From positions 434,001-498,000 of the forward strand of contig JAIETZ010000003.1 of assembly GCA_019744775.1 (NCBI GenBank): 64,000 nt of DNA, given 5' to 3'. This DNA is from Candidatus Obscuribacterales bacterium (GTDB lineage: Bacteria > Cyanobacteriota > Vampirovibrionia > Obscuribacterales > Obscuribacteraceae). How positions within the stretch are numbered: position 1 is the first letter of the stretch; every line of letters starts with the position of its first letter. This document shows positions 1 to 64,000 of this stretch, piece by piece. The notes under the pieces are model-generated. The model saw nothing but the letters and a program-made list of their open reading frames with translations. It was not told where the DNA came from and ran no database searches. A program made the translations under genes and the position numbers.

Positions 1-1552
1 TGAGACCACTGTCGAGCATGGCTGTTAGCTCGCGGAAACGATTGAGGTGTCCTTCAAATCGTTCGATAGCGTAGTCCTTAGCTTGTCCTGTTGTGACAAG
101 GAATGGCCAATCGGATGATTCTAGAAGCAACAGTTCACGAGTCGCTTGCCTGAGCGCGCGACCATGAAGACCGCCATCAGCATCTTTGTGATCTTTAGCA
201 AGTCGTTCCATGATCTCTTCACTTTCGTGAATGATAGGCCACATCCATTCGGTGTCTTTGTTGAGCCAGACTTGCCAATGTCCACCGGCACCCCAAGATG
301 ATTCAGGCAACTCGATGGCGTGTTTTGGTGGATTGTTTTCCAAATACTCGGAAGCAGTCTCCATCTTCACGGCCGTGTAGTGCTTCATCTTGCGAATGAC
401 TTCTTTTATCCAGGTAACACCTTCAAACCACCAGTGACCAAACAGCTCCGTGTCGAAGCTGACCATAAGCAATGATGGCTCGCCGGTTTCTTTCAAACGA
501 TCTGTCAAAATTTGTTGAACGAGCCCGACAAAGTGATCGGAATTTTCTGCTACGCGATTAGCTGCAGCTTCCGGATTGTAATACTCTTTGGCACCGAGAT
601 CGGTTGTCTTTGATGTAAGGCGCCAGTAGTGTAAACCGGATTGATCATCCTTCTTGTGGAATTCGCGATAGTTGGCATCGCCTGGATAGCCGTGTTCGGC
701 AGACCAAACCTGATAACCGGCTTTTTCGTGACGGCCCATTACTGCAACCGGATATTCTTTCAACCAGTAAGCTTCGTGCGTTGTAAGTCCTGTGGCTGGT
801 CTACCGGAGACAGGCAAATACTGAATGGAGCCATAAGGTCCAAAGTCTTTGCGCACTTCGACAGTCTTACCGCCTTCAATGACAAAGGACTCGGTGAAAA
901 AGTATTTCAATCCAAACTCGTGCAGCCATTTCTCTAATCCCGCACGCTCTTCAGTAGCAGGACGGTACGCGCACTCAGGCAGCCAAATGCCTTTTGGTGC
1001 TTGACCAAAATGTCTCTTGTAAGAATCAACACCGACCTTAAACTGGCAGCGCAAGGATGAATCTGTGTAGAGCAATGGTGAGAAGCCGTGTGTGGCGGCA
1101 GATGTTGTGATTTCGATTGCGCCTAACTTTTGAAATTTTGCAAAAGCAGCAATAAGGTTTTTGCCGTATTTGTTTTGATAATCATCAAGAGTTTTTTGAA
1201 ACCAATTGAGATTAAAGCGAGCCAACTGAAGAAGAGTTGGATTTGGCGATTCGCCGCGTGGGCTAAAGCGAGCTTCGTCTTTTTCCGCTGCTTTAATGCG
1301 AAGGTTTATGTATTTGATGAAGCCGTGGGCTAAATGCTCGTCAGCCATTTGCTCGGCAAGAATTGGTGTAATGCCTATAGTTAATTTCGCTGGAATGCCT
1401 TCTTGCCAAAGTTCGTCCACGATGTTGAGGATTGGAACGTAACATTCAGCAACGCATTCGTAAAAGTTTTCCTCGCCGAATGGCCACATGCCTGCCTTCC
1501 GGTAAAACGGTAGGTGGCTGTGCAACATTAAGACGAAAGAGCCGATGCTCAC
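1..1552 (-). CDS. GH57 family 1,4-alpha-glucan branching enzyme (DUF1957 type), 3' end cut by window edge
   Basis: Family GH57 branching enzymes make alpha-1,6 branches in glycogen-like glucans in the cytoplasm. The reverse strand is open from a GTG at 1552 to the window edge (about 517 residues; the family is usually about 520-560, so only a short C-terminal piece is missing). The start is set by GAGG six bases upstream of GTG. Visible GH57 motifs are HSHLPF near the N-terminus (region 1), WLPECAY with the expected nucleophile Glu at about residue 193, and SFDTELFGHWW with the acid/base Asp at about residue 367. The C-terminal helical part follows. The residue spacing matches characterised GH57 branching enzymes. 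An amylase or 4-alpha-glucanotransferase of the same family is a less likely alternative because of the WLPECAY and FDTELFGHWW forms. Confidence 0.88.
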   Translation of the reverse strand, partial: MSIGSFVLMLHSHLPFYRKAGMWPFGEENFYECVAECYVPILNIVDELWQEGIPAKLTIGITPILAEQMADEHLAHGFIKYINLRIKAAEKDEARFSPRGESPNPTLLQLARFNLNWFQKTLDDYQNKYGKNLIAAFAKFQKLGAIEITTSAATHGFSPLLYTDSSLRCQFKVGVDSYKRHFGQAPKGIWLPECAYRPATEERAGLEKWLHEFGLKYFFTESFVIEGGKTVEVRKDFGPYGSIQYLPVSGRPATGLTTHEAYWLKEYPVAVMGRHEKAGYQVWSAEHGYPGDANYREFHKKDDQSGLHYWRLTSKTTDLGAKEYYNPEAAANRVAENSDHFVGLVQQILTDRLKETGEPSLLMVSFDTELFGHWWFEGVTWIKEVIRKMKHYTAVKMETASEYLENNPPKHAIELPESSWGAGGHWQVWLNKDTEWMWPIIHESEEIMERLAKDHKDADGGLHGRALRQATRELLLLESSDWPFLVTTGQAKDYAIERFEGHLNRFRELTAMLDSGL

Positions 1553-1709
1553 GATTAACCTCGGATGGCAAATTGGCTACCTGTTGTAAACAGATTTGCC
1601 AGAAGTATCCCGGATTCCCATTTCATTTCACTAACTTGGGATTTTATCAATTAGAATTTGTTGGCTGTCGAATATGCACTAAAACCGTAACTATTCTTGA
1701 GGACAAAAA

Positions 1710-1985
1710 ATGTCTTTTGATGCCGAAGATGAAGAGATCAAAGTTGCCGACAAAAAGAAGGCAACGACCTCTGCTCCGGCTGAAAACAAGGTAGTCAAGC
1801 TGCTGGAGAAGAATCCACTAGGCATGACGCTGCCGGAAATGGCGGGCGGGACAAGACAACTTAAGAAGATCCGCACTTTGCGACCGATGTTGGCGCAGGC
1901 GATTAAAGAGGGACTCGTTATGCCGACCTCTCAGCGTGCAGGACACACTGTGTATAGGCTTGTTAAGCATTTGGGTCGTCGCTAG
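1710..1985 (+). CDS. Small hypothetical protein, possible winged-helix
   Basis: A 91-residue protein I do not recognise. It has an acidic, Lys-rich, probably disordered N-terminus (residues 1-27). A compact basic region of about 60 residues follows, with the pattern VVKLLEKNPLGMTLPEMAG, a helical segment, and a Tyr-Arg-Leu-Val ending. The order helix, helix, hydrophobic strand (HTVYRLV) would suit a winged-helix DNA-binding fold, but this is inference from pattern only. TGAGGA six bases upstream of the ATG supports the start. Its last 23 bases overlap the end of the convergent DUF167 gene. Confidence 0.7.
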   Translation: MSFDAEDEEIKVADKKKATTSAPAENKVVKLLEKNPLGMTLPEMAGGTRQLKKIRTLRPMLAQAIKEGLVMPTSQRAGHTVYRLVKHLGRR

Positions 1986-2292
1986 TTAGAAGCTCGTCAA
2001 GTTTTTTCATAATCGATTTGGTATTGCCTGCAATAAAAACGGTTTTGTCTTTGTTGGTTTGTCCACGCAGAATTGTTATAGAAGATTTAGGCTGATCGAG
2101 ATATCTCGACAGGAAGGCAATCAGTGCATTATTCGCTGCGCCGTCGATTGCTTTCTCGGTAAGTTTGAGTTTGAGTCTATCGCCATAGAGCCCAGCCCAA
2201 GCTGTTTTGGATGAGCCCGGCAAAACATGCAGAGTGATGCTTATGCCATTTTCCTGAATCAAATATGGGCGAGAAATAACCAAAAACTCCAA
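1963..2292 (-). CDS. DUF167 (YggU-like) family protein
   Basis: A 109-residue protein of the DUF167/UPF0235 family, small cytoplasmic alpha/beta proteins of unknown biochemical role. The signature is clear: a leading strand, then VLPGSSKTAWAGLYGD, KLKLTEKAIDGAANNALIAFL and SSITILRGQTNKDKTV. These correspond to the family's V-P-G-[AS]-S-+ , P-[PV]-x-[GD]-x-A-N and G-x-[TS]-x-x-K blocks. The first possible start is TTG at 2292, with another TTG at 2283; neither has a strong Shine-Dalgarno, so the exact N-terminus is open. The gene is convergent with, and overlaps by 23 bases, the small gene to its left. Confidence 0.85.
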   Translation of the reverse strand: MEFLVISRPYLIQENGISITLHVLPGSSKTAWAGLYGDRLKLKLTEKAIDGAANNALIAFLSRYLDQPKSSITILRGQTNKDKTVFIAGNTKSIMKKLDELLTSDDPNA

Positions 2293-2353
2293 AGATACTT
2301 ATGTTAGCAGGCGAGTCCTTTGTAAAATGGTGGGACTGACGGAGGAATGTGCA

Positions 2354-3226
2354 GTGAACGTTAAAGTTGCCGATTTTGAATTGGGCGCAAACAAGCCGCT
2401 TTTGATAATTGCCGGACCATGCGTTATTGAATCTTGGGAGATTATCTATAACACCGCATCGGCTATGAAGGACTTGTCCAAAGAACTGAACTTTCCTCTC
2501 GTGTTCAAAGCTTCGTTCGATAAAGCAAACAGAACTGCCAACGATTCATTTAGAGGTCCAGGGCTTGAGGAAGGACTGAAGATGTTGGCAGAGATCAAGA
2601 ATAAACTTGGTTTGCCAATCTTGAGTGATGTTCATGAAGTGGGGCAGTGTGAGCCGGCTGGAAAAGTACTTGATGTAATTCAAATTCCGGCGTTTCTTTG
2701 CCGTCAGACGGATTTAGTTGTTGCTGCTGCTAAGACTGGCAAAGCAGTAAACATCAAGAAAGGACAGTTTGTTGCACCGAAAGATATGTTGAAGAGTGTT
2801 GAGAAAGTAAATTCAGTTGGTAATCTCAATGCGTTTGTTACCGAGCGTGGTACCACATTTGGTTACAACAACTTGGTTGTCGACATGCGTGCTATCCCGA
2901 TGATTCAAGAGGCAGGTTGTCCGGTTGTATTTGACGCGACACACAGTGTGCAGTTGCCATCGGCTGGTGGAGCTGTGTCAGGTGGATTGAGACAGTACAT
3001 TCCGTATTTGACGAAAGCCGCCATTGCCGCCGGATGCCAGGGCTTGTTTATGGAAGTACACCCGAACCCGGACAAGGCAAAGTCCGACGGTGCGACGCAG
3101 ATACCGCTCGCGCAAGTTAAGGACTTGATGTCGCAGTGGTTGAAGTTGCACGCGTTGATACAGACGCAGCCGGAAATTGTCTTGCCGCAGCAGGGGCATT
3201 GCGTTGAAGTCGCGTTGACGCGGTAA
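2354..3226 (+). CDS. kdsA: 3-deoxy-8-phosphooctulonate (Kdo-8-P) synthase
   Basis: Condenses phosphoenolpyruvate with arabinose-5-phosphate to Kdo-8-phosphate, the first committed step to the Kdo of lipopolysaccharide; cytoplasmic. Signature blocks are in order: IAGPCVIES, KASFDKANRT, QIPAFLCRQTDL, NIKKGQF, TERGTTFGYNNLVVDMR, FDATHSVQLP and MEVHPNP. The Cys in AGPC (Asn in the metal-independent E. coli type) and the HSVQLP form point to the metal-dependent, Aquifex-like class. The start is taken as GTG 2354 because GGAGGA (2341-2346) lies seven bases upstream; the ATG at 2327 is in frame but has no such site and gives an unusually long N-terminus. It implies that the cell has an outer membrane with Kdo. 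Confidence 0.95.
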   Translation: MNVKVADFELGANKPLLIIAGPCVIESWEIIYNTASAMKDLSKELNFPLVFKASFDKANRTANDSFRGPGLEEGLKMLAEIKNKLGLPILSDVHEVGQCEPAGKVLDVIQIPAFLCRQTDLVVAAAKTGKAVNIKKGQFVAPKDMLKSVEKVNSVGNLNAFVTERGTTFGYNNLVVDMRAIPMIQEAGCPVVFDATHSVQLPSAGGAVSGGLRQYIPYLTKAAIAAGCQGLFMEVHPNPDKAKSDGATQIPLAQVKDLMSQWLKLHALIQTQPEIVLPQQGHCVEVALTR

Positions 3227-3250
3227 TTTGGTTTTTCGTTGTTCTAACTT

Positions 3251-3273
3251 GTAGGGGCGCATTACGTGCGCCC
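3251..3273 (+). repeat. REP-like palindrome, variant copy
   Basis: GTAG followed by GGGCGCAT, then TACG in place of TGC, then TGCGCCC. This is the most diverged of the eight copies in the window. It lies 24 bases after the kdsA stop. Confidence 0.75.
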
Positions 3274-3330
3274 TGTCTTTTGGGCGAAGAGCAGCGTTAT
3301 GAACTGGATTGCCTTATACTTATTGGAAGA

Positions 3331-3380
3331 TTCTTCGCGGAGCCTGCCCTGAGCGTAGTCGAGTGGGCTCAGAATGACAA
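3331..3380 (+). repeat. Dispersed CTGAGCGTAGTCGA-type intergenic element
   Basis: The stretch contains GCCCTGAGCGTAGTCGAG and ends in CTCAGAATGACAAA, with a short GAGCC/GGCTC stem. Sequences of this kind (CCTGAGCG...GGATGAC) recur in intergenic regions of many bacteria. A second, shorter relative is at about 30382-30416 in this window, and both lie close to a REP-like palindrome. It ends just seven bases before the ATG of the next gene. Confidence 0.5.
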
Positions 3381-3386
3381 ATTCCG

Positions 3387-5720
3387 ATGAGACGACCGAT
3401 AATTGCAACTAGTTTAGTAATGGCGCTCGTGTCGTCAAGTTCGGGAACGGCTTGGGCTCAGACAACGGCGGTTCAGCAGCAGTCCACGCCGGATCAACAA
3501 CAACAAAATGGAGGGGACCAACTTACCCCTGCGTTGCAGTTGAATTTGCCGACGGCGCAGGAAGTTATGCAGCAGGAGCCGGACTCCATTGATGTACTCG
3601 TGCCGAAGGTGTTGAAGGCATATGGTGGTATCGATCAGTTAAAGCAGTGGGATACGGGGTATGCGTTAGCAGGCAAGCAACACGTTAAGTCAGCGTCGGG
3701 TGCGAGTAACACGTTTGCGTTTAGGCAGTATTCAAAAGGTCGCAAGTTACGTATTGAGATGCGACTTGGCGAGGCAGATACGCTCACTGTTTACGACGGA
3801 AAGAAAGGCTGGCGTCAACAGGGTGGGCAAACGATTGAGTTGCCTGTGCGTGACTTGAAGTTGTTGCATGAGGAAGCGGATCATCAATTATCTTTGCTTT
3901 CTCATTGGATGGATCCTGATTATCATTTTCGCTTGGTAGGCAGGACTTATTTCCATCAAGTTCCTGTTATGGCAATTGAAATAGAAAAGCCTGGTTCAGC
4001 CGTAGTGACGTGCTTCGTGAATCCGGATAACAATCTTGTTATTGGTTTGGCTTACGATACTGTCGATCCTGAGTTGGGAACGATTGCGCGAGTAGAAGAT
4101 GATCTACTAATGTACAAGCCGGTTGGCGAAACAATGGTGCCTTTTCAACACAGGCAGCAAATTAACAAGCAATTAGCTTTTGATTTGAACATTGATGAAT
4201 TCGCATTCAATACACGGTTGGAAGACGAGTTGTTTACGGCACCGCAGCAGATGGAAGCGGTTCATTTGTCGCAGCCGGTTACGGTTCCATTTGATTACTA
4301 CGGTGGAGAAATAATCACCAAGGTCCGAATAAATGGCGGCGAAGATTTGGATTTCCTCGTTGATACCGGTTGCGGACAGACAATTATCGATCGCAAAATT
4401 GGAGCCGAGTTTCTGCTGCAGAAAGTTGGACAGTTGACGGTGACCGGTGCATCCGGAAATTTGTCTGTGGCAACATCGCGAGTGAAGAAGTTGGATATTG
4501 GATCAGCTTCGCTTGCCGAGGTTCCTGTTTCCATTCTTGATTTGACTCCGCAATCGCGACGCATCGGCAGACGACTAGCCGGCGTGCTTGGGAGTAATGT
4601 TCTTTCGCGATTTGCGGTAAGTATTGATTATGGAAGTAAGGCGATGACGCTTTACGAAGCTGGTACTGTGCAGCCTGCTGCCGGCGCCATTGTTGTTCCG
4701 TTTGCGATGCGTCAGGGTCCGGTGGTGAAGGGTATTGTTGATGGCAAGTTTGAAGTGCAGTTTTTGATTGATACGGGATCCACTTTCAATCACCTGCCGC
4801 CAAATGTAGCGAAGCAACTTGCTAGCACGCGCGTTGAGCAGACGATTGATGCGGCTGGACTTGATGGCAATACGGTAAAACTAAATGCAATTACTGTAGA
4901 AAGTGTTGCGCTTGGAAATGAGATTGCGCGCAAGATTCGCTTTGCATATGCCGCTGATCCGGCATCGGCGACTGAAGCAAAAGCTTTAGTGCGTGTTGCT
5001 AACATGGGAATTCTCGGGAACCCATTTTTTGAGAATTACTTGCCGGTGATTGATTTCAAATCGCAATTGATATTTTTGAAGGGTGATGCGAAGCGCAAAA
5101 GCAGGCAAGAGATGGAAGCGTTAATCTCTGCCGGTGACGCTAATTTGATTATCGATAGAAATTACCGCCAGGCTGAAAATGATTACGTGCAGGTTGTGCG
5201 AATTGCGCAGCGCGATAAGGATCTAAAAGAACAGGCGATTGCATTAGGACGCTTGGGGAATATGCGACGTGTGATGTCCAAAGATCTGAAAAGACCGGAG
5301 CAGGGGCAAGCGGCGTATCAGTACTTTACGAAAGCAATTGGAATAGCCCGGCAAATCGGTGACAAGGCTGTTGAAGGGCGAATCATGGCTGATTGGTCAT
5401 TGTTGTATAGCGATCTTGGTCAGCCAATGGAAGCGAAGAAAACAATCGAGGCGGGGCTTATGCTCGCTCCTAACGATGCGCAAGTTAATGTGGATGCGGC
5501 GGTGCATTATTATCGATCCGCGATGTATGCAGACATGCGCCGACATGTGGACAGAGCGCTTGTGTTGGAGCCGACCAACTGGCAGGCGTTGTGGTACAAG
5601 GTGCGGCTGTTGGAGTTGTATAACGATGTGGGACGCGAGCACGACACGTTGAAAGAGATACTGCGGTATTACCCGTCGTCTTTTTTAGCGAAAGAGAAGT
5701 TGGGTAAGTTGGGGGATTAG
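3387..5720 (+). CDS. Secreted protein with LolA-like domain, two retropepsin-like aspartyl protease domains and TPRs
   Basis: A 777-residue protein. Residues 1-25 form a Sec signal peptide ending AWA-Q, followed by a Gln-rich linker. Residues about 60-290 resemble the LolA/outer-membrane lipoprotein-sorting beta fold (KAYGG, VYDGKKGW, RLVG and FVNP blocks). Two retropepsin-like domains follow: FLVDTGCGQTII with Asp at about 326, and FLIDTGSTFNHL with Asp at about 462, each followed by a GxLG-type second motif (GVLGSNVL, GILGNPFF). Residues about 575-777 contain TPR-like helices. Two domains, each with its own DTG, could pair within the chain into one pepsin-like active site. Likely periplasmic or surface located. 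The N-terminus has no strong Shine-Dalgarno. Confidence 0.8.
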   Translation: MRRPIIATSLVMALVSSSSGTAWAQTTAVQQQSTPDQQQQNGGDQLTPALQLNLPTAQEVMQQEPDSIDVLVPKVLKAYGGIDQLKQWDTGYALAGKQHVKSASGASNTFAFRQYSKGRKLRIEMRLGEADTLTVYDGKKGWRQQGGQTIELPVRDLKLLHEEADHQLSLLSHWMDPDYHFRLVGRTYFHQVPVMAIEIEKPGSAVVTCFVNPDNNLVIGLAYDTVDPELGTIARVEDDLLMYKPVGETMVPFQHRQQINKQLAFDLNIDEFAFNTRLEDELFTAPQQMEAVHLSQPVTVPFDYYGGEIITKVRINGGEDLDFLVDTGCGQTIIDRKIGAEFLLQKVGQLTVTGASGNLSVATSRVKKLDIGSASLAEVPVSILDLTPQSRRIGRRLAGVLGSNVLSRFAVSIDYGSKAMTLYEAGTVQPAAGAIVVPFAMRQGPVVKGIVDGKFEVQFLIDTGSTFNHLPPNVAKQLASTRVEQTIDAAGLDGNTVKLNAITVESVALGNEIARKIRFAYAADPASATEAKALVRVANMGILGNPFFENYLPVIDFKSQLIFLKGDAKRKSRQEMEALISAGDANLIIDRNYRQAENDYVQVVRIAQRDKDLKEQAIALGRLGNMRRVMSKDLKRPEQGQAAYQYFTKAIGIARQIGDKAVEGRIMADWSLLYSDLGQPMEAKKTIEAGLMLAPNDAQVNVDAAVHYYRSAMYADMRRHVDRALVLEPTNWQALWYKVRLLELYNDVGREHDTLKEILRYYPSSFLAKEKLGKLGD

Positions 5721-5721
5721 G

Positions 5722-5964
5722 TTACATCTTTTCGTACCAGACTTCTTCGTCGCTGCTGCTGCCTGCTGACGGGGTCTGGGACTGAGTGGCGTCCGATGGG
5801 TCATCGGCTAGCGTGTCTAGCACGCGCATATATAACTTGGACATCGAAGAGCGCTCAACATCAGTCCAGGCCAGCTTGCGGAATTCGTCGAGGATTTTGA
5901 AAATCTCTTGACGGGTGCGAGCGGCCTGGACCTTGTTAAGCCAGTCTTCTAACTTCAGTATCAA
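5722..5964 (-). CDS. Small hypothetical protein with unusual TTG start
   Basis: I do not recognise this about 80-residue protein. It has a helical N-terminal half (LEDWLNKVQAARTRQEIFKILDEFRKLAW), a second helical part, and an acidic Ser-rich tail ending in DEEVWYEKM. The frame stays open upstream to 6027, but that part is translated from a dispersed GC-rich repeat. The better start is TTG at 5964, because the repeat ends with CCGGAGC, putting GGAG six bases before the TTG. Its stop lies one base from the stop of the convergent protease-like gene. Confidence 0.55.
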   Translation of the reverse strand: MILKLEDWLNKVQAARTRQEIFKILDEFRKLAWTDVERSSMSKLYMRVLDTLADDPSDATQSQTPSAGSSSDEEVWYEKM

Positions 5965-5969
5965 TTTAA

Positions 5970-6058
5970 GCTCCGGTTCGCGTTGCTCACCTTCGCTGCC
6001 TCCGGCAACCGACGCTCCACTTCGCATTGCTCATCGCAACGCTCCGTTCTCGCTATTG
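5970..6058 (-). repeat. GC-rich dispersed element ending in CCGGAGC (copy C)
   Basis: Read on the minus strand, the core (6006 down to 5970) runs GCCGGAGGCAGCGAAGG, then TGAGCAACGCGAACCGGAGC. A preceding stretch (GGAGCGTTGCGATGAGCAA, TGCGAAGTGGAGCGTCG) looks like a second, diverged unit in tandem. Related cores are at 10400, 10600 and 41253. The terminal GGAG acts as the ribosome-binding site of the gene starting at 5964. Confidence 0.6.
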
Positions 6059-6074
6059 CTTGAGGCTTAACAGA

Positions 6075-6488
6075 TTACTCTTTGTAGCCTTCGGTAACGG
6101 AGAAGGAAGCTGGTGAGAATGGCTCGTTGAAGCCATGGTCAAAGCTGTTCTTGCCGCTGTAGTAAACGCCTTCTGCGCTACCTACGAGGATGGCTGCTGG
6201 AATTGTGAATACGCTCATGACTGCCATTACCGGACCGCAGTCCTTGCCACCAAGCTTGCCGCCGACTTTGTCAGCAGCGCCTTGGGTGAAGCTGACGTAA
6301 CGGCTTGCGATACGACGTGTTGCAGCAACTGGAGTACCGAGAACCAAAGCTGTTCCGGTTCCGCCGACGCGGGTGATGATCAAAGAACCATCAACAACCT
6401 TTTGCAGGTTTTCATCGCCGTCAGCCATTGCTGGAGCAAAGCTAGTAAGTGCCATACAGAGTGCAAAGAGTGCGCTCAACTTTTTCAT
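6075..6488 (-). CDS. Exported hypothetical protein
   Basis: A 137-residue protein with a clear Sec signal peptide (KK then a hydrophobic stretch, cleavage after AMA at about residue 22). The mature part is Gly/Ala/Val rich with two hydrophobic stretches (GTGTALVLGTPVAATRRIAS; PVMAVMSVFTIPAAILVGSAEGVYY) and ends with a short polar region. AAGGAG lies nine bases before the ATG. The pattern suggests a small periplasmic or envelope protein, but I recognise no family. It is transcribed alone, convergent with nothing and about 190 bases from the next gene. Confidence 0.7.
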   Translation of the reverse strand: MKKLSALFALCMALTSFAPAMADGDENLQKVVDGSLIITRVGGTGTALVLGTPVAATRRIASRYVSFTQGAADKVGGKLGGKDCGPVMAVMSVFTIPAAILVGSAEGVYYSGKNSFDHGFNEPFSPASFSVTEGYKE

Positions 6489-6674
6489 TACGAAGATCTC
6501 CTTAGAAGTCCTGGTTTACAAGGTGGTCTTTCCACGGTTTCAAAGTGTCCAAACCACTCATTTCGAAATGGATTCTTCTTGCCTACTATCGGACAGAGAA
6601 GAACCCACTAATAGAATTACAAGAATGAGCGATTCTTTCAAATCTTGGCATGCTTTAATATCAGCGCAAACTCG

Positions 6675-7712
6675 TCAGATAAACTCTAAATAAGGCTTGC
6701 TAAACGCTTGACTAGTCTTGCTTTTCAGGAAGCTGATAGTGCGATTTTCTGCCCAAAATAAATCAAAATCAGTTTCTTGTTCCGGTTCCTTTTGGAGAAA
6801 ACCACCGTGACCGCCATGCTCGGTGGCAATCAAAGTAATGTATTCACTTTGTAAAGCCGGCGATTCAAAAGAACAAAACGGAATTAGCGGATCATCTTTT
6901 GCTTGAATGACTAAAGTCGGCACGCGAATTTGATGCATTACAGGAAGTGCTGATGCCTTTTCGTAATAAGTCTCGGCTGTTCCCCAACCGCCGTAATAGG
7001 CGGTGTAAGTTTGATCAAACTCTTTGAGTGAATTGATCTTGTCTAAATTGGAGACATCGAAGATACCTGGAAATATTGATGCCTTTTTGCGCAAGAGCGC
7101 TTTTAGCCCAGTGAGAAAATGTCTTTCGTAAATTCGATTGAATCCCTTTTGCAAAATGGTAATGCAAGTCGGCAAATCAATAGCCGGAGAAATTGCGCAA
7201 ACTGCTGTCAATTTGTTTGGACCATCGTCGGCTAATTCCGCTGCTGCTTTCAGAACGATATTGCCTCCCATGGACCAACCGGCAAGACAAATTTCCTTCA
7301 ATCCTTCTTTGCGTAACGCATCGATAATCCAAAGCACGTCATGACTCATCCCTGAATCGTAAAGCGTCGGAGTCATGTGGAATGTGCCGCCGCAATTACG
7401 CATGTTCATGCGCACTACATTGAAGCCGCGAGCTAATGCTTTGACTGTGACGCCAAGCACAGAATGAGAATCAGCAGAACCTTCCAATCCATGCACAAGA
7501 ATGAGTGTCGGGTGCTTTAACTTTTCATGCTGCCAGTGACAGTGCGCCAATAACTTAACGCCAGGCGACACTTCAAAAATCCGTCTTCTCTCGCTGTCGG
7601 CCAGTTTTGGGAATTTGCGCGGAATTAGAGTCGGCACAATAGTCATCAAATGACCATTGCTTAAAAGCGGGAACGGTTCAAATGGGCGATTTTTGATGGT
7701 TGAATTCGACAT
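6675..7712 (-). CDS. YheT-type alpha/beta-hydrolase (predicted esterase/thioesterase)
   Basis: A 345-residue cytoplasmic alpha/beta hydrolase of the YheT/ABHD1-3 family (COG0429). It has the family's N-terminal SNGHLMTI block and LVHGLEGS oxyanion region. The nucleophile elbow is GWSMGG with Ser147, the acid is in AKDDPLIP (Asp273/274), and the catalytic His is in HGGHGGF (His302). Substrates of the family are poorly defined (short acyl esters, possibly lipids). It starts 15 bases after the stop of the class V aminotransferase gene on the same strand, so the two are likely co-transcribed. Confidence 0.88.
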   Translation of the reverse strand: MSNSTIKNRPFEPFPLLSNGHLMTIVPTLIPRKFPKLADSERRRIFEVSPGVKLLAHCHWQHEKLKHPTLILVHGLEGSADSHSVLGVTVKALARGFNVVRMNMRNCGGTFHMTPTLYDSGMSHDVLWIIDALRKEGLKEICLAGWSMGGNIVLKAAAELADDGPNKLTAVCAISPAIDLPTCITILQKGFNRIYERHFLTGLKALLRKKASIFPGIFDVSNLDKINSLKEFDQTYTAYYGGWGTAETYYEKASALPVMHQIRVPTLVIQAKDDPLIPFCSFESPALQSEYITLIATEHGGHGGFLQKEPEQETDFDLFWAENRTISFLKSKTSQAFSKPYLEFI

Positions 7713-7727
7713 ATCAGTTATCTACCA

Positions 7728-8903
7728 CTATTTACTCAGTATTGCGTCTAAGGCTTTCATTAATCTGTCTATCTCGCCTTCTGTTGTTGCCGTGTGGCAG
7801 GAAACCCTGAGCCCATGATTTGGAAGTCCATAATAAAAATCAGGTTGAATCCAGATTTTGTGTTCGCGCCATAGCGTTTCCCGTAAATCAGTAACCGGCA
7901 CAACTTCCGGATCGAAAGTAAATGTGAGCATGGCTGTCGCTTCGGCATCAATATCAGGAGTGCGAATTGTTGCTCGGCGCTTGCCGGTGAATCTTTCATC
8001 TAATGCTTGGCGCAAGTATTTGACGAGCTGGCGTTGTCTGGCAAAAACGGCTTCCTCTCCCAGTGATTCATAAAGTAAGCAAGCTTCAGCCAGGCCATCA
8101 AGTCTTGAAACATCTGTTGTGCCTTGATATTCAAAGCGCAAGAGGTCGGTAGGCTCTCCAAGGTAAACTCTGTCTGACAACCAAAGTGGCTGTAGTTGTG
8201 ATACCAAATGTGGTGCTACGTAAATAAATCCCGTCCCGTTGGGACCGCACAACCATTTATGACCGGAACCTGTCCATAACGGATACTTGCTTGGTCGCAC
8301 TTGCCCATGCCCTGGAGCGTGCGCGCCGTCGACTAACAATGGAATGGACTGATGCTCCAATTCGCTGACTAGTTTATTGAGATTTGGCCGCCAACCTGAC
8401 GCACAGTCAATTTCACTTACTTGCACAAGGCGAGTCTTGGGTCCAACAAGATCAAGCATGCCGTTGCAGAATATATCGCTTCCGGCAAGTGGATCAATCT
8501 CGTGTGTTTTAACTTTTACGCCGCGAGTTTCTTGAAGGAATCGCAAAATAGCCTTTGTGCTTCCGTGCTCATGATTTGTCGTTACTACTTCGTCGCCTTC
8601 TTTTAATAGAAAACTCTGCATGATCATCTGCATGCCTTGGGTAGTGCTGTGCGCAATTAGAAGCGAAGTTGGATCAACGGCAAAAAGTCTTGATGCCGCC
8701 ATGCGAGCTTTCGTCCACGGCTCTTGATCCAAAAAGACCGAATAGGTGGGATTGATGTTTGTCTGCTCAAGCGCTTTTTTCAAGGACTCTATAACGACCT
8801 TGGGTTTACGCCCGCAGCTGCCTGTGTTGAGATAGGCGGAGCCATCTCTTGGTGGAGCCCATTCGGACCGGACCTTCTCAAGATTTAAATCAAGTTGCAT
8901 CAT
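7728..8903 (-). CDS. Class V PLP-dependent aminotransferase (isopenicillin-N-epimerase/cysteine-desulfurase-like)
   Basis: Fold-type I PLP enzyme of the class V aminotransferase family. Visible are the N-terminal YLNTGSCGRKP block, the HSTTQGMQM cofactor loop, LLVDGAHAPGHG with the Asp that binds the PLP ring, the Schiff-base lysine in GSGHKWLCGPNGTGFIY, and a C-terminal RVSCHTATTEGEIDRLM. This looks like the isopenicillin-N epimerase/selenocysteine-lyase branch more than IscS, because the active-site Cys loop of desulfurases is not seen; its substrate cannot be told. The frame extends to a TTG at 8963, but two adjacent ATGs at 8903/8900 next to AGGA are the more likely start. Confidence 0.82.
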   Translation of the reverse strand: MMQLDLNLEKVRSEWAPPRDGSAYLNTGSCGRKPKVVIESLKKALEQTNINPTYSVFLDQEPWTKARMAASRLFAVDPTSLLIAHSTTQGMQMIMQSFLLKEGDEVVTTNHEHGSTKAILRFLQETRGVKVKTHEIDPLAGSDIFCNGMLDLVGPKTRLVQVSEIDCASGWRPNLNKLVSELEHQSIPLLVDGAHAPGHGQVRPSKYPLWTGSGHKWLCGPNGTGFIYVAPHLVSQLQPLWLSDRVYLGEPTDLLRFEYQGTTDVSRLDGLAEACLLYESLGEEAVFARQRQLVKYLRQALDERFTGKRRATIRTPDIDAEATAMLTFTFDPEVVPVTDLRETLWREHKIWIQPDFYYGLPNHGLRVSCHTATTEGEIDRLMKALDAILSK

Positions 8904-8981
8904 CCTAGTAAAGTTAGCACTTAAGGGATGTGGACACCAGCCCGGAATGCAAGATAATGACAATGGAAGGTGGTTAGAAAC

Positions 8982-9089
8982 ATGCCCTGGAAAGAAGAGA
9001 TGTTCTTTATTGCCCTGTTTTTATTCTTCGTTGCCTTAGTGGGTCTGGGAATTGCCGCCAGCAACGGGTGGTTGGGCTCAGCCTTCTAG
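8982..9089 (+). CDS. Small single-span membrane protein, 35 residues
   Basis: An ATG at 8982, about 10 bases after GGAAGGTGG, opens a 35-codon frame ending TAG at 9089. The product begins MPWKEEMF, has one hydrophobic helix (FFIALFLFFVALVGLGIAA), and ends SNGWLGSAF. The good Shine-Dalgarno, compact topology and position between two minus-strand genes support a real small membrane protein. The function is unknown. Confidence 0.55.
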   Translation: MPWKEEMFFIALFLFFVALVGLGIAASNGWLGSAF

Positions 9090-9093
9090 GCAA

Positions 9094-9495
9094 CTAATCG
9101 TTAAGACTTTTCATAATTGGACACCTATCCAAGGGACCATTAGAAGAACAACTATCAACTAAGGATTTCAGGGATTGCTGAATTCCATTGAGTGCAGCCA
9201 GCTGCTCGTTAGTATCGGCAATTTTTGACGAAATAGCGTCATGCAATTTGCCGCAATTTGCTTTATTGTTTTCGCAAAGATCGAGGAGGTGCTTGATCTC
9301 GTTGAGGCTGAAACCAAACTTTTGAGCGCGCTTGATCAGTTTGACCAACTGCACTGTCTCTGGGGTATATTCGCGGTAGCCGGACGATCCTCGCTCTGGA
9401 GCCTTTATTAATCCACGGCGTTCGTAATACCGTAGGGTTTGAATATTTACTCCCGCTCGAGCGGAGGCCTCGCCAATCCTTAACAATGGGGTCAT
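9094..9495 (-). CDS. merR: MerR-family regulator with mercury-type cysteine triad
   Basis: A MerR-type activator/repressor of about 133 residues from the ATG at 9495: N-terminal winged HTH (LRIGEASARAGVNIQTLRYYERRGLI), a coiled-coil dimer helix, and a metal-binding C-terminus. The three cysteines Cys81, Cys116 and Cys125 are spaced 35 and 9 residues apart. This is exactly the spacing of Cys82, Cys117 and Cys126 that bind Hg(II) in Tn501/Tn21 MerR, and it ends RCPIMKSL like MerR's SCPLIASL. A further Cys74 is present. The frame extends to 9540, but that ATG lies inside a dyad that looks like the operator. No mer transport or reductase gene lies nearby, so the true inducer may be another soft metal. 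Confidence 0.85.
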   Translation of the reverse strand: MTPLLRIGEASARAGVNIQTLRYYERRGLIKAPERGSSGYREYTPETVQLVKLIKRAQKFGFSLNEIKHLLDLCENNKANCGKLHDAISSKIADTNEQLAALNGIQQSLKSLVDSCSSNGPLDRCPIMKSLND

Positions 9496-9525
9496 TTGAT
9501 TGAAAAGTACTCCCGTCACATAGCA

Positions 9526-9553
9526 TTGACCATGTACCATGCCATAGGGTCAA
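9526..9553. promoter_or_regulatory. Candidate MerR operator dyad
   Basis: TTGACC (9526-9531) and GGTCAA (9548-9553) form a perfect 6-bp inverted repeat, 16 bases apart, between the MerR gene and the divergent exported-protein gene. MerR regulators bind dyads of this size inside their promoters. Placement is suggestive; no convincing -10 box at 19-bp spacing is seen. Confidence 0.4.
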
Positions 9554-9733
9554 CTGTCCCTGCCTCTTTCCCCTACTACTATCTTTACTCATATCTGATA
9601 ATCTGCCTATCCACTGATCACGATTTTGCATCAATTTGGCAGCAGTTTTTAGCTAAATCTGCCTAAATAAGCTCCTATGCAATAAGCTGTTATTGATGGA
9701 ATCCAGGTATGGCTTTAGAGGTAATTCTCGAAA

Positions 9734-10147
9734 ATGAGTAATCGAATTGCAATTGCTGCACGTGTTGGTTTGACTCTTTCGACCTTATTGTCAACGGCGT
9801 TTTCCCTTGGTGCAAGCGCATTACCGGCTGAAAAACCTCAGATGAGAGAAGGGGCGCCGACGACTATCGTTGGTGATGTTTATGACTCGGCTTGCTACTA
9901 CACTCGCAAACTCGATAAGCCAGTCAGTCACGAGTGCGCTGTGCAATGCGCCGCCGGTGGTTCGCCATTGGTGATCGTTACGAAAGAAGGCGATGTCTAT
10001 TTGCCCATCGATAATAAAATGCCGGCGCTGGGACAGAACAAGCGATTAGTGAAATTTGGCGGAATGAAAGTTAAGGTAACCGGACATGTTTTTGACCGCA
10101 ATGGCTCAAAAGCTATAGTCATGGATAAGGTCGAACTTGTAAAGTGA
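9734..10147 (+). CDS. Exported small cysteine-containing protein (OB-fold-like)
   Basis: A 137-residue protein with a Sec signal peptide (residues 1-29, ending ASA-LPA). The mature part has a beta-rich layout: IVGDVYDSACYYTRK, then HECAVQCAAGGSPLVIV, then a repeat of short strands (GDVYLPID, RLVKFGGMKVKVTGHVFDRNGSKAIVMDKVELV). The C-terminal half resembles a small OB-like barrel. Three conserved-looking cysteines (one in DSACYY, two in ECAVQC) could bind a metal or form a disulfide. I recognise the general pattern from exported proteins of other environmental bacteria but know no function. It is divergent from the mercury-type MerR gene and may be its target (inference). GAGGTA lies about nine bases before ATG. 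Confidence 0.72.
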   Translation: MSNRIAIAARVGLTLSTLLSTAFSLGASALPAEKPQMREGAPTTIVGDVYDSACYYTRKLDKPVSHECAVQCAAGGSPLVIVTKEGDVYLPIDNKMPALGQNKRLVKFGGMKVKVTGHVFDRNGSKAIVMDKVELVK

Positions 10148-10171
10148 GCTCGGGTTAACGTGGATCCACGG

Positions 10172-10177
10172 TATAAT
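10172..10177 (+). promoter_or_regulatory. Candidate -10 box (TATAAT) ahead of tRNA-Arg
   Basis: A perfect TATAAT lies 59 bases upstream of the tRNA-Arg gene, just after the 12-base palindrome CGTGGATCCACG. No good -35 hexamer is seen at 16-18 bases. Confidence 0.35.
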
Positions 10178-10235
10178 TTTGCACCGCTGGCATGGGTAGT
10201 AACTTCTTGTCAGCTTGGTTAGGCAAGTTCGCCCT

Positions 10236-10308
10236 GCGCTCGTAGCTCAGTGGATAGAGCCCCCGCCTTCTAAGCGGGTTGTCGTTGGTTCGAATCCAAC
10301 CGGGCGCG
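10236..10308 (+). tRNA. tRNA-Arg (anticodon UCU)
   Basis: A full cloverleaf of 73 nt. The acceptor GCGCTCG pairs with CGGGCGC, the D arm is TAGCTCAGTGGATAGAGC, the anticodon loop CTTCTAA gives TCT, and the T arm contains GGTTCGAATCC. The 3' CCA is not encoded. Confidence 0.95.
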
Positions 10309-10399
10309 TACTTTTCCTAAACCAGAAGCGTAGCAAGGGCGGCGATGAGCCGGTCGCTGCAAGGAGAGGACACTAAATGTGTCGTCGGGGCCACCGCCA

Positions 10400-10442
10400 G
10401 CCGGACGGCAAAGCGAAGGTGAAGCGATAGCGGAACCGGAGC
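10400..10442 (+). repeat. GC-rich dispersed element ending in ACCGGAGC (copy A)
   Basis: The core runs GCCGGACGGCAAAGCGAAGG, then TGAAGCGATAGCGG, then AACCGGAGC. It aligns with copies at 5970, 10600 and 41253. It ends eight bases before tRNA-Lys; the whole 10309-10449 spacer is probably part of the duplicated unit that is repeated at 10531. Confidence 0.6.
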
Positions 10443-10449
10443 TATATAT

Positions 10450-10521
10450 GGGTCATTAGCTCAATGGTAGAGCAGTTGCCTCTTAAGCAATTGGTTGATG
10501 GTTCGAGTCCATCATGACCCA
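10450..10521 (+). tRNA. tRNA-Lys (anticodon CUU)
   Basis: A 72-nt cloverleaf. The acceptor GGGTCAT pairs with ATGACCC, the D arm is TAGCTCAATGGTAGAGC, the anticodon loop CTCTTAA gives CTT, and the T arm contains GGTTCGAGTCC. CCA is not encoded. Its 3' half is duplicated downstream. Confidence 0.94.
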
Positions 10522-10599
10522 AAATTTTAGGAAAGAGGGAAGCAGAGGAAGCAAAGCAAGAGCTGCGAAGAGCAGGTCGCTGCGTAGCGAATATGGGTA

Positions 10600-10640
10600 G
10601 CCGGAGGCACGCGAAGGTGGAGCTTTAGCGAAACCGGAGC
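10600..10640 (+). repeat. GC-rich dispersed element ending in ACCGGAGC (copy B)
   Basis: The core runs GCCGGAGGCACGCGAAGG, then TGGAGCTTTAGCG, then AAACCGGAGC. It is the closest relative of copy A and sits at the same place relative to the duplicated tRNA-Lys sequence. Confidence 0.6.
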
Positions 10641-10654
10641 ATAGAGACAAATGT

Positions 10655-10696
10655 CTCTTAAGCAATTGGTTGATGGTTCGAGTCCATCATGACCCA
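10655..10696 (+). pseudogene. tRNA-Lys 3' fragment
   Basis: Identical to the anticodon loop, variable loop, T arm and 3' acceptor strand of the tRNA-Lys gene 175 bases upstream, but with no D arm or 5' acceptor strand. It cannot fold as a tRNA. Confidence 0.85.
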
Positions 10697-10719
10697 AAAT
10701 TTTAGTAACTACGGGAACT

Positions 10720-10959
10720 TTGATTTTCCCAAAGCATCTCAGGCTAATGGCCCCCATCCGGGCTATTAGCCTTGGTATTTCCGACATTCGTGAAGCTCGT
10801 GGTGATCTAGAACATTCAAATGCTGAATTGCGTTCGGCGCTTGAACTGATGCCGACGAATACGGAAATTCACAATCGCGTATTACATGAAGTCTCAGAAA
10901 GAGATGACCGGTGGATTCTTTGTTGGCACAAATTCAATCCAACGAATCGGCAGCATTGA
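10720..10959 (+). pseudogene. Probable coding remnant with TPR-like stretch
   Basis: Between the tRNA-Lys fragment and 11053 there are about 350 bases without a confident gene. A 79-codon frame contains a TPR-like helix pair (ARGDLEHSNAELRSALELMP then TNTEIHNRVL) but starts abruptly without a Shine-Dalgarno. A second frame starting at the ATG inside AGAGATGACCGG runs to about 11050 with a coding-like composition. The two frames may be pieces of one broken gene. Nothing else is seen here. Confidence 0.3.
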
Positions 10960-11052
10960 TGAATACAGTTTGATTTCCAATTGCTCTGTTGGAACTGATT
11001 CAGGCAGAATCATGTTCGTAGGGGTTGCGCACATATTTATGGGTAATTAGGA

Positions 11053-11256
11053 ATGCTAAAAGATGCGCTGAAGTCACATCCGCAATATATGGCGGTCATT
11101 AAGAAAGACAAAATAAATCAACCCTGGTTTTTGGAAGCCGAAAGGCTCTGCCAAGCGATGATTACCCACGGGACAACGCAAACAATTGCCGAGCCGGCAA
11201 ACGCCGCCGAGCGGGTCGCAGTTGAGCGAGCAAAGTCCATACTAGGCATTAGATAA
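11053..11256 (+). CDS. Small hypothetical protein
   Basis: A 67-residue frame with coding-like amino-acid use, ending with an Ala/Glu-rich helix (AEPANAAERVAVERAKSILG). The Shine-Dalgarno is weak (AGGA overlaps the start). A good rho-independent terminator lies 33 bases after the stop, which supports a transcription unit ending here. It may instead be the last piece of the decayed region upstream. No family is recognised. Confidence 0.45.
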   Translation: MLKDALKSHPQYMAVIKKDKINQPWFLEAERLCQAMITHGTTQTIAEPANAAERVAVERAKSILGIR

Positions 11257-11289
11257 CAGATTTCCCAGCCGCCGCACGAAAGTCAAAGG

Positions 11290-11311
11290 AGCACCCGAAA
11301 GGTGCTTTTTT
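11290..11311 (+). terminator. Rho-independent terminator
   Basis: AGCACC, loop CGAAA, GGTGCT, then a run of T (6-bp stem, T6). It closes the small gene upstream and insulates the tRNA-Leu gene. Confidence 0.85.
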
Positions 11312-11366
11312 GGCATTTATGATTGCCAGGGGACTGTGATATGCTGAATAACTCACGTCTACATCC

Positions 11367-11447
11367 GGGCGAGTGGCGGAATGGCAGACGCGCTAGACTT
11401 AGGATCTAGTGTAGCAATACGTAAGAGTTCAAGTCTCTTCTCGCCCA
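11367..11447 (+). tRNA. tRNA-Leu (anticodon UAG)
   Basis: An 81-nt class II tRNA. The acceptor GGGCGAG pairs with CTCGCCC, the anticodon stem CTAGA/TCTAG with loop CTTAGGA gives TAG, there is a long variable arm (TGTAGCAATACGT), and the T arm contains AGTTCAAGTCT. CCA is not encoded. Confidence 0.93.
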
Positions 11448-11472
11448 AATTTTTGTTGAAAGGAATACAACT

Positions 11473-11922
11473 ATGCCTGAAGGGAACACTGTTCGCTTCC
11501 ATCGCGTGCTGCGCGCACCGGCTGAGCGGATTTATCGAGCATTTATTGATCCTTCTGCGATGGAGAAGTGGTTGCCACCAAATGGCTTTACCGGTAAGGT
11601 GCATGAAATGGATGCACGCGTAGGCGGCGGCTACAAAATGTCGTTTACGAATTTCACCACAGGGCATTCACATTCTTTTGGCGGTAAGTATCTAGAATTG
11701 AAACCGTATGAGCGTATTCGTAAAACGGATAAGTTTGATGATCCAAACCTTCCTGGTGAAATGGAAGTGATAGTTGATCTTAGAAAGGTATCTGTCGGCA
11801 CGGAAGTGAATATCGTGCAATCGGGTATCCCGGATATGATACCGACTGACGCATGTTATTTAGGCTGGCAAGATTCACTTACTCTTCTTGCCATGCTCGT
11901 CGAGCCAGAAATTTCCGGGTAA
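11473..11922 (+). CDS. SRPBCC/AHSA1-like START-domain protein
   Basis: A 149-residue cytoplasmic protein of the AHSA1 (activator of Hsp90 ATPase-like) branch of the START/SRPBCC superfamily, which bind hydrophobic ligands. Diagnostic features are the N-terminal FHRVLRAPAERIYRAFIDP, then MEKWLPPNGF, then GGGYKMSF and the strand pair KYLELKPYERIRKTDKF. The C-terminal helix DACYLGWQDSLTLLAMLVEPE is typical (the family's GWxxxLxxLxxxLE). The ligand is unknown. AAAGGA eight bases before the ATG sets the start. It starts 25 bases after the tRNA-Leu gene. Confidence 0.88.
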   Translation: MPEGNTVRFHRVLRAPAERIYRAFIDPSAMEKWLPPNGFTGKVHEMDARVGGGYKMSFTNFTTGHSHSFGGKYLELKPYERIRKTDKFDDPNLPGEMEVIVDLRKVSVGTEVNIVQSGIPDMIPTDACYLGWQDSLTLLAMLVEPEISG

Positions 11923-11949
11923 CTCACCTGTTCTGGCTCATTGTCCTCC

Positions 11950-11972
11950 GTAGGGGCGCATTGCATGCGCCC
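11950..11972 (+). repeat. REP-like palindrome (GTAG foot, 8-bp stem)
   Basis: GTAG then GGGCGCAT-TGC-ATGCGCCC. This perfect consensus copy lies 28 bases downstream of a stop codon. Confidence 0.85.
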
Positions 11973-12124
11973 GGTTCTATGTCCTTTTACAATCTCAATT
12001 ACCACCCCACCCAGGTATCTTCGACGCCTGCTTTATCCAGCTGCAGTATTCATAGCTACTTGATGATGCTTGGTTTTATAATGTGCCATGAAACAATTTG
12101 GTTTGGATTACCATCTAATAGATT

Positions 12125-12805
12125 ATGAATTATAAAATTGCACTACAAGCCTTTCTGGGCGTGCTTTCCACACCAATCATCTTTGGACTTCCGCTATTTC
12201 TTGCGGCAGGCACTTTCGATTATCGGCAAGGTTGGGTTTTTCTTGTCGTCTTTTGTGTAGTCAATGCAATACACGGAATTGATTTGCTTTTACATGATCC
12301 GGAGGTTTTGAAACGCAGGATGCAAGTTGGGCCCATGGCAGAAAAACGTCCGGCTCAACGAATTGTGATGGTTCTCGTGTTGGTTTCATTCTTTCTGGTG
12401 CCAGTAGTTGCCGGATTGGATCATCGGTACGGCTGGTCGAATGTTCCAACGTGGCTTGTGCTCTTCGCTAATTTTTTGATAGCGCTGGCATACGTGATGT
12501 TTTACTTCGTGCTCAAACAAAATCGATTTGCTGCTGCCACTATTGAAGTGGTGCCAGAACAAAAAATCTCATCAAGTGGTCTTTATGGTATTGTTCGCCA
12601 CCCAATGTATTCTGGCGCACTCTGGTTAATAATTGGTATGCCACTAGCGCTTGGATCATATTGGGCGCTCTTGGTTGGTTTATTGATGCTTCCGGGATTG
12701 CATTGGCGTATCCTGGATGAGGAGAAGTGTTTGCTGGCGGAGCTCAAGGGATATCCGGAATATTGTGCCAACGTTAAATACCGGTTGGTTCCAGGGGTGT
12801 ACTAG
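12125..12805 (+). CDS. Isoprenylcysteine carboxyl methyltransferase-like membrane protein
   Basis: A 226-residue integral membrane protein with about five hydrophobic segments. The C-terminal core has the ICMT/phospholipid-methyltransferase signature: SSGLYGIVRHPMYSGAL (SAM-binding RHPxY motif), then RILDEEKCLLAELKGYPEY and VKYRLVPGVY. Such enzymes methylate small or lipid substrates at the membrane using SAM; bacterial members have no prenylated-protein substrate known, so the target is open. Upstream, about 200 bases hold only the REP-like palindrome. Confidence 0.88.
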   Translation: MNYKIALQAFLGVLSTPIIFGLPLFLAAGTFDYRQGWVFLVVFCVVNAIHGIDLLLHDPEVLKRRMQVGPMAEKRPAQRIVMVLVLVSFFLVPVVAGLDHRYGWSNVPTWLVLFANFLIALAYVMFYFVLKQNRFAAATIEVVPEQKISSSGLYGIVRHPMYSGALWLIIGMPLALGSYWALLVGLLMLPGLHWRILDEEKCLLAELKGYPEYCANVKYRLVPGVY

Positions 12806-12832
12806 GCAGGCAGACTCTCAGAGGTGAGGACA

Positions 12833-12859
12833 ATGGCGCAAATTGGATTGCCGGTCTAA
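12833..12859 (+). other. Possible 8-codon leader peptide upstream of the giant gene
   Basis: GAGGTGAGG ends three bases before an ATG that opens an 8-codon frame (MAQIGLPV, stop TAA), 190 bases upstream of the giant gene. The Shine-Dalgarno is far better than chance for so short a frame. It may be a leader peptide or a spurious site. The rest of the 245-base gap holds only a small GTGCC/GGCAC hairpin at about 12898-12910. Confidence 0.25.
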
Positions 12860-13050
12860 TTAACTGTCTACCTCGAAGACTGGTGCTGATAGCTGGAGTG
12901 TGCCAGGGGCACCCAAACAAGGACAGTTACGCCCAGGTATTAATATTGAAACTACCGTATTAGGCTTATTTTGAGGCGAAATGGGAATAATGGACTTAGC
13001 GTATCAGTGCGGTCGGCCGGGCGGGCGACTCTACAAGGGTGGTTCTGTAG

Positions 13051-16000
13051 TTGCGCTCGATTATCTGTTTAGTTTTAGCTCTGGGACTGGTTTTTCAATC
13101 TAGTTGGACTATGTCTGCCTATGGTCAGGATGCTTCGCCTCCGGTTGCCGATAATAGTGCCGCCGGTTTGAATCTAGATTTAGGGTCTACTGATCGCAAT
13201 GTGGCTGCTTCTACGGTTCTGAGTCCGGCAGCTTCGGCGACGATTAACATTGGTGGTCTTAACCGAGTAGTGAGCGCTGCCGACATGTTGACGGCAGCTG
13301 AGTTCGTAGCTGTTAGACAGGTAATGCACACAGGGACCCAGTATTTGCAGCTTAATGACATGGGGGCTGCAATCGGCGGCGGAATGAGGCTTAACGCCAA
13401 TTTGGCCAGCCAAATTAATAGCCTGGTCATTCCCACAAACGTGCATGCTTCGCAAAATGCAGCTGTTTTGCAAACTCTGAACTTAGCCGGTAATTTCACC
13501 AATTCCGGAGTCTACTCAATTCTGTCCACAAATTCTGCTGTTACTTCGGCGGCCATTAATGCCTCCAACATTTACAACAATGCCGGCGCTTTAATTTCGT
13601 CGACCTTAGCTAATTTGACCCTGCATGCAGTTAACAACATAGTCAACGCCGGTACCATTATGAGTGCCGGCAACCTCAATCTGACAGCCGGCGGATCTAT
13701 AAGCAATATGGGTCAACTTGCGGTTATGCAGGCAATGAATACAATGAATTTACAGGCGGCAAGTGTAGTCAACCAGGGACAAATTGCGGCCCAGCTCGGA
13801 AACATCAATGCACTTACGGCTCATGTAACCAATTCAGGCATCATGCAGTCGTTGTCCGGCAGTGTTAATATCCGCAATCTAGTAGGCACACAGCTAGCTG
13901 TCGACGGTATTCTGGGCAGCATCTCGGCTGGGCACAATATCAATTTATCAACGCTGCCAACCGTCAAGGATCTTAATGGTGAGGTCTTATCGAAAGGACT
14001 AATTAGCGTCAGCGGCAATACTCTGTCCGGACAAGCAATTAACCTCACTAGTCCTGAAGGCATAGTAAATGTGCAAGCGGACAGACTAAATGGTCCGGTC
14101 TCTGTTTCGGCAGGAGTTGCTTACGTCGGTGCCAAACATGGCAACTTGAGCTTGAGCAAAATGGAGTTAACCGGCGACCCAATATACTACGCGCAAGGTG
14201 GAGACTTGGATTTAGGTGGATTGTTTTCTGGTGGTTCCACCTTCTCTACAAGTGGCGGCGATTTCATAGCGCTGGCTTCAGGTGACATCAAAGCAACGGG
14301 AGCACCCAGTAATGCGTTGATTGATACAACACCGAATTTGCAATTTGGTTCTATAAAAATGTACGCCGGCGTAGATTTCAGCGTAACAGGTGGAGCAAGC
14401 CCGATTACTTGCACTGATTGTGCACCGCTCTACACAATAACCGGAACAAGTACATCAGGCGGTGATATTAACTTGCCCACCGTTAGCTTGAAGACATCCC
14501 ACGACTTGTTCTCACCTCAAGTAGGAATTCATCTGGAAGCTCGCGATAATGGCTCGCAGACAAAGGGCAATATTACCGTCGCTAATATAACCAACTTGGG
14601 TATTGCTCAACCAAGTTCCCCGTGGCCTGGTTATTTCAATATACACAACACTGTAACTGCCGATGGCAATGTATCACTCGGTTTCATAGACAGCAGTGGA
14701 GTGCAGGGGGGGGATTCCAGTGCTGTCGGTGGTGGCTATGGTGGCGGTGTCGTCATTACTTCCAGCTATGGCAATGTCACGGTAAACGGGGACATTAGTT
14801 TAATGGGTGGTGGCAGTAGCGAAGGTAGCAATAACAGCAACTCAGGTCCAGGAGGCAAAGGCGGCATACTCAGCATTGTCGCCATGCAGGGCAGTATTCT
14901 AGTCGATGGCAATATAAATACATTCGGTGGCGGTAGCGGCGGCGGCGGTGGTGCACGCCTGGCTGGCGACGGCGGCGGCGTTACACTTATGACTAACAAT
15001 GATTCGATCACTGTTAATGGTGCCATCAATAGCTCCGGTGGTGGCGGTGGCGCCGGCGATGGTTCTTCCGGCGGCAGCTACGGCGGCTACGGCGGCAATA
15101 TCTCTGTCTTTACGCGATCGGCAATTACAATCAACGGACCGGTTCTAGCAGCTGGTGGCGGCAATGGTGGGTCAGGTGGTGGAGGCGGCAGCTTAGGTGG
15201 TGGTGGCGGCGGCGGTGGCAATGCGAGTGTCTCCGGCAGCGGAGGGGGCGCCTTCGGAGTCGGCGGACAGCCGGGCGCCGGTGGTGGCGGTTACTTTGGA
15301 GGAGGCAGCAGCGGCATCGGCTCTGGCGCACATGGTGGTGGCGGCGGCGGTGCAACTGGTGGCAATGGCGGTTATACGGCTGGTTCCCAAACAGGAGAAG
15401 ACGGCTCTTTGGGGTTTGGCGGCAATGCATCAGGTCCAGGTGCGGCAGGGCAAGACGCTGGGACAGCAAAAGGCGGCAGCATAAGCCTATCTGGTTCGCA
15501 AGTTCAAGTTACAGAAACAGTTGATTCAGCTTTTGGTTTTTCAACATCACCATTTGCTTCCTATTCTGTGTACGCAGGCGGTGGCGGTACAGTAAGTATT
15601 AGTACGCCTACTGCTGTATTACCAAATGGTGATTATGAAGCAGGATTAGCTACGACTCCTGCTTATTTGGGCTCCAGTTCCTTTACTGTTGGTGGTAGTG
15701 GTTCTTCCGGAGCCATAAATGCCGGCAATGGAATATTTATCAACAGAACAAATGTTGGCACTGATGTAAATTCCGGCACGACAGCAGCCGCTTCAAATTC
15801 AATAACCATCACGAAAAATGGCGGCTCGGCAGTCATTAGTGATGGAGACTTAGTTACCCCGGGAGACTGGATGGCAATAGTGCAAACCGTGCACGGCGGT
15901 CAACAAGTAACCGTAGACGGCACAGGAAATATTACAGCAGGGACTATTGACTTGGGAATTACCTACTATCCAGGGGCAGGCTTCACAAATCTCGTATTGC

Positions 16001-19000
16001 CGGCTGGAATTAGTGCTAGCACTGACGTGCCTACAGTAAAGGTGATGGGTTCTGCTGATTTGGGCAGCACTCTGGATCTCCTGTATACGGGTAATGAAGG
16101 TTATGACGGATGGGCTTCGGACTCTCTATCAATTGGCGTTGGTGCAACTCTGAATGCCGCAGCGGCTCTTTTCATACATCCCGGCTCTCTCTTAAATATT
16201 GATGGATCACTTCATGCACCCTACTACATACAACTGGGAGAACACAGAGATCTGACCTTTACCGGCAATGGCGACATCTCGGTTAATCCCGCAGGCACTG
16301 GTATTGCTGTTTTTGTATTTGCCAACAGCTCTGATTTAACAGCAACGATGAACGGATCGCTAACTCTCAATGGTGGACTGTCAGGCGAATTCTATATATA
16401 TGCTCCAACATTCGAGATAGCTGCCAATCAAACCCTCACGATTGGACAAGGTCAGACACAATTTGGAATTCAAGCAAATAATGTCGTATTTGGAGCTAAT
16501 TCCGCTATCACTATAGTGCCCAGCAATATGAATATGTTATTTAGTTATGTTCAAAGCGTAACCTTGCCTACAGGCTCTTCCGCGACCGTTACAACCAATG
16601 GCGGCACTATTACTTTTGACTATCCCTTTGGCACCTTGCACTTCGTTAAGTCGTTACCAGCCGGTAACGCAACCTTAAACTTAAACGGTGGCGACTCATT
16701 CATCAATGGAAATCCTGTTTCCGGACAAGGCGGCTGTTTAATTTGCACCGACCACACGCTAACAATTAACAGCAGTGGCTTTCTAACAACCTATAACAAC
16801 GAGTGTTCTATTATTCCATATCAGCTACTTAGTCTGGATTTGGTCAATGACCCAGCAGCCGTTGCTGCCATCATTGAACTGCAAACTTATGGCATATTAG
16901 GTGGCACTCTCATCGAAAGCGGTGGTGTTGCCACGGGCGGCAATGTGATCATTGCTCCAAGCAATTTGTCGTCCACCTTGACGGCATACAACATTCCTTC
17001 CAATGTCACAGTTACGATGCAGGATTTTACTGCAGGCTATGGCGTTAATATACAAATCACTGGCTCCAGTACGACATCTCAGGCAATCCTTGCCGGGACT
17101 AACGAGTTTGTAAGTACAGGCGGTAATTCAAGCCCATCGCTGAATGTGTCTTCCAGTCAGGCTGGTCCTGTTTTTGTTGTAGCCCCATCCGGTCTAATTA
17201 CTAGTGACGACACGATTACAATCAGTGCTAATGGCGACATGAGTTTTAGCGGACTGGTATCGGCCACGACGGTTAACCTGACTACTTTCAATGGTGGAAG
17301 TGTTTACTCGTCCAGTTACTGTGGCACATGTGTCATCCTTGCTACCACGCTTAATTTGCAGGTCACTGGCAGTGTTGGCACTCTTCTAAATCCTTTGACT
17401 ACTCAGGTTAGTAATCTCACTGCTAACGTCAATAATGCAGCATACGTAAGCAATTATGGTGACCTCAGCCTGGGCCTTTCACAGGTGGGTGGAACCTTTC
17501 AGGTATTGAACAGCGGTAATTTATCGATTGACTCGTACGTGCAGGCGACAGATATTGACTTTAGGACAACGTCAGGATCAGGCACCATTACACTGAATAA
17601 TTCGTTCCAAGCAAATAATTCTGTCAATTTGCAAGTAGATGGCACTGGGAACATAATCCAAGCATCCGGGTCGATTGCAGCCATATCGGCAACTCTTAGT
17701 TCGCGCGGCGATATTGGAGCCAGTGGACAGCCAATCAATGTACAGGTAGATGAAATAGCGGCTCACGGCTCCAATGTGTATATCAACAGCAGTAATTTTA
17801 ATCTCTTACTGAACTCTTCTGCTGCTACTGACTATGCCGGCAACTATGGAACATTTGAATTGACTGCATCTGGACGATTGACTGTCAGTGGGTCAGCCAG
17901 TGTATATGGTGGTACCGTAACCTTGACAGATGGCTTCGAATCCTTAGTGGACGCTGGTGCGGTAGTTCAATCATTTGGGTCTGGCAATTCTGTTACATGG
18001 AATACCACGACTTTACACAATAATGGGTCGATCTTGGGACAACAGGTAAGTATAGTCAGCAATTCTAATCTTGCGGTTGATGGCAGCGGGCTAATTGGCA
18101 TTAACAATATGCCTAATAGTGGTGTGACATTTAGTGGGGCACAGGCGATTGTAAGCTTGGTCAGCCTGTCCGGTGGTGATGTTACCGTCACTCAAGGCAG
18201 AATAGATGGACTGATTTCTAGTTCTCGTGTTACACAAGGCGCGTTTAGTTTTGCCTGCTTCTGCTTCGCTGCTAGCTTTACTGATGATGGTACGCCACCG
18301 ACTAATTTCTCGGTGACTGTAAACCAAGGCGCGTTATATGGCAATCATATTAAAGCTACCGGTTCGCTTGATTTGATTAATACGGCAGGTGATATTCGTA
18401 TATATGGTCAAACGGGTTGGTCGCCTGGCACGGTGTCCACATCGGGAGCAGGTAATATATCACTTCAAACTAGCGGCTCTTACACGATATTGCTTGATCG
18501 CGGCTCAATAATTGACTCAAGTAATGACTTGGATATTAGCACCAGTTACTTCTACAACAATACTTCTGCAACTTTTATGTCCGGCAACCCGTCTGTACAT
18601 GCCGTAAACACTATTACTTTTGATAATCCAGCGGGTTTCGGTGTTTCCGGCACCGGCGGTATGTGGACTGGTACGGCGGGAGCCGAAGGTACCGGAGCTA
18701 TTAATTTCAATGCAACGAATGGTTCGATAGTTGTAACCAGCGCTGTCTTAATGGGCACGGTGAATGTTGCTGCTTCTGCAACTAACGGGCTGTTTGTTTT
18801 AGATGTAGGTAATACAAGTAATTTTACGGCGGGATCTATGGCCGCTACTGCTCCGAGCGGTTTTCCAGCTCCGTTTTTCGCCACATATGGGACTACCGGT
18901 GTTACTTACTGGCAAGCACCCAGCTCAATGAATATGATTGATCCAAGCCCCACACAAGGCGGTGGACTTTTAGTTCTATCCACTGTTGTACCTGTTGATC

Positions 19001-22000
19001 CATCTAACCCGTCAGGTGACACAATAGATGTAGTAATTAATGGAACCCAGGTTACTGGGGGTCCAACAGGTGTAATTTTCCCTGTTAACTGTGGTGGTAG
19101 CTGCGTTAATTACACTGGTTCCGGTATGGAAATATTGTCCACCTTAGACATATCTGGATTGCAGACTGGGCTATTGGTTGTGCACTCGAATATGCCCGTG
19201 ACTGTAGATGGTAATGCGACTATCTCCAATACAGGCAACACGGTTTTCAATACGAGTACACTTGGTGTACTCCAGACTTGTAATTTGTGTGCTGGTGGTA
19301 TTCAGCCGGGAATTGCAATCAATACCAGCGGTGGAGCACTGGTGCTTGGTGGTGGGCGGGGTGGATTTGCATCTCAAGCGGATCTTGTAACACTGGGCGC
19401 CCTAAGTATGACCGTATCTGGTGGACCATTTATTGAATATGGCTTGGTGCAGGGTGGTAGTGTCGTTATAACTGGAAGCGCCACACGCTTATTCAGTGGT
19501 GATATTCAAAGTACTGCCGGTGATTTTATTATCAATAACGCTGGTCAAATTGATATTTTCAATATGGCTGCTACTGGCGGTGGTGCATCGGTGACGCATA
19601 CTGGAGCCGGCTACATTGATATGAACTTTAGTTCAATCGTTGTTAGCGGTAATCTGTCAGGAGGCAATGTTTCAATCTCCATTACTGATAACACCATAAA
19701 TGGTGGACTGTATATGAGGATGGGCAGCGATCTATTCTCTAATTCCGGTGGTGATGTCAATGTAGTTACCACTGGAACTATTCAGACTAATACCGGTACA
19801 AAGATCATTTCATCAGGCGAGCTTAACTTAACTTGTAACCTTTGCCAAGCTGCTCCTGTCTTCAACAATTCTACAATTGCCAGTTTTGGCGACTTAACTA
19901 TAACGAATACCGCAGGTGATTTGACTTTTAATGCTACGAATGTCTATACATCAAATGCAGACGTATACATCAATAACCTGTCCGGCAATTTGGTATTTGA
20001 TTTGCCAACCACAGTTATTCGTGGTGACCAATTAATATTTGTAGATACCGTATTCGGTACATTTCCGTACACTCCATATCAGGGCGGGAGCGTGTATGTA
20101 AGTAATTCTGGAGGGAATTTGACGGTTTCTAACGGAGCATTAATCGCTGGTTCTAACCTTATTGATGCAAATGTGTCCATTAGCAATACCGGTAATCTTA
20201 GTTTACTGAACTATGGACGAGTATCGGCAGAAAATGGTCGTGCAATTGTCCGAAATAGTGGCGGTGATCTGACAATCGGCGCCGGCTCCGGTATCAGTGT
20301 TGCAGGCAATGGTGTTTCTGTTGATAATTACATCCTGCTCTATAATAGTGGCGGAGCGATTAATATCGATACCCAGACCAGCGAAGTCTTATTTTCTAGC
20401 CCAAGCTTCGTGTTGGTAATGAATAACCAAGATATTTCATTGACTGGATTTGGTTATAGCTCGATCGATACTCCGCAAGTGACATTCATCAGCACAAATG
20501 GCAGCGTTCAGCTGTCGCAACACGATATGTCCGGCACGTCTATATCAGGACAGGCGGCGACGAATTTCTTGGCTGCGGTTACCGATGGTGCCATGAATGT
20601 TGACACGATTCTGGCAAATAATGGCAATATCGCCTTAACCTCTAGCAGTCGTTCCAATGTAGTTGATGGCTCAATTAATATAAATTCGGGGGCAACACTT
20701 GTTGCTAACAATGGGACGGTAACAGTTGAAACTTGTACTACGGGTACTATAAGCATTGGAGCAAATGTTGTTATTACAGCTCTCAATGGTGCTAGTGCAT
20801 TCGGTGATGTTTACATTATTTCTGGTCCACTTCCCTCCGCTCCGGTGACCGGTGCAACCCCTGCTAATGTTGTTGCTTCTCAATCCGGTGGAGGACAAAT
20901 ATTCTTTGGTAGTCAAAGTATTTCTGCTTCTGCTCCGAATAATTTTGTTACTGCTATCGGCGGCAATGTTGTCTTTGATGCGGCAGCTGTCACGGATATC
21001 AGTTTGGGTGGTAATGTCAATATAAATGCGGCAGTTGCAGGTGTCTCACCGTTATTGACCAGCTTGGATTTGCAAGATTCGTCTACGGTCAGTCAAATTG
21101 TGGCATTGCAAAGTTCCGGACTGATTGGTGGGGTATTAAATGTAGGTGGTGGTATTGCTATTGGTGGTTCTGCTGATATTTCAGCATCCAGGCTCGCGCC
21201 CCTTTTGACCGCTCTGAACTTGCCGGCAAATGTCTCTATTCAGTTTCTTGATTTCGGAACCGTCATGAGACCAATTACGGTTAATTTGACTGCTGCCAGT
21301 ACTACAACTCAAGCAACAGTATCCGGCTCCGTATTCTTTTCCGATGGCGCCAACTCGAATGTTTATGTGAATGTGCTCTCTAACCAGGCTGGACCGGCCG
21401 TATTGGTTGGTACTACTGGTGAGCTTGTAAGCGACAAATTACTTAGCGTTACTGCTAATGGAGATATTGCTGCCAATGGCATTGTGCAAGCTTTCGATCA
21501 ATTGGTGATAGAGACTGTGGAGGCAGGAGGCAATATTGCTATTGCTGCCGATATCACTGGGCGCGACGTGCTCAGAGTGGAAACTGATACGGCAGGGAAT
21601 ATTTCGCAATCGGCCGGCACCTTGTTTGGTAATCAGATATATTTGCTCACCCACGGCGGCGATATTGGAGCACCTGGCAGTCGTGTTTCGTTAACGACAT
21701 ATGATAGCGGCAACAACCTGCTATTCGCTCAGACTTCTGGTAATGCATATTTGACTTATCAGGGAAATGTAAGTCTACAGCGTTCCTTTGTTGGTGATTC
21801 TAATGTATTGGATTTGACGACAACTTGTGACGGATCAATTATCATTGATGGTGACTATGTTCTAGGTGGCAGCACAATCAATCTAACCGCCGACGGAACG
21901 GGGGGTATTTTTGAAACATTCAATAATCAAGTCTTCCAAGCTGACACTATTAATTTGACATCCGGTATTGGTGATATAGGTGGTCCTAATGGCCCAAGCG

Positions 22001-25000
22001 GATCTGATCTGACTGTGGGTACGGAGACAGGCACCATCACCGCTAATACGGGTGGAAATGTCTATATACAGATGAATTTTCTGATTCTATGCTTGGGTTG
22101 TCCGTCCGGCACTTCGGATCTTAGACCGCAACCACCGTCCTCGCAAGCTACTACCTTGAATGTTGGATCTTCGCATGCCACCAACATCATGCATATCAGT
22201 GCCGGCAATCTAGGTGTCAATATTCTTGATGGCGCTGTCATTTCGGTAGCTGGTCAAGTAGATGTTCCTGGTGATTTATCAATTAGTGCAGGCAACGCAG
22301 TCGGATTTACGCCACCGGATTTGACAATTGGTACAGGAGCTATTCTACAGGTAGCGAATACGGGCGCCATTACGCTCAATGCCAATGGACTTGGAAATAT
22401 TGTGAACAATGGCCAGCTGATAACACCTACTGCTGGTTCGGGCGTGCTTAATGTCAATGCTTCGTCTATGACCGGTACCGGAAGCATTAGTGGCAATGTC
22501 GTTTTTAATAGTGGTACTGTTAGTGTTTCCCAGACCTCAATTAGTGGCACTGTTAGTGGGTCATCATTCGGCAGCGACTTTTCGATTACTGTTGCTAATG
22601 GTCTGTTGCAAGTCGGTAGTATCAGCTCCGCCAACAACATATTTATAACCAACAACGGCGGTGATATTGCCGTTATCGGTGCAGCAATTGATGCTAACTT
22701 AGGCACGGGAGTTATTACTATGAGTACAGCCGGTTCATTCGGCGTTCTTATCGAAACGGCTGGACTCAGTGCGGCAGATATGGTGTTCAACACCGGTCAT
22801 TTTGCTGGTGACTTTAATATTATTGCCTCCAACAGCATTGCCATATCCAACACTGGTTCGGTGGTGATGGGCTTGAATGGTAATTTACAAGCACCCACAA
22901 TGACGATTTCTTCTGTCAATGGTTCAGTTACGGCTTGGATGGAAGAAGCACTTGGAACAACAATTAACGTATCTGCCCAGAATAATCTTTTGGTGGATAT
23001 TCGTTATGTAGGTGGAGTTGGAGATGCGACAATGAATGCCGTATCGCCTTATGCTGTTAACACTATAACCAATATCGTAGGTGGCGCTGCCCAGTTCTCT
23101 GGTGGCACTGTAACGTATGCTGCCAATTCTGCTCAAGTCTTTTTTGATAGCAATTTGCCAGGGGCGGCTTTAATTGTCTTGAACTCTAGTGGGACACCGG
23201 CAAATGTCACTGTTAATGGCAGCACGGTAACCAGTGGTAGCAATATCGCCGCCGGATCTATACCTGTATGTTGCGCTCTACCAGTGTTTAATCACGGAGT
23301 GGGAACTATCGCTGGAGACTTTGGCATTGACAATACGGCCGGCGGAGATTTGACGATTCACCTAGGGGAAGCATTATACGTCACAGGCAACAGTACAGTG
23401 AGCAGTAACAATGGCAACATGGTATGGGATGGTGGTACAGGTTACAGTGGTAACGCTCTTATCGGTGATGGTACCGTGACGATTGCTAACGGCAACAGTG
23501 GATCAAGTGTCGCTGGCGGTAATTCGACTCTCAATTCATATGCAGCATTTTTCCCGAATTTAGCCACAAGTACATTCCAGCTATCTAACAATTCGGGCAA
23601 CCTGAAGTTTATGGAAAATTCCTTTGTCTTCGCCAATGGGGCTGTCAACGTTAATAATAATGGCGGCAATATCCAATTGGATTATCAATCTTATATTTCC
23701 GGTGCCGGATATATTGGTACAGCTTGTTCTACCTGTGCGACTACCGTTACAAATAGTGGTGGTAGTATCATTGCCTATGGCTCGCAATTAGAGACCATTG
23801 GTGCTGGATTCTCAAGTAATATAGATGGTTATGGCGACATAACGAGTATCACCAATTCTGGTGGTGACATAATCCTAGGCGCAGGTGGTGCAATCCAAAG
23901 CTTTGGTACTACACTGACGGTTGGCAATACTGATGGCAATATAGTTGTTGACGGTGCTTGGAATAATACAGGTTGGAGTATCATCAATTCTGATACTGCA
24001 GCGACAATAGATGTGAGCCAAGATGGACTCACGGGAAATATTGTGGTATCGAACGGGGGCTCCATTCAATCAGTAGGTGGTGCTGTACACCTTGTTACTA
24101 ATGCGGGACATAGCGGCAATATTTTAATTGACGGTCCGGGCAGCTATATCTCTGGTGCAGCTGGAGTTACGGTAGAGCATGATGGTACCGGAAATATTAC
24201 AGTTACTAACACCGGCCATATCGGTTTGAATTTAGAAACTATCGAGATCTATACTACTATCGGGAATATAATTGTAAGTAACTTAGGCAGCCTTTTGGCT
24301 TCTAGTACTTTATCTGTGACAGCTGGCACCGGGAATGTGATATTAAATACCGGTGCTCAATTGATAGCTGATTCGACAATAACTATTACGGCAACCAATG
24401 GTAATGTGGTCATAGATACGACTCCATTTTCCAGTACCGGAGTCGCTGCTACACCTGTTAATCCATCAACAGCGGTTAGTGCTAATGGAAATGTTTCCAT
24501 TTCTGCTGGTAATGGTATTGTCGTCACTGGTTACGGTGATAATTCGTTGTCCGCTGTAAACGGAACGATTAACTTCAGCAGTGCTGCCGGAAGCGTAAGT
24601 GTGACGCAGTTTGGACTTACCTCGGTAATTACTGGTACGGCAGCTACCACTTTTGCTGTTACTGCGACCAATTCCAGTTTGAATGTTGGCAATATATCAA
24701 CTAATCCTGGTGGACTCAATCCCGACGGTTCTATTACTCTAATTGCCGGCTGTGTTTGCCCGCCGGCTGCTGCCACGACGTTGACTGTGACAGCCAATTC
24801 CATAATCACCGCAAGAAAAGGAAATGTAATTCTCCGCAATGCCGACGTTGCTCAAGGATCAATCTTCTTGGACACGAATTCCGAAGTCAATGCTCGACAG
24901 TTAGGCAGCGGTTTTGGCAACGTTTATATTGTAGTTGGCACAATTCCTGTCAATCCTGTGGCAGGCTTGACGCCGGCAAATGTTATCTCCAATCCCACTC

Positions 25001-28000
25001 TTGGCGGTCAGGTGTTTTACGGTGCTAGTGGACTAACTGCCAATGCACCGGACAATACTGTTAATGCCCCAGGAACAACGGTAGTCTTTGATGCTCCCGG
25101 TAGTGCTGCTATTACTATGAACGGCAATGTTCAAATCAATTCGGTGCCGGTCATAACTTTGACCAGCTTGGATTTGACGGATCCAACGGTGACCAGTGAC
25201 ATTTTAGCTCTCATTGCGCAGGGGGATATCGGCGGCAATTTGATTGTTAATGGCAGCGGTGTTGCCACTGGCGGCTCGATAGTCATTACGCCTGGAGTAC
25301 TCTCTGTAACTATTACGGCTGAAAATATTCCGGACAATGTGACAATTCAATTCCAAGGCTATTCAGCTTCTGATGTTTTAGCAATTAACATTACAGCTGC
25401 CAGTACGACTAAGCAAGTAGTTATTTCAGGAACGCATGAGTACATTGCCGGCGTTGGTGCATCCGATGGAGTAATCAGTGTTACTTCTAATCAAGCAGGA
25501 CCGGTGTTCCAAATTACTGGCACCGGTTTACTCATCAGTGACGGTAATCTGACAGTGACGACGACTGGTGGCGATTTTAGCTCTGCCGGCAATATCATAG
25601 CTGGAGGTACAACCACGATAACATCCGATGCAGGTGTGACGCTTAATAATTTGACTTCTGCAGGCACCGTTGCTGTGACGGCTCAAGCCGGCAGTATTAC
25701 ACAAACAGGTTTTACCGATGCTTCCTTTACTGGTGCCAACGGTAATGCTGCCAGTATCACCTACCAGGCAACAACTGGAATTAGTGGCGTTTCACTGAAT
25801 GCGACAGGAGGAACGGTGAGCGGCGATGGTGGTTTGATTCTTGTTAATACTACCGGAGGTGCAATAGCATTTAGCAGCTTCGTAGATAGTTCGGCTCGAG
25901 GTGGTGGTCGTGCGGGTGATGTCACGTTAACGGCTGATACTGACATAACAATTCACTCAGTGAACGCTGTGGGCGGACAAACACCCAACGTTAATGCTCG
26001 TGGCGGTGACATTTTAATTCAGTCGAATAGCGGATCTTTAATTGCTACAGGTACTACACCGAGATTTGTAGATAGTTCCGGCAGCGTATTCTTTTCAGGA
26101 ACCGGGCAAGCAAATGCCGGCACAATTACTGTTACCACTCCTGGCGGCATCGTTGGTACAGGCGGCGCTATAAGTTTCCGTGCTGAAGGTGGGCATGATG
26201 GAGGCAATGGTGCCAATATCATAATTACCACCAATGGCAGCGCCGAACTTGATTTTGTGAGCAGCTCAGGCTCCACAGTTTCACCGACACCAACGGCAGC
26301 TGGAGACGCTGGTGATATAACAATTATCGCTCCTGGTGGCATCACCTTGGTAGACGCTCGTGCTCAGGGCGGCACTGCCGGAGGGTCCGGTGGCGATGTG
26401 GTATTACAGGCGGCCAATGGCGGTATTAATGTCACCTTGTTTGTTTTCACCAATGCTGTGGGTTCAACAGGCACTGGCGGCTTGGTGGATATAAGCGGTG
26501 ATGGGGATATAGTGATTGGTAATATAGGTGCACTGTCAATATTGGCTTATGGCGGGTCAACTATCGGTAATTCCAGCACGGTAACGGTTGGCTCGGTAAA
26601 TGGGCTCATCAATATCTCCGGACTAATTAATACTAGTGTGACCACGGATGGTAATGCCGGCGCTATTAGTCTGGATGCAGAAACCGGCATTATCAGTGGT
26701 GGTCTATCAGCAGCCGGAGGAACGACTTCCGGAGACGGTGCCGATGTTACGGCAACGACGGCAACAGGTGATATTACTATTAGTTCGTTTGTCAGCGCGC
26801 GTGCTAAGGGGCAGGGCGATGGTGGAGATATTGCTCTGACGGCCACAGCCGGCAATGTTGCTGTACTAGGCACAATTGGCACTGGTGCTGCTATTGCTTC
26901 CAATGGTGGAGGAACGGGCAGCGCTGGACGCATTGATGTTCTCTATGGTTCGACAACTCCATTTGTAATCGACTCTGCAGGTGTTGGCATAACTAATGGA
27001 GCGCGAGGCAATATTACAGCGATAGCTACAGGATCTGGGGATGGCAATGTTGTAACAATTCAAAATACCATTGATGATACGGTAGTCACCTTGAATGGCA
27101 CCATCGATGTGACGTCCGTCACTGGTACGGGTGGATTTATTTGGTTCGTCGGTTCGACCGGCTTTAATTCAACGATTACAGGTAATGCTTCCGGTTTAAT
27201 AAGTGGTCTGCTGCTTGGTTCGGGCGATAACTTTACACTGACGCTTAATCGTCCGGATACTGCTTTACTAGTAGCTGCAATAAATTCGAATGGACTGATT
27301 TCCATAAATAATAGTGTTGGGACGTCTTCCATTAATGTGCCTGTTGGAGAAAATATAAGTGGTGCCGGCGGTGTAACGTTAACTTCCGCCTCGATTGTTA
27401 ATGACGGATTACTGAGTTCCATTGCAGGGCAAGTGACACTGAATAATAGTGCTAGCCTATCTGTTACTGGAGCCGGTACAATTACTGGATTGACAGCTGC
27501 ATTTAATAGTACGACAGGATCTGTAACTGCCTCTCAAGGCACTATTACCGGTACTCTATCAGGGACTGCTCAAACGAGTTTTTCAACTACAGCAACCGCT
27601 TCGGGTCTGACAGTAGATGCAATTAGTGCAACTGTAAACACCGTGACCTTAAATGCTGCCGGCGGTTTGTTATCCGTTGTTGATAGCGGCGATATTTCTG
27701 CCGGACAAAGTGTGTTCATGACCGGAGGTACGGGGGTCGCCATTGGCAATACGGTGCAAATTACCGGCGGCATTGTTGGTGGTGCCTTGAACGAGTTTAG
27801 TCTTAATATGCAGGACTACACTTATGCGCAGATAGCCAGCCCGGGTGGCATTCTAATTACCAGCACTACCGGAAATGTTGTGACCGGCAATGGCGTGGTG
27901 ATGGATGCCTTTGGTGGCAGTATTGGTTTAACTAGCGCCGGCGATTTGACTTTTGGAAACTTGAACGATCTGTTTGCTCAAGGAGCAAATATTTGGATGC

Positions 28001-29943
28001 AAGCATCAGACAATCTGGATATTCCCGATGCCACAATTACATCTGTAGCGCGGTATGTAACCGGCAGCGTGACTGTGGACGGCGTGAACATGCAAAACTT
28101 CACAGGTGGCGGTATAGCCATATTTGCCGGCACTTCATTGTCGGACTATAACGCATACTTGAAATCAGTTGCTGTAAATGACAGAGTGCAAAGTGATACC
28201 GGCACCTATGTAAATAGTGGTGCCACTGTCACTGGCGGTGGAATTGTAATGCTCAATGGAGCTTGGATCGGCTTGGAAGCACCAGCCGGAGGTGTGCTTA
28301 ACCTGAATAATGTCATTTTAGCTGCCGATGGTGGTGTGATTTCCATAGATCCGCCAGGAATCATAAATATCAATGGAGCCATTTTTGGAGCTGTCGGCCC
28401 GGCTATTGTGCCGTTGCCGCTTCCGCCTGCGCAACAAGCACAAGCACAGGCTCCGGCTGCCCAGAATCCATTTTTGGGAGCTGCTTTGCCTGGCAATGGT
28501 CCTGTAAATCTGCCACCTGATGGAACAGCCATTCAGACCGATGTATCCGATTTTGCTAGTCCTGTTGAGAAAAACGCTTCGCAAGTTATGTCCAGAACGG
28601 CACAGATAGAAACGGTCGTAACACAGTCTGCTGCCTGGGTATTTGTTTCCGGCAATTGCCAACCGTTTTTAGCGCAATCTGATGATTCACTGCTTTTTGG
28701 TTGTGGCGGCACAATGTTTGCCAACAATAAAGAAGATGGCGGTGTAACAATGCGAGAAGGACGTTTAGTGATGTTGACGGCCAACAAGTCGTTAAAGGTA
28801 AAAACTGAGATTGGTGATGTGGCTATTCCTGCAGATAGCGGTGGTATTGTAGAACAAAAACCAAATGGAGTATTTAGGCTTGTAAGTTTATCTGGACAGG
28901 ATGCCGAAGTTACCTTAAGGCGCGGTGACGAAACTTCTCAGATTCTTGTGAGACCCGGTGAAGAATTGGTTGTCGCTGACTCGGATATGGCTGAAGAGGA
29001 ACTGATTCCTGTCGATGGGGTAGATAGAGTGGCTGTGGCAGGTACTATTAAAGTGTCCGGCTTGCAAGTGAAAAAATCGCAGTACGACAAAAAACAAATG
29101 TTTGAGCGCGAGCAGCTTATTCATTGTGGTATGGGCAGCACTCTGATGTCTAATTACAAACGTCGTGTAGCTAAGCTCAAGGAAGAAATGACTGGAGAAT
29201 CGAGCAAGACTATCTCCAGTGCGCCTCCGGCGCCGGCAGGCAATAATGTGATGCCGATGGGCGTAGTGCCGTTAAACAAGAAAGACAAGGAAAAGATCGG
29301 CAGTGCTGATGTGTATCGTAAGATTGGCTATGAGAAGTCTCAGTCAATGGAAATAAGTGCTCCTGGGATTCGTGGCGTTACCACTGACTACGGCACTTTT
29401 AAATACGTCGGCAGTGCTAATTTGACATTTGAACAACCAGGAGTTGTTAGTTTGGCGACTGGTGAGCTGCTAGTGGCTTCGCAAAAAGCCACCGTTGTGC
29501 GTTGCGGTGAGCACCTTGTTTCGGTTGACCCTGGTGCTGTAGCGCTTATATCTAACGATAATGGATTCATTAGAATAACCAATCTATATGAAAATTCGGT
29601 AAATGCTGTTCGTGCTTGTACTGCCGGTAAGATGATCAGCCTCAATGCAGGCAAACAAGTAATGTTTGGTCCAACATCCGAGCATGTTACCCGCGCGTTA
29701 GGCGCCGATCCCATTGCCCGCAGACGCAGTATGTATTTCGACTTGCCGGGCGGCAAAGGCGCGTCACGTTGCGAAATATCGCTTGTCTCGCTTCTGCAAA
29801 ACACGCCAGTTCTAACACACCTGTTGAAGAGCACGGACCTTAATGATCAAGCATTAAGAGAACGAGTAATTAAGATGGCTGCTTGCTTGGCTCAGACAAC
29901 CTCGACACATGGACCATATACAACTGTTAATGGACAGCACTAG
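13051..29943 (+). CDS. Giant secreted FHA-like beta-helical surface protein, 5630 residues, with FecR-like tail
   Basis: One unbroken frame of 16.9 kb. It starts at TTG 13051 with AAGGGTGG upstream. Residues 1-26 form a signal peptide (ending AYG-Q). From about residue 30 to 5110 the chain is built of short G/N/S/T-rich strands (NLTLHAVNNIVNAGTIMSAG type), as in filamentous haemagglutinin and other right-handed beta-helix exoproteins. Residues about 550-810 are a glycine-rich block. A 118-residue module starting SLDL recurs at about 1261, 2671 and 4039. A Pro/Gln/Ala linker (about 5117-5138) leads to a globular C-terminus (about 5175-5630) with two FecR-like beta domains. CxxC or CC motifs recur. 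Probably a surface adhesin or matrix protein. No TpsB partner is in the window. Confidence 0.85.
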   Translation: MRSIICLVLALGLVFQSSWTMSAYGQDASPPVADNSAAGLNLDLGSTDRNVAASTVLSPAASATINIGGLNRVVSAADMLTAAEFVAVRQVMHTGTQYLQLNDMGAAIGGGMRLNANLASQINSLVIPTNVHASQNAAVLQTLNLAGNFTNSGVYSILSTNSAVTSAAINASNIYNNAGALISSTLANLTLHAVNNIVNAGTIMSAGNLNLTAGGSISNMGQLAVMQAMNTMNLQAASVVNQGQIAAQLGNINALTAHVTNSGIMQSLSGSVNIRNLVGTQLAVDGILGSISAGHNINLSTLPTVKDLNGEVLSKGLISVSGNTLSGQAINLTSPEGIVNVQADRLNGPVSVSAGVAYVGAKHGNLSLSKMELTGDPIYYAQGGDLDLGGLFSGGSTFSTSGGDFIALASGDIKATGAPSNALIDTTPNLQFGSIKMYAGVDFSVTGGASPITCTDCAPLYTITGTSTSGGDINLPTVSLKTSHDLFSPQVGIHLEARDNGSQTKGNITVANITNLGIAQPSSPWPGYFNIHNTVTADGNVSLGFIDSSGVQGGDSSAVGGGYGGGVVITSSYGNVTVNGDISLMGGGSSEGSNNSNSGPGGKGGILSIVAMQGSILVDGNINTFGGGSGGGGGARLAGDGGGVTLMTNNDSITVNGAINSSGGGGGAGDGSSGGSYGGYGGNISVFTRSAITINGPVLAAGGGNGGSGGGGGSLGGGGGGGGNASVSGSGGGAFGVGGQPGAGGGGYFGGGSSGIGSGAHGGGGGGATGGNGGYTAGSQTGEDGSLGFGGNASGPGAAGQDAGTAKGGSISLSGSQVQVTETVDSAFGFSTSPFASYSVYAGGGGTVSISTPTAVLPNGDYEAGLATTPAYLGSSSFTVGGSGSSGAINAGNGIFINRTNVGTDVNSGTTAAASNSITITKNGGSAVISDGDLVTPGDWMAIVQTVHGGQQVTVDGTGNITAGTIDLGITYYPGAGFTNLVLPAGISASTDVPTVKVMGSADLGSTLDLLYTGNEGYDGWASDSLSIGVGATLNAAAALFIHPGSLLNIDGSLHAPYYIQLGEHRDLTFTGNGDISVNPAGTGIAVFVFANSSDLTATMNGSLTLNGGLSGEFYIYAPTFEIAANQTLTIGQGQTQFGIQANNVVFGANSAITIVPSNMNMLFSYVQSVTLPTGSSATVTTNGGTITFDYPFGTLHFVKSLPAGNATLNLNGGDSFINGNPVSGQGGCLICTDHTLTINSSGFLTTYNNECSIIPYQLLSLDLVNDPAAVAAIIELQTYGILGGTLIESGGVATGGNVIIAPSNLSSTLTAYNIPSNVTVTMQDFTAGYGVNIQITGSSTTSQAILAGTNEFVSTGGNSSPSLNVSSSQAGPVFVVAPSGLITSDDTITISANGDMSFSGLVSATTVNLTTFNGGSVYSSSYCGTCVILATTLNLQVTGSVGTLLNPLTTQVSNLTANVNNAAYVSNYGDLSLGLSQVGGTFQVLNSGNLSIDSYVQATDIDFRTTSGSGTITLNNSFQANNSVNLQVDGTGNIIQASGSIAAISATLSSRGDIGASGQPINVQVDEIAAHGSNVYINSSNFNLLLNSSAATDYAGNYGTFELTASGRLTVSGSASVYGGTVTLTDGFESLVDAGAVVQSFGSGNSVTWNTTTLHNNGSILGQQVSIVSNSNLAVDGSGLIGINNMPNSGVTFSGAQAIVSLVSLSGGDVTVTQGRIDGLISSSRVTQGAFSFACFCFAASFTDDGTPPTNFSVTVNQGALYGNHIKATGSLDLINTAGDIRIYGQTGWSPGTVSTSGAGNISLQTSGSYTILLDRGSIIDSSNDLDISTSYFYNNTSATFMSGNPSVHAVNTITFDNPAGFGVSGTGGMWTGTAGAEGTGAINFNATNGSIVVTSAVLMGTVNVAASATNGLFVLDVGNTSNFTAGSMAATAPSGFPAPFFATYGTTGVTYWQAPSSMNMIDPSPTQGGGLLVLSTVVPVDPSNPSGDTIDVVINGTQVTGGPTGVIFPVNCGGSCVNYTGSGMEILSTLDISGLQTGLLVVHSNMPVTVDGNATISNTGNTVFNTSTLGVLQTCNLCAGGIQPGIAINTSGGALVLGGGRGGFASQADLVTLGALSMTVSGGPFIEYGLVQGGSVVITGSATRLFSGDIQSTAGDFIINNAGQIDIFNMAATGGGASVTHTGAGYIDMNFSSIVVSGNLSGGNVSISITDNTINGGLYMRMGSDLFSNSGGDVNVVTTGTIQTNTGTKIISSGELNLTCNLCQAAPVFNNSTIASFGDLTITNTAGDLTFNATNVYTSNADVYINNLSGNLVFDLPTTVIRGDQLIFVDTVFGTFPYTPYQGGSVYVSNSGGNLTVSNGALIAGSNLIDANVSISNTGNLSLLNYGRVSAENGRAIVRNSGGDLTIGAGSGISVAGNGVSVDNYILLYNSGGAINIDTQTSEVLFSSPSFVLVMNNQDISLTGFGYSSIDTPQVTFISTNGSVQLSQHDMSGTSISGQAATNFLAAVTDGAMNVDTILANNGNIALTSSSRSNVVDGSININSGATLVANNGTVTVETCTTGTISIGANVVITALNGASAFGDVYIISGPLPSAPVTGATPANVVASQSGGGQIFFGSQSISASAPNNFVTAIGGNVVFDAAAVTDISLGGNVNINAAVAGVSPLLTSLDLQDSSTVSQIVALQSSGLIGGVLNVGGGIAIGGSADISASRLAPLLTALNLPANVSIQFLDFGTVMRPITVNLTAASTTTQATVSGSVFFSDGANSNVYVNVLSNQAGPAVLVGTTGELVSDKLLSVTANGDIAANGIVQAFDQLVIETVEAGGNIAIAADITGRDVLRVETDTAGNISQSAGTLFGNQIYLLTHGGDIGAPGSRVSLTTYDSGNNLLFAQTSGNAYLTYQGNVSLQRSFVGDSNVLDLTTTCDGSIIIDGDYVLGGSTINLTADGTGGIFETFNNQVFQADTINLTSGIGDIGGPNGPSGSDLTVGTETGTITANTGGNVYIQMNFLILCLGCPSGTSDLRPQPPSSQATTLNVGSSHATNIMHISAGNLGVNILDGAVISVAGQVDVPGDLSISAGNAVGFTPPDLTIGTGAILQVANTGAITLNANGLGNIVNNGQLITPTAGSGVLNVNASSMTGTGSISGNVVFNSGTVSVSQTSISGTVSGSSFGSDFSITVANGLLQVGSISSANNIFITNNGGDIAVIGAAIDANLGTGVITMSTAGSFGVLIETAGLSAADMVFNTGHFAGDFNIIASNSIAISNTGSVVMGLNGNLQAPTMTISSVNGSVTAWMEEALGTTINVSAQNNLLVDIRYVGGVGDATMNAVSPYAVNTITNIVGGAAQFSGGTVTYAANSAQVFFDSNLPGAALIVLNSSGTPANVTVNGSTVTSGSNIAAGSIPVCCALPVFNHGVGTIAGDFGIDNTAGGDLTIHLGEALYVTGNSTVSSNNGNMVWDGGTGYSGNALIGDGTVTIANGNSGSSVAGGNSTLNSYAAFFPNLATSTFQLSNNSGNLKFMENSFVFANGAVNVNNNGGNIQLDYQSYISGAGYIGTACSTCATTVTNSGGSIIAYGSQLETIGAGFSSNIDGYGDITSITNSGGDIILGAGGAIQSFGTTLTVGNTDGNIVVDGAWNNTGWSIINSDTAATIDVSQDGLTGNIVVSNGGSIQSVGGAVHLVTNAGHSGNILIDGPGSYISGAAGVTVEHDGTGNITVTNTGHIGLNLETIEIYTTIGNIIVSNLGSLLASSTLSVTAGTGNVILNTGAQLIADSTITITATNGNVVIDTTPFSSTGVAATPVNPSTAVSANGNVSISAGNGIVVTGYGDNSLSAVNGTINFSSAAGSVSVTQFGLTSVITGTAATTFAVTATNSSLNVGNISTNPGGLNPDGSITLIAGCVCPPAAATTLTVTANSIITARKGNVILRNADVAQGSIFLDTNSEVNARQLGSGFGNVYIVVGTIPVNPVAGLTPANVISNPTLGGQVFYGASGLTANAPDNTVNAPGTTVVFDAPGSAAITMNGNVQINSVPVITLTSLDLTDPTVTSDILALIAQGDIGGNLIVNGSGVATGGSIVITPGVLSVTITAENIPDNVTIQFQGYSASDVLAINITAASTTKQVVISGTHEYIAGVGASDGVISVTSNQAGPVFQITGTGLLISDGNLTVTTTGGDFSSAGNIIAGGTTTITSDAGVTLNNLTSAGTVAVTAQAGSITQTGFTDASFTGANGNAASITYQATTGISGVSLNATGGTVSGDGGLILVNTTGGAIAFSSFVDSSARGGGRAGDVTLTADTDITIHSVNAVGGQTPNVNARGGDILIQSNSGSLIATGTTPRFVDSSGSVFFSGTGQANAGTITVTTPGGIVGTGGAISFRAEGGHDGGNGANIIITTNGSAELDFVSSSGSTVSPTPTAAGDAGDITIIAPGGITLVDARAQGGTAGGSGGDVVLQAANGGINVTLFVFTNAVGSTGTGGLVDISGDGDIVIGNIGALSILAYGGSTIGNSSTVTVGSVNGLINISGLINTSVTTDGNAGAISLDAETGIISGGLSAAGGTTSGDGADVTATTATGDITISSFVSARAKGQGDGGDIALTATAGNVAVLGTIGTGAAIASNGGGTGSAGRIDVLYGSTTPFVIDSAGVGITNGARGNITAIATGSGDGNVVTIQNTIDDTVVTLNGTIDVTSVTGTGGFIWFVGSTGFNSTITGNASGLISGLLLGSGDNFTLTLNRPDTALLVAAINSNGLISINNSVGTSSINVPVGENISGAGGVTLTSASIVNDGLLSSIAGQVTLNNSASLSVTGAGTITGLTAAFNSTTGSVTASQGTITGTLSGTAQTSFSTTATASGLTVDAISATVNTVTLNAAGGLLSVVDSGDISAGQSVFMTGGTGVAIGNTVQITGGIVGGALNEFSLNMQDYTYAQIASPGGILITSTTGNVVTGNGVVMDAFGGSIGLTSAGDLTFGNLNDLFAQGANIWMQASDNLDIPDATITSVARYVTGSVTVDGVNMQNFTGGGIAIFAGTSLSDYNAYLKSVAVNDRVQSDTGTYVNSGATVTGGGIVMLNGAWIGLEAPAGGVLNLNNVILAADGGVISIDPPGIININGAIFGAVGPAIVPLPLPPAQQAQAQAPAAQNPFLGAALPGNGPVNLPPDGTAIQTDVSDFASPVEKNASQVMSRTAQIETVVTQSAAWVFVSGNCQPFLAQSDDSLLFGCGGTMFANNKEDGGVTMREGRLVMLTANKSLKVKTEIGDVAIPADSGGIVEQKPNGVFRLVSLSGQDAEVTLRRGDETSQILVRPGEELVVADSDMAEEELIPVDGVDRVAVAGTIKVSGLQVKKSQYDKKQMFEREQLIHCGMGSTLMSNYKRRVAKLKEEMTGESSKTISSAPPAPAGNNVMPMGVVPLNKKDKEKIGSADVYRKIGYEKSQSMEISAPGIRGVTTDYGTFKYVGSANLTFEQPGVVSLATGELLVASQKATVVRCGEHLVSVDPGAVALISNDNGFIRITNLYENSVNAVRACTAGKMISLNAGKQVMFGPTSEHVTRALGADPIARRRSMYFDLPGGKGASRCEISLVSLLQNTPVLTHLLKSTDLNDQALRERVIKMAACLAQTTSTHGPYTTVNGQH

Positions 29944-30107
29944 GTGTGAGAGGGTTCAGTTTTCTACAGGGGGAAGTCGCCGGAAAGATAAACGCGAGCA
30001 TTGGGGCAACACGTGGTGACATGCTTCAAATTTAGCGTTTTTTACTGTCAAGTGTTTAGAATTAGATCAAATCTTTGTTAGTCCCCCTAAGCGAACAGGA
30101 TATTTCT

Positions 30108-30362
30108 ATGATCACTAGCAAACCCGGAGAGAAAGACTTTCAGTGGAAGTTTCGACTTTTCTTTTGGTCGGTATTTGTTTTATTGCTTTTGATTTTGTTG
30201 TCGCTGCATTTCTTTATGGCGCTTGCCTATGAGCAGACAATTGAGATTTTGACGCGTGTGCAGTCGATGGAGTCGACGGTGGAAAAGATGAAGATGCGTC
30301 TTGAGGAAGAGGGCGGGACGGCGGGTAAGCCTGCTCCGAAGATGATCAAGCCGGTTAAGTAG
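30108..30362 (+). CDS. Small membrane-anchored coiled-coil protein
   Basis: An 84-residue protein with a short cytoplasmic N-terminus, one transmembrane helix (FFWSVFVLLLLILLSLHFFMALAY, about residues 18-41), a coiled-coil of about 25 residues (ILTRVQSMESTVEKMKMRLEEE), and a Lys/Pro-rich tail. The ATG at 30108 has AGGA eight bases upstream; the longer frame starting at TTG 30075 is less likely. It lies 165 bases after the giant gene on the same strand, so a shared role at the envelope is possible but unproven. Confidence 0.68.
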   Translation: MITSKPGEKDFQWKFRLFFWSVFVLLLLILLSLHFFMALAYEQTIEILTRVQSMESTVEKMKMRLEEEGGTAGKPAPKMIKPVK

Positions 30363-30381
30363 ATATATCGACTTTAAGTCG

Positions 30382-30416
30382 TGAGACCCTTCGTCGCGCT
30401 GCTCCTCAGGATGACG
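30382..30416 (+). repeat. Dispersed intergenic element (CCTTCG...CTCAGGATGACG type)
   Basis: GAGACCCTTCGTCGCGCTGC followed by TCCTCAGGATGACG. It is related to the element at 3331-3380 and, like it, sits beside a REP-like palindrome. Confidence 0.45.
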
Positions 30417-30426
30417 GGAGGCGAGC

Positions 30427-30449
30427 GGGCGCATGCAATGCGCCCCTAC
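30427..30449 (-). repeat. REP-like palindrome, with a decayed copy beside it
   Basis: Minus orientation: GGGCGCAT-GCA-ATGCGCCC then CTAC. A decayed relative (GACGCATGCAATGCATGTAC) lies at 30464-30483. The pair fills the gap between two convergent genes. Confidence 0.85.
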
Positions 30450-30505
30450 GACGAACCGGAACCGACGCATGCAATGCATGTACGGAGTACCGGATCGGGT
30501 ACCGA

Positions 30506-31333
30506 TTAGATTAGGCTAAATGGTTCGAGAGTGCGTTTGCGGAGCAGGCGGTTTAGTTCGCTTTGGATTTCGCCTTCGAAGTGGCGGGCTTGTTTGCGGG
30601 CGATGTCTTCCAAGTCATCCTTTTCTGCGTCGAATGCGAATCGGTGCGATTTAAGGACGCGCATTTGCCATTTGCCGGGAAATGACAGGCAATTTGCAGG
30701 GAATGGTAGCCATGGGAAAAATGGGGTGATGGGATATTCGGGTAAGCCGAGGAAGTTTGCCACTTTAGGCAAATTGTCGAAGACGGGTAAGGAGTCTTCG
30801 CAGCCTAAGGTGCACAGTGAATATATTGGGACTTTGGTTTCGGCAGCGGGCAGAAACTTTGTCCAATCGAAGTCCATTAATCGGTAACGATCGCTATAGG
30901 GTTTTGTCAGTCCGGCAAGTCCCTCGGGGAAGGTGGCGACTATTTCGCCGGCAGCCCAAAGACGTTTGGCGTTGTCGGCTGTCCAGTCGACAAAACCAAT
31001 CTCGGTCAAAAATGTATAAAGTCTTTCGTCGTCAATGCCGTCCATGTCGGCCATGATGTTGAGACGACGCGGGAAAGGCTTTTCGTTCATCAAGGCGAAC
31101 AAAAGCATGAATCCCGGCCACGGAAGAATGGAGCCGGAATTGCCGACTATAAATGCCGGGCCTTCTTTGGGCAAAAACTCCAATCCTGAAAATTCAACAC
31201 GCCACCATTGCTTGTAGAGAAAACTCAAGAATGGCTCGAGTTTGGCGAGTGTTTCCAACTTGAAGTTGAATAGCGAGTCGCTTTTCTCGACAATGTCTTG
31301 GTATATGCGGTAGGTATGAGTAAAGCTCGGCAT
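30506..31333 (-). CDS. PlsC-like acyltransferase homologue lacking the catalytic His/Asp
   Basis: A 275-residue protein clearly related to the next gene upstream (same length, order and ends). In the active-site block it reads GNSGSILPWPG where the neighbour reads GNHSGLIPLDG, so the catalytic His is Ser66 and the Asp is Pro73. The second block is kept (TFPEGLAGLTKPYSDRYRLMDF), as is the FPWLPFP block. It is therefore probably catalytically dead, perhaps a partner or regulator of the active paralogue. It starts four bases after the neighbour's stop, so the two are translated from one mRNA. It ends in the gap with the REP-like palindromes. Confidence 0.82.
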   Translation of the reverse strand: MPSFTHTYRIYQDIVEKSDSLFNFKLETLAKLEPFLSFLYKQWWRVEFSGLEFLPKEGPAFIVGNSGSILPWPGFMLLFALMNEKPFPRRLNIMADMDGIDDERLYTFLTEIGFVDWTADNAKRLWAAGEIVATFPEGLAGLTKPYSDRYRLMDFDWTKFLPAAETKVPIYSLCTLGCEDSLPVFDNLPKVANFLGLPEYPITPFFPWLPFPANCLSFPGKWQMRVLKSHRFAFDAEKDDLEDIARKQARHFEGEIQSELNRLLRKRTLEPFSLI

Positions 31334-31337
31334 GTTT

Positions 31338-32258
31338 TTACTTCATCATTGACGCAGTTGGGTGATGTTCGTGATTATGGTTTGGATCTTCGTCCCATTC
31401 AGTGAATAGCGACTTGCGCTCTCTAAGCAATTGATTTAGCTGGCGTTGAACGTCATATTGCAGTTCGCGCGCAATTTTTAGTGCGAGCTTGCGGTCCGCT
31501 GCTTTCTCTACTGGATAGCCGAGATCAATTGGTTTGTTTACCTTAATTAGCCATCTGACAGGCAATGGCATTAGATTGAGAGGGAATGGCAGCCATGGAA
31601 AACCGAGTGTCACTGGGAAAAACGGCATCGCAGTTAGTTGGGCAAGCTGCTTGATGTTGACGAAGTTAGGGAATATCTCGTCTCCGCCTATTGTGGCAAC
31701 TGGAATAATTGGTGTTTGCGTGGCGATCGCCAATTGCACAAAGCCTGGGTGGAAATCGATTAAGCGATAGCGTTCATCAAATCTTTTGCCGACGCCGCGT
31801 ATACCTTCCGGATATATGCCGACGAGTTCTTCATTGTTGAGCAGCTTGGTGGCATTCTCTTTGCTTGCACGCACTTGTCCTGTGTGTTGGATCCATTTGC
31901 CGACGCCGGGCATGGTGAAAAACCAGTCGGTTGCTAGATAACGGATGCGTCTAGGGCTTGGGTGCTTGCTGCACATGGTCATGGTGAGCATGGCGCCATC
32001 TAATGGAATTAGCCCGGAGTGATTGCCGAACAAAAGAGCGCGCCCTTCGCCGGGGATGTTTTCAATTCCGTGCACGCGGACTTTGAAGTAGTCCTCGTAG
32101 CAAAAGCGGAAGAAGGGCTCCCACTTGGCAAACGTGTCCATATTGAAGCCAAACTCGTCATCCATTCCGGCATAACGACTATAAAAAGCAGGGTTGCGCT
32201 TAGCGAAAGCAGCCAGCGGGTCTTGCTTTAGCGTCTGAAAATTTTCCCAATTACCCAC
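31338..32258 (-). CDS. Lysophospholipid acyltransferase (PlsC/LPLAT superfamily)
   Basis: A 306-residue acyltransferase of the PlsC (1-acylglycerol-3-phosphate acyltransferase) superfamily, acting at the inner face of the membrane. The active-site block is GNHSGLIPLDG (His80, Asp87, a wider-spaced form of the usual NHxxxxD). The substrate-binding block is GIYPEGIRGVGKRFDERYRL, followed by VPVATIGGDE and FPWLPFP. There is no long transmembrane span. The start is GTG 32258 with AGGTG upstream, and it overlaps the end of a small membrane protein gene by 31 bases, indicating coupled translation. The acyl acceptor is not evident. Confidence 0.86.
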   Translation of the reverse strand: MGNWENFQTLKQDPLAAFAKRNPAFYSRYAGMDDEFGFNMDTFAKWEPFFRFCYEDYFKVRVHGIENIPGEGRALLFGNHSGLIPLDGAMLTMTMCSKHPSPRRIRYLATDWFFTMPGVGKWIQHTGQVRASKENATKLLNNEELVGIYPEGIRGVGKRFDERYRLIDFHPGFVQLAIATQTPIIPVATIGGDEIFPNFVNIKQLAQLTAMPFFPVTLGFPWLPFPLNLMPLPVRWLIKVNKPIDLGYPVEKAADRKLALKIARELQYDVQRQLNQLLRERKSLFTEWDEDPNHNHEHHPTASMMK

Positions 32259-32407
32259 AAAACACCTAAAATGCCTGGACCGAACGACACGAAAAGAACA
32301 AAGCGCCTAAGCGCGTAGGTAACCAGATCCCAGATGTGCTGTTTAATGGCTTCGCGATCGTCGGAAGCCAAGCTGCCATCGTCCATGATTGCTTCGATAT
32401 CTTGCAT
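32228..32407 (-). CDS. Small membrane protein coupled to the acyltransferase, 59 residues
   Basis: A 59-codon frame from ATG 32407 (GAGGT nine bases upstream) to TAA 32228. The N-terminal half is acidic and helical (MQDIEAIMDDGSLASDDREA), followed by a hydrophobic helix (YALRRFVLFVSFGPGILGVLWVIG) and a basic end (KIFRR). It overlaps the acyltransferase start by 31 bases. The reading frame in the same stretch on another register looks random, so this one is preferred. Probably a membrane partner of the acyltransferase pair. Confidence 0.6.
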   Translation of the reverse strand: MQDIEAIMDDGSLASDDREAIKQHIWDLVTYALRRFVLFVSFGPGILGVLWVIGKIFRR

Positions 32408-32534
32408 GATTCAAAGACCTCGGTTTTTCCAGAGGCTCCATAGAATTCGACGTATACAGCGTACATCTATTTAAAGAGATTGCAACCAATGAAATCCTAT
32501 CTTCTTAAGAAAGTTTTACCGGGGGCGCAGGACA

Positions 32535-32557
32535 GGGCGCATGCAATGCGCCCCTAC
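32535..32557 (-). repeat. REP-like palindrome
   Basis: Minus orientation: GGGCGCAT-GCA-ATGCGCCC then CTAC. It sits in the divergent gap between the small membrane protein gene and ybaB. Confidence 0.85.
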
Positions 32558-32649
32558 AAAGGACATTGTTGCCAGTAGATAGAGGTGCACTAGAGATCAA
32601 TGGCGGGGATTTGGGATAATCTAGAGCATCACAAGTTTTGGAGATTGAA

Positions 32650-32982
32650 ATGCAACAAGATTTCGGCAAAATGATGCGTGACGCGCAAGCCTCGCTCAAG
32701 AAGATGCAAGATGATATGGGCAAGATGCAGAAAGAACTTGCCGATACCAATGTTGAAGGAACAGCAGGCGGTGGTGCGGTCACCATTACTTGCAATGGTA
32801 TGTGTGAGTTTAAGGGTGTGAAGATTAAGGCTGAAGCTGTTGATCCGACTGATGTTGAAACTTTGGAAGATCTCGTGCTGGCGGCGATAACCGATGCATC
32901 CAACAAAGCTCAGGAATTGATGCGCACACGCACCGGCAGTATCACCAAGGGCATGAACTTGCCACCAGGCATGGGCTTCTAG
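32650..32982 (+). CDS. ybaB: YbaB/EbfC nucleoid-associated protein
   Basis: A 110-residue small dimeric DNA-binding protein of the YbaB/EbfC family. It has the N-terminal coiled-coil (MMRDAQASLKKMQDDMGKMQKEL) and the strand-rich middle (VEGTAGGGAVTITCNGMCEFKGVKI). The family's conserved block follows (DPTDVETLEDLVLAAITDASNKAQ), then the Gly/Met tail (GMNLPPGMGF). GGAG lies seven bases before ATG 32650; a TTG twelve bases earlier is in frame but not likely. It is followed after eight bases by recR, the classic ybaB-recR pair. Confidence 0.95.
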   Translation: MQQDFGKMMRDAQASLKKMQDDMGKMQKELADTNVEGTAGGGAVTITCNGMCEFKGVKIKAEAVDPTDVETLEDLVLAAITDASNKAQELMRTRTGSITKGMNLPPGMGF

Positions 32983-32990
32983 AGTAGTCC

Positions 32991-33587
32991 ATGTATTTCA
33001 CGCGGCCGTTAGCCAAGTTAATTGAGCAGTTTCAGAAATTCCCAGGCGTTGGGCCAAAGTCGGCCCAGCGCATGGCGTTTTACGTGCTTGATTTGGATAT
33101 GTCGGCGGTGAAAGAAATTGCTGATACGATAGTTGAGGCAAAGGAAAAGGTGAAGCACTGTACGCAGTGTTTTCATTTGACCGCGCAAGACCCTTGCGAG
33201 ATTTGTCAGAATCCCAAGCGTGATCCGCAGGTGATTTGTGTAGTCGCAGAACCGCGCGATGTGATTGCGTTGGAAAGAAGTGCTGAGTTTCGTGGGTTGT
33301 ATCACGTGCTGACGGGTTTGATCTCGCCGCTCGAGGGGAAAGGTCCCGATGAGTTGACGATACGTGAATTGATTCGTCGTATCGGTGAAGGGGAAGTGCG
33401 CGAGGTTATTCTGGCTATCAACCCGACTATCGAGGGGGATGCGACGGTGTTGTATTTGAATCAGTTGCTTCGTCCATTGGGGACACGTGTCACGCGGATT
33501 GCGTTCGGGTTACCCGTAGGCGGCGATTTGGAATACGCGGACGACGTCACATTAGCGAAAGCGCTCGAGGGACGGCGGGACATTTAG
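32991..33587 (+). CDS. recR: Recombination mediator RecR
   Basis: A 198-residue RecR, which with RecO/RecF loads RecA at gaps. Domains in order: helix-hairpin-helix (FPGVGPKSAQRMAFYVL), a C4 zinc finger (Cys57, Cys60, Cys69, Cys72), a Toprim domain (ICVVAEPRDVIALERS, then LAINPTIEGDATVLYL), and the C-terminal Walker-like end (TRIAFGLPVGGDLEYADDVTL). Length and order are standard. It ends three bases from the convergent TonB-like gene. Confidence 0.97.
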   Translation: MYFTRPLAKLIEQFQKFPGVGPKSAQRMAFYVLDLDMSAVKEIADTIVEAKEKVKHCTQCFHLTAQDPCEICQNPKRDPQVICVVAEPRDVIALERSAEFRGLYHVLTGLISPLEGKGPDELTIRELIRRIGEGEVREVILAINPTIEGDATVLYLNQLLRPLGTRVTRIAFGLPVGGDLEYADDVTLAKALEGRRDI

Positions 33588-33590
33588 TCC

Positions 33591-34301
33591 TTAGTTCTGT
33601 GCGGGGGCGTTTCCAGCCGGGGCGTCGTGGACTTTGTATTCGAAGGTGAATTGGATGTCTACGTTTTCCGGGGAACCTTCAGGGAGTGGTGGAAGCGATG
33701 GCATGGAGGCGATGATGGCTTTCATGACGGCGGCATCGTTTTCGGGGGAGCGTGACATGCGATCGAAGGCTAGGTCGGAGATTTCGCCGTTCTTATGGAC
33801 TTTGAATTTCACTCGGACGACGTGATCACCTGCGCCGGATGGATGCCAGTTTTTCTTGATGGATGTTTGTAGGGCATCCATGTAGGGTTTGAAATCAATA
33901 TCTTGAGTGACTTGCTGCGGTGGCGGAGCAACGTACTGTTGGATGGGTGGAGTTTGTGTTGGATGTAAGGTTGGAATGAATAATGCAAAGCCGGCAAGGA
34001 CAATGATTATCGCGAAAAAGACTAAGAGGAATTTGTCTGTGAAGGCGTCGTGCTTTTTCAGCTCTTTGTCGGTGGTGTTTTTCTGACGCTCTTCCTTCTT
34101 GTTTAATTCCTCAGCGGCGGCAACCCACTCGTGTTCGGGTGCGTTTGGATCACCGAGTGTTTCAGATGGATCACGTTCTACAGGAGATGAAGAAGAAGAG
34201 GGCAGCGAGGGTAAGCCCGCTGCCTCTCTTTCGGCGTTTTGTTTTTCTACGCGCAACTTGATTGAGTCGATTTTTTGATCTTCGTTTGGACTATTTGCCA
34301 T
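33591..34301 (-). CDS. TonB-like protein with C-terminal TonB domain
   Basis: A protein of about 236 residues. Its cytoplasmic N-terminus is long and charged (about residues 1-95), which is unusual for TonB. One transmembrane helix follows (FLLVFFAIIIVLAGFALFIP), a short Pro/Gln periplasmic linker (PTQTPPIQQYVAPPPQQV), and a TonB C-terminal fold (DALQTSIKKNWHPSGAGDHVVRVKFKVHKNG, then PENDAAVMKAIIASMPSLPPLPEGS, then VDIQFTFEYKV). ATG 34301 has GGTGGAG just upstream. No ExbB/ExbD is in the window. It may energise an outer-membrane receptor or be a TolA/TonB-like envelope protein. Confidence 0.8.
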   Translation of the reverse strand: MANSPNEDQKIDSIKLRVEKQNAEREAAGLPSLPSSSSSPVERDPSETLGDPNAPEHEWVAAAEELNKKEERQKNTTDKELKKHDAFTDKFLLVFFAIIIVLAGFALFIPTLHPTQTPPIQQYVAPPPQQVTQDIDFKPYMDALQTSIKKNWHPSGAGDHVVRVKFKVHKNGEISDLAFDRMSRSPENDAAVMKAIIASMPSLPPLPEGSPENVDIQFTFEYKVHDAPAGNAPAQN

Positions 34302-34330
34302 TGTCTCCACCAGGTTTGCGTTAGGAAAAT

Positions 34331-34353
34331 GGGCGCATGCAATGCGCCCCTAC
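34331..34353 (-). repeat. REP-like palindrome
   Basis: Minus orientation: GGGCGCAT-GCA-ATGCGCCC then CTAC. Between two minus-strand genes. Confidence 0.85.
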
Positions 34354-34375
34354 ATAGGGCAAGGCACGTTTATCT

Positions 34376-34858
34376 CTACTTTTTAGCGCAGGCCATTTCT
34401 TTGACCCACATCTCTTGCGCTTTCTTCATTTCTTCTTCAGTCATGTCCTTAACATGCTGAGCCAAGCCCCACTTGTGTCCGAATGGATCAACAACTTGAC
34501 CGAATCTGTCGCCCCAGAACATGTCTGTTAACGGCATGGTGGCTTTAGCGCCGGCTTTGATTGCGCGTGAGTGTAATGCATCGACGTTGTCTACGTAGAT
34601 GTACATTGATACTGGTGAGCCATTCAAGCTTGTTGGTGACAAGCAAGCCATGTCTTTGAATTCATCGTTCACCATGAAGATGGAAGTGCCGAACTTCATT
34701 TCAGCGTGCATAACGGTTTTGCCGTCCGGACCATAGCAACGCGGCATGGTTTCTTCAGCGCCGAAAGCCTCTTTGTAGAATTCAATGGCTTTAGCGGCGT
34801 CTTTGACCGTCAGGCTAACAGTGATTGTTTGATAGCCCTGTGGAATTGGATTTGTCAT
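34376..34858 (-). CDS. VOC-superfamily (PhnB/glyoxalase-like) protein
   Basis: A 160-residue protein of the PhnB-like branch of the vicinal-oxygen-chelate superfamily: VSLTVKDAAKAIEFYKEAFGAEE, then HAEMKFGTSIFMVNDE, then the paired-strand YIYVDNVDALHSRAIKAGAKATMPLTDMFWGDRFGQVVDPFGHKWGLA. These proteins are often metal-binding and include glyoxalases and resistance proteins; here the function is not determinable. The C-terminal tail is a short charged helix. Confidence 0.87.
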   Translation of the reverse strand: MTNPIPQGYQTITVSLTVKDAAKAIEFYKEAFGAEETMPRCYGPDGKTVMHAEMKFGTSIFMVNDEFKDMACLSPTSLNGSPVSMYIYVDNVDALHSRAIKAGAKATMPLTDMFWGDRFGQVVDPFGHKWGLAQHVKDMTEEEMKKAQEMWVKEMACAKK

Positions 34859-34883
34859 TATGTCCTCACTTTGGAAGTACTGG

Positions 34884-36815
34884 TTAACGGGTCCCCAAAA
34901 CTTTCAAGGCAAAGTCTGCCACTTTGGCTGGGCTCAATCCATTGATATCAAGGAGGATTTGGCGAGAACCATGTTCGACAAATTTATCCGGTATGCCAAG
35001 GGTAACTATTGGAGCTTGCGCAATTTGTGGATTTTGCATCTTGAATTTAGCTGCCCATTCTAGAACAGCCGATCCAAATCCGCCAGGCAAACAACCTTCT
35101 TCTAACGTAACAATCTTATTGTTTGGATTGGAAACTATCTCTGACAACATCGACTCATCAAGAGGTTTGGCTGAACGCGCATTGACTATCGTGGCGTTTT
35201 TGCCTTGCTCTTGCAGGATGGAAAGAGCTTGTTTAGCTGTCTCAACCATCGAACCATATGCCAAGAAAATCAAATTGCCCCCGTCGTGGAGTTTCTCCCA
35301 GGCGCGGAAATTGATTTCGTGGAATGGAATTGTTTCTGCGTAGTTAATTGCTTTATCACGCGGGAAGCGAATGGCGACTGGTCCTTTGCGCTCGCGTACA
35401 GCGGTGTAGACCATATTACGCAATTCTTCCGTATCGCGCGGAGCCAACACGGTCAAGTTGGGAATACTGCGCAAGAAAGCGATGTCGAAAACACCTTGGT
35501 GAGTCTCACCATCTTCAACAAGACCGCCGCGATCGATTCCGAAGATTACAGGCAGATTCAAAATTGCCACATCGTGTACGAGTTGGTCTAATGCTCTCTG
35601 CAAGAATGTCGAATAGATGGAGACAACAGGAGTAAGTCCTGCCTTAGCCATGCCGGCTGCCATTGTTACTGCGTGTTGTTCGCAGATGGCCACATCGAAG
35701 AAACGCTCAGGATAAATCTTGCCGAATTTCACAAGACCGGAGCCTTCAGCAGTAGCTGGTGTAATTGCTACCACATTCGGTTCGATTTCTGCAATTTCTA
35801 TAAGAGCTTCGGTGAAAGCTTCGGAATAAGACTTGGCTTTTGGTTTTTCCGGACTTACCGGTTCAATTTTTTCAGGACTAAAAGCACCAACGCCGTGATA
35901 CTTAATTGAGTCAGCTTCGGCAGGCGCGTAGCCTTTGCCCTTCTGTGTAATTAAGTGCACCAATTGCGGAGCAGTGCGATCTTTGATGCGTTCAAGAACA
36001 TTCACTACTTGTTCGACATCATGACCATCGACAGGTCCTGTGTAATTGACGCCCAATTTTTCGAAGACAATTCCTGGTGTGTCGAAGCGCTGTTTGGCTT
36101 GCTTCTTCACAGCTTCTATTAGTTCGGCAATGCCAGGACGCAAATTGCTTTCATCTAGTTGAATTTCAATCTGGCTAATTTTTTCTTTGATGTCTTTGTA
36201 GAAGAAGGTCTCTTTGATGCGCTTCATGTACTGCGAAAATCCGCCGAGGTTTTCGCTTATCGACATCTCGTTGTCGTTGAGGATGATGATCACATTTTTC
36301 TGAATGTGTCCCAAGTGATTCAATGCTTCCAGCGCCATGCCGCCGGTGAGACCGCCGTCTCCTATGACCGCAATAACTTTGTGGTCTTGTCCAAAGTGAT
36401 CACGTGCCAGCGCGTAGCCGACGCCTAATGAAATTGAAGTTGAGCTGTGCCCGGCAAGAAATGGATCATGTTCGCTTTCAAACGGATTGATAAATCCGCT
36501 CAGACCTTTGTATTGACGCAAAGTATTGAACTGATGGCGTCTGCCGGTCAGCATTTTGTGAATGTATGCCTGGTGACCGACGTCCCAGAGGATTTTGTCT
36601 TCCGGGCTGTTGAACACACGGTGCAAAGCCAGCGTAATTTCCACGATGCCCAAGTTTGACGCCAGGTGTCCGCCAGTCTTCGATAGCGACTGGACTAATT
36701 CCTCGCGAATTTCTCCGGCAAGCGACTGCAATTCGGTATTGCTCAGGCGCTTCAAATCAGCCGGGCTGGCCACTGCCTCAAGAAACGATGTTGCGGGCAA
36801 GACTTGGGTGGACAT
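34884..36815 (-). CDS. dxs: 1-deoxy-D-xylulose-5-phosphate synthase
   Basis: Condenses pyruvate and glyceraldehyde-3-phosphate, the first step of the MEP isoprenoid pathway, using thiamine diphosphate; cytoplasmic. About 643 residues from ATG 36815 (AGGTG eight bases upstream), the usual length; the frame extends to 36890 but without a site. Motifs in order: DVGHQAYIHKMLTGR, GHSSTSISLGVGYALARD, GDGGLTGGMALEALNH with NDNEMSIS (ThDP-binding), YTGPVDGHD, then the transketolase-like core GIDRGGLVEDGETHQGVFDIAFLR and IRFPRD. Divergent from the HMA-like protein. Confidence 0.96.
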   Translation of the reverse strand: MSTQVLPATSFLEAVASPADLKRLSNTELQSLAGEIREELVQSLSKTGGHLASNLGIVEITLALHRVFNSPEDKILWDVGHQAYIHKMLTGRRHQFNTLRQYKGLSGFINPFESEHDPFLAGHSSTSISLGVGYALARDHFGQDHKVIAVIGDGGLTGGMALEALNHLGHIQKNVIIILNDNEMSISENLGGFSQYMKRIKETFFYKDIKEKISQIEIQLDESNLRPGIAELIEAVKKQAKQRFDTPGIVFEKLGVNYTGPVDGHDVEQVVNVLERIKDRTAPQLVHLITQKGKGYAPAEADSIKYHGVGAFSPEKIEPVSPEKPKAKSYSEAFTEALIEIAEIEPNVVAITPATAEGSGLVKFGKIYPERFFDVAICEQHAVTMAAGMAKAGLTPVVSIYSTFLQRALDQLVHDVAILNLPVIFGIDRGGLVEDGETHQGVFDIAFLRSIPNLTVLAPRDTEELRNMVYTAVRERKGPVAIRFPRDKAINYAETIPFHEINFRAWEKLHDGGNLIFLAYGSMVETAKQALSILQEQGKNATIVNARSAKPLDESMLSEIVSNPNNKIVTLEEGCLPGGFGSAVLEWAAKFKMQNPQIAQAPIVTLGIPDKFVEHGSRQILLDINGLSPAKVADFALKVLGTR

Positions 36816-36881
36816 GCACGTGGCACCTGAAAAATTGGGAATGATGATCATAGCAACCCTCAAATTCTCTTGGGTTAATAT

Positions 36882-37388
36882 ATGATTCATTGCTTAAATA
36901 TTTTTACTGGTTCCGTTAGTCATTTGAAGTCGAGGAAGGGCTTGAAACTGGCTACAGTGCTAGTTTTTGCCGGTTTGGTGTTGTGCCCGTCCATGCCTGC
37001 GTCAATGTCTCAAAATGCAGGGTCTGCCGCGGCTGCCGAAGATACAAAAGTTACGTCTGCCAAGGTAGGCAAGAAGCCGAAAAAAGCCGGCTCCTCAGAG
37101 CGAATTTCCGACAATGCCAACTCCACAAGCGTGCAATTGCGGCTCTCCGGCTCACTTTGCGTCGGCTGCTTGGTCGAATTGGAGCGCAAATTGAAACTTA
37201 TGCCCGGAATGGTGCGGGTAAAGGTGGATATCCCAGGCACGAGCAGCTTCGACAGCTATAGCGGTCCGGGCGCCTCGGGCATTATCACGGCGACCATGTC
37301 CTATGACTCAAGCAAAATATCGATGGAGCAGCTGGAAGATTTTATTCGGACACAGGGATATACGGTAAGGCGTGTGATTGAACGGTAA
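36882..37388 (+). CDS. Exported protein with heavy-metal-associated (HMA)-like domain
   Basis: A 168-residue protein. The N-terminus is a signal peptide (hydrophobic LATVLVFAGLVLCPSMPAS), followed by a Lys/Ala-rich linker. From about residue 83 comes an HMA-like fold, SVQLRLSGSLCVGCLVELERKLKLMPGMVRVKVDI, then MSYDSSKISMEQLEDFIRTQGYTVRRV. Cys93 and Cys96 form a CxxC metal-binding motif, the site used for Cu or Hg in MerP-like and CopZ-like proteins, though the loop SLCVGC differs from GMTCxxC. A TTG at 36942 with AGGAAGG upstream is an alternative start. A transcription terminator-like hairpin follows the stop. It could be a periplasmic metal chaperone. Confidence 0.75.
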   Translation: MIHCLNIFTGSVSHLKSRKGLKLATVLVFAGLVLCPSMPASMSQNAGSAAAAEDTKVTSAKVGKKPKKAGSSERISDNANSTSVQLRLSGSLCVGCLVELERKLKLMPGMVRVKVDIPGTSSFDSYSGPGASGIITATMSYDSSKISMEQLEDFIRTQGYTVRRVIER

Positions 37389-37395
37389 TTTCGAT

Positions 37396-37419
37396 AAATT
37401 CAGGGTTTTCCCTGAATTT
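37396..37419 (+). terminator. Hairpin, probable terminator
   Basis: AAATTCAGGG, loop TTTT, CCCTGAATTT: a perfect 10-bp stem just after the HMA-like gene. The T-run is short (TTT before GGG), so this is not a textbook terminator. A second small hairpin (GCCTT/AAGGC) follows. Confidence 0.6.
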
Positions 37420-37496
37420 GGGTGGCGCCTAGCCGCCTTGAAGGCGTCAAAAGGTTAGACTAGTCTTGGGAATGGGTTGCACTGGAGAACTTGAAC

Positions 37497-39332
37497 ATGC
37501 TCCCTCTGGCTAAGGTCAGAAATCTATTAAATGGAGGTTCGAGTCAGGAAAAGCTTGTTGTCCAGCGCCTCTTTTGGGGAATGCTGGCCGGTTGTATTGT
37601 GGCCATCGTTTTGGCTGAATCATCCTGGCTGAAAATGATGGAGTTATCTTCTCTGGAATGGCGCTACAAAGTAGCTTCCCGTGTGGGGGCGGCAGGCACG
37701 TCTTTTTGTCGTGACATTGCCGTTGTCGCTTTTGACGATACCTCGCAATTTGACCTGGGCATTGCGCGATTTTCCGATGTGAAGGCGCAGGATATTTTGG
37801 CGCGTGTGGTGGACTCAGCGGAGAAAGGGCAACCGGCTTTGGTGGCACTTGATCTGGATTTGCGCGGAGCAAGTTCGCCTAATTTGGTATCCAGTTTTAA
37901 AAAATTCGGCAATATTGTGGTGGCACTATTCGGCAGTCTTGATGGCGGGCAGGCATTGCCATCAGGTGAACTTTTAGGACATTCGGCAGCGTATGGTTAT
38001 AGCGAACTTGTAAAAGAAGACAACGGCATGGTTTGCCGTTTGCCTATAAATTACCAGGCGAAAACGCAGAAAATAGGCAACAAAGAATTCATGCCGGTGA
38101 AGTCATTGACAGAAGCGGTGATTGATATGTTTCGTCGTTTTCAGGGCGTTGGCCCGGCGAGCGAATTTTTGCCTTTGCAGTCTGATCAACCTTTGTATAT
38201 CAACTTCAAGAGTCCGACTTATTCTGTAATCTCAATGAGGGATTTATTGCAGCCGGGTTATGACGCTAGCCAATTGAAAAACAAGATTGTGCTTATTGGC
38301 TCGACCTTGACGCCACGTGTTGGTGATCCGCAGAATTTCCGGACGCCAATTAAAGACAATGTGCCGGCGGTGATGATTCAGGGTGATGCGCTTGCCTGTC
38401 TATTGAACAATCAAGTCGTATGCAGTCTGCCGCGCTGGCTGAATCATTTGCTTCTTGTGTTAATGGGAGTGGGGTTTGGCGCGCTGTTTTCGCTTACATC
38501 TACCGGCAAGCGTTTGTTTTATTATCTGGTTGCTGCCGTGGGTGTGGTTTTGTTGGCGCAGGTAGCATTTCAATTGTTCAATATATCTTTGTTGATGGCG
38601 GCGCCTTTAGCTGTGTTGACGGCTGTATTCATTATTTCGACGTTTATTTACCTGGATACCGATTTGCGCATGCGCAATTTTGAGTTGGCTGTTGCGCGTA
38701 AGTCGATGCAGGTGCGTGCCGAGGAAGAAAGACGCCGCATTGCCGAAGACTTGCACGATGAGACTTTGCCCACGTTGTCTACGGTTGCCCGCATGGCGGA
38801 CAAGCTGTCGAAGGAAATCCCGGAGAATACTGTTCCTTATATGATGCGCGAAAAGTTGGATGCTGCGGTTTCGGAAATGCGACGCGTGATTAATGACTTG
38901 CATCCGTCTGTGATTGAGACGATGGGGTTTGTGCCTGCGTTGGAAAATCTCCTGACGATGCTGGAGCGCGATACGGGAATTGAATGTACGTTTAATGACA
39001 AAGTCTCTCAGGGTGAATTTGAGCTTTCTGATTTTGCCAAATTGCAGCTTTATAGAATTGTTCAAGAGGCAGTCAACAATATTGAGAAGCATTCTAATGC
39101 TACGAAAGCGGAAGTATCCATTGAGAAAAACGATCAGCAATTGTCTATCTCGGTAATCGACAATGGGCGAGGGTTTGATCCAGGTACGAAAAGGAAACAA
39201 TCTTATGGATTAGTGAACATCAGGCAGCGCGCGCAGTTAATCGGTGCGCACGTTGACTGGGCAACGCCAAGTAAATTTTCCAGCGGAACTGAGCTGATTA
39301 TTCAACTGCCGCAGGCTAGCCCTGTAATATGA
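37497..39332 (+). CDS. CHASE2-domain sensor histidine kinase (NarL family)
   Basis: A 611-residue membrane histidine kinase. One transmembrane helix (about residues 26-43) precedes an extracytoplasmic CHASE2 sensor (about 70-300, with DLDLRGASSP and IVLIGSTLT). Three membrane helices (about 310-385) follow, then a HisKA_3 dimerisation/phosphoacceptor helix (RRRIAEDLHDE, His at about 420) and an HATPase domain (VQEAVNNIEKHSNA, DNGRGFD, YGLVNIRQRAQLIGA). After the His, the residue at the usual phosphatase position (DxxxQ) is Pro, so dephosphorylation of the partner may be weak. Start ATG 37497 (GGAG nine bases upstream). The next gene, 15 bases away, is its response regulator. Confidence 0.93.
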   Translation: MLPLAKVRNLLNGGSSQEKLVVQRLFWGMLAGCIVAIVLAESSWLKMMELSSLEWRYKVASRVGAAGTSFCRDIAVVAFDDTSQFDLGIARFSDVKAQDILARVVDSAEKGQPALVALDLDLRGASSPNLVSSFKKFGNIVVALFGSLDGGQALPSGELLGHSAAYGYSELVKEDNGMVCRLPINYQAKTQKIGNKEFMPVKSLTEAVIDMFRRFQGVGPASEFLPLQSDQPLYINFKSPTYSVISMRDLLQPGYDASQLKNKIVLIGSTLTPRVGDPQNFRTPIKDNVPAVMIQGDALACLLNNQVVCSLPRWLNHLLLVLMGVGFGALFSLTSTGKRLFYYLVAAVGVVLLAQVAFQLFNISLLMAAPLAVLTAVFIISTFIYLDTDLRMRNFELAVARKSMQVRAEEERRRIAEDLHDETLPTLSTVARMADKLSKEIPENTVPYMMREKLDAAVSEMRRVINDLHPSVIETMGFVPALENLLTMLERDTGIECTFNDKVSQGEFELSDFAKLQLYRIVQEAVNNIEKHSNATKAEVSIEKNDQQLSISVIDNGRGFDPGTKRKQSYGLVNIRQRAQLIGAHVDWATPSKFSSGTELIIQLPQASPVI

Positions 39333-39347
39333 AAATAGGAGAGGACA

Positions 39348-40067
39348 ATGAGCGTATTAATCGTAGACGATGAAGAAAGAGACCGCCTTTGGCTGAAGGG
39401 GCTTTTGACTTCGCGTCTGGAAGGTCCGCTGACTATTTATGAAGCCCATGACGGGCAAGAGGCGGTGGACGCGGCGATGAAGTACAAGCCGCAACTTGTC
39501 TTTCTCGACATTAAAATGCCGAAGTTGTCCGGGATTAAGGCTGCCGAGCAAATCTTAAGTAAATTGCCGGAAACAGGAGTCGTTATTCTGTCCAACTTCT
39601 CCGATGAAGTTTATGTGCGTCAGCTTTGGAAAGTTGTGCCGGCAAACGGCGTGTTCGGTTATGTTTTGAAAAATGCTTCTGATGATCAAGTTGCCGAAGC
39701 GGCGAAGGCCGTGCTTTCCGGCGATTGTTGGATTCATCCAGGCATTGCTCGTGTTATTCAGCGCACGCAAAATAGAGCGACGAATTTAACGGCGGCTGAA
39801 TATGAGGCGCTTGTTTGCATCGCGTTGGGTCTGACGGATCACGAAATTGCAACGCGTTTGTATTTGACGGAGAAAGCGGTGCAGTCGCGCCTGAAGGCGC
39901 TTTATGCCAAGCTGGGGATACCGGGGCGTGGTGAATCGCCGGATGTTGATTTCAATCAGCGCTGTCGTGCCGTTTATTTGGCTAATCGCCGGGGGTTGAT
40001 TAATCAGAGTGAACTTGATGAGTGGGAGTCAAAGTTGCTCGCTTCGCGAACGACAGCAGGCTCTTGA
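39348..40067 (+). CDS. LuxR/NarL-type response regulator
   Basis: A 239-residue regulator. The N-terminal receiver has the acidic pair VDDEE, phospho-acceptor Asp54 in FLDIKMP, the Thr/Ser position at LSNF, and Lys in GYVLKNAS. The C-terminal helix-turn-helix is LTAAEYEALVCIALGLTDHEIATRLYLTEKAVQSRLKALYAKLGI. It has the usual NarL layout and a longer than usual C-terminus (about 30 residues after the HTH). AGGAGAGGA lies just before the ATG. It pairs with the CHASE2 kinase. Confidence 0.95.
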   Translation: MSVLIVDDEERDRLWLKGLLTSRLEGPLTIYEAHDGQEAVDAAMKYKPQLVFLDIKMPKLSGIKAAEQILSKLPETGVVILSNFSDEVYVRQLWKVVPANGVFGYVLKNASDDQVAEAAKAVLSGDCWIHPGIARVIQRTQNRATNLTAAEYEALVCIALGLTDHEIATRLYLTEKAVQSRLKALYAKLGIPGRGESPDVDFNQRCRAVYLANRRGLINQSELDEWESKLLASRTTAGS

Positions 40068-40075
40068 GGAAATAG

Positions 40076-41161
40076 ATGATGAAGTTGATGGATAAGTTGA
40101 TCAATAGAATTAGTTTGTCATTTAGCGCCAAGGGCGCATGCAATGCGCCCCTACGAGGCAGAATGACAAAGGGGCGATTGGTTCTGGCATTGATTACGCT
40201 CATGAGCATCGGTGGTATTGTGCCAGACGCATTTGCGGCGGATAACCACGGAAGGTTGAGCGGGCAGATTGAATACAATCGCGTGTCGCCGCCGGCTTCG
40301 GGAGTGAAGTTAATAACGCAGATACTGGATCGCGTGCGTAGCACTCCGGCGTTTGCCATGATCAACAAGGATAAGATGCTGAAGAAAGTCGAGCAGCCGA
40401 ATTACGCGCAATTGGGAATTAGCAATTATCAATTGGCGATTAAACCAAAGGAAATGCCGCGAAATTCGTCGGTGGCCGCTCTTGTTCCTCCGCCACCTCC
40501 ATCATCCAATCACGGTGCAAGATTTTCCTTCGCCCCCGCGAACTACTATCCACCAGCTACGCTTACCACAGCTAGTCTTGGTGGTGGTGGCTCAGCACAG
40601 ATGTATAGAGCTCGTCAGCAAATGACGATTGTTAATGAGTCGGCACCGGTTGTTATGGCGGACTCAGTTCAAGAAATGAAGGCAGAGTCAGTGCAGGATC
40701 TCCGAGCAAAGCGCAAGGAAACCATTGCTTTGCTGCCGCCCAATGTGGCGACTGGTATTCCAATGATCAAGCTTGGTATCACTCAAGCAGAAGCCGGGCA
40801 GTCGTTGAAGGCATGGGGCAGCATGCGCGAGGAAGTGCTAGGCAACTGGACTGTTTGGACATTCCAGAGACCGAATTCCGACGCGCCTGTTTTGCAAGTG
40901 TTTATGCGCCACGGATTTGTCGAAGGGTTGCGGATATTTGATCCGGGATTGGTCGGACATGATTTAGGCGTTGGACTGGGTGATGAGGTTCGCGTGTTGA
41001 AAGAACAGTTTGGTGAACCTTCGTTTATTTTGTCGGAGCCTGCGCCAGGTGCCGGACAGAATTATGTTTATCCCTTGAGTCAGGTTGCCTTTCTGCTTTC
41101 CAGACCTGAGCCGAAGTCCGAGCCCGAGGTTGTCAGTTTGCTGATATTCAACGTTAAATAA
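40076..41161 (+). CDS. Exported protein of unknown function with REP-derived N-terminus
   Basis: A 361-residue frame. There are two possible starts. ATG 40076 has a very good GAGGA five bases upstream, and the first 29 residues are then encoded partly by a REP-like palindrome (SAKGACNAPLRGR). ATG 40163 has a weaker GAGG and yields a clean signal peptide (MTKGRLVLALITLMSIGG, cleavage after AFA). The mature protein has a Pro-rich stretch (PPPPPSSNHG) and a C-terminal part (about residues 210-360) with a pattern like BamE-type repeats (KLGITQAEAGQSLKAWGS; GLGDEVRVLKEQFGEPSF). I recognise no family. It lies eight bases after the response regulator, so may be part of its operon. Confidence 0.7.
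   Translation: MMKLMDKLINRISLSFSAKGACNAPLRGRMTKGRLVLALITLMSIGGIVPDAFAADNHGRLSGQIEYNRVSPPASGVKLITQILDRVRSTPAFAMINKDKMLKKVEQPNYAQLGISNYQLAIKPKEMPRNSSVAALVPPPPPSSNHGARFSFAPANYYPPATLTTASLGGGGSAQMYRARQQMTIVNESAPVVMADSVQEMKAESVQDLRAKRKETIALLPPNVATGIPMIKLGITQAEAGQSLKAWGSMREEVLGNWTVWTFQRPNSDAPVLQVFMRHGFVEGLRIFDPGLVGHDLGVGLGDEVRVLKEQFGEPSFILSEPAPGAGQNYVYPLSQVAFLLSRPEPKSEPEVVSLLIFNVK
40132..40154 (-). repeat. REP-like palindrome inside an open reading frame
   Basis: Minus orientation: GGGCGCAT-GCA-ATGCGCCC then CTAC, nine bases before ATG 40163. It lies between the strong Shine-Dalgarno/ATG at 40076 and the signal peptide, in frame with it. Confidence 0.85.
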
Positions 41162-41206
41162 GCGTTAGCGAAGGATCAATTGCACGGAAGCGTCTACAAT
41201 CTATAG

Positions 41207-41249
41207 CGACGCGAGGATTCTGTTGAAGAATCCGTTAAGCGGAGCGTCG
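41207..41249 (+). other. Two-part stem-loop upstream of dnaX
   Basis: An outer stem CGACGC (41207-41212) / GCGTCG (41244-41249) encloses GGATTCT-GTTGA-AGAATCC. A second hairpin follows (GTCAGC ... GCTGAC at about 41269-41289) and runs into the dnaX ribosome-binding site. It could affect translation or be part of the repeat. Confidence 0.5.
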
Positions 41250-41252
41250 AAA

Positions 41253-41294
41253 GCCGGCTGGCAGCGAAGTCAGCGAGGCACGAGCTGACGGAGC
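41253..41294 (+). repeat. GC-rich dispersed element ending in ACGGAGC (copy D)
   Basis: The core runs GCCGGCTGGCAGCGAAG, then TCAGCGAGGCACGAGC, then TGACGGAGC. A preceding GGAGCGTCGAAAGCCGG matches the same place in copy C. Its GGAG serves as the ribosome-binding site of dnaX. Confidence 0.6.
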
Positions 41295-41299
41295 ATAGA

Positions 41300-43204
41300 A
41301 TGAGTATTTCTACTTATAAGCCGTTGTATTTGAAATATCGTCCGCAGGCGTTGGACCAATTGGTTGGTCAGGCAAGCGCGACGCGTACGTTGACCAACGC
41401 GATTGAGAACAATCGCTTGAGTCACGCTTATTTGTTTACTGGACCGCGTGGTACTGGTAAGACATCGAGCGCAAGAATTTTGGCAAAGTCCTTGAACTGC
41501 GAGAAGGGACCAACCGCCACACCGTGTCAAACTTGCACGCAGTGTATTGAGATTAAAGAAGGCGTTAGCCCGGCAGTATTTGAATTGGATGCTGCCTCGA
41601 ACAACAGCGTGGATGATGCGCGTACGCTTATTGAACGCGCGCCTTTGGTTGCCGTCGGTGGACGCTTCAAGTTGTATATCATCGACGAGTGCCACATGCT
41701 CACTAAAGAAGCGTTCAACGCGCTTCTGAAAACTTTGGAAGAGCCGCCGAGCAATGTTGTGTTTGTGCTGGCCACAACTGAAGAGCACAAAGTACCGCAG
41801 ACAATTGTTAGTCGTTGCCAGAAATTGATGTTTAGGCTCGTAAGCCAGGTTGAGCTTGCTGCTTACTTGCGACAGATTGCTGAGAAAGAAGGAATCTCCA
41901 TTGAGGACGAAGCGCTTGAGTTAATTGCTCGTCGCTCTGGTGGTGGATTGCGTGATGCGCTTGGTCTTTTGGATCAAGCAAGTCTTTTGTCTTCGCCGGA
42001 GAAGCCTGTTGGCGTAAATGATTTGCTCAGCTTGTTGGGTGCAATGCATGAAGATGCACTGGTCTCTATGAGTGCGCATATCATGAATCGTGATGGACAA
42101 AAGGTTTTGTCTGAACTCAATGCTTTGTTGATTGAAGGACGTGAGCCGGCTGTTTTATGTCAGGAAATGGCTTTGCATTTCTTGAATTTGACCAAGGCGT
42201 CTTACGTAGTTGAGGCTGGTTCTGTTGAGCCGGCGAAACTTGGTGAAGTCGTCATTGGATCGCCGAAGTATTTGGCGGCAATTGCTGAATTGGCACCGAA
42301 GTTTGATCGCATTGAACTTGCGCAGATGATTGAACAACTTGATCGGCTCGAGATGACTATTCGCCGCAGCACGCAACCGGCTTTGCATTTGGAAATGGGT
42401 CTACTTGCGTTGTGCCATCGACACGAATTTTTGATGGTGCGTGAACTTGCTTCGCGTGTGGCGAAGTTGGAGTCCGCCTTGCAAGGATTTGAAGGTGGAG
42501 TGCCGATGCTTGCGGCCGCGCCGGTTGCTAAACCTGTCGTGCCGACCGCAGAACCAGTGAAAGCTGAGCCGGTACAGCAAGTTGAGAAGCCGATAGTTGC
42601 GGCAGCTGCTCCGGTTGTGGCTGCATCTGAGCCTGCGCCGATGCAAGTAACCGGCAACGACGCCATCATGGAGTTGGAAGTATTCTGGGAACAGCTCATG
42701 GAATATTTGAGCACGCACAGTATGCCAACTCACAGTGTTCTTTCTGTTCACGCAGCGCCATTGCAGTTGAGTGATTCGGAATTAGTCGTCGGCATAAGCG
42801 CAGGCTTGCAGAAGACTGTCGAAGCAAAAATCCCGCATATCAAAAATGCGTGCGAAGCTTTACGCGGCAAACCGATGTCGGTGCGCGTGAAGCCGATGGC
42901 CAAAGACGCTCCGCGTCCGGCAGCACCGAAACCAGCGGCTAGAGAAGCTGTAACCGCGCCATCGCCCGCGCGTCAGGAAATGTCGTCTGATGACGACGAA
43001 TCTGGCGCTGCCGGCTCCACAAGCGCCGCGTTAAGACCGAAGATGCCGGTCAGTAAAAACGAAGCCCAACCTTCACCCGCGCCGCCACCACCGAGTGCGT
43101 CGCGCAACGCTATGCCTGAGCCGGACGAAGACGACAAATACGGCACGTTGTATCAGGAAGCGTACAAGCTTTTTGATGGACCGGGTTCGAGACGGATCGG
43201 TTAA
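41300..43204 (+). CDS. dnaX: DNA polymerase III gamma/tau subunit
   Basis: The clamp-loader ATPase, 634 residues. Walker A is FTGPRGTGKTSS (about 47-58). The zinc site is Cys67, Cys76, Cys79, Cys82. Walker B is LYIIDECHML, with sensor 1 VLATTEEHK and the SRC arginine finger in IVSRCQ. The C-terminal half has the gamma/tau domain III, then a Pro/Ala/Glu-rich tail and a final region. The start ATG has GGAG six bases upstream, from the dispersed element. No slippery heptamer for programmed frameshifting was noticed. Its stop overlaps the stop of the convergent FecR-like gene in TTAA (43201-43204). Confidence 0.95.
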   Translation: MSISTYKPLYLKYRPQALDQLVGQASATRTLTNAIENNRLSHAYLFTGPRGTGKTSSARILAKSLNCEKGPTATPCQTCTQCIEIKEGVSPAVFELDAASNNSVDDARTLIERAPLVAVGGRFKLYIIDECHMLTKEAFNALLKTLEEPPSNVVFVLATTEEHKVPQTIVSRCQKLMFRLVSQVELAAYLRQIAEKEGISIEDEALELIARRSGGGLRDALGLLDQASLLSSPEKPVGVNDLLSLLGAMHEDALVSMSAHIMNRDGQKVLSELNALLIEGREPAVLCQEMALHFLNLTKASYVVEAGSVEPAKLGEVVIGSPKYLAAIAELAPKFDRIELAQMIEQLDRLEMTIRRSTQPALHLEMGLLALCHRHEFLMVRELASRVAKLESALQGFEGGVPMLAAAPVAKPVVPTAEPVKAEPVQQVEKPIVAAAAPVVAASEPAPMQVTGNDAIMELEVFWEQLMEYLSTHSMPTHSVLSVHAAPLQLSDSELVVGISAGLQKTVEAKIPHIKNACEALRGKPMSVRVKPMAKDAPRPAAPKPAAREAVTAPSPARQEMSSDDDESGAAGSTSAALRPKMPVSKNEAQPSPAPPPPSASRNAMPEPDEDDKYGTLYQEAYKLFDGPGSRRIG

Positions 43205-44529
43205 ATCGCCTGCCCCGGATTTGCCTTGGGTTGCTTCGGTGTCGTAGCCCGCGGCGCACCTTGGTAGCCGCCTTTGCCGTGTGTCACTGTTTCAATCGCA
43301 GCCGCTGTTTGTATAAGCTTCTCCAACGCCGAACGTTCTTGTGACCAGAATGGTTTCTTAATCGGCTTCAAGTAATCCGCCGATACAATCAACGACAAAA
43401 TATTGAAGTCCGTCACCGTAACACTTAGCTTGTCTTCCAGCGGCTTCGTCGTCGGATTCCGTCTTGCTACGCCATCTTTTGGATTCGTGTCGTCCTTGGT
43501 CGGCACGTGATCGCTTATCATCACCTCTTCACCCGGGGGCACGGGAAGTTTGTGTTTACCGACAATTACGGTCAAATCGCCGGGCCCGGTCAACGCGCGG
43601 GCGCGGAGATTGCCATCCGATGTGTCGACGGCGAAGAGAGAGCCACGGTTACCGTGGACTTCGCCAAGCGTTGTTTCTACAATCGCATAATCCGTCGTGA
43701 AGATGAAGATTTCACCGGAGCGTAAGTGAATTACGCCGGAGTTTATTGGCAGGATAGTGAATTCAGATCCACCTGCTGCGAGCACGTGCCAGGGATCATT
43801 TGCTTGATGGTCGATAACGCCTGCGGCATTTGGCGAGGGTGACAACTTGTCCAGAAATGCCTTTTCGTCACCACCAACTTTTTCTTTGCCGACAATTTCA
43901 GCCACGTGCCAAGCCAAGCACTTACGCGCATTGAATGTACGTCGGATCAATTCCAAACCTTTAATTTCTGATTCTTTGCCACAATCTTCTCGAGGCACAG
44001 GATCATTTGTTTGATATTTTTCAGCTGGCAAAACTGCGTCCGAAACATACAACTCATCGCCCACTTTCAATATTATTGGTGTTCTGCGCCCGCGGATTTT
44101 TAAATGAACGGGACTCGTGCCTGCCAGTACAGCAATATGCAATGGCGTGTGCGGGTGTATATCCAGTACGACGGTGGTATCAGCACCAAGTCGAATATTC
44201 GCCAGGCGCGTGCCCACAGTCAGCGCGTTTTTGCCTGAATTCAAAAATAGATGACCTGTATGTAGCACCGGTCTGTTGTTGTCGATGCTGACGACTGTGC
44301 CGCCTGATCCTGCCATGAAGACGTCGGGATTCATCGTCGACAATGCTTCAAAAAAGACTTCTTTCCCTGTAGGAAATACCAACAAATCAGTGCGAGTCGG
44401 ATTGACGCGGATGACCTCACGCTTGGGCAAGGTGGGCAAAGGTTGTTCACTCGACGTCTCAGCAAAACCTACGCCGAATGTCAGGCTGTAAGCCAAAAAA
44501 AGTGCAACTGCTGGACGGAAAGGCGGCAT
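43201..44529 (-). CDS. Secreted protein with two FecR-like beta domains, similar to the tail of the giant protein
   Basis: A 442-residue protein with a Sec signal peptide (residues about 1-23, AVALFLAYSLTFGVGFA). The N-terminal domain (about 60-190) has GSGGTVVSIDNNRPVLHTGH, ALTVGTRLANIRLGAD and KVGDELYVSDAVLPAE. A second domain follows (about 250-340), with GSEFTILPINSGVIHLRSGE, VETTLGEVHGNRGSLFAVD and PVPPGEEVMISD. Both have the FecR/iron-dicitrate-sensor-like strand pattern. The same order and many matched blocks occur in the last 450 residues of the giant protein. The function is unknown; possibly a surface or periplasmic ligand/carbohydrate-binding protein. Transcribed toward dnaX, ends overlap. 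Confidence 0.8.
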   Translation of the reverse strand: MPPFRPAVALFLAYSLTFGVGFAETSSEQPLPTLPKREVIRVNPTRTDLLVFPTGKEVFFEALSTMNPDVFMAGSGGTVVSIDNNRPVLHTGHLFLNSGKNALTVGTRLANIRLGADTTVVLDIHPHTPLHIAVLAGTSPVHLKIRGRRTPIILKVGDELYVSDAVLPAEKYQTNDPVPREDCGKESEIKGLELIRRTFNARKCLAWHVAEIVGKEKVGGDEKAFLDKLSPSPNAAGVIDHQANDPWHVLAAGGSEFTILPINSGVIHLRSGEIFIFTTDYAIVETTLGEVHGNRGSLFAVDTSDGNLRARALTGPGDLTVIVGKHKLPVPPGEEVMISDHVPTKDDTNPKDGVARRNPTTKPLEDKLSVTVTDFNILSLIVSADYLKPIKKPFWSQERSALEKLIQTAAAIETVTHGKGGYQGAPRATTPKQPKANPGQAI

Positions 44530-44781
44530 TGATTTAGGGGTTTGTCATAGATTTAGGGTGACCTGAACAAATTACCATATATCTCTTAATAGAATGAGCA
44601 ATTGTCAAGCGATATTGTGGGGACTACTGGCTGCCGGTTTTTGGTCATTTTTACCTCGCCGAATCAAACCGATTTGATCGCTTGGAAACCGCTGAAAATG
44701 TGATGGCTGTGCTTGTTTAAATAGTTCGATTATGAGACTATTTGTCGCAGAGTTTCCCGGCTCCAAAGGGTGGGTTTCAGC

Positions 44782-45828
44782 GTGGATACAAGTAAGCAAA
44801 CTGTTCGCGTCGGTGTTGTTGGGTGCGGTTATTGGGGACCCAACTTAATTCGTAACTTCTACGAGCACAATCAAGTTGAAGTCCGCTATGTGTGCGACCT
44901 CGACCTCGACAAACTTGTGCGCATGCACAAGCGTTATCCGAGTGTGAAGCCGACGACTCAATTTGAGAAGATGCTTGAGGATCCGGAAATTGATGCAATC
45001 GTTATTGCAACACCGGTGCATACTCACTACCCGTTAGCACGCAAAGCTTTAGAAGCGAATAAGCATGTGTTGGTTGAAAAACCGATGTGCATGACGTCAC
45101 AACAATGTCGTGAACTCATCGCCATGGCTGAAGAGCGCAACCTAGTATTGATGGTTGATCATACATTTGTTTATCACGGTGCAGTGCGTCGCATCAAACA
45201 AGAGATCGACAGTGGCAAACTTGGCGAATTGCTCTACTTCGATTCAGTACGTATTAACCTCGGACTTTTCCAAAGCGATATCAACGTCATTTGGGATTTG
45301 GCTCCGCATGATTTGTCCGTCATGGACTATCTTCTCGATCGCACTCCGTTGACTGTGCACGCTACAGGCACGAGTCACACGGCAAGCGGCATCGAAGACA
45401 TTGCTTACATTACATTGACCTTCGACAACAACCTCATCGCTCACTTCCATGTAAGCTGGTTGTCGCCGGTGAAGATAAGACAAGTGCTTATTGGCGGTAC
45501 CAACCAGATGATTGTTTACGACGACATGACGCCGATGGAAAAAGTGCGCGTTTATGACAAGGGTATTACAGTCAACAACCCAGAGACTGAAGAGCAGAGA
45601 TATCAAAACCTCATTCAATATCGTGTGGGCGATATGTTTGCGCCAAACTTGGATCTGAGCGAAGCGCTCAAGATAGAAGTTGCACACTTTGTTGATTGCG
45701 TTCTCAACGGCACCAAGCCTCTGACAGATGGTTATGCAGGCTTGAGAGTTGTACAAATTTTGGAATCCGCCAATGCATCTTTGGCTACGAAGCAACCACA
45801 GGAACTTCCGAAGGTTGGTGTGCAATAG
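44782..45828 (+). CDS. Gfo/Idh/MocA-family nucleotide-sugar oxidoreductase (WlbA/WbpB-like)
   Basis: A NAD(P)-dependent oxidoreductase of about 349 residues. The Rossmann motif is VGVVGCGYWGPNLIRNF. The catalytic Lys is in HVLVEKPMC, and the second-domain block is WDLAPHDLSVMDYLL. In this family WlbA/WbpB oxidises C3 of UDP-GlcNAcA before amination. The following acetyltransferase and aminotransferase genes match WbpD and WbpE, so that role is likely (inference from the gene trio). The frame starts at GTG 44770; GTG 44782 is better placed behind GGTGG. It overlaps nothing; the next start is three bases after the stop. Confidence 0.88.
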   Translation: MDTSKQTVRVGVVGCGYWGPNLIRNFYEHNQVEVRYVCDLDLDKLVRMHKRYPSVKPTTQFEKMLEDPEIDAIVIATPVHTHYPLARKALEANKHVLVEKPMCMTSQQCRELIAMAEERNLVLMVDHTFVYHGAVRRIKQEIDSGKLGELLYFDSVRINLGLFQSDINVIWDLAPHDLSVMDYLLDRTPLTVHATGTSHTASGIEDIAYITLTFDNNLIAHFHVSWLSPVKIRQVLIGGTNQMIVYDDMTPMEKVRVYDKGITVNNPETEEQRYQNLIQYRVGDMFAPNLDLSEALKIEVAHFVDCVLNGTKPLTDGYAGLRVVQILESANASLATKQPQELPKVGVQ

Positions 45829-45830
45829 GG

Positions 45831-46319
45831 ATGTATAAAGCCGGCCCGCTACAGAAGATTAGCCCCGATGTAAAAGTTGGCGAAGGCACGAAGATATACG
45901 ACTTCGTCAATTTGTATGGATGCGAAATTGGCGCGGACAGCAAAATCGGAACTTTTGTCGAGATACAAAAGAATTCGAAAATTGGCGACCGCTGCAAAAT
46001 CTCCAGCCATACTTTTATTTGTGAAGGCGTGACAATTGAAGACGAAGTCTTCGTTGGTCACGGTGTTGTATTTATCAATGATCACTTCCCGCGTGCAACA
46101 GCCGAAGGCGGCGCGTTGCAAACGGAAGCGGATTGGACTGTCAGCCCGACGATGATTAAGCGTGGCGCGTCCATCGGCTCAGGCGCAGTGATTATGTGTA
46201 ATGTGACAATCGGCGAAAAGGCAATGATAGGTGCCGGCGCTGTAGTCACCAAAGATGTCCCGGCAGGCGCTGTAGTTGCGGGTAACCCGGCTAAAGCGTT
46301 AATGAAGTCAGTACGTTAA
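45831..46319 (+). CDS. Left-handed beta-helix N-acetyltransferase (WbpD/WlbB-like)
   Basis: A 162-residue hexapeptide-repeat acetyltransferase. It has repeating [LIV]-G-x-x-x-x rungs (IGADSKIGTFVEIQKNSKIG, then HTFICEGVTIEDEVFVGHGVVFINDHFPR) and ends with the coenzyme-A-site region AGAVVTKDVPAGAVVAGNPAK. The 50-residue pocket insertion is short. WbpD/WlbB acetylates the 3-amino group of UDP-GlcNAc(3N)A. The frame extends upstream into the oxidoreductase gene, but the ATG at 45831 after GGG is the natural start, three bases after that gene's stop. Confidence 0.88.
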   Translation: MYKAGPLQKISPDVKVGEGTKIYDFVNLYGCEIGADSKIGTFVEIQKNSKIGDRCKISSHTFICEGVTIEDEVFVGHGVVFINDHFPRATAEGGALQTEADWTVSPTMIKRGASIGSGAVIMCNVTIGEKAMIGAGAVVTKDVPAGAVVAGNPAKALMKSVR

Positions 46320-46333
46320 AAAAGGAACTATAA

Positions 46334-47455
46334 ATGACCACTAGTATCGCAAATTCAGTAATTCCCTTTGTGGATCTCAAAACCCAGATGGAAAGCGTCG
46401 CAGCCGATGTTGATGCTGCCATCAAGCCCATCTTAGCTAGTGGTGGTTTTATCATGGGACCGGCTGTTGGTGAGTTCGAGAAAGCATTTGCTGAATTCTG
46501 CAGAGCTAAGTACTGCGTTTCGCTTCATTCCGGAACCGCCGCTCTTCACTTGGCTTTGTTAGCCGCTGGAGTTGGCCCTGGTGATGAAGTTATCACCCAA
46601 CCAAATTCTTTCATCGCTACTGCTGAAGCCATTTCATTTGTAGGCGCAACACCAAGATTTGTTGATGTTGATTTTGAAACATACAACATTGATGTAGCCA
46701 AACTGGAAGCAGCGATTACTCGCCGCACCAAGGCAATTATTCCTGTTCACCTTTATGGTCAGCCGGCTGACATGGCGCCAATTATGGAAATCGCCAAGAA
46801 GTACGGCATCAAAGTTATTGAAGATGCATGCCAAGCTCACGGTGCTACATACGGCGGCAAGCCGGTTGGCACATATGGCGATGTAGCTGCATTCAGCTTC
46901 TACCCAGGCAAAAACCTGGGAGCCGCCGGAGACGGTGGTGCTATCGTCACCAACAATCCTGAGATTGCTGAGAAGGTTCGTTTGTTGCGTGATCATGGAT
47001 CCAGCAAGAAGTACGAGCACAGAATCATTGGTCACAACTTCCGTCTCGATACAATTCAAGCTGCAATTCTCAATGTTAAGTTGAAACACTTACCTGCTTG
47101 GAACGATGCTAGAAGAAGAAATGCTGCGTATTACACAGATAAGCTGCAAGAAGCTGCTGTTGTTACTCCGGAAATTTCAGGCAATTGCCGCTCGGTGTTT
47201 CACTTGTATGTTATCCAAGTAGACAATCGCGCTGCTGTTCAGAAAGCGCTGTCCGAAGCAAATATTCAAAGTGGAATTCACTACCCAATTCCAATTCACT
47301 TGCAAGAAGCATACAGATTCATGGGTCACAGAGCAGGCGATTTCCCGGTAACGGAAAGACTTGCCGGCAAGATCTTGAGTCTGCCGATGTATGCGGAATT
47401 GACCCCTGCACAGCAAGACCGCGTTATAGAAATCGTTCAGAAGCACGCTGATTAG
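46334..47455 (+). CDS. DegT/DnrJ/EryC1/StrS sugar aminotransferase (WbpE-like)
   Basis: A 373-residue PLP-dependent sugar aminotransferase. Motifs: PFVDLKTQ start, [22 protein letters not shown] (PLP phosphate cup), [20 protein letters not shown] (Asp on the pyridine N), [16 protein letters not shown] (Schiff-base Lys), [26 protein letters not shown]. It follows the acetyltransferase by 14 bases with AAGGA at the start, so the trio is likely one operon for UDP-2,3-diacetamido-2,3-dideoxy-uronic acid or a relative. Confidence 0.92.
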
Positions 47456-47474
47456 AAAGGACGCTGGAGCCCCT

Positions 47475-48533
47475 ATGGACTTAAAAGATAAGCGAATACT
47501 GGTAACCGGCGGAGCCGGATTCATTGGCAGTAACTTGGTTGATGAATTGGTCGCCAGAGGAGCAGAAGTCATCGTAGTCGATGATTTCTCCACTGGCAAA
47601 GAAGCCAATCTGGCTGGTGTTAAACAAAGCGGCAAAGTCCACATCGTCAAAGGATCGATCTTAGACGCGTTGTTGGTTCGCAAGCTGGTTAAAGAATCAG
47701 ACATGATTTTCCACATGGCGGTTCAATGCTTGCGTGTTTGCTTCGACCGTCCTCACTTGGTTCATGAAGTGAATGCGACGGGGACCCTGAATCTATTAGA
47801 AGCTACGCGCATGGTTAATCAGGGTACCAGCAGTCGTCGTATTTCGAGATTTGTGTACTGCTCCTCGTCGGAAGTCTATGGAACAGCTAAAACTGCTCCA
47901 ATGAACGAAGATCATCCTCTGGAGCCGACTACAACCTACGGCGCAAGCAAACTAGCCGGTGAGTTGTACACGCAGGCATTCCACACTACTTGGGGATTGC
48001 CGACTGTAATTGTGCGTCCGTTCAATACTTACGGCTATCGCGAGCATCATGAAGGTTCAAGCGGGGAAGTAATTCCACGTTTTGCTATTCGCATAATGAA
48101 TAATTTGCCGCCAATTATCTTTGGTGATGGTTCACAAACGCGAGACTTTACTTTTGTCACTGATACCGTCAAGGGAATTATTACCGCGGGCTCTGCCGAT
48201 AATTTGATTGGTCAAACAGTCAACATTGCGCGTGGGCAAGAAGTAACCATTAAGGATATTGCTGAGCGCTTATTGAAACTGCTGGGCAAGGAAAACCTTG
48301 AAATTCAGTATCAACCGACAAGACCAGGCGATGTGCTCAGACACTTCGCAGATCCGGCAAAAGCAGCGAAATTGACCGGGTATAAAGCTGAGATCGATAT
48401 CGACAAGGGTCTTCAGTTGTACATTGACTGGTTGAAGAAACAGAATTTGGATGCTGCCAAACTGTTGAACGAAATGACTACAAAAAATTGGAATGTGGAT
48501 AATGCCGAGATATTTGCCGCAACCAGACATTGA
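47475..48533 (+). CDS. NAD-dependent epimerase/dehydratase (extended SDR), nucleotide-sugar type
   Basis: A 352-residue extended SDR. GGAGFIGSNLVDEL binds NAD; the catalytic set is SSSEVYG and YGASK (Tyr/Lys); the middle block is RPFNTYGYREHHEGSSGEVI, with PPIIFGDGSQTRDFTFVTDT after it. Motif spacing fits UDP-glucose/UDP-GlcNAc 4-epimerases or dTDP-glucose 4,6-dehydratases. An aminotransferase and an acetyltransferase follow directly, so a 4,6-dehydratase feeding a 4-amino-4,6-dideoxy sugar is one plausible reading (inference). GGAG lies six bases before the ATG. It overlaps the next gene by about 32 bases. Confidence 0.87.
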   Translation: MDLKDKRILVTGGAGFIGSNLVDELVARGAEVIVVDDFSTGKEANLAGVKQSGKVHIVKGSILDALLVRKLVKESDMIFHMAVQCLRVCFDRPHLVHEVNATGTLNLLEATRMVNQGTSSRRISRFVYCSSSEVYGTAKTAPMNEDHPLEPTTTYGASKLAGELYTQAFHTTWGLPTVIVRPFNTYGYREHHEGSSGEVIPRFAIRIMNNLPPIIFGDGSQTRDFTFVTDTVKGIITAGSADNLIGQTVNIARGQEVTIKDIAERLLKLLGKENLEIQYQPTRPGDVLRHFADPAKAAKLTGYKAEIDIDKGLQLYIDWLKKQNLDAAKLLNEMTTKNWNVDNAEIFAATRH

Positions 48534-48972
48534 TGGTTTGCCGGAGAATCCATACAATCGCCATTGTTGGATAACCGGTGAACCGGAAATTGGCGAAGGC
48601 ACTTGGATTGGTGCTTTTACTCTAATTGACGGTCAGGGCGGATTGACAATCGGCAAAGGCGTAAATGTCTCAACCGGCGCGGCTATTTTGACGCACAACA
48701 CGGTCAAGCGTTGTGTCACTGAGCGTGCTTACAACGTAGTTGATCGGGCGCCGACTGTTGTAGAAGATTACGTATTTGTCGGCGAGAACGCGACAATATT
48801 GATGGGATGCCATATCGGGCACCACAGCATTATCGGAGCCGGAGCCGTTGTTTTAGAAGGAACCAAAGTACCGCCGTATTCATTGGTGGTCGGAGTCCCG
48901 GGAAAAGTAATTCGGAATATAGAACAGGATATAGATAAATGGAAGCAAGAAGCTCTTACAACATCCCCATAG
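48502..48972 (+). CDS. Hexapeptide-repeat (left-handed beta-helix) acetyltransferase
   Basis: A protein of about 156 residues with repeating rungs: IGEGTWIGAFTLIDGQGGLTIGKGVNVSTGAAILTHNT, then a basic loop, then VVEDYVFVGENATILMGCHIGHHSIIGAGAVVLEGTKVPPYSLVVGVPGKVI. Typical of maltose/galactoside O-acetyltransferase-like or sugar N-acetyltransferases. The ATG at 48493 in the same frame is another possible start. It overlaps the epimerase end and the aminotransferase start, so the three are translationally coupled. Confidence 0.82.
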   Translation: MPRYLPQPDIDGLPENPYNRHCWITGEPEIGEGTWIGAFTLIDGQGGLTIGKGVNVSTGAAILTHNTVKRCVTERAYNVVDRAPTVVEDYVFVGENATILMGCHIGHHSIIGAGAVVLEGTKVPPYSLVVGVPGKVIRNIEQDIDKWKQEALTTSP

Positions 48973-50141
48973 CTAAGCCTTACTTCACAGGCGAAGAACC
49001 GGCGCTCATTGCGCAGGCTCTCGAGTCCGGCTGGGTGTCACAAGGACCGCTTGTTGAGAAGTTTGAGAACACGGTCGCCAAATATGCAGGCGCGAAGTTC
49101 GCAGTAGCGACGACGTCGTGTACAACGGCGCTACATCTTTCGATGTTGATTCATGGAATAGGCGCCGGTGACGAGGTAATTTGCCCGTCGTATAGCTTCG
49201 TGGCTAGTGCCAATGGTGTCCGCCATGCAGGCGCTGAACCGCAATTTGTGGACATTGATGCGAAGACCTTGAATATTTGTCCGGTGGCGACAGAGGAATT
49301 CATTGCTGCGAATTACACGTCGGACATGGTCAATAAGAAGACCGGCAAGAAGCTGAAGGGCATTCTTATTGTTCACCAGATTGGTATTCCGGCAGATATT
49401 GATGCGTTCAAGAAAATAGCTGAGTCTCGTGGGCTTACGTTGCTTGAAGATTCGGCATGTGCTTTGGGTTCTTTCTATAAGAAACAGCCGATTGGTAGTT
49501 CCGGATTTACAAATTCATTGAGCTTTCACCCACGCAAAGTAATTAGCTGTGGTGAAGGTGGAATGATTCTCACGGGTAATGAGAAGCTAGCCGAGATGGC
49601 TAAAGTGTTGCGCGCACATGGTGCGTCGATATCGGATTATGCGCGTCATAAGTCTGGAAGCACCGCCTATGAGTCTTACGATGTCGTCGGTTACAACTAT
49701 CGCATGACGGATATTCAAGCTGCGCTTGGTGTGAAGCAGATGGATATTATCGAAAAGCTGATTGCTCGCCGCCTGGAAATTGGCGATAGATACAACAAGG
49801 CATTCAGTCAAATTGAAGGCTTGGAGATAATTACTCCGCCGTCGTATGTGACGCGTTGGAACTACCAGTCGTACCCAATTCGCTTGGCGAAGGGCACGAC
49901 TGAGGACAGAAACAAGGTGATGGCGTACATGCAAGAGCAAGGTATCGCCACCCGCCGTGGAATACCGCCGATTCACAAAGAGCCGGTGTACTCAAATGGC
50001 GCGACTCTGCCAAACACTGAGAGTGTTTCGGATAGATCACTTTTCCTCCCAATATTTATGACACTGACAGATGATGAAGTCGAGCACATCATCAAGTCAG
50101 TGAAGTCAGCCGTCGGTACGGCGGTTGCGGTATCCCGCTAA
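48939..50141 (+). CDS. Second DegT/DnrJ/EryC1/StrS sugar aminotransferase
   Basis: A 400-residue PLP sugar aminotransferase: IPIAKPYFTGEE start, TTSCTTALHLSMLIHGIGAGDEVI, LLEDSACALGSFYKKQPIG, SFHPRKVISCGEGG (Schiff-base Lys in HPRK), YNYRMTDIQAALGVKQMD and the C-terminal TRRGIPPIHKEPVY. It overlaps the acetyltransferase gene by 34 bases, with AGGA upstream of the ATG. With the SDR and acetyltransferase it could make an acetamido-dideoxy sugar (like the Pgl or Per systems); substrate not determinable. A REP-like palindrome follows the stop after two bases. Confidence 0.92.
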   Translation: MEARSSYNIPIAKPYFTGEEPALIAQALESGWVSQGPLVEKFENTVAKYAGAKFAVATTSCTTALHLSMLIHGIGAGDEVICPSYSFVASANGVRHAGAEPQFVDIDAKTLNICPVATEEFIAANYTSDMVNKKTGKKLKGILIVHQIGIPADIDAFKKIAESRGLTLLEDSACALGSFYKKQPIGSSGFTNSLSFHPRKVISCGEGGMILTGNEKLAEMAKVLRAHGASISDYARHKSGSTAYESYDVVGYNYRMTDIQAALGVKQMDIIEKLIARRLEIGDRYNKAFSQIEGLEIITPPSYVTRWNYQSYPIRLAKGTTEDRNKVMAYMQEQGIATRRGIPPIHKEPVYSNGATLPNTESVSDRSLFLPIFMTLTDDEVEHIIKSVKSAVGTAVAVSR

Positions 50142-50143
50142 TT

Positions 50144-50166
50144 GTAGGGGCGCATTGCATGCGCCC
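50144..50166 (+). repeat. REP-like palindrome
   Basis: GTAG then GGGCGCAT-TGC-ATGCGCCC. It starts two bases after the aminotransferase stop. Confidence 0.85.
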
Positions 50167-50199
50167 GTTCCATATCACTTACCAACTGAAAGGAACGTT

Positions 50200-50670
50200 A
50201 TGAAACTAGATCGTGCTGTTGCTGGTTTATTAGTCGTCGGTTCTTTGAGCTCGTTGTCGGCCTTTGCTGCAGACAGCAAAATGAATGCCGCTGACTGGGA
50301 GAAATCCAGTCTGAAAGGAATCAAATCCATCAAGTACGGTATTGGTTACGATCCAACCAAGGCTTTTACCAAGACGATGGCAGCAACGCTCGCGGACACT
50401 AAACTCCCAATGAAGAGCGTTAATTTGGACGTAGAGCAACCGTTAGAGTCTGGCGAAGCTCTCGTTAAGACATATATTGATGATCGTAAAGGCGGACAAG
50501 CTTGGGTAGGTTTGTCTGTTGATCAGAAGTCGCAATTGGAGCGTAATCCTTCGATTACTTATTCGGCAGAGACTTACGCAGTAGGCAAGTTGGTCGCGAA
50601 GAAGGATGCAGGCGCCGCCATCAAAGAGATGTGCGTGCAGTTTGTGAAGGACTTCAACGCAGCCAAATAA
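50200..50670 (+). CDS. Exported hypothetical protein
   Basis: A 156-residue protein with a Sec signal peptide (MKLDRAVAGLLVVGSLSSLSAFA, cleavage after AFA). The mature part has strand/helix alternation: SLKGIKSIKYGIGYDPTKAFT, MKSVNLDVEQPL, GQAWVGLSVDQKSQLERN, ITYSAETYAVGKLVAKKDAGAAIKEMCVQFVKDF. AAAGGAACGTT precedes the ATG. I recognise no family. It lies between two REP-like palindromes, apart from the polysaccharide operons, and is probably a periplasmic protein. Confidence 0.75.
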   Translation: MKLDRAVAGLLVVGSLSSLSAFAADSKMNAADWEKSSLKGIKSIKYGIGYDPTKAFTKTMAATLADTKLPMKSVNLDVEQPLESGEALVKTYIDDRKGGQAWVGLSVDQKSQLERNPSITYSAETYAVGKLVAKKDAGAAIKEMCVQFVKDFNAAK

Positions 50671-50681
50671 ATGACGAGTGA

Positions 50682-50703
50682 GGGCGCATGCAATGCGCCC
50701 CTA
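50682..50703 (-). repeat. REP-like palindrome
   Basis: Minus orientation: GGGCGCAT-GCA-ATGCGCCC then CTA. It separates two converging genes. Confidence 0.85.
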
Positions 50704-50748
50704 GGCGATGTGGACGTGCGTCACGTGAGTCAACATGATCGGGGTAGC

Positions 50749-51948
50749 TTACTTCAGAGACAACTGCTTGTTGTCTTCGATTTGGGTTAAGAACTGCTCG
50801 TCCTTGCTCAACTTCGCAGTCAGCACGTTGAACACTTTCAACCCGCCGTCGCCGTTGAGGTGGACGGAGTCGCGGAAGTCGGATTCGGTGAAGTTGGGAT
50901 CGGCGTTTAAGTCGTAGAAGGGGCAGCCGTATTCAGCGGATGCGTCAGTAAGGGCTTTCATGTAGTCCTGTTGGAACCACTCAGGAAGTATCGCCTGATT
51001 GCGCTTTGTCCTGGGCATGTTGACGACGATGGGGAGAATGTCGTGTTGGCGGCAGAAGGCAAGCGTCTTGAAGAGATACTCGCGTTCACGCCCGAAGCGT
51101 TTGGTGTCTACTGGGTTGTAAGACGTGTCGTAGACTTTTAGGTCTTTCTTCTTCTTCTCTTCGTCACCTGTTATGTCGGCAAGCTTAGGCGGACCCCATG
51201 CCGCCAGGCGAACTTGCGTGAATTCTGTTTGTAGCGGATCGCGGTGGGTTGCGGAGTACAAGTCTGTTGAGCGGTGAAGCGCGCCGGAGACGCCGAGGCA
51301 AAATAGGTTGTGGTAGTCCGGCTTCAGCTTGTAGTAGTACCAAACATCGGCAAGAGTCTTGTTGAAAGTCTCTTCAGCGTTGAAGTTGGTAAGGTTGAAT
51401 TTTGCCCTGTTCTTCTCGAGCTTTTCAAAGAAGTCGTAATAAGAAGTTTTCTCGGTGGCACAGGCTAGATTGTCGATGAAGTCGCGTGGGGCCAATGCGA
51501 GGACGACGACCTTGGGTTTCATGCCGTGCTTGTAGGCTTGCTCGATGACGATATACGAATCAGACACCATGCAACCGTTGCCGCTGTAATTGAATACTGG
51601 CAAGTCTTTACCCACCATGTCTTTCAAGACGCTTTCGAAATACTTGGCTTTGGGATAAGTAAATAGATCATAGCCAACGGTTGGCAGTGATATGTTGCCG
51701 TTTCTGTAGTCGGCACAGGCGGCAGCGCACATTGGCAGTGATGAGCCAACGAGTAATACTCGAGTGTTTTTGGCTTCGGACTTAAGCGCATCGAATTTGT
51801 CAGCCAACGGATTTTGGTCGGCCGGAATATAGCCGCCCATTTCCATGTAGCGCAGAGGCTTGCCGTATTTGATCGCACAGTCGACTAAAAACAAGCCGAC
51901 TATCAACCAGAGAAATGTGCTTTTCGTCAAACGACCGAACAACTTCAT
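50749..51948 (-). CDS. SGNH-type protein for polysaccharide O-acylation (AlgJ/AlgX/DltD-like), copy 1
   Basis: A 399-residue protein with one N-terminal transmembrane helix (STFLWLIVGLFLVDCAI). The remainder is a periplasmic alpha/beta domain of the SGNH/GDSL kind: VLLVGSSLPM (nucleophile Ser70 in the GSS turn), NYSGNGCMVSDS (the Gly/Asn block), and a C-terminal DSVHLNGDG with Asp360 and His363 as the DxxH pair. Proteins of this architecture act with MBOAT membrane acyltransferases in O-acetylation of alginate, cellulose or teichoic acid. Two more copies are in the window (58474-59658 and 63829-end). It starts four bases before the end of the GNAT gene, so they are coupled. Confidence 0.82.
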   Translation of the reverse strand: MKLFGRLTKSTFLWLIVGLFLVDCAIKYGKPLRYMEMGGYIPADQNPLADKFDALKSEAKNTRVLLVGSSLPMCAAACADYRNGNISLPTVGYDLFTYPKAKYFESVLKDMVGKDLPVFNYSGNGCMVSDSYIVIEQAYKHGMKPKVVVLALAPRDFIDNLACATEKTSYYDFFEKLEKNRAKFNLTNFNAEETFNKTLADVWYYYKLKPDYHNLFCLGVSGALHRSTDLYSATHRDPLQTEFTQVRLAAWGPPKLADITGDEEKKKKDLKVYDTSYNPVDTKRFGREREYLFKTLAFCRQHDILPIVVNMPRTKRNQAILPEWFQQDYMKALTDASAEYGCPFYDLNADPNFTESDFRDSVHLNGDGGLKVFNVLTAKLSKDEQFLTQIEDNKQLSLK

Positions 51949-52469
51949 CTCCTCGCTGCAGCACGGACTTTGAGGACCATCGAGACTAAATCGCCTGATT
52001 GTTCGAGGCGTTCAAAGCCAAGCTTCTCGTACATGCGGTAAGCATTTTCGTTGTCGGCTTTTACTTCCAAATGGAAAGTGTCTATCTGGAAGTTTTTGCG
52101 GAAATGCTCAATCAACATTCTGGATGCTTCAGCAGCAATACCAAGTCCGAGAGCATCTTCTTCGCCAATCATGACGCGGCCGTATTCAGCGGACTTGTTG
52201 TCGGGTTCGATGTTGTAGATGCTTATCTGACCCACCGGCTTTTTTAGTGTCTGCAATTCTTCAATGACGTAGAGATAGTCATTGCTTCTCTTGCGATACT
52301 CGGCGAACCACTTCTGGTGTGCTTCCGGCTCGAGTTTGTCGGTGAAGATAAAGCGAGTGCGGACTCTGTCCTTGTTGCGCCATTCGCGGGTCATGGGGAG
52401 GTCGGACTCCTCAATTAAGCGGAGTCGCAGGCGTTCACTCGTGATTGGAGTTGGCGCGAACTTTGCCAT
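51945..52469 (-). CDS. GNAT-family N-acetyltransferase (RimJ/PseH-like)
   Basis: A 174-residue acetyltransferase: TSERLRLRLIEESDLPMTREWRN, the strand pair VGQISIYNIEP, a coenzyme-A loop (YGRVMIGEEDALGLGIAAEASRML), and the ending VKADNENAYRMYEKLGFERLEQSGD. The RimJ/RimL-type layout resembles PseH-like enzymes that acetylate amino-sugars, which would suit the neighbouring polysaccharide genes (inference). The stop overlaps the start of the SGNH protein gene by four bases, so both are translated together. Confidence 0.85.
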   Translation of the reverse strand: MAKFAPTPITSERLRLRLIEESDLPMTREWRNKDRVRTRFIFTDKLEPEAHQKWFAEYRKRSNDYLYVIEELQTLKKPVGQISIYNIEPDNKSAEYGRVMIGEEDALGLGIAAEASRMLIEHFRKNFQIDTFHLEVKADNENAYRMYEKLGFERLEQSGDLVSMVLKVRAAARR

Positions 52470-52673
52470 GATGAAGTACCTGGCTTACTGGCTTAGCAAA
52501 GCCTAAGACTACGTAGTTTGTCTAAGGATGTCCTTAATTGCGGATCAGTTGAGCCGGCCGGGGCCTGTTCGGCAAGCGTGATTGGAAATTTTTAAGCTGA
52601 GTATGGGTAGTTGGTCATTGAATCCGCTTTATTGGGATGGGTTAGCAAATATATATCCGGGATGGGTCTTGGA

Positions 52674-52701
52674 TTGCACTAAAATATACTCTCCGTATTA
52701 T
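52674..52701 (+). promoter_or_regulatory. Candidate promoter of the methyltransferase/glycosyltransferase genes
   Basis: TTGCAC (52674-52679), 16-base spacer, TATTAT (52696-52701), 30 bases before the ATG. The rest of the 262-base gap shows no gene. Confidence 0.35.
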
Positions 52702-52731
52702 TGGCAGTTTTGTGCCGATAGCAAATAGGTC

Positions 52732-54588
52732 ATGATGCAACCGGCAAATGGCGTTGGCGAAAATATTGAACAGGGCTTGAGCGGTACACCCCAAGCCGTG
52801 CCATGTTTTTGGTGCGGCGATCCAGGTAGGCGACAAATCGCCATTAGGAATGATAGGGTCCGGATCATGGAATGCCGGTCTTGCGGTCATTGCGCTGTCG
52901 AACAAGTGATGATTGACCTCAATGAGATCTATCAAAATCAGGACTATTTTCGTAAGCAGAAACAACCAGAATTAGACGCTGATAATCAAGATAACGTTGG
53001 TTATTCAAATTATGAGCAAATTTCTTTTGCTGACTGGAATGCTGAATTTTTCAGCGCTCTTTTTTTGATGGATGATCTGGGTTCTCGCTCAAGTTCGCTC
53101 AGTGTGCTGGATATTGGTTGTGCCACTGGCAAGTTTTTAGACATGGCGAAAGCTTTCGGGTATAAAACACTCGGCATTGAACCATCGTTGTGGGCTCAGG
53201 AAAAGTGCATTGAGCAGGGACATCAAATTGTTGCCGACAGTGTCGAAGAGTTGAATGTCGCCGGCGCAAGAGTTGATCTGATTACCGCATTTCATGTTGT
53301 TGAGCACCTTGTAGATCTTTCCACCTTCTTTGATAGTATCGCTCAGTGTATAGAAGGCGGCAGCAGGCTGCTGGCAGTTTTTCCTAACGTCAACTTCCAG
53401 CAAGAAAACTGGAGTGGCAAGCACGACAGCTTTGAGCATATATCATATTTCAATGACAATTTTGTCGATAGAGAATTCCGCAAACGCTTACCTTATCCAG
53501 TGGCAGTTCTACATGGCCCAGACTTAGTTTTTTGCTTTGCCGGTAATCTCACTGCCGAACAACAAGATGCAATCGACTCGATAAAAGAGACGAGTCTCAA
53601 GTTTGCTGATCCTCGGATTTTAGACAATGGCAATAGTGTCGAACAACAAGAACAGCTTTGCTGGTTGCAGAAGCGATTGCAATCTTTGAGTTTGCCCGGA
53701 CTTGTTTTTGTTGTGAATTTCCTGGCTCGCAATCATTCATCCAGCCTGGCAAAAAGAATCCTGGAAGCGACTAGGAATTTCCCTCAGTGGGATGAACAGC
53801 CAGCCTGGTTTGCCTTCTGTTATGGACTTGTGTGTCGGCAAAATGGCAATGTCTATGGTGCCACCAGCTACCTGGAAGAAGTAGTTTCAAACCTAGCCGG
53901 GCATAAGGATAACTCGGCTAATGGAATTTGCTATCTGGCGAATTTGGTGCGAAACGAGTTGCCGGGACTACTGTTGAAAACGAAAAGCAGCGAGTTCCCG
54001 ATAATTAGCATTTGGATCAATGATGCGGATGGCAGTGCCGACATTAATAACCTTTTGCAGTCAATTGGACAACAGACCTATCCGCATATACAGGTGCTGT
54101 TAATGGATTGCAAAGACGTGCGGAAAAAGGCGACTATACCCGAAGCATATCAAAGGCTTGTACCTGAGGTAGAGACAGCCGGTAGATCGATCTTAGATAT
54201 CTGGCAGGATGTATCCAAGAAATCGTTGGGTGAAATTGTGCTATTAACCAACGGGCAATACACATTAAGTGAACATTGTTTGTTTGCTATGTATTACCAG
54301 CTTGTTAATAGTCCAGATTCTATTGTTGTTGCCGGTGTTCGCGATTCGTTGGCTGAGCCGGTCAATCTTTTTCCCGGACAGCGGTTGATTGAACGACTAA
54401 TTGGAAAGAGGCTTAACCCTCCGAGAGATTCGAGTCAGGCGCCACCGTTTGTTATGTTTAACAGGAATAAGGTATCATGGGCGGATGTTGATTTGTCTAT
54501 TGTCGGTGATCCGGCTCGCTTCAAGAATTACTTGCAGTTGCAACCTGTAGTAGTCTGTTCGGATGTGCTTGGTTGGCTCAGTTGTTGA
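52732..54588 (+). CDS. Fusion of zinc-ribbon SAM methyltransferase with a glycosyltransferase-like domain
   Basis: A 618-residue protein. The N-terminus has a four-Cys zinc-ribbon (CFWCG, then CRSCGH). A class I SAM-dependent methyltransferase follows: LSVLDIGCATGKFLDMAK (SAM-binding), then LITAFHVVEHLVD (motif after it). A helical middle follows. The C-terminus (about 420-600) resembles a GT-A/GT2-like domain (FPIISIWINDADGSADINNLLQSIGQQTYPHIQVLLMD). The zinc-ribbon/methyltransferase pairing is common in sugar C-methyltransferases. It could methylate a sugar or lipid-linked glycan while binding the nucleotide-sugar. The next gene is nine bases away; AGGTC precedes the ATG. Confidence 0.82.
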   Translation: MMQPANGVGENIEQGLSGTPQAVPCFWCGDPGRRQIAIRNDRVRIMECRSCGHCAVEQVMIDLNEIYQNQDYFRKQKQPELDADNQDNVGYSNYEQISFADWNAEFFSALFLMDDLGSRSSSLSVLDIGCATGKFLDMAKAFGYKTLGIEPSLWAQEKCIEQGHQIVADSVEELNVAGARVDLITAFHVVEHLVDLSTFFDSIAQCIEGGSRLLAVFPNVNFQQENWSGKHDSFEHISYFNDNFVDREFRKRLPYPVAVLHGPDLVFCFAGNLTAEQQDAIDSIKETSLKFADPRILDNGNSVEQQEQLCWLQKRLQSLSLPGLVFVVNFLARNHSSSLAKRILEATRNFPQWDEQPAWFAFCYGLVCRQNGNVYGATSYLEEVVSNLAGHKDNSANGICYLANLVRNELPGLLLKTKSSEFPIISIWINDADGSADINNLLQSIGQQTYPHIQVLLMDCKDVRKKATIPEAYQRLVPEVETAGRSILDIWQDVSKKSLGEIVLLTNGQYTLSEHCLFAMYYQLVNSPDSIVVAGVRDSLAEPVNLFPGQRLIERLIGKRLNPPRDSSQAPPFVMFNRNKVSWADVDLSIVGDPARFKNYLQLQPVVVCSDVLGWLSC

Positions 54589-54597
54589 GGTGTGATC

Positions 54598-55992
54598 GTG
54601 CAGATGAACAACCAGCCAACAGTTTCTGTATGTTTGCCCGTCTTTAATGGCAAAGACTATTTGGCTCATGCCATTGAGAGCGTGTTAGCGCAGACATTGG
54701 TTGATTTTGAATTGCTTATAGCCGACGATCAGTCAGACGATGGCTCTAGCAAGATCATTGAGGATTATGCTTGCAGGGACAAACGAATCAAAGCTTGGCG
54801 CAACACTGAGCGAAAAGGGCTATTCGCTAACTATAACGAGTGCATAATGCATGCTGCCGGACGTTATATCAAACCATTTGCTCAGGATGATCTTTTGGAG
54901 CCAAACGCATTGGCGGATATGTCCAGACTGCTCGACGAAAATCCTGATGTCAACCTGGTCTCTTGTGCCAAGCGGTGGATAGATGATAAAGGGCGCTTTT
55001 TGAAAGAGTGCCGGACCTTTCCGGAGGACAGAATCATCGTTGGAGATGAGGTTGTTCTGTTCAATTTGATCGGTTGTACAAATTGGGTCGGCGAGCCGGT
55101 TACTGCTATGTTTCGCAGGGAGGTTGCCGGTGACGGCTTCAATACAGACTTTTATCATTTTGGTGATATTGAGTACTGGTTTCGCATAGTTAAAGATGGC
55201 AACTATGCTTATGTTAGTACGGTGCTATGCAGTTTTCGCCGTCACTCACAAAGTGCTACCTCCAAGAATTTGAGGGGATTGTTTTTTGTCTTGGACATCT
55301 TGAGACTTTGGCGATTGTATCGGTCCGTATTGATTGAATTAGGCGAATCGCAAGAAATGACCCGGCGACGAATTGTTGAAATTCTGGCAATGCAGCTTGA
55401 TCACTTGCATAGGGCTGAGGGACTGACGGTCTTGGAGGTGCTGGCGATTCCTTTGCCTTCTATGCCAGGGCGGCAGCCTTTAAGTGAACAAGCTCATAAA
55501 GATCCTCGTGAACAACTCTATTGGCTTTTGCGTGAAGTGACTCGAATTTTGGCTGAGCTGGATGATTTGCGATGCCGCAGCGCTGCGGAACGCGAGCACC
55601 TTAATAACCAGATTGCCAACGTAAGAAACAGTACTTCCTGGCGGATTACAGGACCGTTTCGGTATATGGTTCGGTTGGCAAAGTCGCCTCAAAGAGTTCA
55701 TTCTGTGCAGGAGGAAGTGCCTATTTTGCCGGCTGCCTGGACGACTGAATGTAGTGAACTCAAATATGAGAACAACACCACAGACTATAGTGTTTTTCTG
55801 GAAGCAATTGACTATAGCCTGCGTTACTTAAGTGAAAAGCGCGCTGAACTGGCCGGCAACAAAACTGCGTGGTCGAAGGAGCGTCGAATACTTGAATTTG
55901 AATTGGACTGTTTACATAACAGTACTTCGTGGAAGATAAGCACACCGCTGCGCCAAGTATCGAGACTTGTGGGAGGGAAACGATGGAAGTAA
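54598..55992 (+). CDS. Family 2 glycosyltransferase with C-terminal coiled-coil and paired TSW motifs
   Basis: A GT2 enzyme of about 464 residues: VSVCLPVFNGKDYLAHAIESVLAQT, IADDQSDDGS (nucleotide-binding), FAQDDLLEP (DxD), then FYHFGDIEYWFRIV (acceptor/base block) and SFRRHSQSAT. The C-terminus is a coiled-coil with two copies of a short motif: NSTSWRITGPFRY and NSTSWKISTPLRQ, often seen at the ends of bacterial glycan glycosyltransferases. The start is GTG 54598 with GAGG eight bases upstream. Its last ten bases overlap the next gene's start, indicating coupling. Confidence 0.88.
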   Translation: MQMNNQPTVSVCLPVFNGKDYLAHAIESVLAQTLVDFELLIADDQSDDGSSKIIEDYACRDKRIKAWRNTERKGLFANYNECIMHAAGRYIKPFAQDDLLEPNALADMSRLLDENPDVNLVSCAKRWIDDKGRFLKECRTFPEDRIIVGDEVVLFNLIGCTNWVGEPVTAMFRREVAGDGFNTDFYHFGDIEYWFRIVKDGNYAYVSTVLCSFRRHSQSATSKNLRGLFFVLDILRLWRLYRSVLIELGESQEMTRRRIVEILAMQLDHLHRAEGLTVLEVLAIPLPSMPGRQPLSEQAHKDPREQLYWLLREVTRILAELDDLRCRSAAEREHLNNQIANVRNSTSWRITGPFRYMVRLAKSPQRVHSVQEEVPILPAAWTTECSELKYENNTTDYSVFLEAIDYSLRYLSEKRAELAGNKTAWSKERRILEFELDCLHNSTSWKISTPLRQVSRLVGGKRWK

Positions 55993-57686
55993 TAGAGGAA
56001 ACTAATGCTAGCGGTCCAAGCGCCACTCGCTATCATACGGATATCGGGCAGCTGGATGAATCGAGTCACTACGGTCGTCTTGCCCTAATGGTTGGGCAGG
56101 GCAAACAAGTATTAGAGCTCGGTTGCAGCACAGGTTTTTTTTCCAGTGCTCTTAGCAAACAGTTTAATTGCACGGTCACCGGCATTGAATTAGATCCTCT
56201 AGCTGCGCAGGAGGCTAAGCAGTATTGTCAGCGAGTAATAGTTGCCGATCTTGATGATACGAACGTATTGCAAACGTTCCATGATGCTAGCTTTGATGTC
56301 GTTGTCTGTTCGGATGTTCTAGAGCATTTGCGCAATCCCGGGCAATTGTTGTTGGAAATCAGACGTTTGTTGAAGCCGGATGGTTATATAGTCGCTTCTA
56401 TTCCGCATGTTGGGCACGGAAGTATTCGCTTGTCTCTTCTTGGCGGGCAGTTTCCTTACAGAAGCATGGGTCTTCTGGATGAAACGCATTTGCGCTTTTT
56501 TGATCGTATGGAATTGGAGCAATTGTTTGTCAAATCAGGTTATGAACTGTATGAGGTGCACCGCAATCGATGGTCAATCATGGACAACGAAATTGGCAGC
56601 CGAGTAGGTTCATTTCCTAACGAAATTATCTCAGCAATTGAGTCTGATAGCGAAGCAGAGACATATCAGTTTATTGTGAAGGCTCGCTTGCAGCCAAGAA
56701 GCGAAGCAGGCAATGGCGTACTTTCTGAAAAGGAGGGGAACAACAAAGCCACGGTCGATTGTGTGATATTTGAAACACCAAGTCAACCGTTGAATGACAA
56801 GGTAATTTCTTATCTTGCCGGGCTCAATGTCGCGAAGCTTTCGGTCAGATACTATCTTGTGCGCCTCAATTCAGTGATACCAGCACCGGTTGACACTCTG
56901 CCTGTCGAACATTTCGAGTTTGGAAATCATGATTTCAGTACGTTTCGCTTTGTTTCATGCGGGGATTTCGATAAGACTGCAGAAGTAACCACTGATGTGA
57001 TAGCGGAGGGTTTAAACAAGGGAGTGGTGCTCAATAAACTAATTCCCGAGTGCCGAGCATCCTTTGTCTTTGTCACTGATTCGCAAAATCTGCCCACCAC
57101 TGATTGCATAGCTCTTCTGGTTAACCATGCTTATGGTGATGAGGCTTGTGGAATTGCCGCTGCTTCGCCTGAAATTTACCGTACAGGACAACCTTATCGT
57201 GCTGAAGGCGGCATTATCTCCTGGACGCCTTTTACCTCGGTGCTTTTGCGTAAGAGTGCTTTCGAAAAAATTTCTGGTGTGAATACTTGTTTGTCCGGTC
57301 AGGAGCAGGAAGTTGATTTTTGCTGGCGCTTATGGCAGTCAGGTAATAGCATTGTGCAAGTGAAGAAAGCTCGTTTCTTTAGTTTTGGCATTTCGTCGTC
57401 GAGTAGCCACCTTCAAGAGTATAAACGACTCAAAGATGCTGCGCAGTTAAGACTAGCCTGGGGTTCGTGGCGCGTAGTGGCAGGATTTTTAAAAAACTCA
57501 ATTTTGGCTGCCAAAGGCGTCAGCCTTGTTGAAAAGGCATCGCTCTTGCTTGCATCGCCAGTGATGCTATTAAATTCTCTAAGTAGGCGCTCTATGAATC
57601 GAAAAGGCGCGAATGCTACTGACTCTCAGGGAATGATTGGATTTTATGGAGAAGGTCGCCGCTTTTACGGTATTAGTCCCGACTAG
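55983..57686 (+). CDS. SAM-methyltransferase/glycosyltransferase-like fusion
   Basis: A protein of about 567 residues. Residues about 1-220 form a class I methyltransferase: VLELGCSTGFFSSALS (motif I), GIELDPLAAQEAKQY, VVVCSDVLEHLRNPGQLLLEI, LKPDGYIVASIPH. The remaining part is GT2-like: about 250-330 rather plain, then FTSVLLRKSAFEKISGVNT and EVDFCWRLWQSGNSIVQVKKARFFSFG, as at the end of rhamnosyl/GT2 domains. ATG 55983 has GGAGGG upstream and overlaps the GT2 gene. The same methyltransferase-then-GT order occurs in the 618-residue protein two genes upstream. Confidence 0.83.
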   Translation: MEVIEETNASGPSATRYHTDIGQLDESSHYGRLALMVGQGKQVLELGCSTGFFSSALSKQFNCTVTGIELDPLAAQEAKQYCQRVIVADLDDTNVLQTFHDASFDVVVCSDVLEHLRNPGQLLLEIRRLLKPDGYIVASIPHVGHGSIRLSLLGGQFPYRSMGLLDETHLRFFDRMELEQLFVKSGYELYEVHRNRWSIMDNEIGSRVGSFPNEIISAIESDSEAETYQFIVKARLQPRSEAGNGVLSEKEGNNKATVDCVIFETPSQPLNDKVISYLAGLNVAKLSVRYYLVRLNSVIPAPVDTLPVEHFEFGNHDFSTFRFVSCGDFDKTAEVTTDVIAEGLNKGVVLNKLIPECRASFVFVTDSQNLPTTDCIALLVNHAYGDEACGIAAASPEIYRTGQPYRAEGGIISWTPFTSVLLRKSAFEKISGVNTCLSGQEQEVDFCWRLWQSGNSIVQVKKARFFSFGISSSSSHLQEYKRLKDAAQLRLAWGSWRVVAGFLKNSILAAKGVSLVEKASLLLASPVMLLNSLSRRSMNRKGANATDSQGMIGFYGEGRRFYGISPD

Positions 57687-57695
57687 CTGCTAAAT

Positions 57696-58442
57696 TCAGC
57701 GCTTGTTACCGGCAGTAATGCTTTGACGCAGTTCTAAAAACCAGCTTACAGGTGGCGTGGAAGAGATTTTGCTCCAGCGAGCTTTGAACAAGTCTCGCTC
57801 GTTTTCGACGTGCTTAATGTGGCTTTGTAGATCTCTTACTAGATTTTCGAGGTCGTCAATTCTGGATATGGGCGTGTTAGCTGAGTCTGACCACTTTTCT
57901 TTCCAGTCTTTAAGTCGTAACTTGAGCTTGTCAAAGACTTGTGGCGGCTGCGGGGATTTGAACGCTACGGCAACAATTGAGTGTGGAAAAGTATCGGCTC
58001 CAGCAAATTCAACGTAAGAAGAGGCAAAGGGTTTGAGAAGACTCTTGAATGCTTCCGGTGTAAAACGCCAGTAATCTGATGGATAATCGTGAATCGGAAA
58101 ATTCATCACAGATGAAACGATTAAAACGCCATTTGAATTTAGAATTCTGTGAATCTCATCAATTGCCTTCCAGGGATACTCAACGTGTTCCAGGGTGTCC
58201 ATACAAATAACCGTCCCAGCCGATGAAGGTGCGAGCTTTATGTCATGCAGGTCAAGTACGATATCTACACCTGGACCTTCGCGCATATCTGCGCCGATAA
58301 AAGCCTTACCAGGGAAGAATTTCCTAAGATCTCCTATGTCTTCCTGCCCTTCAACTATGAAAGCTCCAAACTCATATATGGGCTCAGAAATCGGTAGACT
58401 TAAAGCACAGGATTCCACAAACTCGCTAACCAAAGGACGCAT
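57696..58442 (-). CDS. SAM-dependent methyltransferase with C-terminal coiled-coil
   Basis: A 248-residue class I methyltransferase. After an N-terminal EFGAFIVEGQ block come GKAFIGADMREGPGVDIVLDLHDI and VICMDTLEHVEYPWKAIDEIHRIL, then GVLIVSSVMNFPIHDYPSDYWRFTPEAFKSLL. The C-terminus is a coiled-coil (DDLENLVRDLQSHIKHVENERDLFKARW) and a short motif near the end (PPVSWFLELRQ) like the TSW motifs of nearby glycosyltransferases. GGGGGAG before the ATG. It closes the minus-strand run that includes the SGNH copy, 31 bases upstream. Confidence 0.85.
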   Translation of the reverse strand: MRPLVSEFVESCALSLPISEPIYEFGAFIVEGQEDIGDLRKFFPGKAFIGADMREGPGVDIVLDLHDIKLAPSSAGTVICMDTLEHVEYPWKAIDEIHRILNSNGVLIVSSVMNFPIHDYPSDYWRFTPEAFKSLLKPFASSYVEFAGADTFPHSIVAVAFKSPQPPQVFDKLKLRLKDWKEKWSDSANTPISRIDDLENLVRDLQSHIKHVENERDLFKARWSKISSTPPVSWFLELRQSITAGNKR

Positions 58443-58473
58443 TGCTCCCCCTTCGTGAGGCTATTGGACGTAA

Positions 58474-59658
58474 TTATCGTAACGACAGTTGTTTCTCGTC
58501 TTTAATGGCAGTCATGAATCTGTCGTCTTTGCTTAACTTTGCAGCAAGCAGGTTAAACACTTTCAAGCTGCCGTCACCGTTGAGGTGGACGGAATCTCGA
58601 AAGTCGGATTCGACAAATATCGGTTCGGAATTCAAGTCGAAAAATGGACAGCCATATTTTTTTGTGGACTTAGTCAGTGCATCCGTATATTGTGTCTGAA
58701 ACCAATCAGGCAATATTGCCTGATTGCGAGCAATGCGAGGCATGTTGACGACGATGGGTAGTATCGCGTGCTTACGACAGAGCTCGAGTGACTTCTCCAA
58801 ATAACCTAATTCATCATTGAATCGAGACTGATTGATTGGATAGTATGATTTCTTATAACTGTTTAGATCCTTCAGCCTTTTGTCTTCGTCACCAGGAATG
58901 TCGGCCATCTCAGGAGGATCCCAAGCCGCTAGTCTAATGTGGTTTTTGGTGATGCCGGGATCGTAATGGAGCGCGGAATATAATGTGGGAGCTCGATGGA
59001 AAGCATCCGTTGTTGCCAGCAAAAAGAAGGTACGGTAGTCAGGTTTTAGTTTGTAATAAACCCATATGCTGCCGATGAAATTGTTGAACGACTCTTCATG
59101 GTTGAACGTTTTCCAATTGAAAGCATTATGATTGTCCTTCTTGAAAAATTTGAAGAAGCCGGTTTCCTTTGTCGGACGTGCAAAATTGTCCAGAAAATCC
59201 CTAGGAGCCAAAGCAAATATAGCAACCTTGGGGTGCATGCCATTTGCAATTGATTGTTCGAGGGCTATGTACGAATCGGAAACCATACAACCGCTGGCAG
59301 AAAAGTTGAAAACGGGCAAATCCTCGTGTGTGAGTTTTCTTAGCAAGCTTTGTAGATATTTGGCTTTTGTATAGGTGTATGTTTCGTAGCCTGTGGTCGC
59401 TGCAGATAATTCACCCACCCTGTAATCAGCACATATGGCAGCAAACATTGGCAGTGAAGAACCGAGCAGCAATATTCGGCTTTTTTGAGATTCGGCTTTG
59501 AGTGATTCATATTTATCACCAATGGGGTCTTGATCGGATGGAATATAACCGCCCATGGTGACATAACGCAAAGGCTTGCCGTACTTAATTCCGCAGTCTA
59601 TTAAGAGTAGGAAGAGAATAATTATGAGAAATGAGCTTTGAAATATGCGGTGTAACAT
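58474..59658 (-). CDS. SGNH-type protein for polysaccharide O-acylation, copy 2
   Basis: A 394-residue paralogue of the gene at 50749. It has an N-terminal transmembrane helix (SSFLIIILFLLLIDCGI), the Ser block ILLLGSSLPM (Ser68), the block NFSASGCMVSDSYI, and DSVHLNGDGSLKVF (Asp355, His358), ending KQLSLR as copy 1 ends KQLSLK. Long stretches of the two match at equal positions. It follows the polyprenol glycosyltransferase gene by two bases. Confidence 0.82.
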   Translation of the reverse strand: MLHRIFQSSFLIIILFLLLIDCGIKYGKPLRYVTMGGYIPSDQDPIGDKYESLKAESQKSRILLLGSSLPMFAAICADYRVGELSAATTGYETYTYTKAKYLQSLLRKLTHEDLPVFNFSASGCMVSDSYIALEQSIANGMHPKVAIFALAPRDFLDNFARPTKETGFFKFFKKDNHNAFNWKTFNHEESFNNFIGSIWVYYKLKPDYRTFFLLATTDAFHRAPTLYSALHYDPGITKNHIRLAAWDPPEMADIPGDEDKRLKDLNSYKKSYYPINQSRFNDELGYLEKSLELCRKHAILPIVVNMPRIARNQAILPDWFQTQYTDALTKSTKKYGCPFFDLNSEPIFVESDFRDSVHLNGDGSLKVFNLLAAKLSKDDRFMTAIKDEKQLSLR

Positions 59659-59660
59659 GG

Positions 59661-60470
59661 CTAACCTTTGGGCGCCGGCGTTTCTTGCATTTGCCCCAAA
59701 GATGCCGAATCCGTAACATTGTAGGCACGCTCAATCTGGAATGAAGTCACGTTTTTCAGCCCGATGAAAAGCAAAGGTCTGAGCGGCTTAAATGAATAAA
59801 TGAGCGTCTGCGCTACCAGGCGAAGTTTTTTCTTCAATGTCCACCCTGACTTACCGCCAGCACGTGGAGCTTTTTTGTAAAAGATAACCGATGAGCGTAA
59901 TCCGGACTCAGCAATAAGCAAGAAGATTGGTGTCTGTATATTCCATCTTTGGACTACGAAGTTGATTACGTCGCGATCCATCAGCGCAAAATCTACGCCG
60001 CCCTGGGGTAAATGTACGCCGGACAAATAGTGGACAATTAGCCAGTAAAGAGACGAAAACATCTTATCTCGACCGGCTTGCCCTTCAACAACAGTACGGG
60101 CAGCCCAGACAATTTTGTCGCCATTCTGCCAGCGGTGTATCATCTCTGTTATTAATTCCGGCGGGTCTTGCATATCGCCGGCCATAAAAATGGCACAATG
60201 ACCTGATGCAGCCGACAGCCCCGCACAAATTGCTGCGTGACTGCCGGAATTTCGCGCCAAGCGAATAAGCTTTATATTGTCGTGTCGCTTGCATAGCCCT
60301 TGAGCTACATCAAAAGTGCCGTCCACAGAGTGATCGTCAACAAAGACAAATTCAACTTCAGTAGGACTTAATTGTTCGGAAATTTTCGTCAAACGCAGAA
60401 ATAGTTGCTCAAGAGTTGACTGCTCATTGAACAGCGGAATGACTATCGAGAGTAGCGGTTTGTTCTTCAT
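59661..60470 (-). CDS. Polyprenol-phosphate glycosyltransferase-like GT2, short C-terminus
   Basis: A 269-residue GT2 of the dolichol/undecaprenyl-phosphate sugar transferase (DPM1/GtrB/ArnC) kind: LSIVIPLFNEQSTLEQLFLRL, FVFVDDHSVDGT, MAGDMQDPPELI (DxD), VWAARTVVEGQAGRD, GGVDFALMDRDVI, KKLRLVAQTLIYSFKPLRPLLFIGL. GtrB/ArnC enzymes usually carry two C-terminal transmembrane helices; here the protein ends about 25 residues after the first possible one, so it is shortened. It starts one base after the end of the large membrane glycosyltransferase gene, a likely user of its product. Confidence 0.85.
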   Translation of the reverse strand: MKNKPLLSIVIPLFNEQSTLEQLFLRLTKISEQLSPTEVEFVFVDDHSVDGTFDVAQGLCKRHDNIKLIRLARNSGSHAAICAGLSAASGHCAIFMAGDMQDPPELITEMIHRWQNGDKIVWAARTVVEGQAGRDKMFSSLYWLIVHYLSGVHLPQGGVDFALMDRDVINFVVQRWNIQTPIFLLIAESGLRSSVIFYKKAPRAGGKSGWTLKKKLRLVAQTLIYSFKPLRPLLFIGLKNVTSFQIERAYNVTDSASLGQMQETPAPKG

Positions 60471-60471
60471 T

Positions 60472-62136
60472 CTAAAAATACTGGCGGTAGAGGTAGCAAA
60501 TACTATGATCTGGCAGCGAACGCATTCCCATTAGTTTGAATTTGCCGCTTGTGCGGATAAAGTCGGTGAGTCTATCGAAGGCAATTTGTGATTCTCGATT
60601 GGCAAATATGTTGCCTTGATCTCCCGTCTTAAGTAAGTACCAATGATAATACAATGCCTTCTGCGGAGAGAATTCAAGTGTGTCCCCCTTGACCGACCAT
60701 TGACGCATTGTGGTGGCAACCACGGGGCTCTTGACCAGTTTGGCGGCATATTCCATGGTGTGTACGTTGAATGACATGGAATTAGGCATTAGTTGAAGAT
60801 AGACAGGCGTGATATTGTCGACTTTCCGAATCTGTTCCAATGCCCAAATCTGACCCCAGTCGGATTTTTCCGGAGTGGCCGGAATATTGAAATCATGGAA
60901 AGTACGCAATGCAATGCCCATATGCGGCAATGCTTTGGCTAGTACCGCCGGTGCCGGCAAAGGATAGGGTGCGTAATTGAAGAGCAAGAATTGCAGAATG
61001 GCGATACCAGATAGTGCAGCATAAGCAATTCGCAGAACCAGGCTCTTGCTTTTAAGCCAGGCGTAAGCAAAGCCGGCGGCGGTGTAAATAGCCGGTGCAA
61101 GCAGAGCAGGAGCGGCATAACGATCGAGAGGATAAGCCCAGCTCAATGTACTGATAAGCAGCAATCCGCCGATCGCTGAAGCGGCGATCAGTCTGAGTTC
61201 GCGATGTGTTTTGCCGCCAATAATTAATAGTGATGCAATGAATCCGCAGAGAAGTATTGGAGTCATCATTGCCGGAAGCCCCCCCAGATAATTGCTGAAT
61301 ACCCAGCTAAAACTCAATTTTTCAGTCAGTTGACCAATCGAATTGGTATTGTATTGAGCAAGTTTTTGCAATGATGGATAGGTGACAATGAGCCACGGCA
61401 GAGCCATCGCCGTGGGTATGATTCCGGCTCCGATTAGTTTGCCGCAATCGGCAAAGCGCTTGCCAAACAACATTTGCAGAAAAGCCATTCCTACCGGTAA
61501 AAGAATAAATGCACCGGCTAACTGCTTTGTCATGCAAGCTGAGCCAATAGCGAGACCAAGCAAGAGCGTATTTTTGATGCTTGGATTAAACTGCCAAATA
61601 ATTAGTGCCCAAAGGCTGAGTGCAACCATTGCCACCATTGGAAAATCCAACATAATCTGATTGCTCAGGAATGAAATCTGTGGATAGCAATTGATAATTA
61701 CCATTGCCACTACTGCAGCAACGGTATCTTTCAATAGACTTTTTGTTATGCCGTAGATGGAAATGCTTAAGAGTGCGACGTAGAAAGCTTTGATTGCAGC
61801 ATCGACCCATGGTGCGATTCCCAGTATGGATTTGACGCTTCCATTGAGAATGTATACCGCGGGCGGATACAAATAATTGACCGAGAGGAATTTGTACATC
61901 CAGTCGCTCGTCAATTGTGGATGCTTCAACAAGTCTCTGTAAGTAAAGCCGTTGAGCACATGTCCTGCTGCATCCCAATCCGGCATGCCGTGATTGAAAT
62001 ACGACCAAGTAATGTTTGCCACCACAAAAATTGCGGTGACAATTACGACCGGCGATATGAAACCGCGCTCTTGCGTTTCATTTGCATGAGCAATCGGTTT
62101 CTTACTGGCTGGCTTGGTGACGACTTTGGAAGACAT
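60472..62136 (-). CDS. GT39/ArnT-like integral membrane glycosyltransferase
   Basis: A 554-residue protein with about ten to twelve transmembrane helices and a soluble C-terminal domain. The first periplasmic loop has MPDWDAAGHV with the acidic pair expected in PMT/ArnT (GT39/GT83) enzymes, which use polyprenol-phosphate sugars on the periplasmic face. A later GLAIGSACMTKQLAG and YPLDRYAAPALLAP are typical. With the polyprenol-phosphate glycosyltransferase that follows in the operon it probably transfers a sugar to lipid, protein or glycan; the acceptor is unknown. Divergent from the MBOAT gene. Confidence 0.82.
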   Translation of the reverse strand: MSSKVVTKPASKKPIAHANETQERGFISPVVIVTAIFVVANITWSYFNHGMPDWDAAGHVLNGFTYRDLLKHPQLTSDWMYKFLSVNYLYPPAVYILNGSVKSILGIAPWVDAAIKAFYVALLSISIYGITKSLLKDTVAAVVAMVIINCYPQISFLSNQIMLDFPMVAMVALSLWALIIWQFNPSIKNTLLLGLAIGSACMTKQLAGAFILLPVGMAFLQMLFGKRFADCGKLIGAGIIPTAMALPWLIVTYPSLQKLAQYNTNSIGQLTEKLSFSWVFSNYLGGLPAMMTPILLCGFIASLLIIGGKTHRELRLIAASAIGGLLLISTLSWAYPLDRYAAPALLAPAIYTAAGFAYAWLKSKSLVLRIAYAALSGIAILQFLLFNYAPYPLPAPAVLAKALPHMGIALRTFHDFNIPATPEKSDWGQIWALEQIRKVDNITPVYLQLMPNSMSFNVHTMEYAAKLVKSPVVATTMRQWSVKGDTLEFSPQKALYYHWYLLKTGDQGNIFANRESQIAFDRLTDFIRTSGKFKLMGMRSLPDHSICYLYRQYF

Positions 62137-62366
62137 CTGGTTAGCTTTAATAATAAGTATTAGGATTTATGCTCTGGCAAGCTTACTGGCAACTGAGGTT
62201 TATGCCAAGGCTATTGGCTTAACGTCCTCGTGACAAACATTTAAACTTGAGACATGCCTAAGCAAATTCCCTTACTACATATATTGATTCTCAAGAATGA
62301 CAAGAGGGGTCATGCTACCATCTGCCAGTTCAAATATATATGTCCCCCAAGTAAGCGAGTGACAGC

Positions 62367-63818
62367 ATGCTCTTTACAAGCTTTCAATATCTGATTTTCT
62401 TGCCGGCGGTTGTTCTTTTGTACTGGCTCCTGCCGGGCAAATGGCGCCTGCCGATGCTGCTAATTGCCAGCTGGGGCTTTTACATGACCTGGATGCCCAT
62501 CTTCATTTTACTCATAGCGCCGATGACGCTCTTCAACTGGCTGTGGGGCAAGCTGCTGTTCAACGCGACAGACAAGAAGAAGCTAATTTTTGGCGTGGGC
62601 GTGGCAGCCAACCTGCTCTGCTTAGGAGTATTTAAGTACGCCAACTTTGCTGTGCAGAGCATGGACTGGTTTATGAAGCTGGTCACACACCACAACCCTG
62701 AGTGGGTAGTGAATATCATTTTGCCGTTGGGCATCTCTTTCTTCACCTTTGAATTCATCCATTACCTGTTTGAAATTTATCGTGGCAACAAACCAATTGA
62801 CTCTTTTGTCTTGTTTGCATTGTTTGCAGCATTTTTTCCAACACAGATTGCCGGACCAATCAAACGCTATCCTGATTTCCAAGCTCAAATGGAAACAGTC
62901 AAGAAAATTGAGCTCAGCTATTTTGACGATGGTGTGCCGCTGATTATTATTGGTTTTGCCAAAAAACTTTTGCTTGCCGACAACTTGTCGGTATTGGTGC
63001 AAATGGGATTGTCCGACCCGTCAGTATATGGCGCGCCGGAATTGTGGGTGTTTGCCTACGCATTTGCTTTTCAAATCTACTTCGATTTCTCGGGCTATAC
63101 CGACATCGCTCGTGGTTCGGCAATGCTCTTTGGCTATCACATTCCAATCAACTTCAACTTGCCGTACATCGCTGCTAACGCCTCTGACTTCTGGCGCCGT
63201 TGGCACATTTCGTTGTCTACCTGGTTGAGAGACTATCTCTTCATTCCTTTGGGTGGATCGCGTGGTGGACGTTGGATGACCAACCGCAACTTGTTTATCA
63301 CGATGGCGCTTGGTGGCTTGTGGCACGGCGCATCCTGGAACTTCGTTGTCTGGGGTGTCTACCACGGACTTCTGCTAATTGTGCATCGCGAGTATGCGGC
63401 GTTTGCTGAAGGCGTTGAGTGGTTGAAGAAGTTTTCGCAGACGAAGATATACAACACGTTGTCTATCGTGTTGACATTCCAAGCCGTTGTTATCGGCTGG
63501 GTCTTTTTCCGCATGACTGACATCGGCGCTGCTTTCAGTATGGTGAAGCGCATGGTGTTCTTGTCGCCGATGTATACGTCGGTTGAGAATCATCACTTCA
63601 TCATCATGAAGCAGGAATTGCCTGTTATCGTGCCGGTGGTGTTGATTATGGTTGCACTGTTGTTGTTGACAAACTTCCCGGTTAGCTTCTGTAATGAGAA
63701 TGGCATCTTCAAGAAAATGCCGGCTCCGCTGAAGGCAGCGTTTTGCTCGGTGCTTATCTTGGCGATGGTGACATTCTTGCCGGATAACTCTAAGCCATTT
63801 ATCTACTTCCAATTCTAG
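62367..63818 (+). CDS. MBOAT O-acyltransferase (AlgI-like)
   Basis: A 483-residue membrane-bound O-acyltransferase. The N-terminal block FTSFQYLIFLPAVVLLYWLLP, LPLGISFFTFEFIHYLFEIYRG and AAFFPTQIAGPIKRYPDF are diagnostic of AlgI/DltB. The region QIYFDFSGYTDIARGSAMLFGYHIPINFNLPY and DFWRRWHISLSTWLRDYLFIPLGGSRGG is the conserved core. The catalytic His320 is in GGLWHGASWNFVVWG. It moves acyl groups across the inner membrane for O-acetylation of exopolysaccharide. A third SGNH copy follows ten bases after its stop, so the pair is a typical unit. The upstream 230 bases hold no gene. Confidence 0.95.
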   Translation: MLFTSFQYLIFLPAVVLLYWLLPGKWRLPMLLIASWGFYMTWMPIFILLIAPMTLFNWLWGKLLFNATDKKKLIFGVGVAANLLCLGVFKYANFAVQSMDWFMKLVTHHNPEWVVNIILPLGISFFTFEFIHYLFEIYRGNKPIDSFVLFALFAAFFPTQIAGPIKRYPDFQAQMETVKKIELSYFDDGVPLIIIGFAKKLLLADNLSVLVQMGLSDPSVYGAPELWVFAYAFAFQIYFDFSGYTDIARGSAMLFGYHIPINFNLPYIAANASDFWRRWHISLSTWLRDYLFIPLGGSRGGRWMTNRNLFITMALGGLWHGASWNFVVWGVYHGLLLIVHREYAAFAEGVEWLKKFSQTKIYNTLSIVLTFQAVVIGWVFFRMTDIGAAFSMVKRMVFLSPMYTSVENHHFIIMKQELPVIVPVVLIMVALLLLTNFPVSFCNENGIFKKMPAPLKAAFCSVLILAMVTFLPDNSKPFIYFQF

Positions 63819-63828
63819 GTATCAGTCG

Positions 63829-64000
63829 ATGCCGGTTTTGACGAGCTTGGCAAAGAAACTAGCAAGCAGCACATTCGTGTGGATCTTGCTGATACTTGCC
63901 GTGCTTGATGTGGGAATTGTTGTCGTGAAGCCGTTGCGTCTGATGAACGCTTCCAACTTGACCGGTATCAACCAGAATCCAGTTGTGGCGAAGTTGCGAG
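63829..64000 (+). CDS. SGNH-type protein for polysaccharide O-acylation, copy 3 (partial, cut by window edge)
   Basis: The first 57 codons are visible. There is a transmembrane helix (STFVWILLILAVLDVGIVVV) and a KPLRLM, then INQNPVVAKLR. This lines up with copy 1 (STFLWLIVGLFLVDCAI; KPLRYM; DQNPLADKF) and copy 2. It starts ten bases after the MBOAT stop, so it is the most likely partner of the MBOAT enzyme. Confidence 0.75.
   Translation, partial: MPVLTSLAKKLASSTFVWILLILAVLDVGIVVVKPLRLMNASNLTGINQNPVVAKLR

Follow-up and report, generated by a model that had tools for sequence, protein, structure and literature searches.

A giant open reading frame in Candidatus Obscuribacterales belongs to an order-specific family of secreted, probably fibrous proteins with FecR-like tails

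The genome of this Candidatus Obscuribacterales bacterium is a 4.10-Mb assembly in 13 contigs, of which we analyzed positions 434001-498000 of contig 3 (64,000 nucleotides, hereafter the window). Obscuribacterales are an order in the non-photosynthetic cyanobacterial class Melainabacteria/Vampirovibrionia. Members of this class carry diderm-envelope genes with lipopolysaccharide (PMC4040986). A single forward-strand frame of the window encodes a 5630-aa protein consisting of a signal peptide, an N-terminal domain (N-domain), a long shaft, and a C-terminal tail. The features, in window coordinates, are as follows.

13051-29943, + strand: coding sequence, 5630 aa, TTG start; open for 5630 codons plus the stop
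13051-13125, + strand: Sec-type signal peptide, residues 1-25 (junction AYG/QD), read from the sequence; recurs in paralogs
13126-14169, + strand: N-domain, residues about 26-373, of an order-specific family (HMM A2, E 5e-112)
14170-28434, + strand: shaft, rich in repeats, residues about 374-5128; matched by neither Pfam nor NCBIfam families
15706-16773, + strand: second, diverged copy of the N-domain, residues about 887-1223 (HMM search)
16825-17370, + strand: first of three duplicated shaft blocks, residues 1259-1440; ~39-45% identical to the third (segment self-comparison)
20743-21492, + strand: second of the three blocks, residues 2565-2814; matches the third at E 1e-46
24856-25710, + strand: third of these blocks, residues 3936-4220 (segment self-comparison)
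28387-28590, + strand: Pro/Ala/Gln-rich linker before the tail, read from the sequence
28669-29139, + strand: tail domain 1, residues 5207-5363, predicted FecR-like fold (HMM A1, E 2e-4; jackhmmer, E 6e-33; pLDDT ~70-89)
29341-29931, + strand: tail domain 2, residues 5431-5627 (HMM A1, E 4e-73)
43201-44529, - strand: stand-alone secreted 442-aa protein with a signal peptide and both tail domains, lacking the shaft

Short proteins resembling the stand-alone 442-aa tail protein are also encoded elsewhere in the genome, at 263064-264788 of contig 2 and 366124-366813 of contig 3. Just downstream of the giant gene, an 84-aa protein with a single membrane span is encoded at 30108-30362 (+ strand); it was not found near the other giant genes of this genome, described below. 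A sugar-nucleotide/surface-polysaccharide cluster occupies window positions 44770-54588, and includes GFO/IDH/MocA, hexapeptide transferase, DegT aminotransferase, GDP-mannose dehydratase-type, and methyltransferase genes.

The original prediction of one intact frame of 5630 codons was borne out. The frame has no in-frame stop, which has a chance probability of ~10^-132 given the base composition of the window; the remaining five frames over 13051-29943 contain 141-479 stops apiece. The TTG start sits directly 3' of an in-frame TAG, and is supported because a signal peptide follows it in frame and because relatives keep the hydrophobic stretch and the AQD/AQE junction. As predicted, there is a signal peptide: read by eye it is RSIICLVLALGLVFQSSWTMSAYG, followed by QD, and matching signal peptides with an 'AQDA/AQEA' junction recur in the paralogs. 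A contig search using a profile of the conserved tail sub-alignment gave, as closest relatives, Candidatus Obscuribacterales bacterium SW_9 and a public MAG labeled Chloroflexi (SBAT01000209.1, locus L059), the tail of which is ~57-60% identical to that of the 5630-aa protein. Over 483 aligned tail codons, the window and L059 sequences differ at 33%, 23%, and 62% of first, second, and third codon positions, so that the 5630-aa frame is under purifying selection.

To model the N-domain, residues 1-600 were submitted to AlphaFold2 with three relatives. Residues 41-370 form a ladder of short β-strands of the β-helix type (pLDDT mostly 80-97) with a single helix, residues 82-94, near its start; the N-domain, residues about 40-370, is accordingly predicted, with high confidence, to be a β-helix. 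The β-helix style proposed for the whole protein is thereby modeled for this part, but not beyond residue ~390, where the model is poor (low confidence over residues ~390-600). Foldseek comparison of the N-domain model with the PDB and with viral models returned nothing significant, partly because half of the 600-residue model is of low confidence. Its weak, non-significant PDB neighbors include the TPS secretion domains of HMW1, EtpA, and HxuA, and there were weak fil_hemag_20aa matches in 7 of 18 N-domains and weak TIGR01731/PF05594 matches in N-domains of relatives.

The shaft is rich in G, S, T, A, V, and N, and its hydrophobic pattern has a weak 8-residue signal with no sharp coil period. 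The ~39-45% identity among its three internal blocks shows an old internal duplication. Seven C-x-x-C motifs are dispersed along the shaft, the first of which (CTDC at residue 454) is kept in relatives; cysteine is rarer in most paralogs than in the 5630-aa protein. Scans of the entire protein, in pieces, against Pfam and NCBIfam found nothing credible; as no model in either collection covers the family, its genes would be annotated as hypothetical.

The tail was modeled as 450 residues with six sequences. The model comprises two β domains (pLDDT ~75-89) joined by a disordered linker, with helices after each; those at the C-terminus of domain 2 are conserved (K-M-A-A...H-G-x-Y). The only significant PDB neighbors of this two-domain model in Foldseek were FecR-type domains, namely BDI_1681 (4m0n; E 6.8e-6 and 2.7e-5) and the cell-surface signaling domain of PupR (E 1.5e-4), with probability 1.0 and rmsd 2.4-3.5 Å over ~125 columns; matches after the FecR-type entries were chance-like. 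The tail is thus predicted from its model to be a two-domain, FecR-like structure, which gives a fold to the separate C-terminal tail that had been noticed in the sequence and for which structure prediction had been proposed. By sequence, neither the window tail nor the other tail members reach the Pfam cut-off for PF04773 (FecR), the tail of one paralog having a sub-threshold match, and profile searches against PDB sequences gave nothing credible. Other Pfam names that fell on 25 tails (GGA_N-GAT on the C-terminal helices, PIF1, and others) were scattered, weak, and unrelated, and were judged to be chance. A true FecR domain does occur elsewhere in the genome, in L071 (contig 5, position 219313), a secreted protein of 599 aa that also has a long repeat tail rich in PPTT.

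Searched against the genome, the last 515 residues of the protein gave matches at 24 sites, most of them where giant frames end, so the tail is homologous across a paralog family. This family numbers 20 genes that together span 377.5 kb, or 9.2% of the assembly. Half of them (10 of 20) encode at least 5000 aa; the frames include ones of 25,007, 12,519, 10,865, 8554, 7405, 6567, 5765, and 5547 aa. Two are cut by contig ends, and all 18 complete members have, by the N-domain and tail HMMs, the same plan of signal peptide, N-domain, long repeat shaft, and tail at the exact C-terminus. The number of tail domains varies, with one in some paralogs and two in others. The N-domain HMM loses true matches on full-length giants, which are recovered when the scan is limited to the first 600 residues. 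The largest member is a single 25,007-aa frame (contig 2, 174643-249666, - strand, loci L023-L026) with a signal peptide, the N-domain, and two tail domains, and contains no N. On contig 6 (20935-105525, + strand, loci L033-L037), four family giants of 5765, 7405, 3942, and 10865 aa lie in tandem, with gaps of only ~180-260 bp. The 5547-aa member (L042, contig 4, 187370-204013, + strand) repeats the N-domain about five times over its length. No recurring partner gene was found beside the giants: of three window neighbors tested, none recurs near other giants.

Among 60 relatives, the N-domain was found in 31, all from the two families of Obscuribacterales, with up to 41 matches per genome, and the tail in 35, all within the order; none of 21 sister-family genomes had the N-domain. 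When 244 genomes sampled from the phylum were searched, where the genomes listed are of the same class and other classes may be thinly sampled, only the present genome had the tail. No relatives were found among viral contigs and plasmids. The window protein is therefore a member of a family confined, as far as searched, to Candidatus Obscuribacterales. Because L059 (SBAT01000209.1) carries this family, its Chloroflexi label is probably wrong.

The original prediction described the protein as FHA-like. In style the comparison stands: the FHA/TpsA exoproteins (FhaB, HMW1, EtpA, HxuA) likewise have a signal peptide, an N-terminal capped β-helix, a long irregular β-repeat shaft, and large size. 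Membership of that group does not. When HMMs for the TPS domain and for hemagglutinin repeats were run on the window protein, no model matched; PF05860 gave nothing at E 1, and PF05594 and TIGR01731 repeats were absent. Unlike FHA/TpsA proteins, the window protein has an N-domain of its own family and no TpsB in its genome or order, and the giants end in a FecR-like module where FHA has a prodomain. The lack of a TpsB gene nearby, noted at the outset, extends to the whole genome and the searched order: TpsB (PF03865) was found in 0 of 27 and PF05860 in 0 of 39 Obscuribacterales genomes, the present one included. The same searches found PF05860 in 9 of 21 and PF03865 in 9 of 13 sister-family genomes, which therefore serve as a positive control for absence in the order. 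These sister Vampirovibrionia, of the same class, have β-helix exoproteins with PF05860 and PF03865, neither of which the Obscuribacterales family has.

Other export routes were also considered. The autotransporter barrel PF03797 is absent from the genome, control genomes being positive, and the tail model is not a barrel, which does not fit a type Va autotransporter. As neither the TPS domain nor TpsB was found in the searched genomes of the order, the missing exporter concerns the whole order and not only the neighborhood of the giant gene. Type I secreted giant adhesins of the LapA/RTX type have no Sec signal and have C-terminal RTX repeats; this candidate was rejected, since the window protein has a signal peptide and neither RTX nor any other Pfam family. 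The T9SS marker SprA (PF14349) had no match in the genome, but the controls were likewise blank. The genome encodes two secretins, one Tad-type and one PilQ/GspD-like orphan, neither linked to the giants, and one Omp85 protein, presumably BamA.

The family might still consist of strongly diverged TPS proteins, with an N-domain that is a TPS domain too distant for PF05860 to detect, and with export through either the single Omp85 or a TpsB that has itself diverged. A capped β-helix directly after the signal peptide, the TPS domains among the weak structural neighbors, and the existence of that Omp85 are consistent with this reading. We nevertheless consider it unlikely, since PF05860 and PF03865 are found in sister families and nowhere in the order, no transporter gene adjoins the window gene, and the essential BamA is the simplest identity for the sole Omp85. 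It is also conceivable, although less likely than not, that Obscuribacterales have replaced TPS with a new outer-membrane export and anchoring pathway, in which the N-domain would address the protein and the FecR-like module would hold or sort it.

On balance, the frame probably encodes an Obscuribacterales-specific giant secreted β-helix fiber protein, most likely a surface adhesin or cell coat. The protein would be exported by Sec to the periplasm and may then pass through the outer membrane N-terminus first, by a non-TPS route. If each coil takes ~21 residues and adds 0.48 nm, the shaft would fold into a fiber of ~0.1 µm, and that of the 25,007-aa paralog into one of up to ~0.5 µm. The FecR-like tail could stay at the periplasmic face as an anchor or sorting element. 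FecR-type domains (FecR/PupR) are periplasmic and bind the signaling domain of an outer-membrane receptor, and docking of the tail to an outer-membrane partner is plausible for this reason. In its predicted fold, the tail matches BDI_1681 and the C-terminal signaling domain of PupR. It differs from FecR-type proteins in that it closes giant secreted proteins, comes singly or as a pair with additional helices at the C-terminus, falls below the Pfam cut-off by sequence, and lacks the anti-sigma part. The fibers may serve in attachment or biofilm; outer-membrane crossing, surface exposure, and adhesion are all putative.

The giants could instead stay inside the outer membrane, as periplasmic or cell-wall-bound polymers held by their FecR-like tails. 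The periplasmic location of FecR-like domains in known proteins with this fold, the lack of a known outer-membrane exporter for the giants in the genome, and the existence of small stand-alone secreted tail proteins would all agree with this; fibers of 0.1-0.5 µm and 20 diversified copies would be better suited to surface contact than to a narrow periplasm, and we judge it improbable. An artifact of assembly or annotation, or a gene in decay, as the 13-contig assembly of an uncultured lineage and the TTG start might suggest, is scarcely credible given the improbability of the frame's openness, the codon-position bias against a relative, and the recurrence of the protein plan in independent assemblies.

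Giant secreted proteins and β-helix adhesins are already known kinds (PMC11573180, PMC10066038, PMC12863079). The giants of Omnitrophota and the giant surface proteins of Apilactobacillus likewise have very long frames, occur in clusters, and have a proposed role in attachment (PMC10066038, PMC12863079). Omnitrophota giants are reported to have many transmembrane helices, to be poorly conserved, and to have few annotated domains, whereas the Obscuribacterales family is defined by its conserved pair of N-domain and tail. A literature search of partial coverage found no description of the pairing of N-domain and FecR-like tail, of the missing TPS system, or of the genome share, so that the Obscuribacterales giant family is apparently undescribed. 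Its largest member, which has a signal peptide, is 25,007 residues long and exceeds the size, 20,000 residues, above which signal peptides have been reported to be unlikely (PMC11573180). Up to a tenth of the genome is apparently given to secreted giant fibers of one family, and the conserved N-domain and tail make the question of their export directly testable in an order across which, as searched, the usual exporter is missing.
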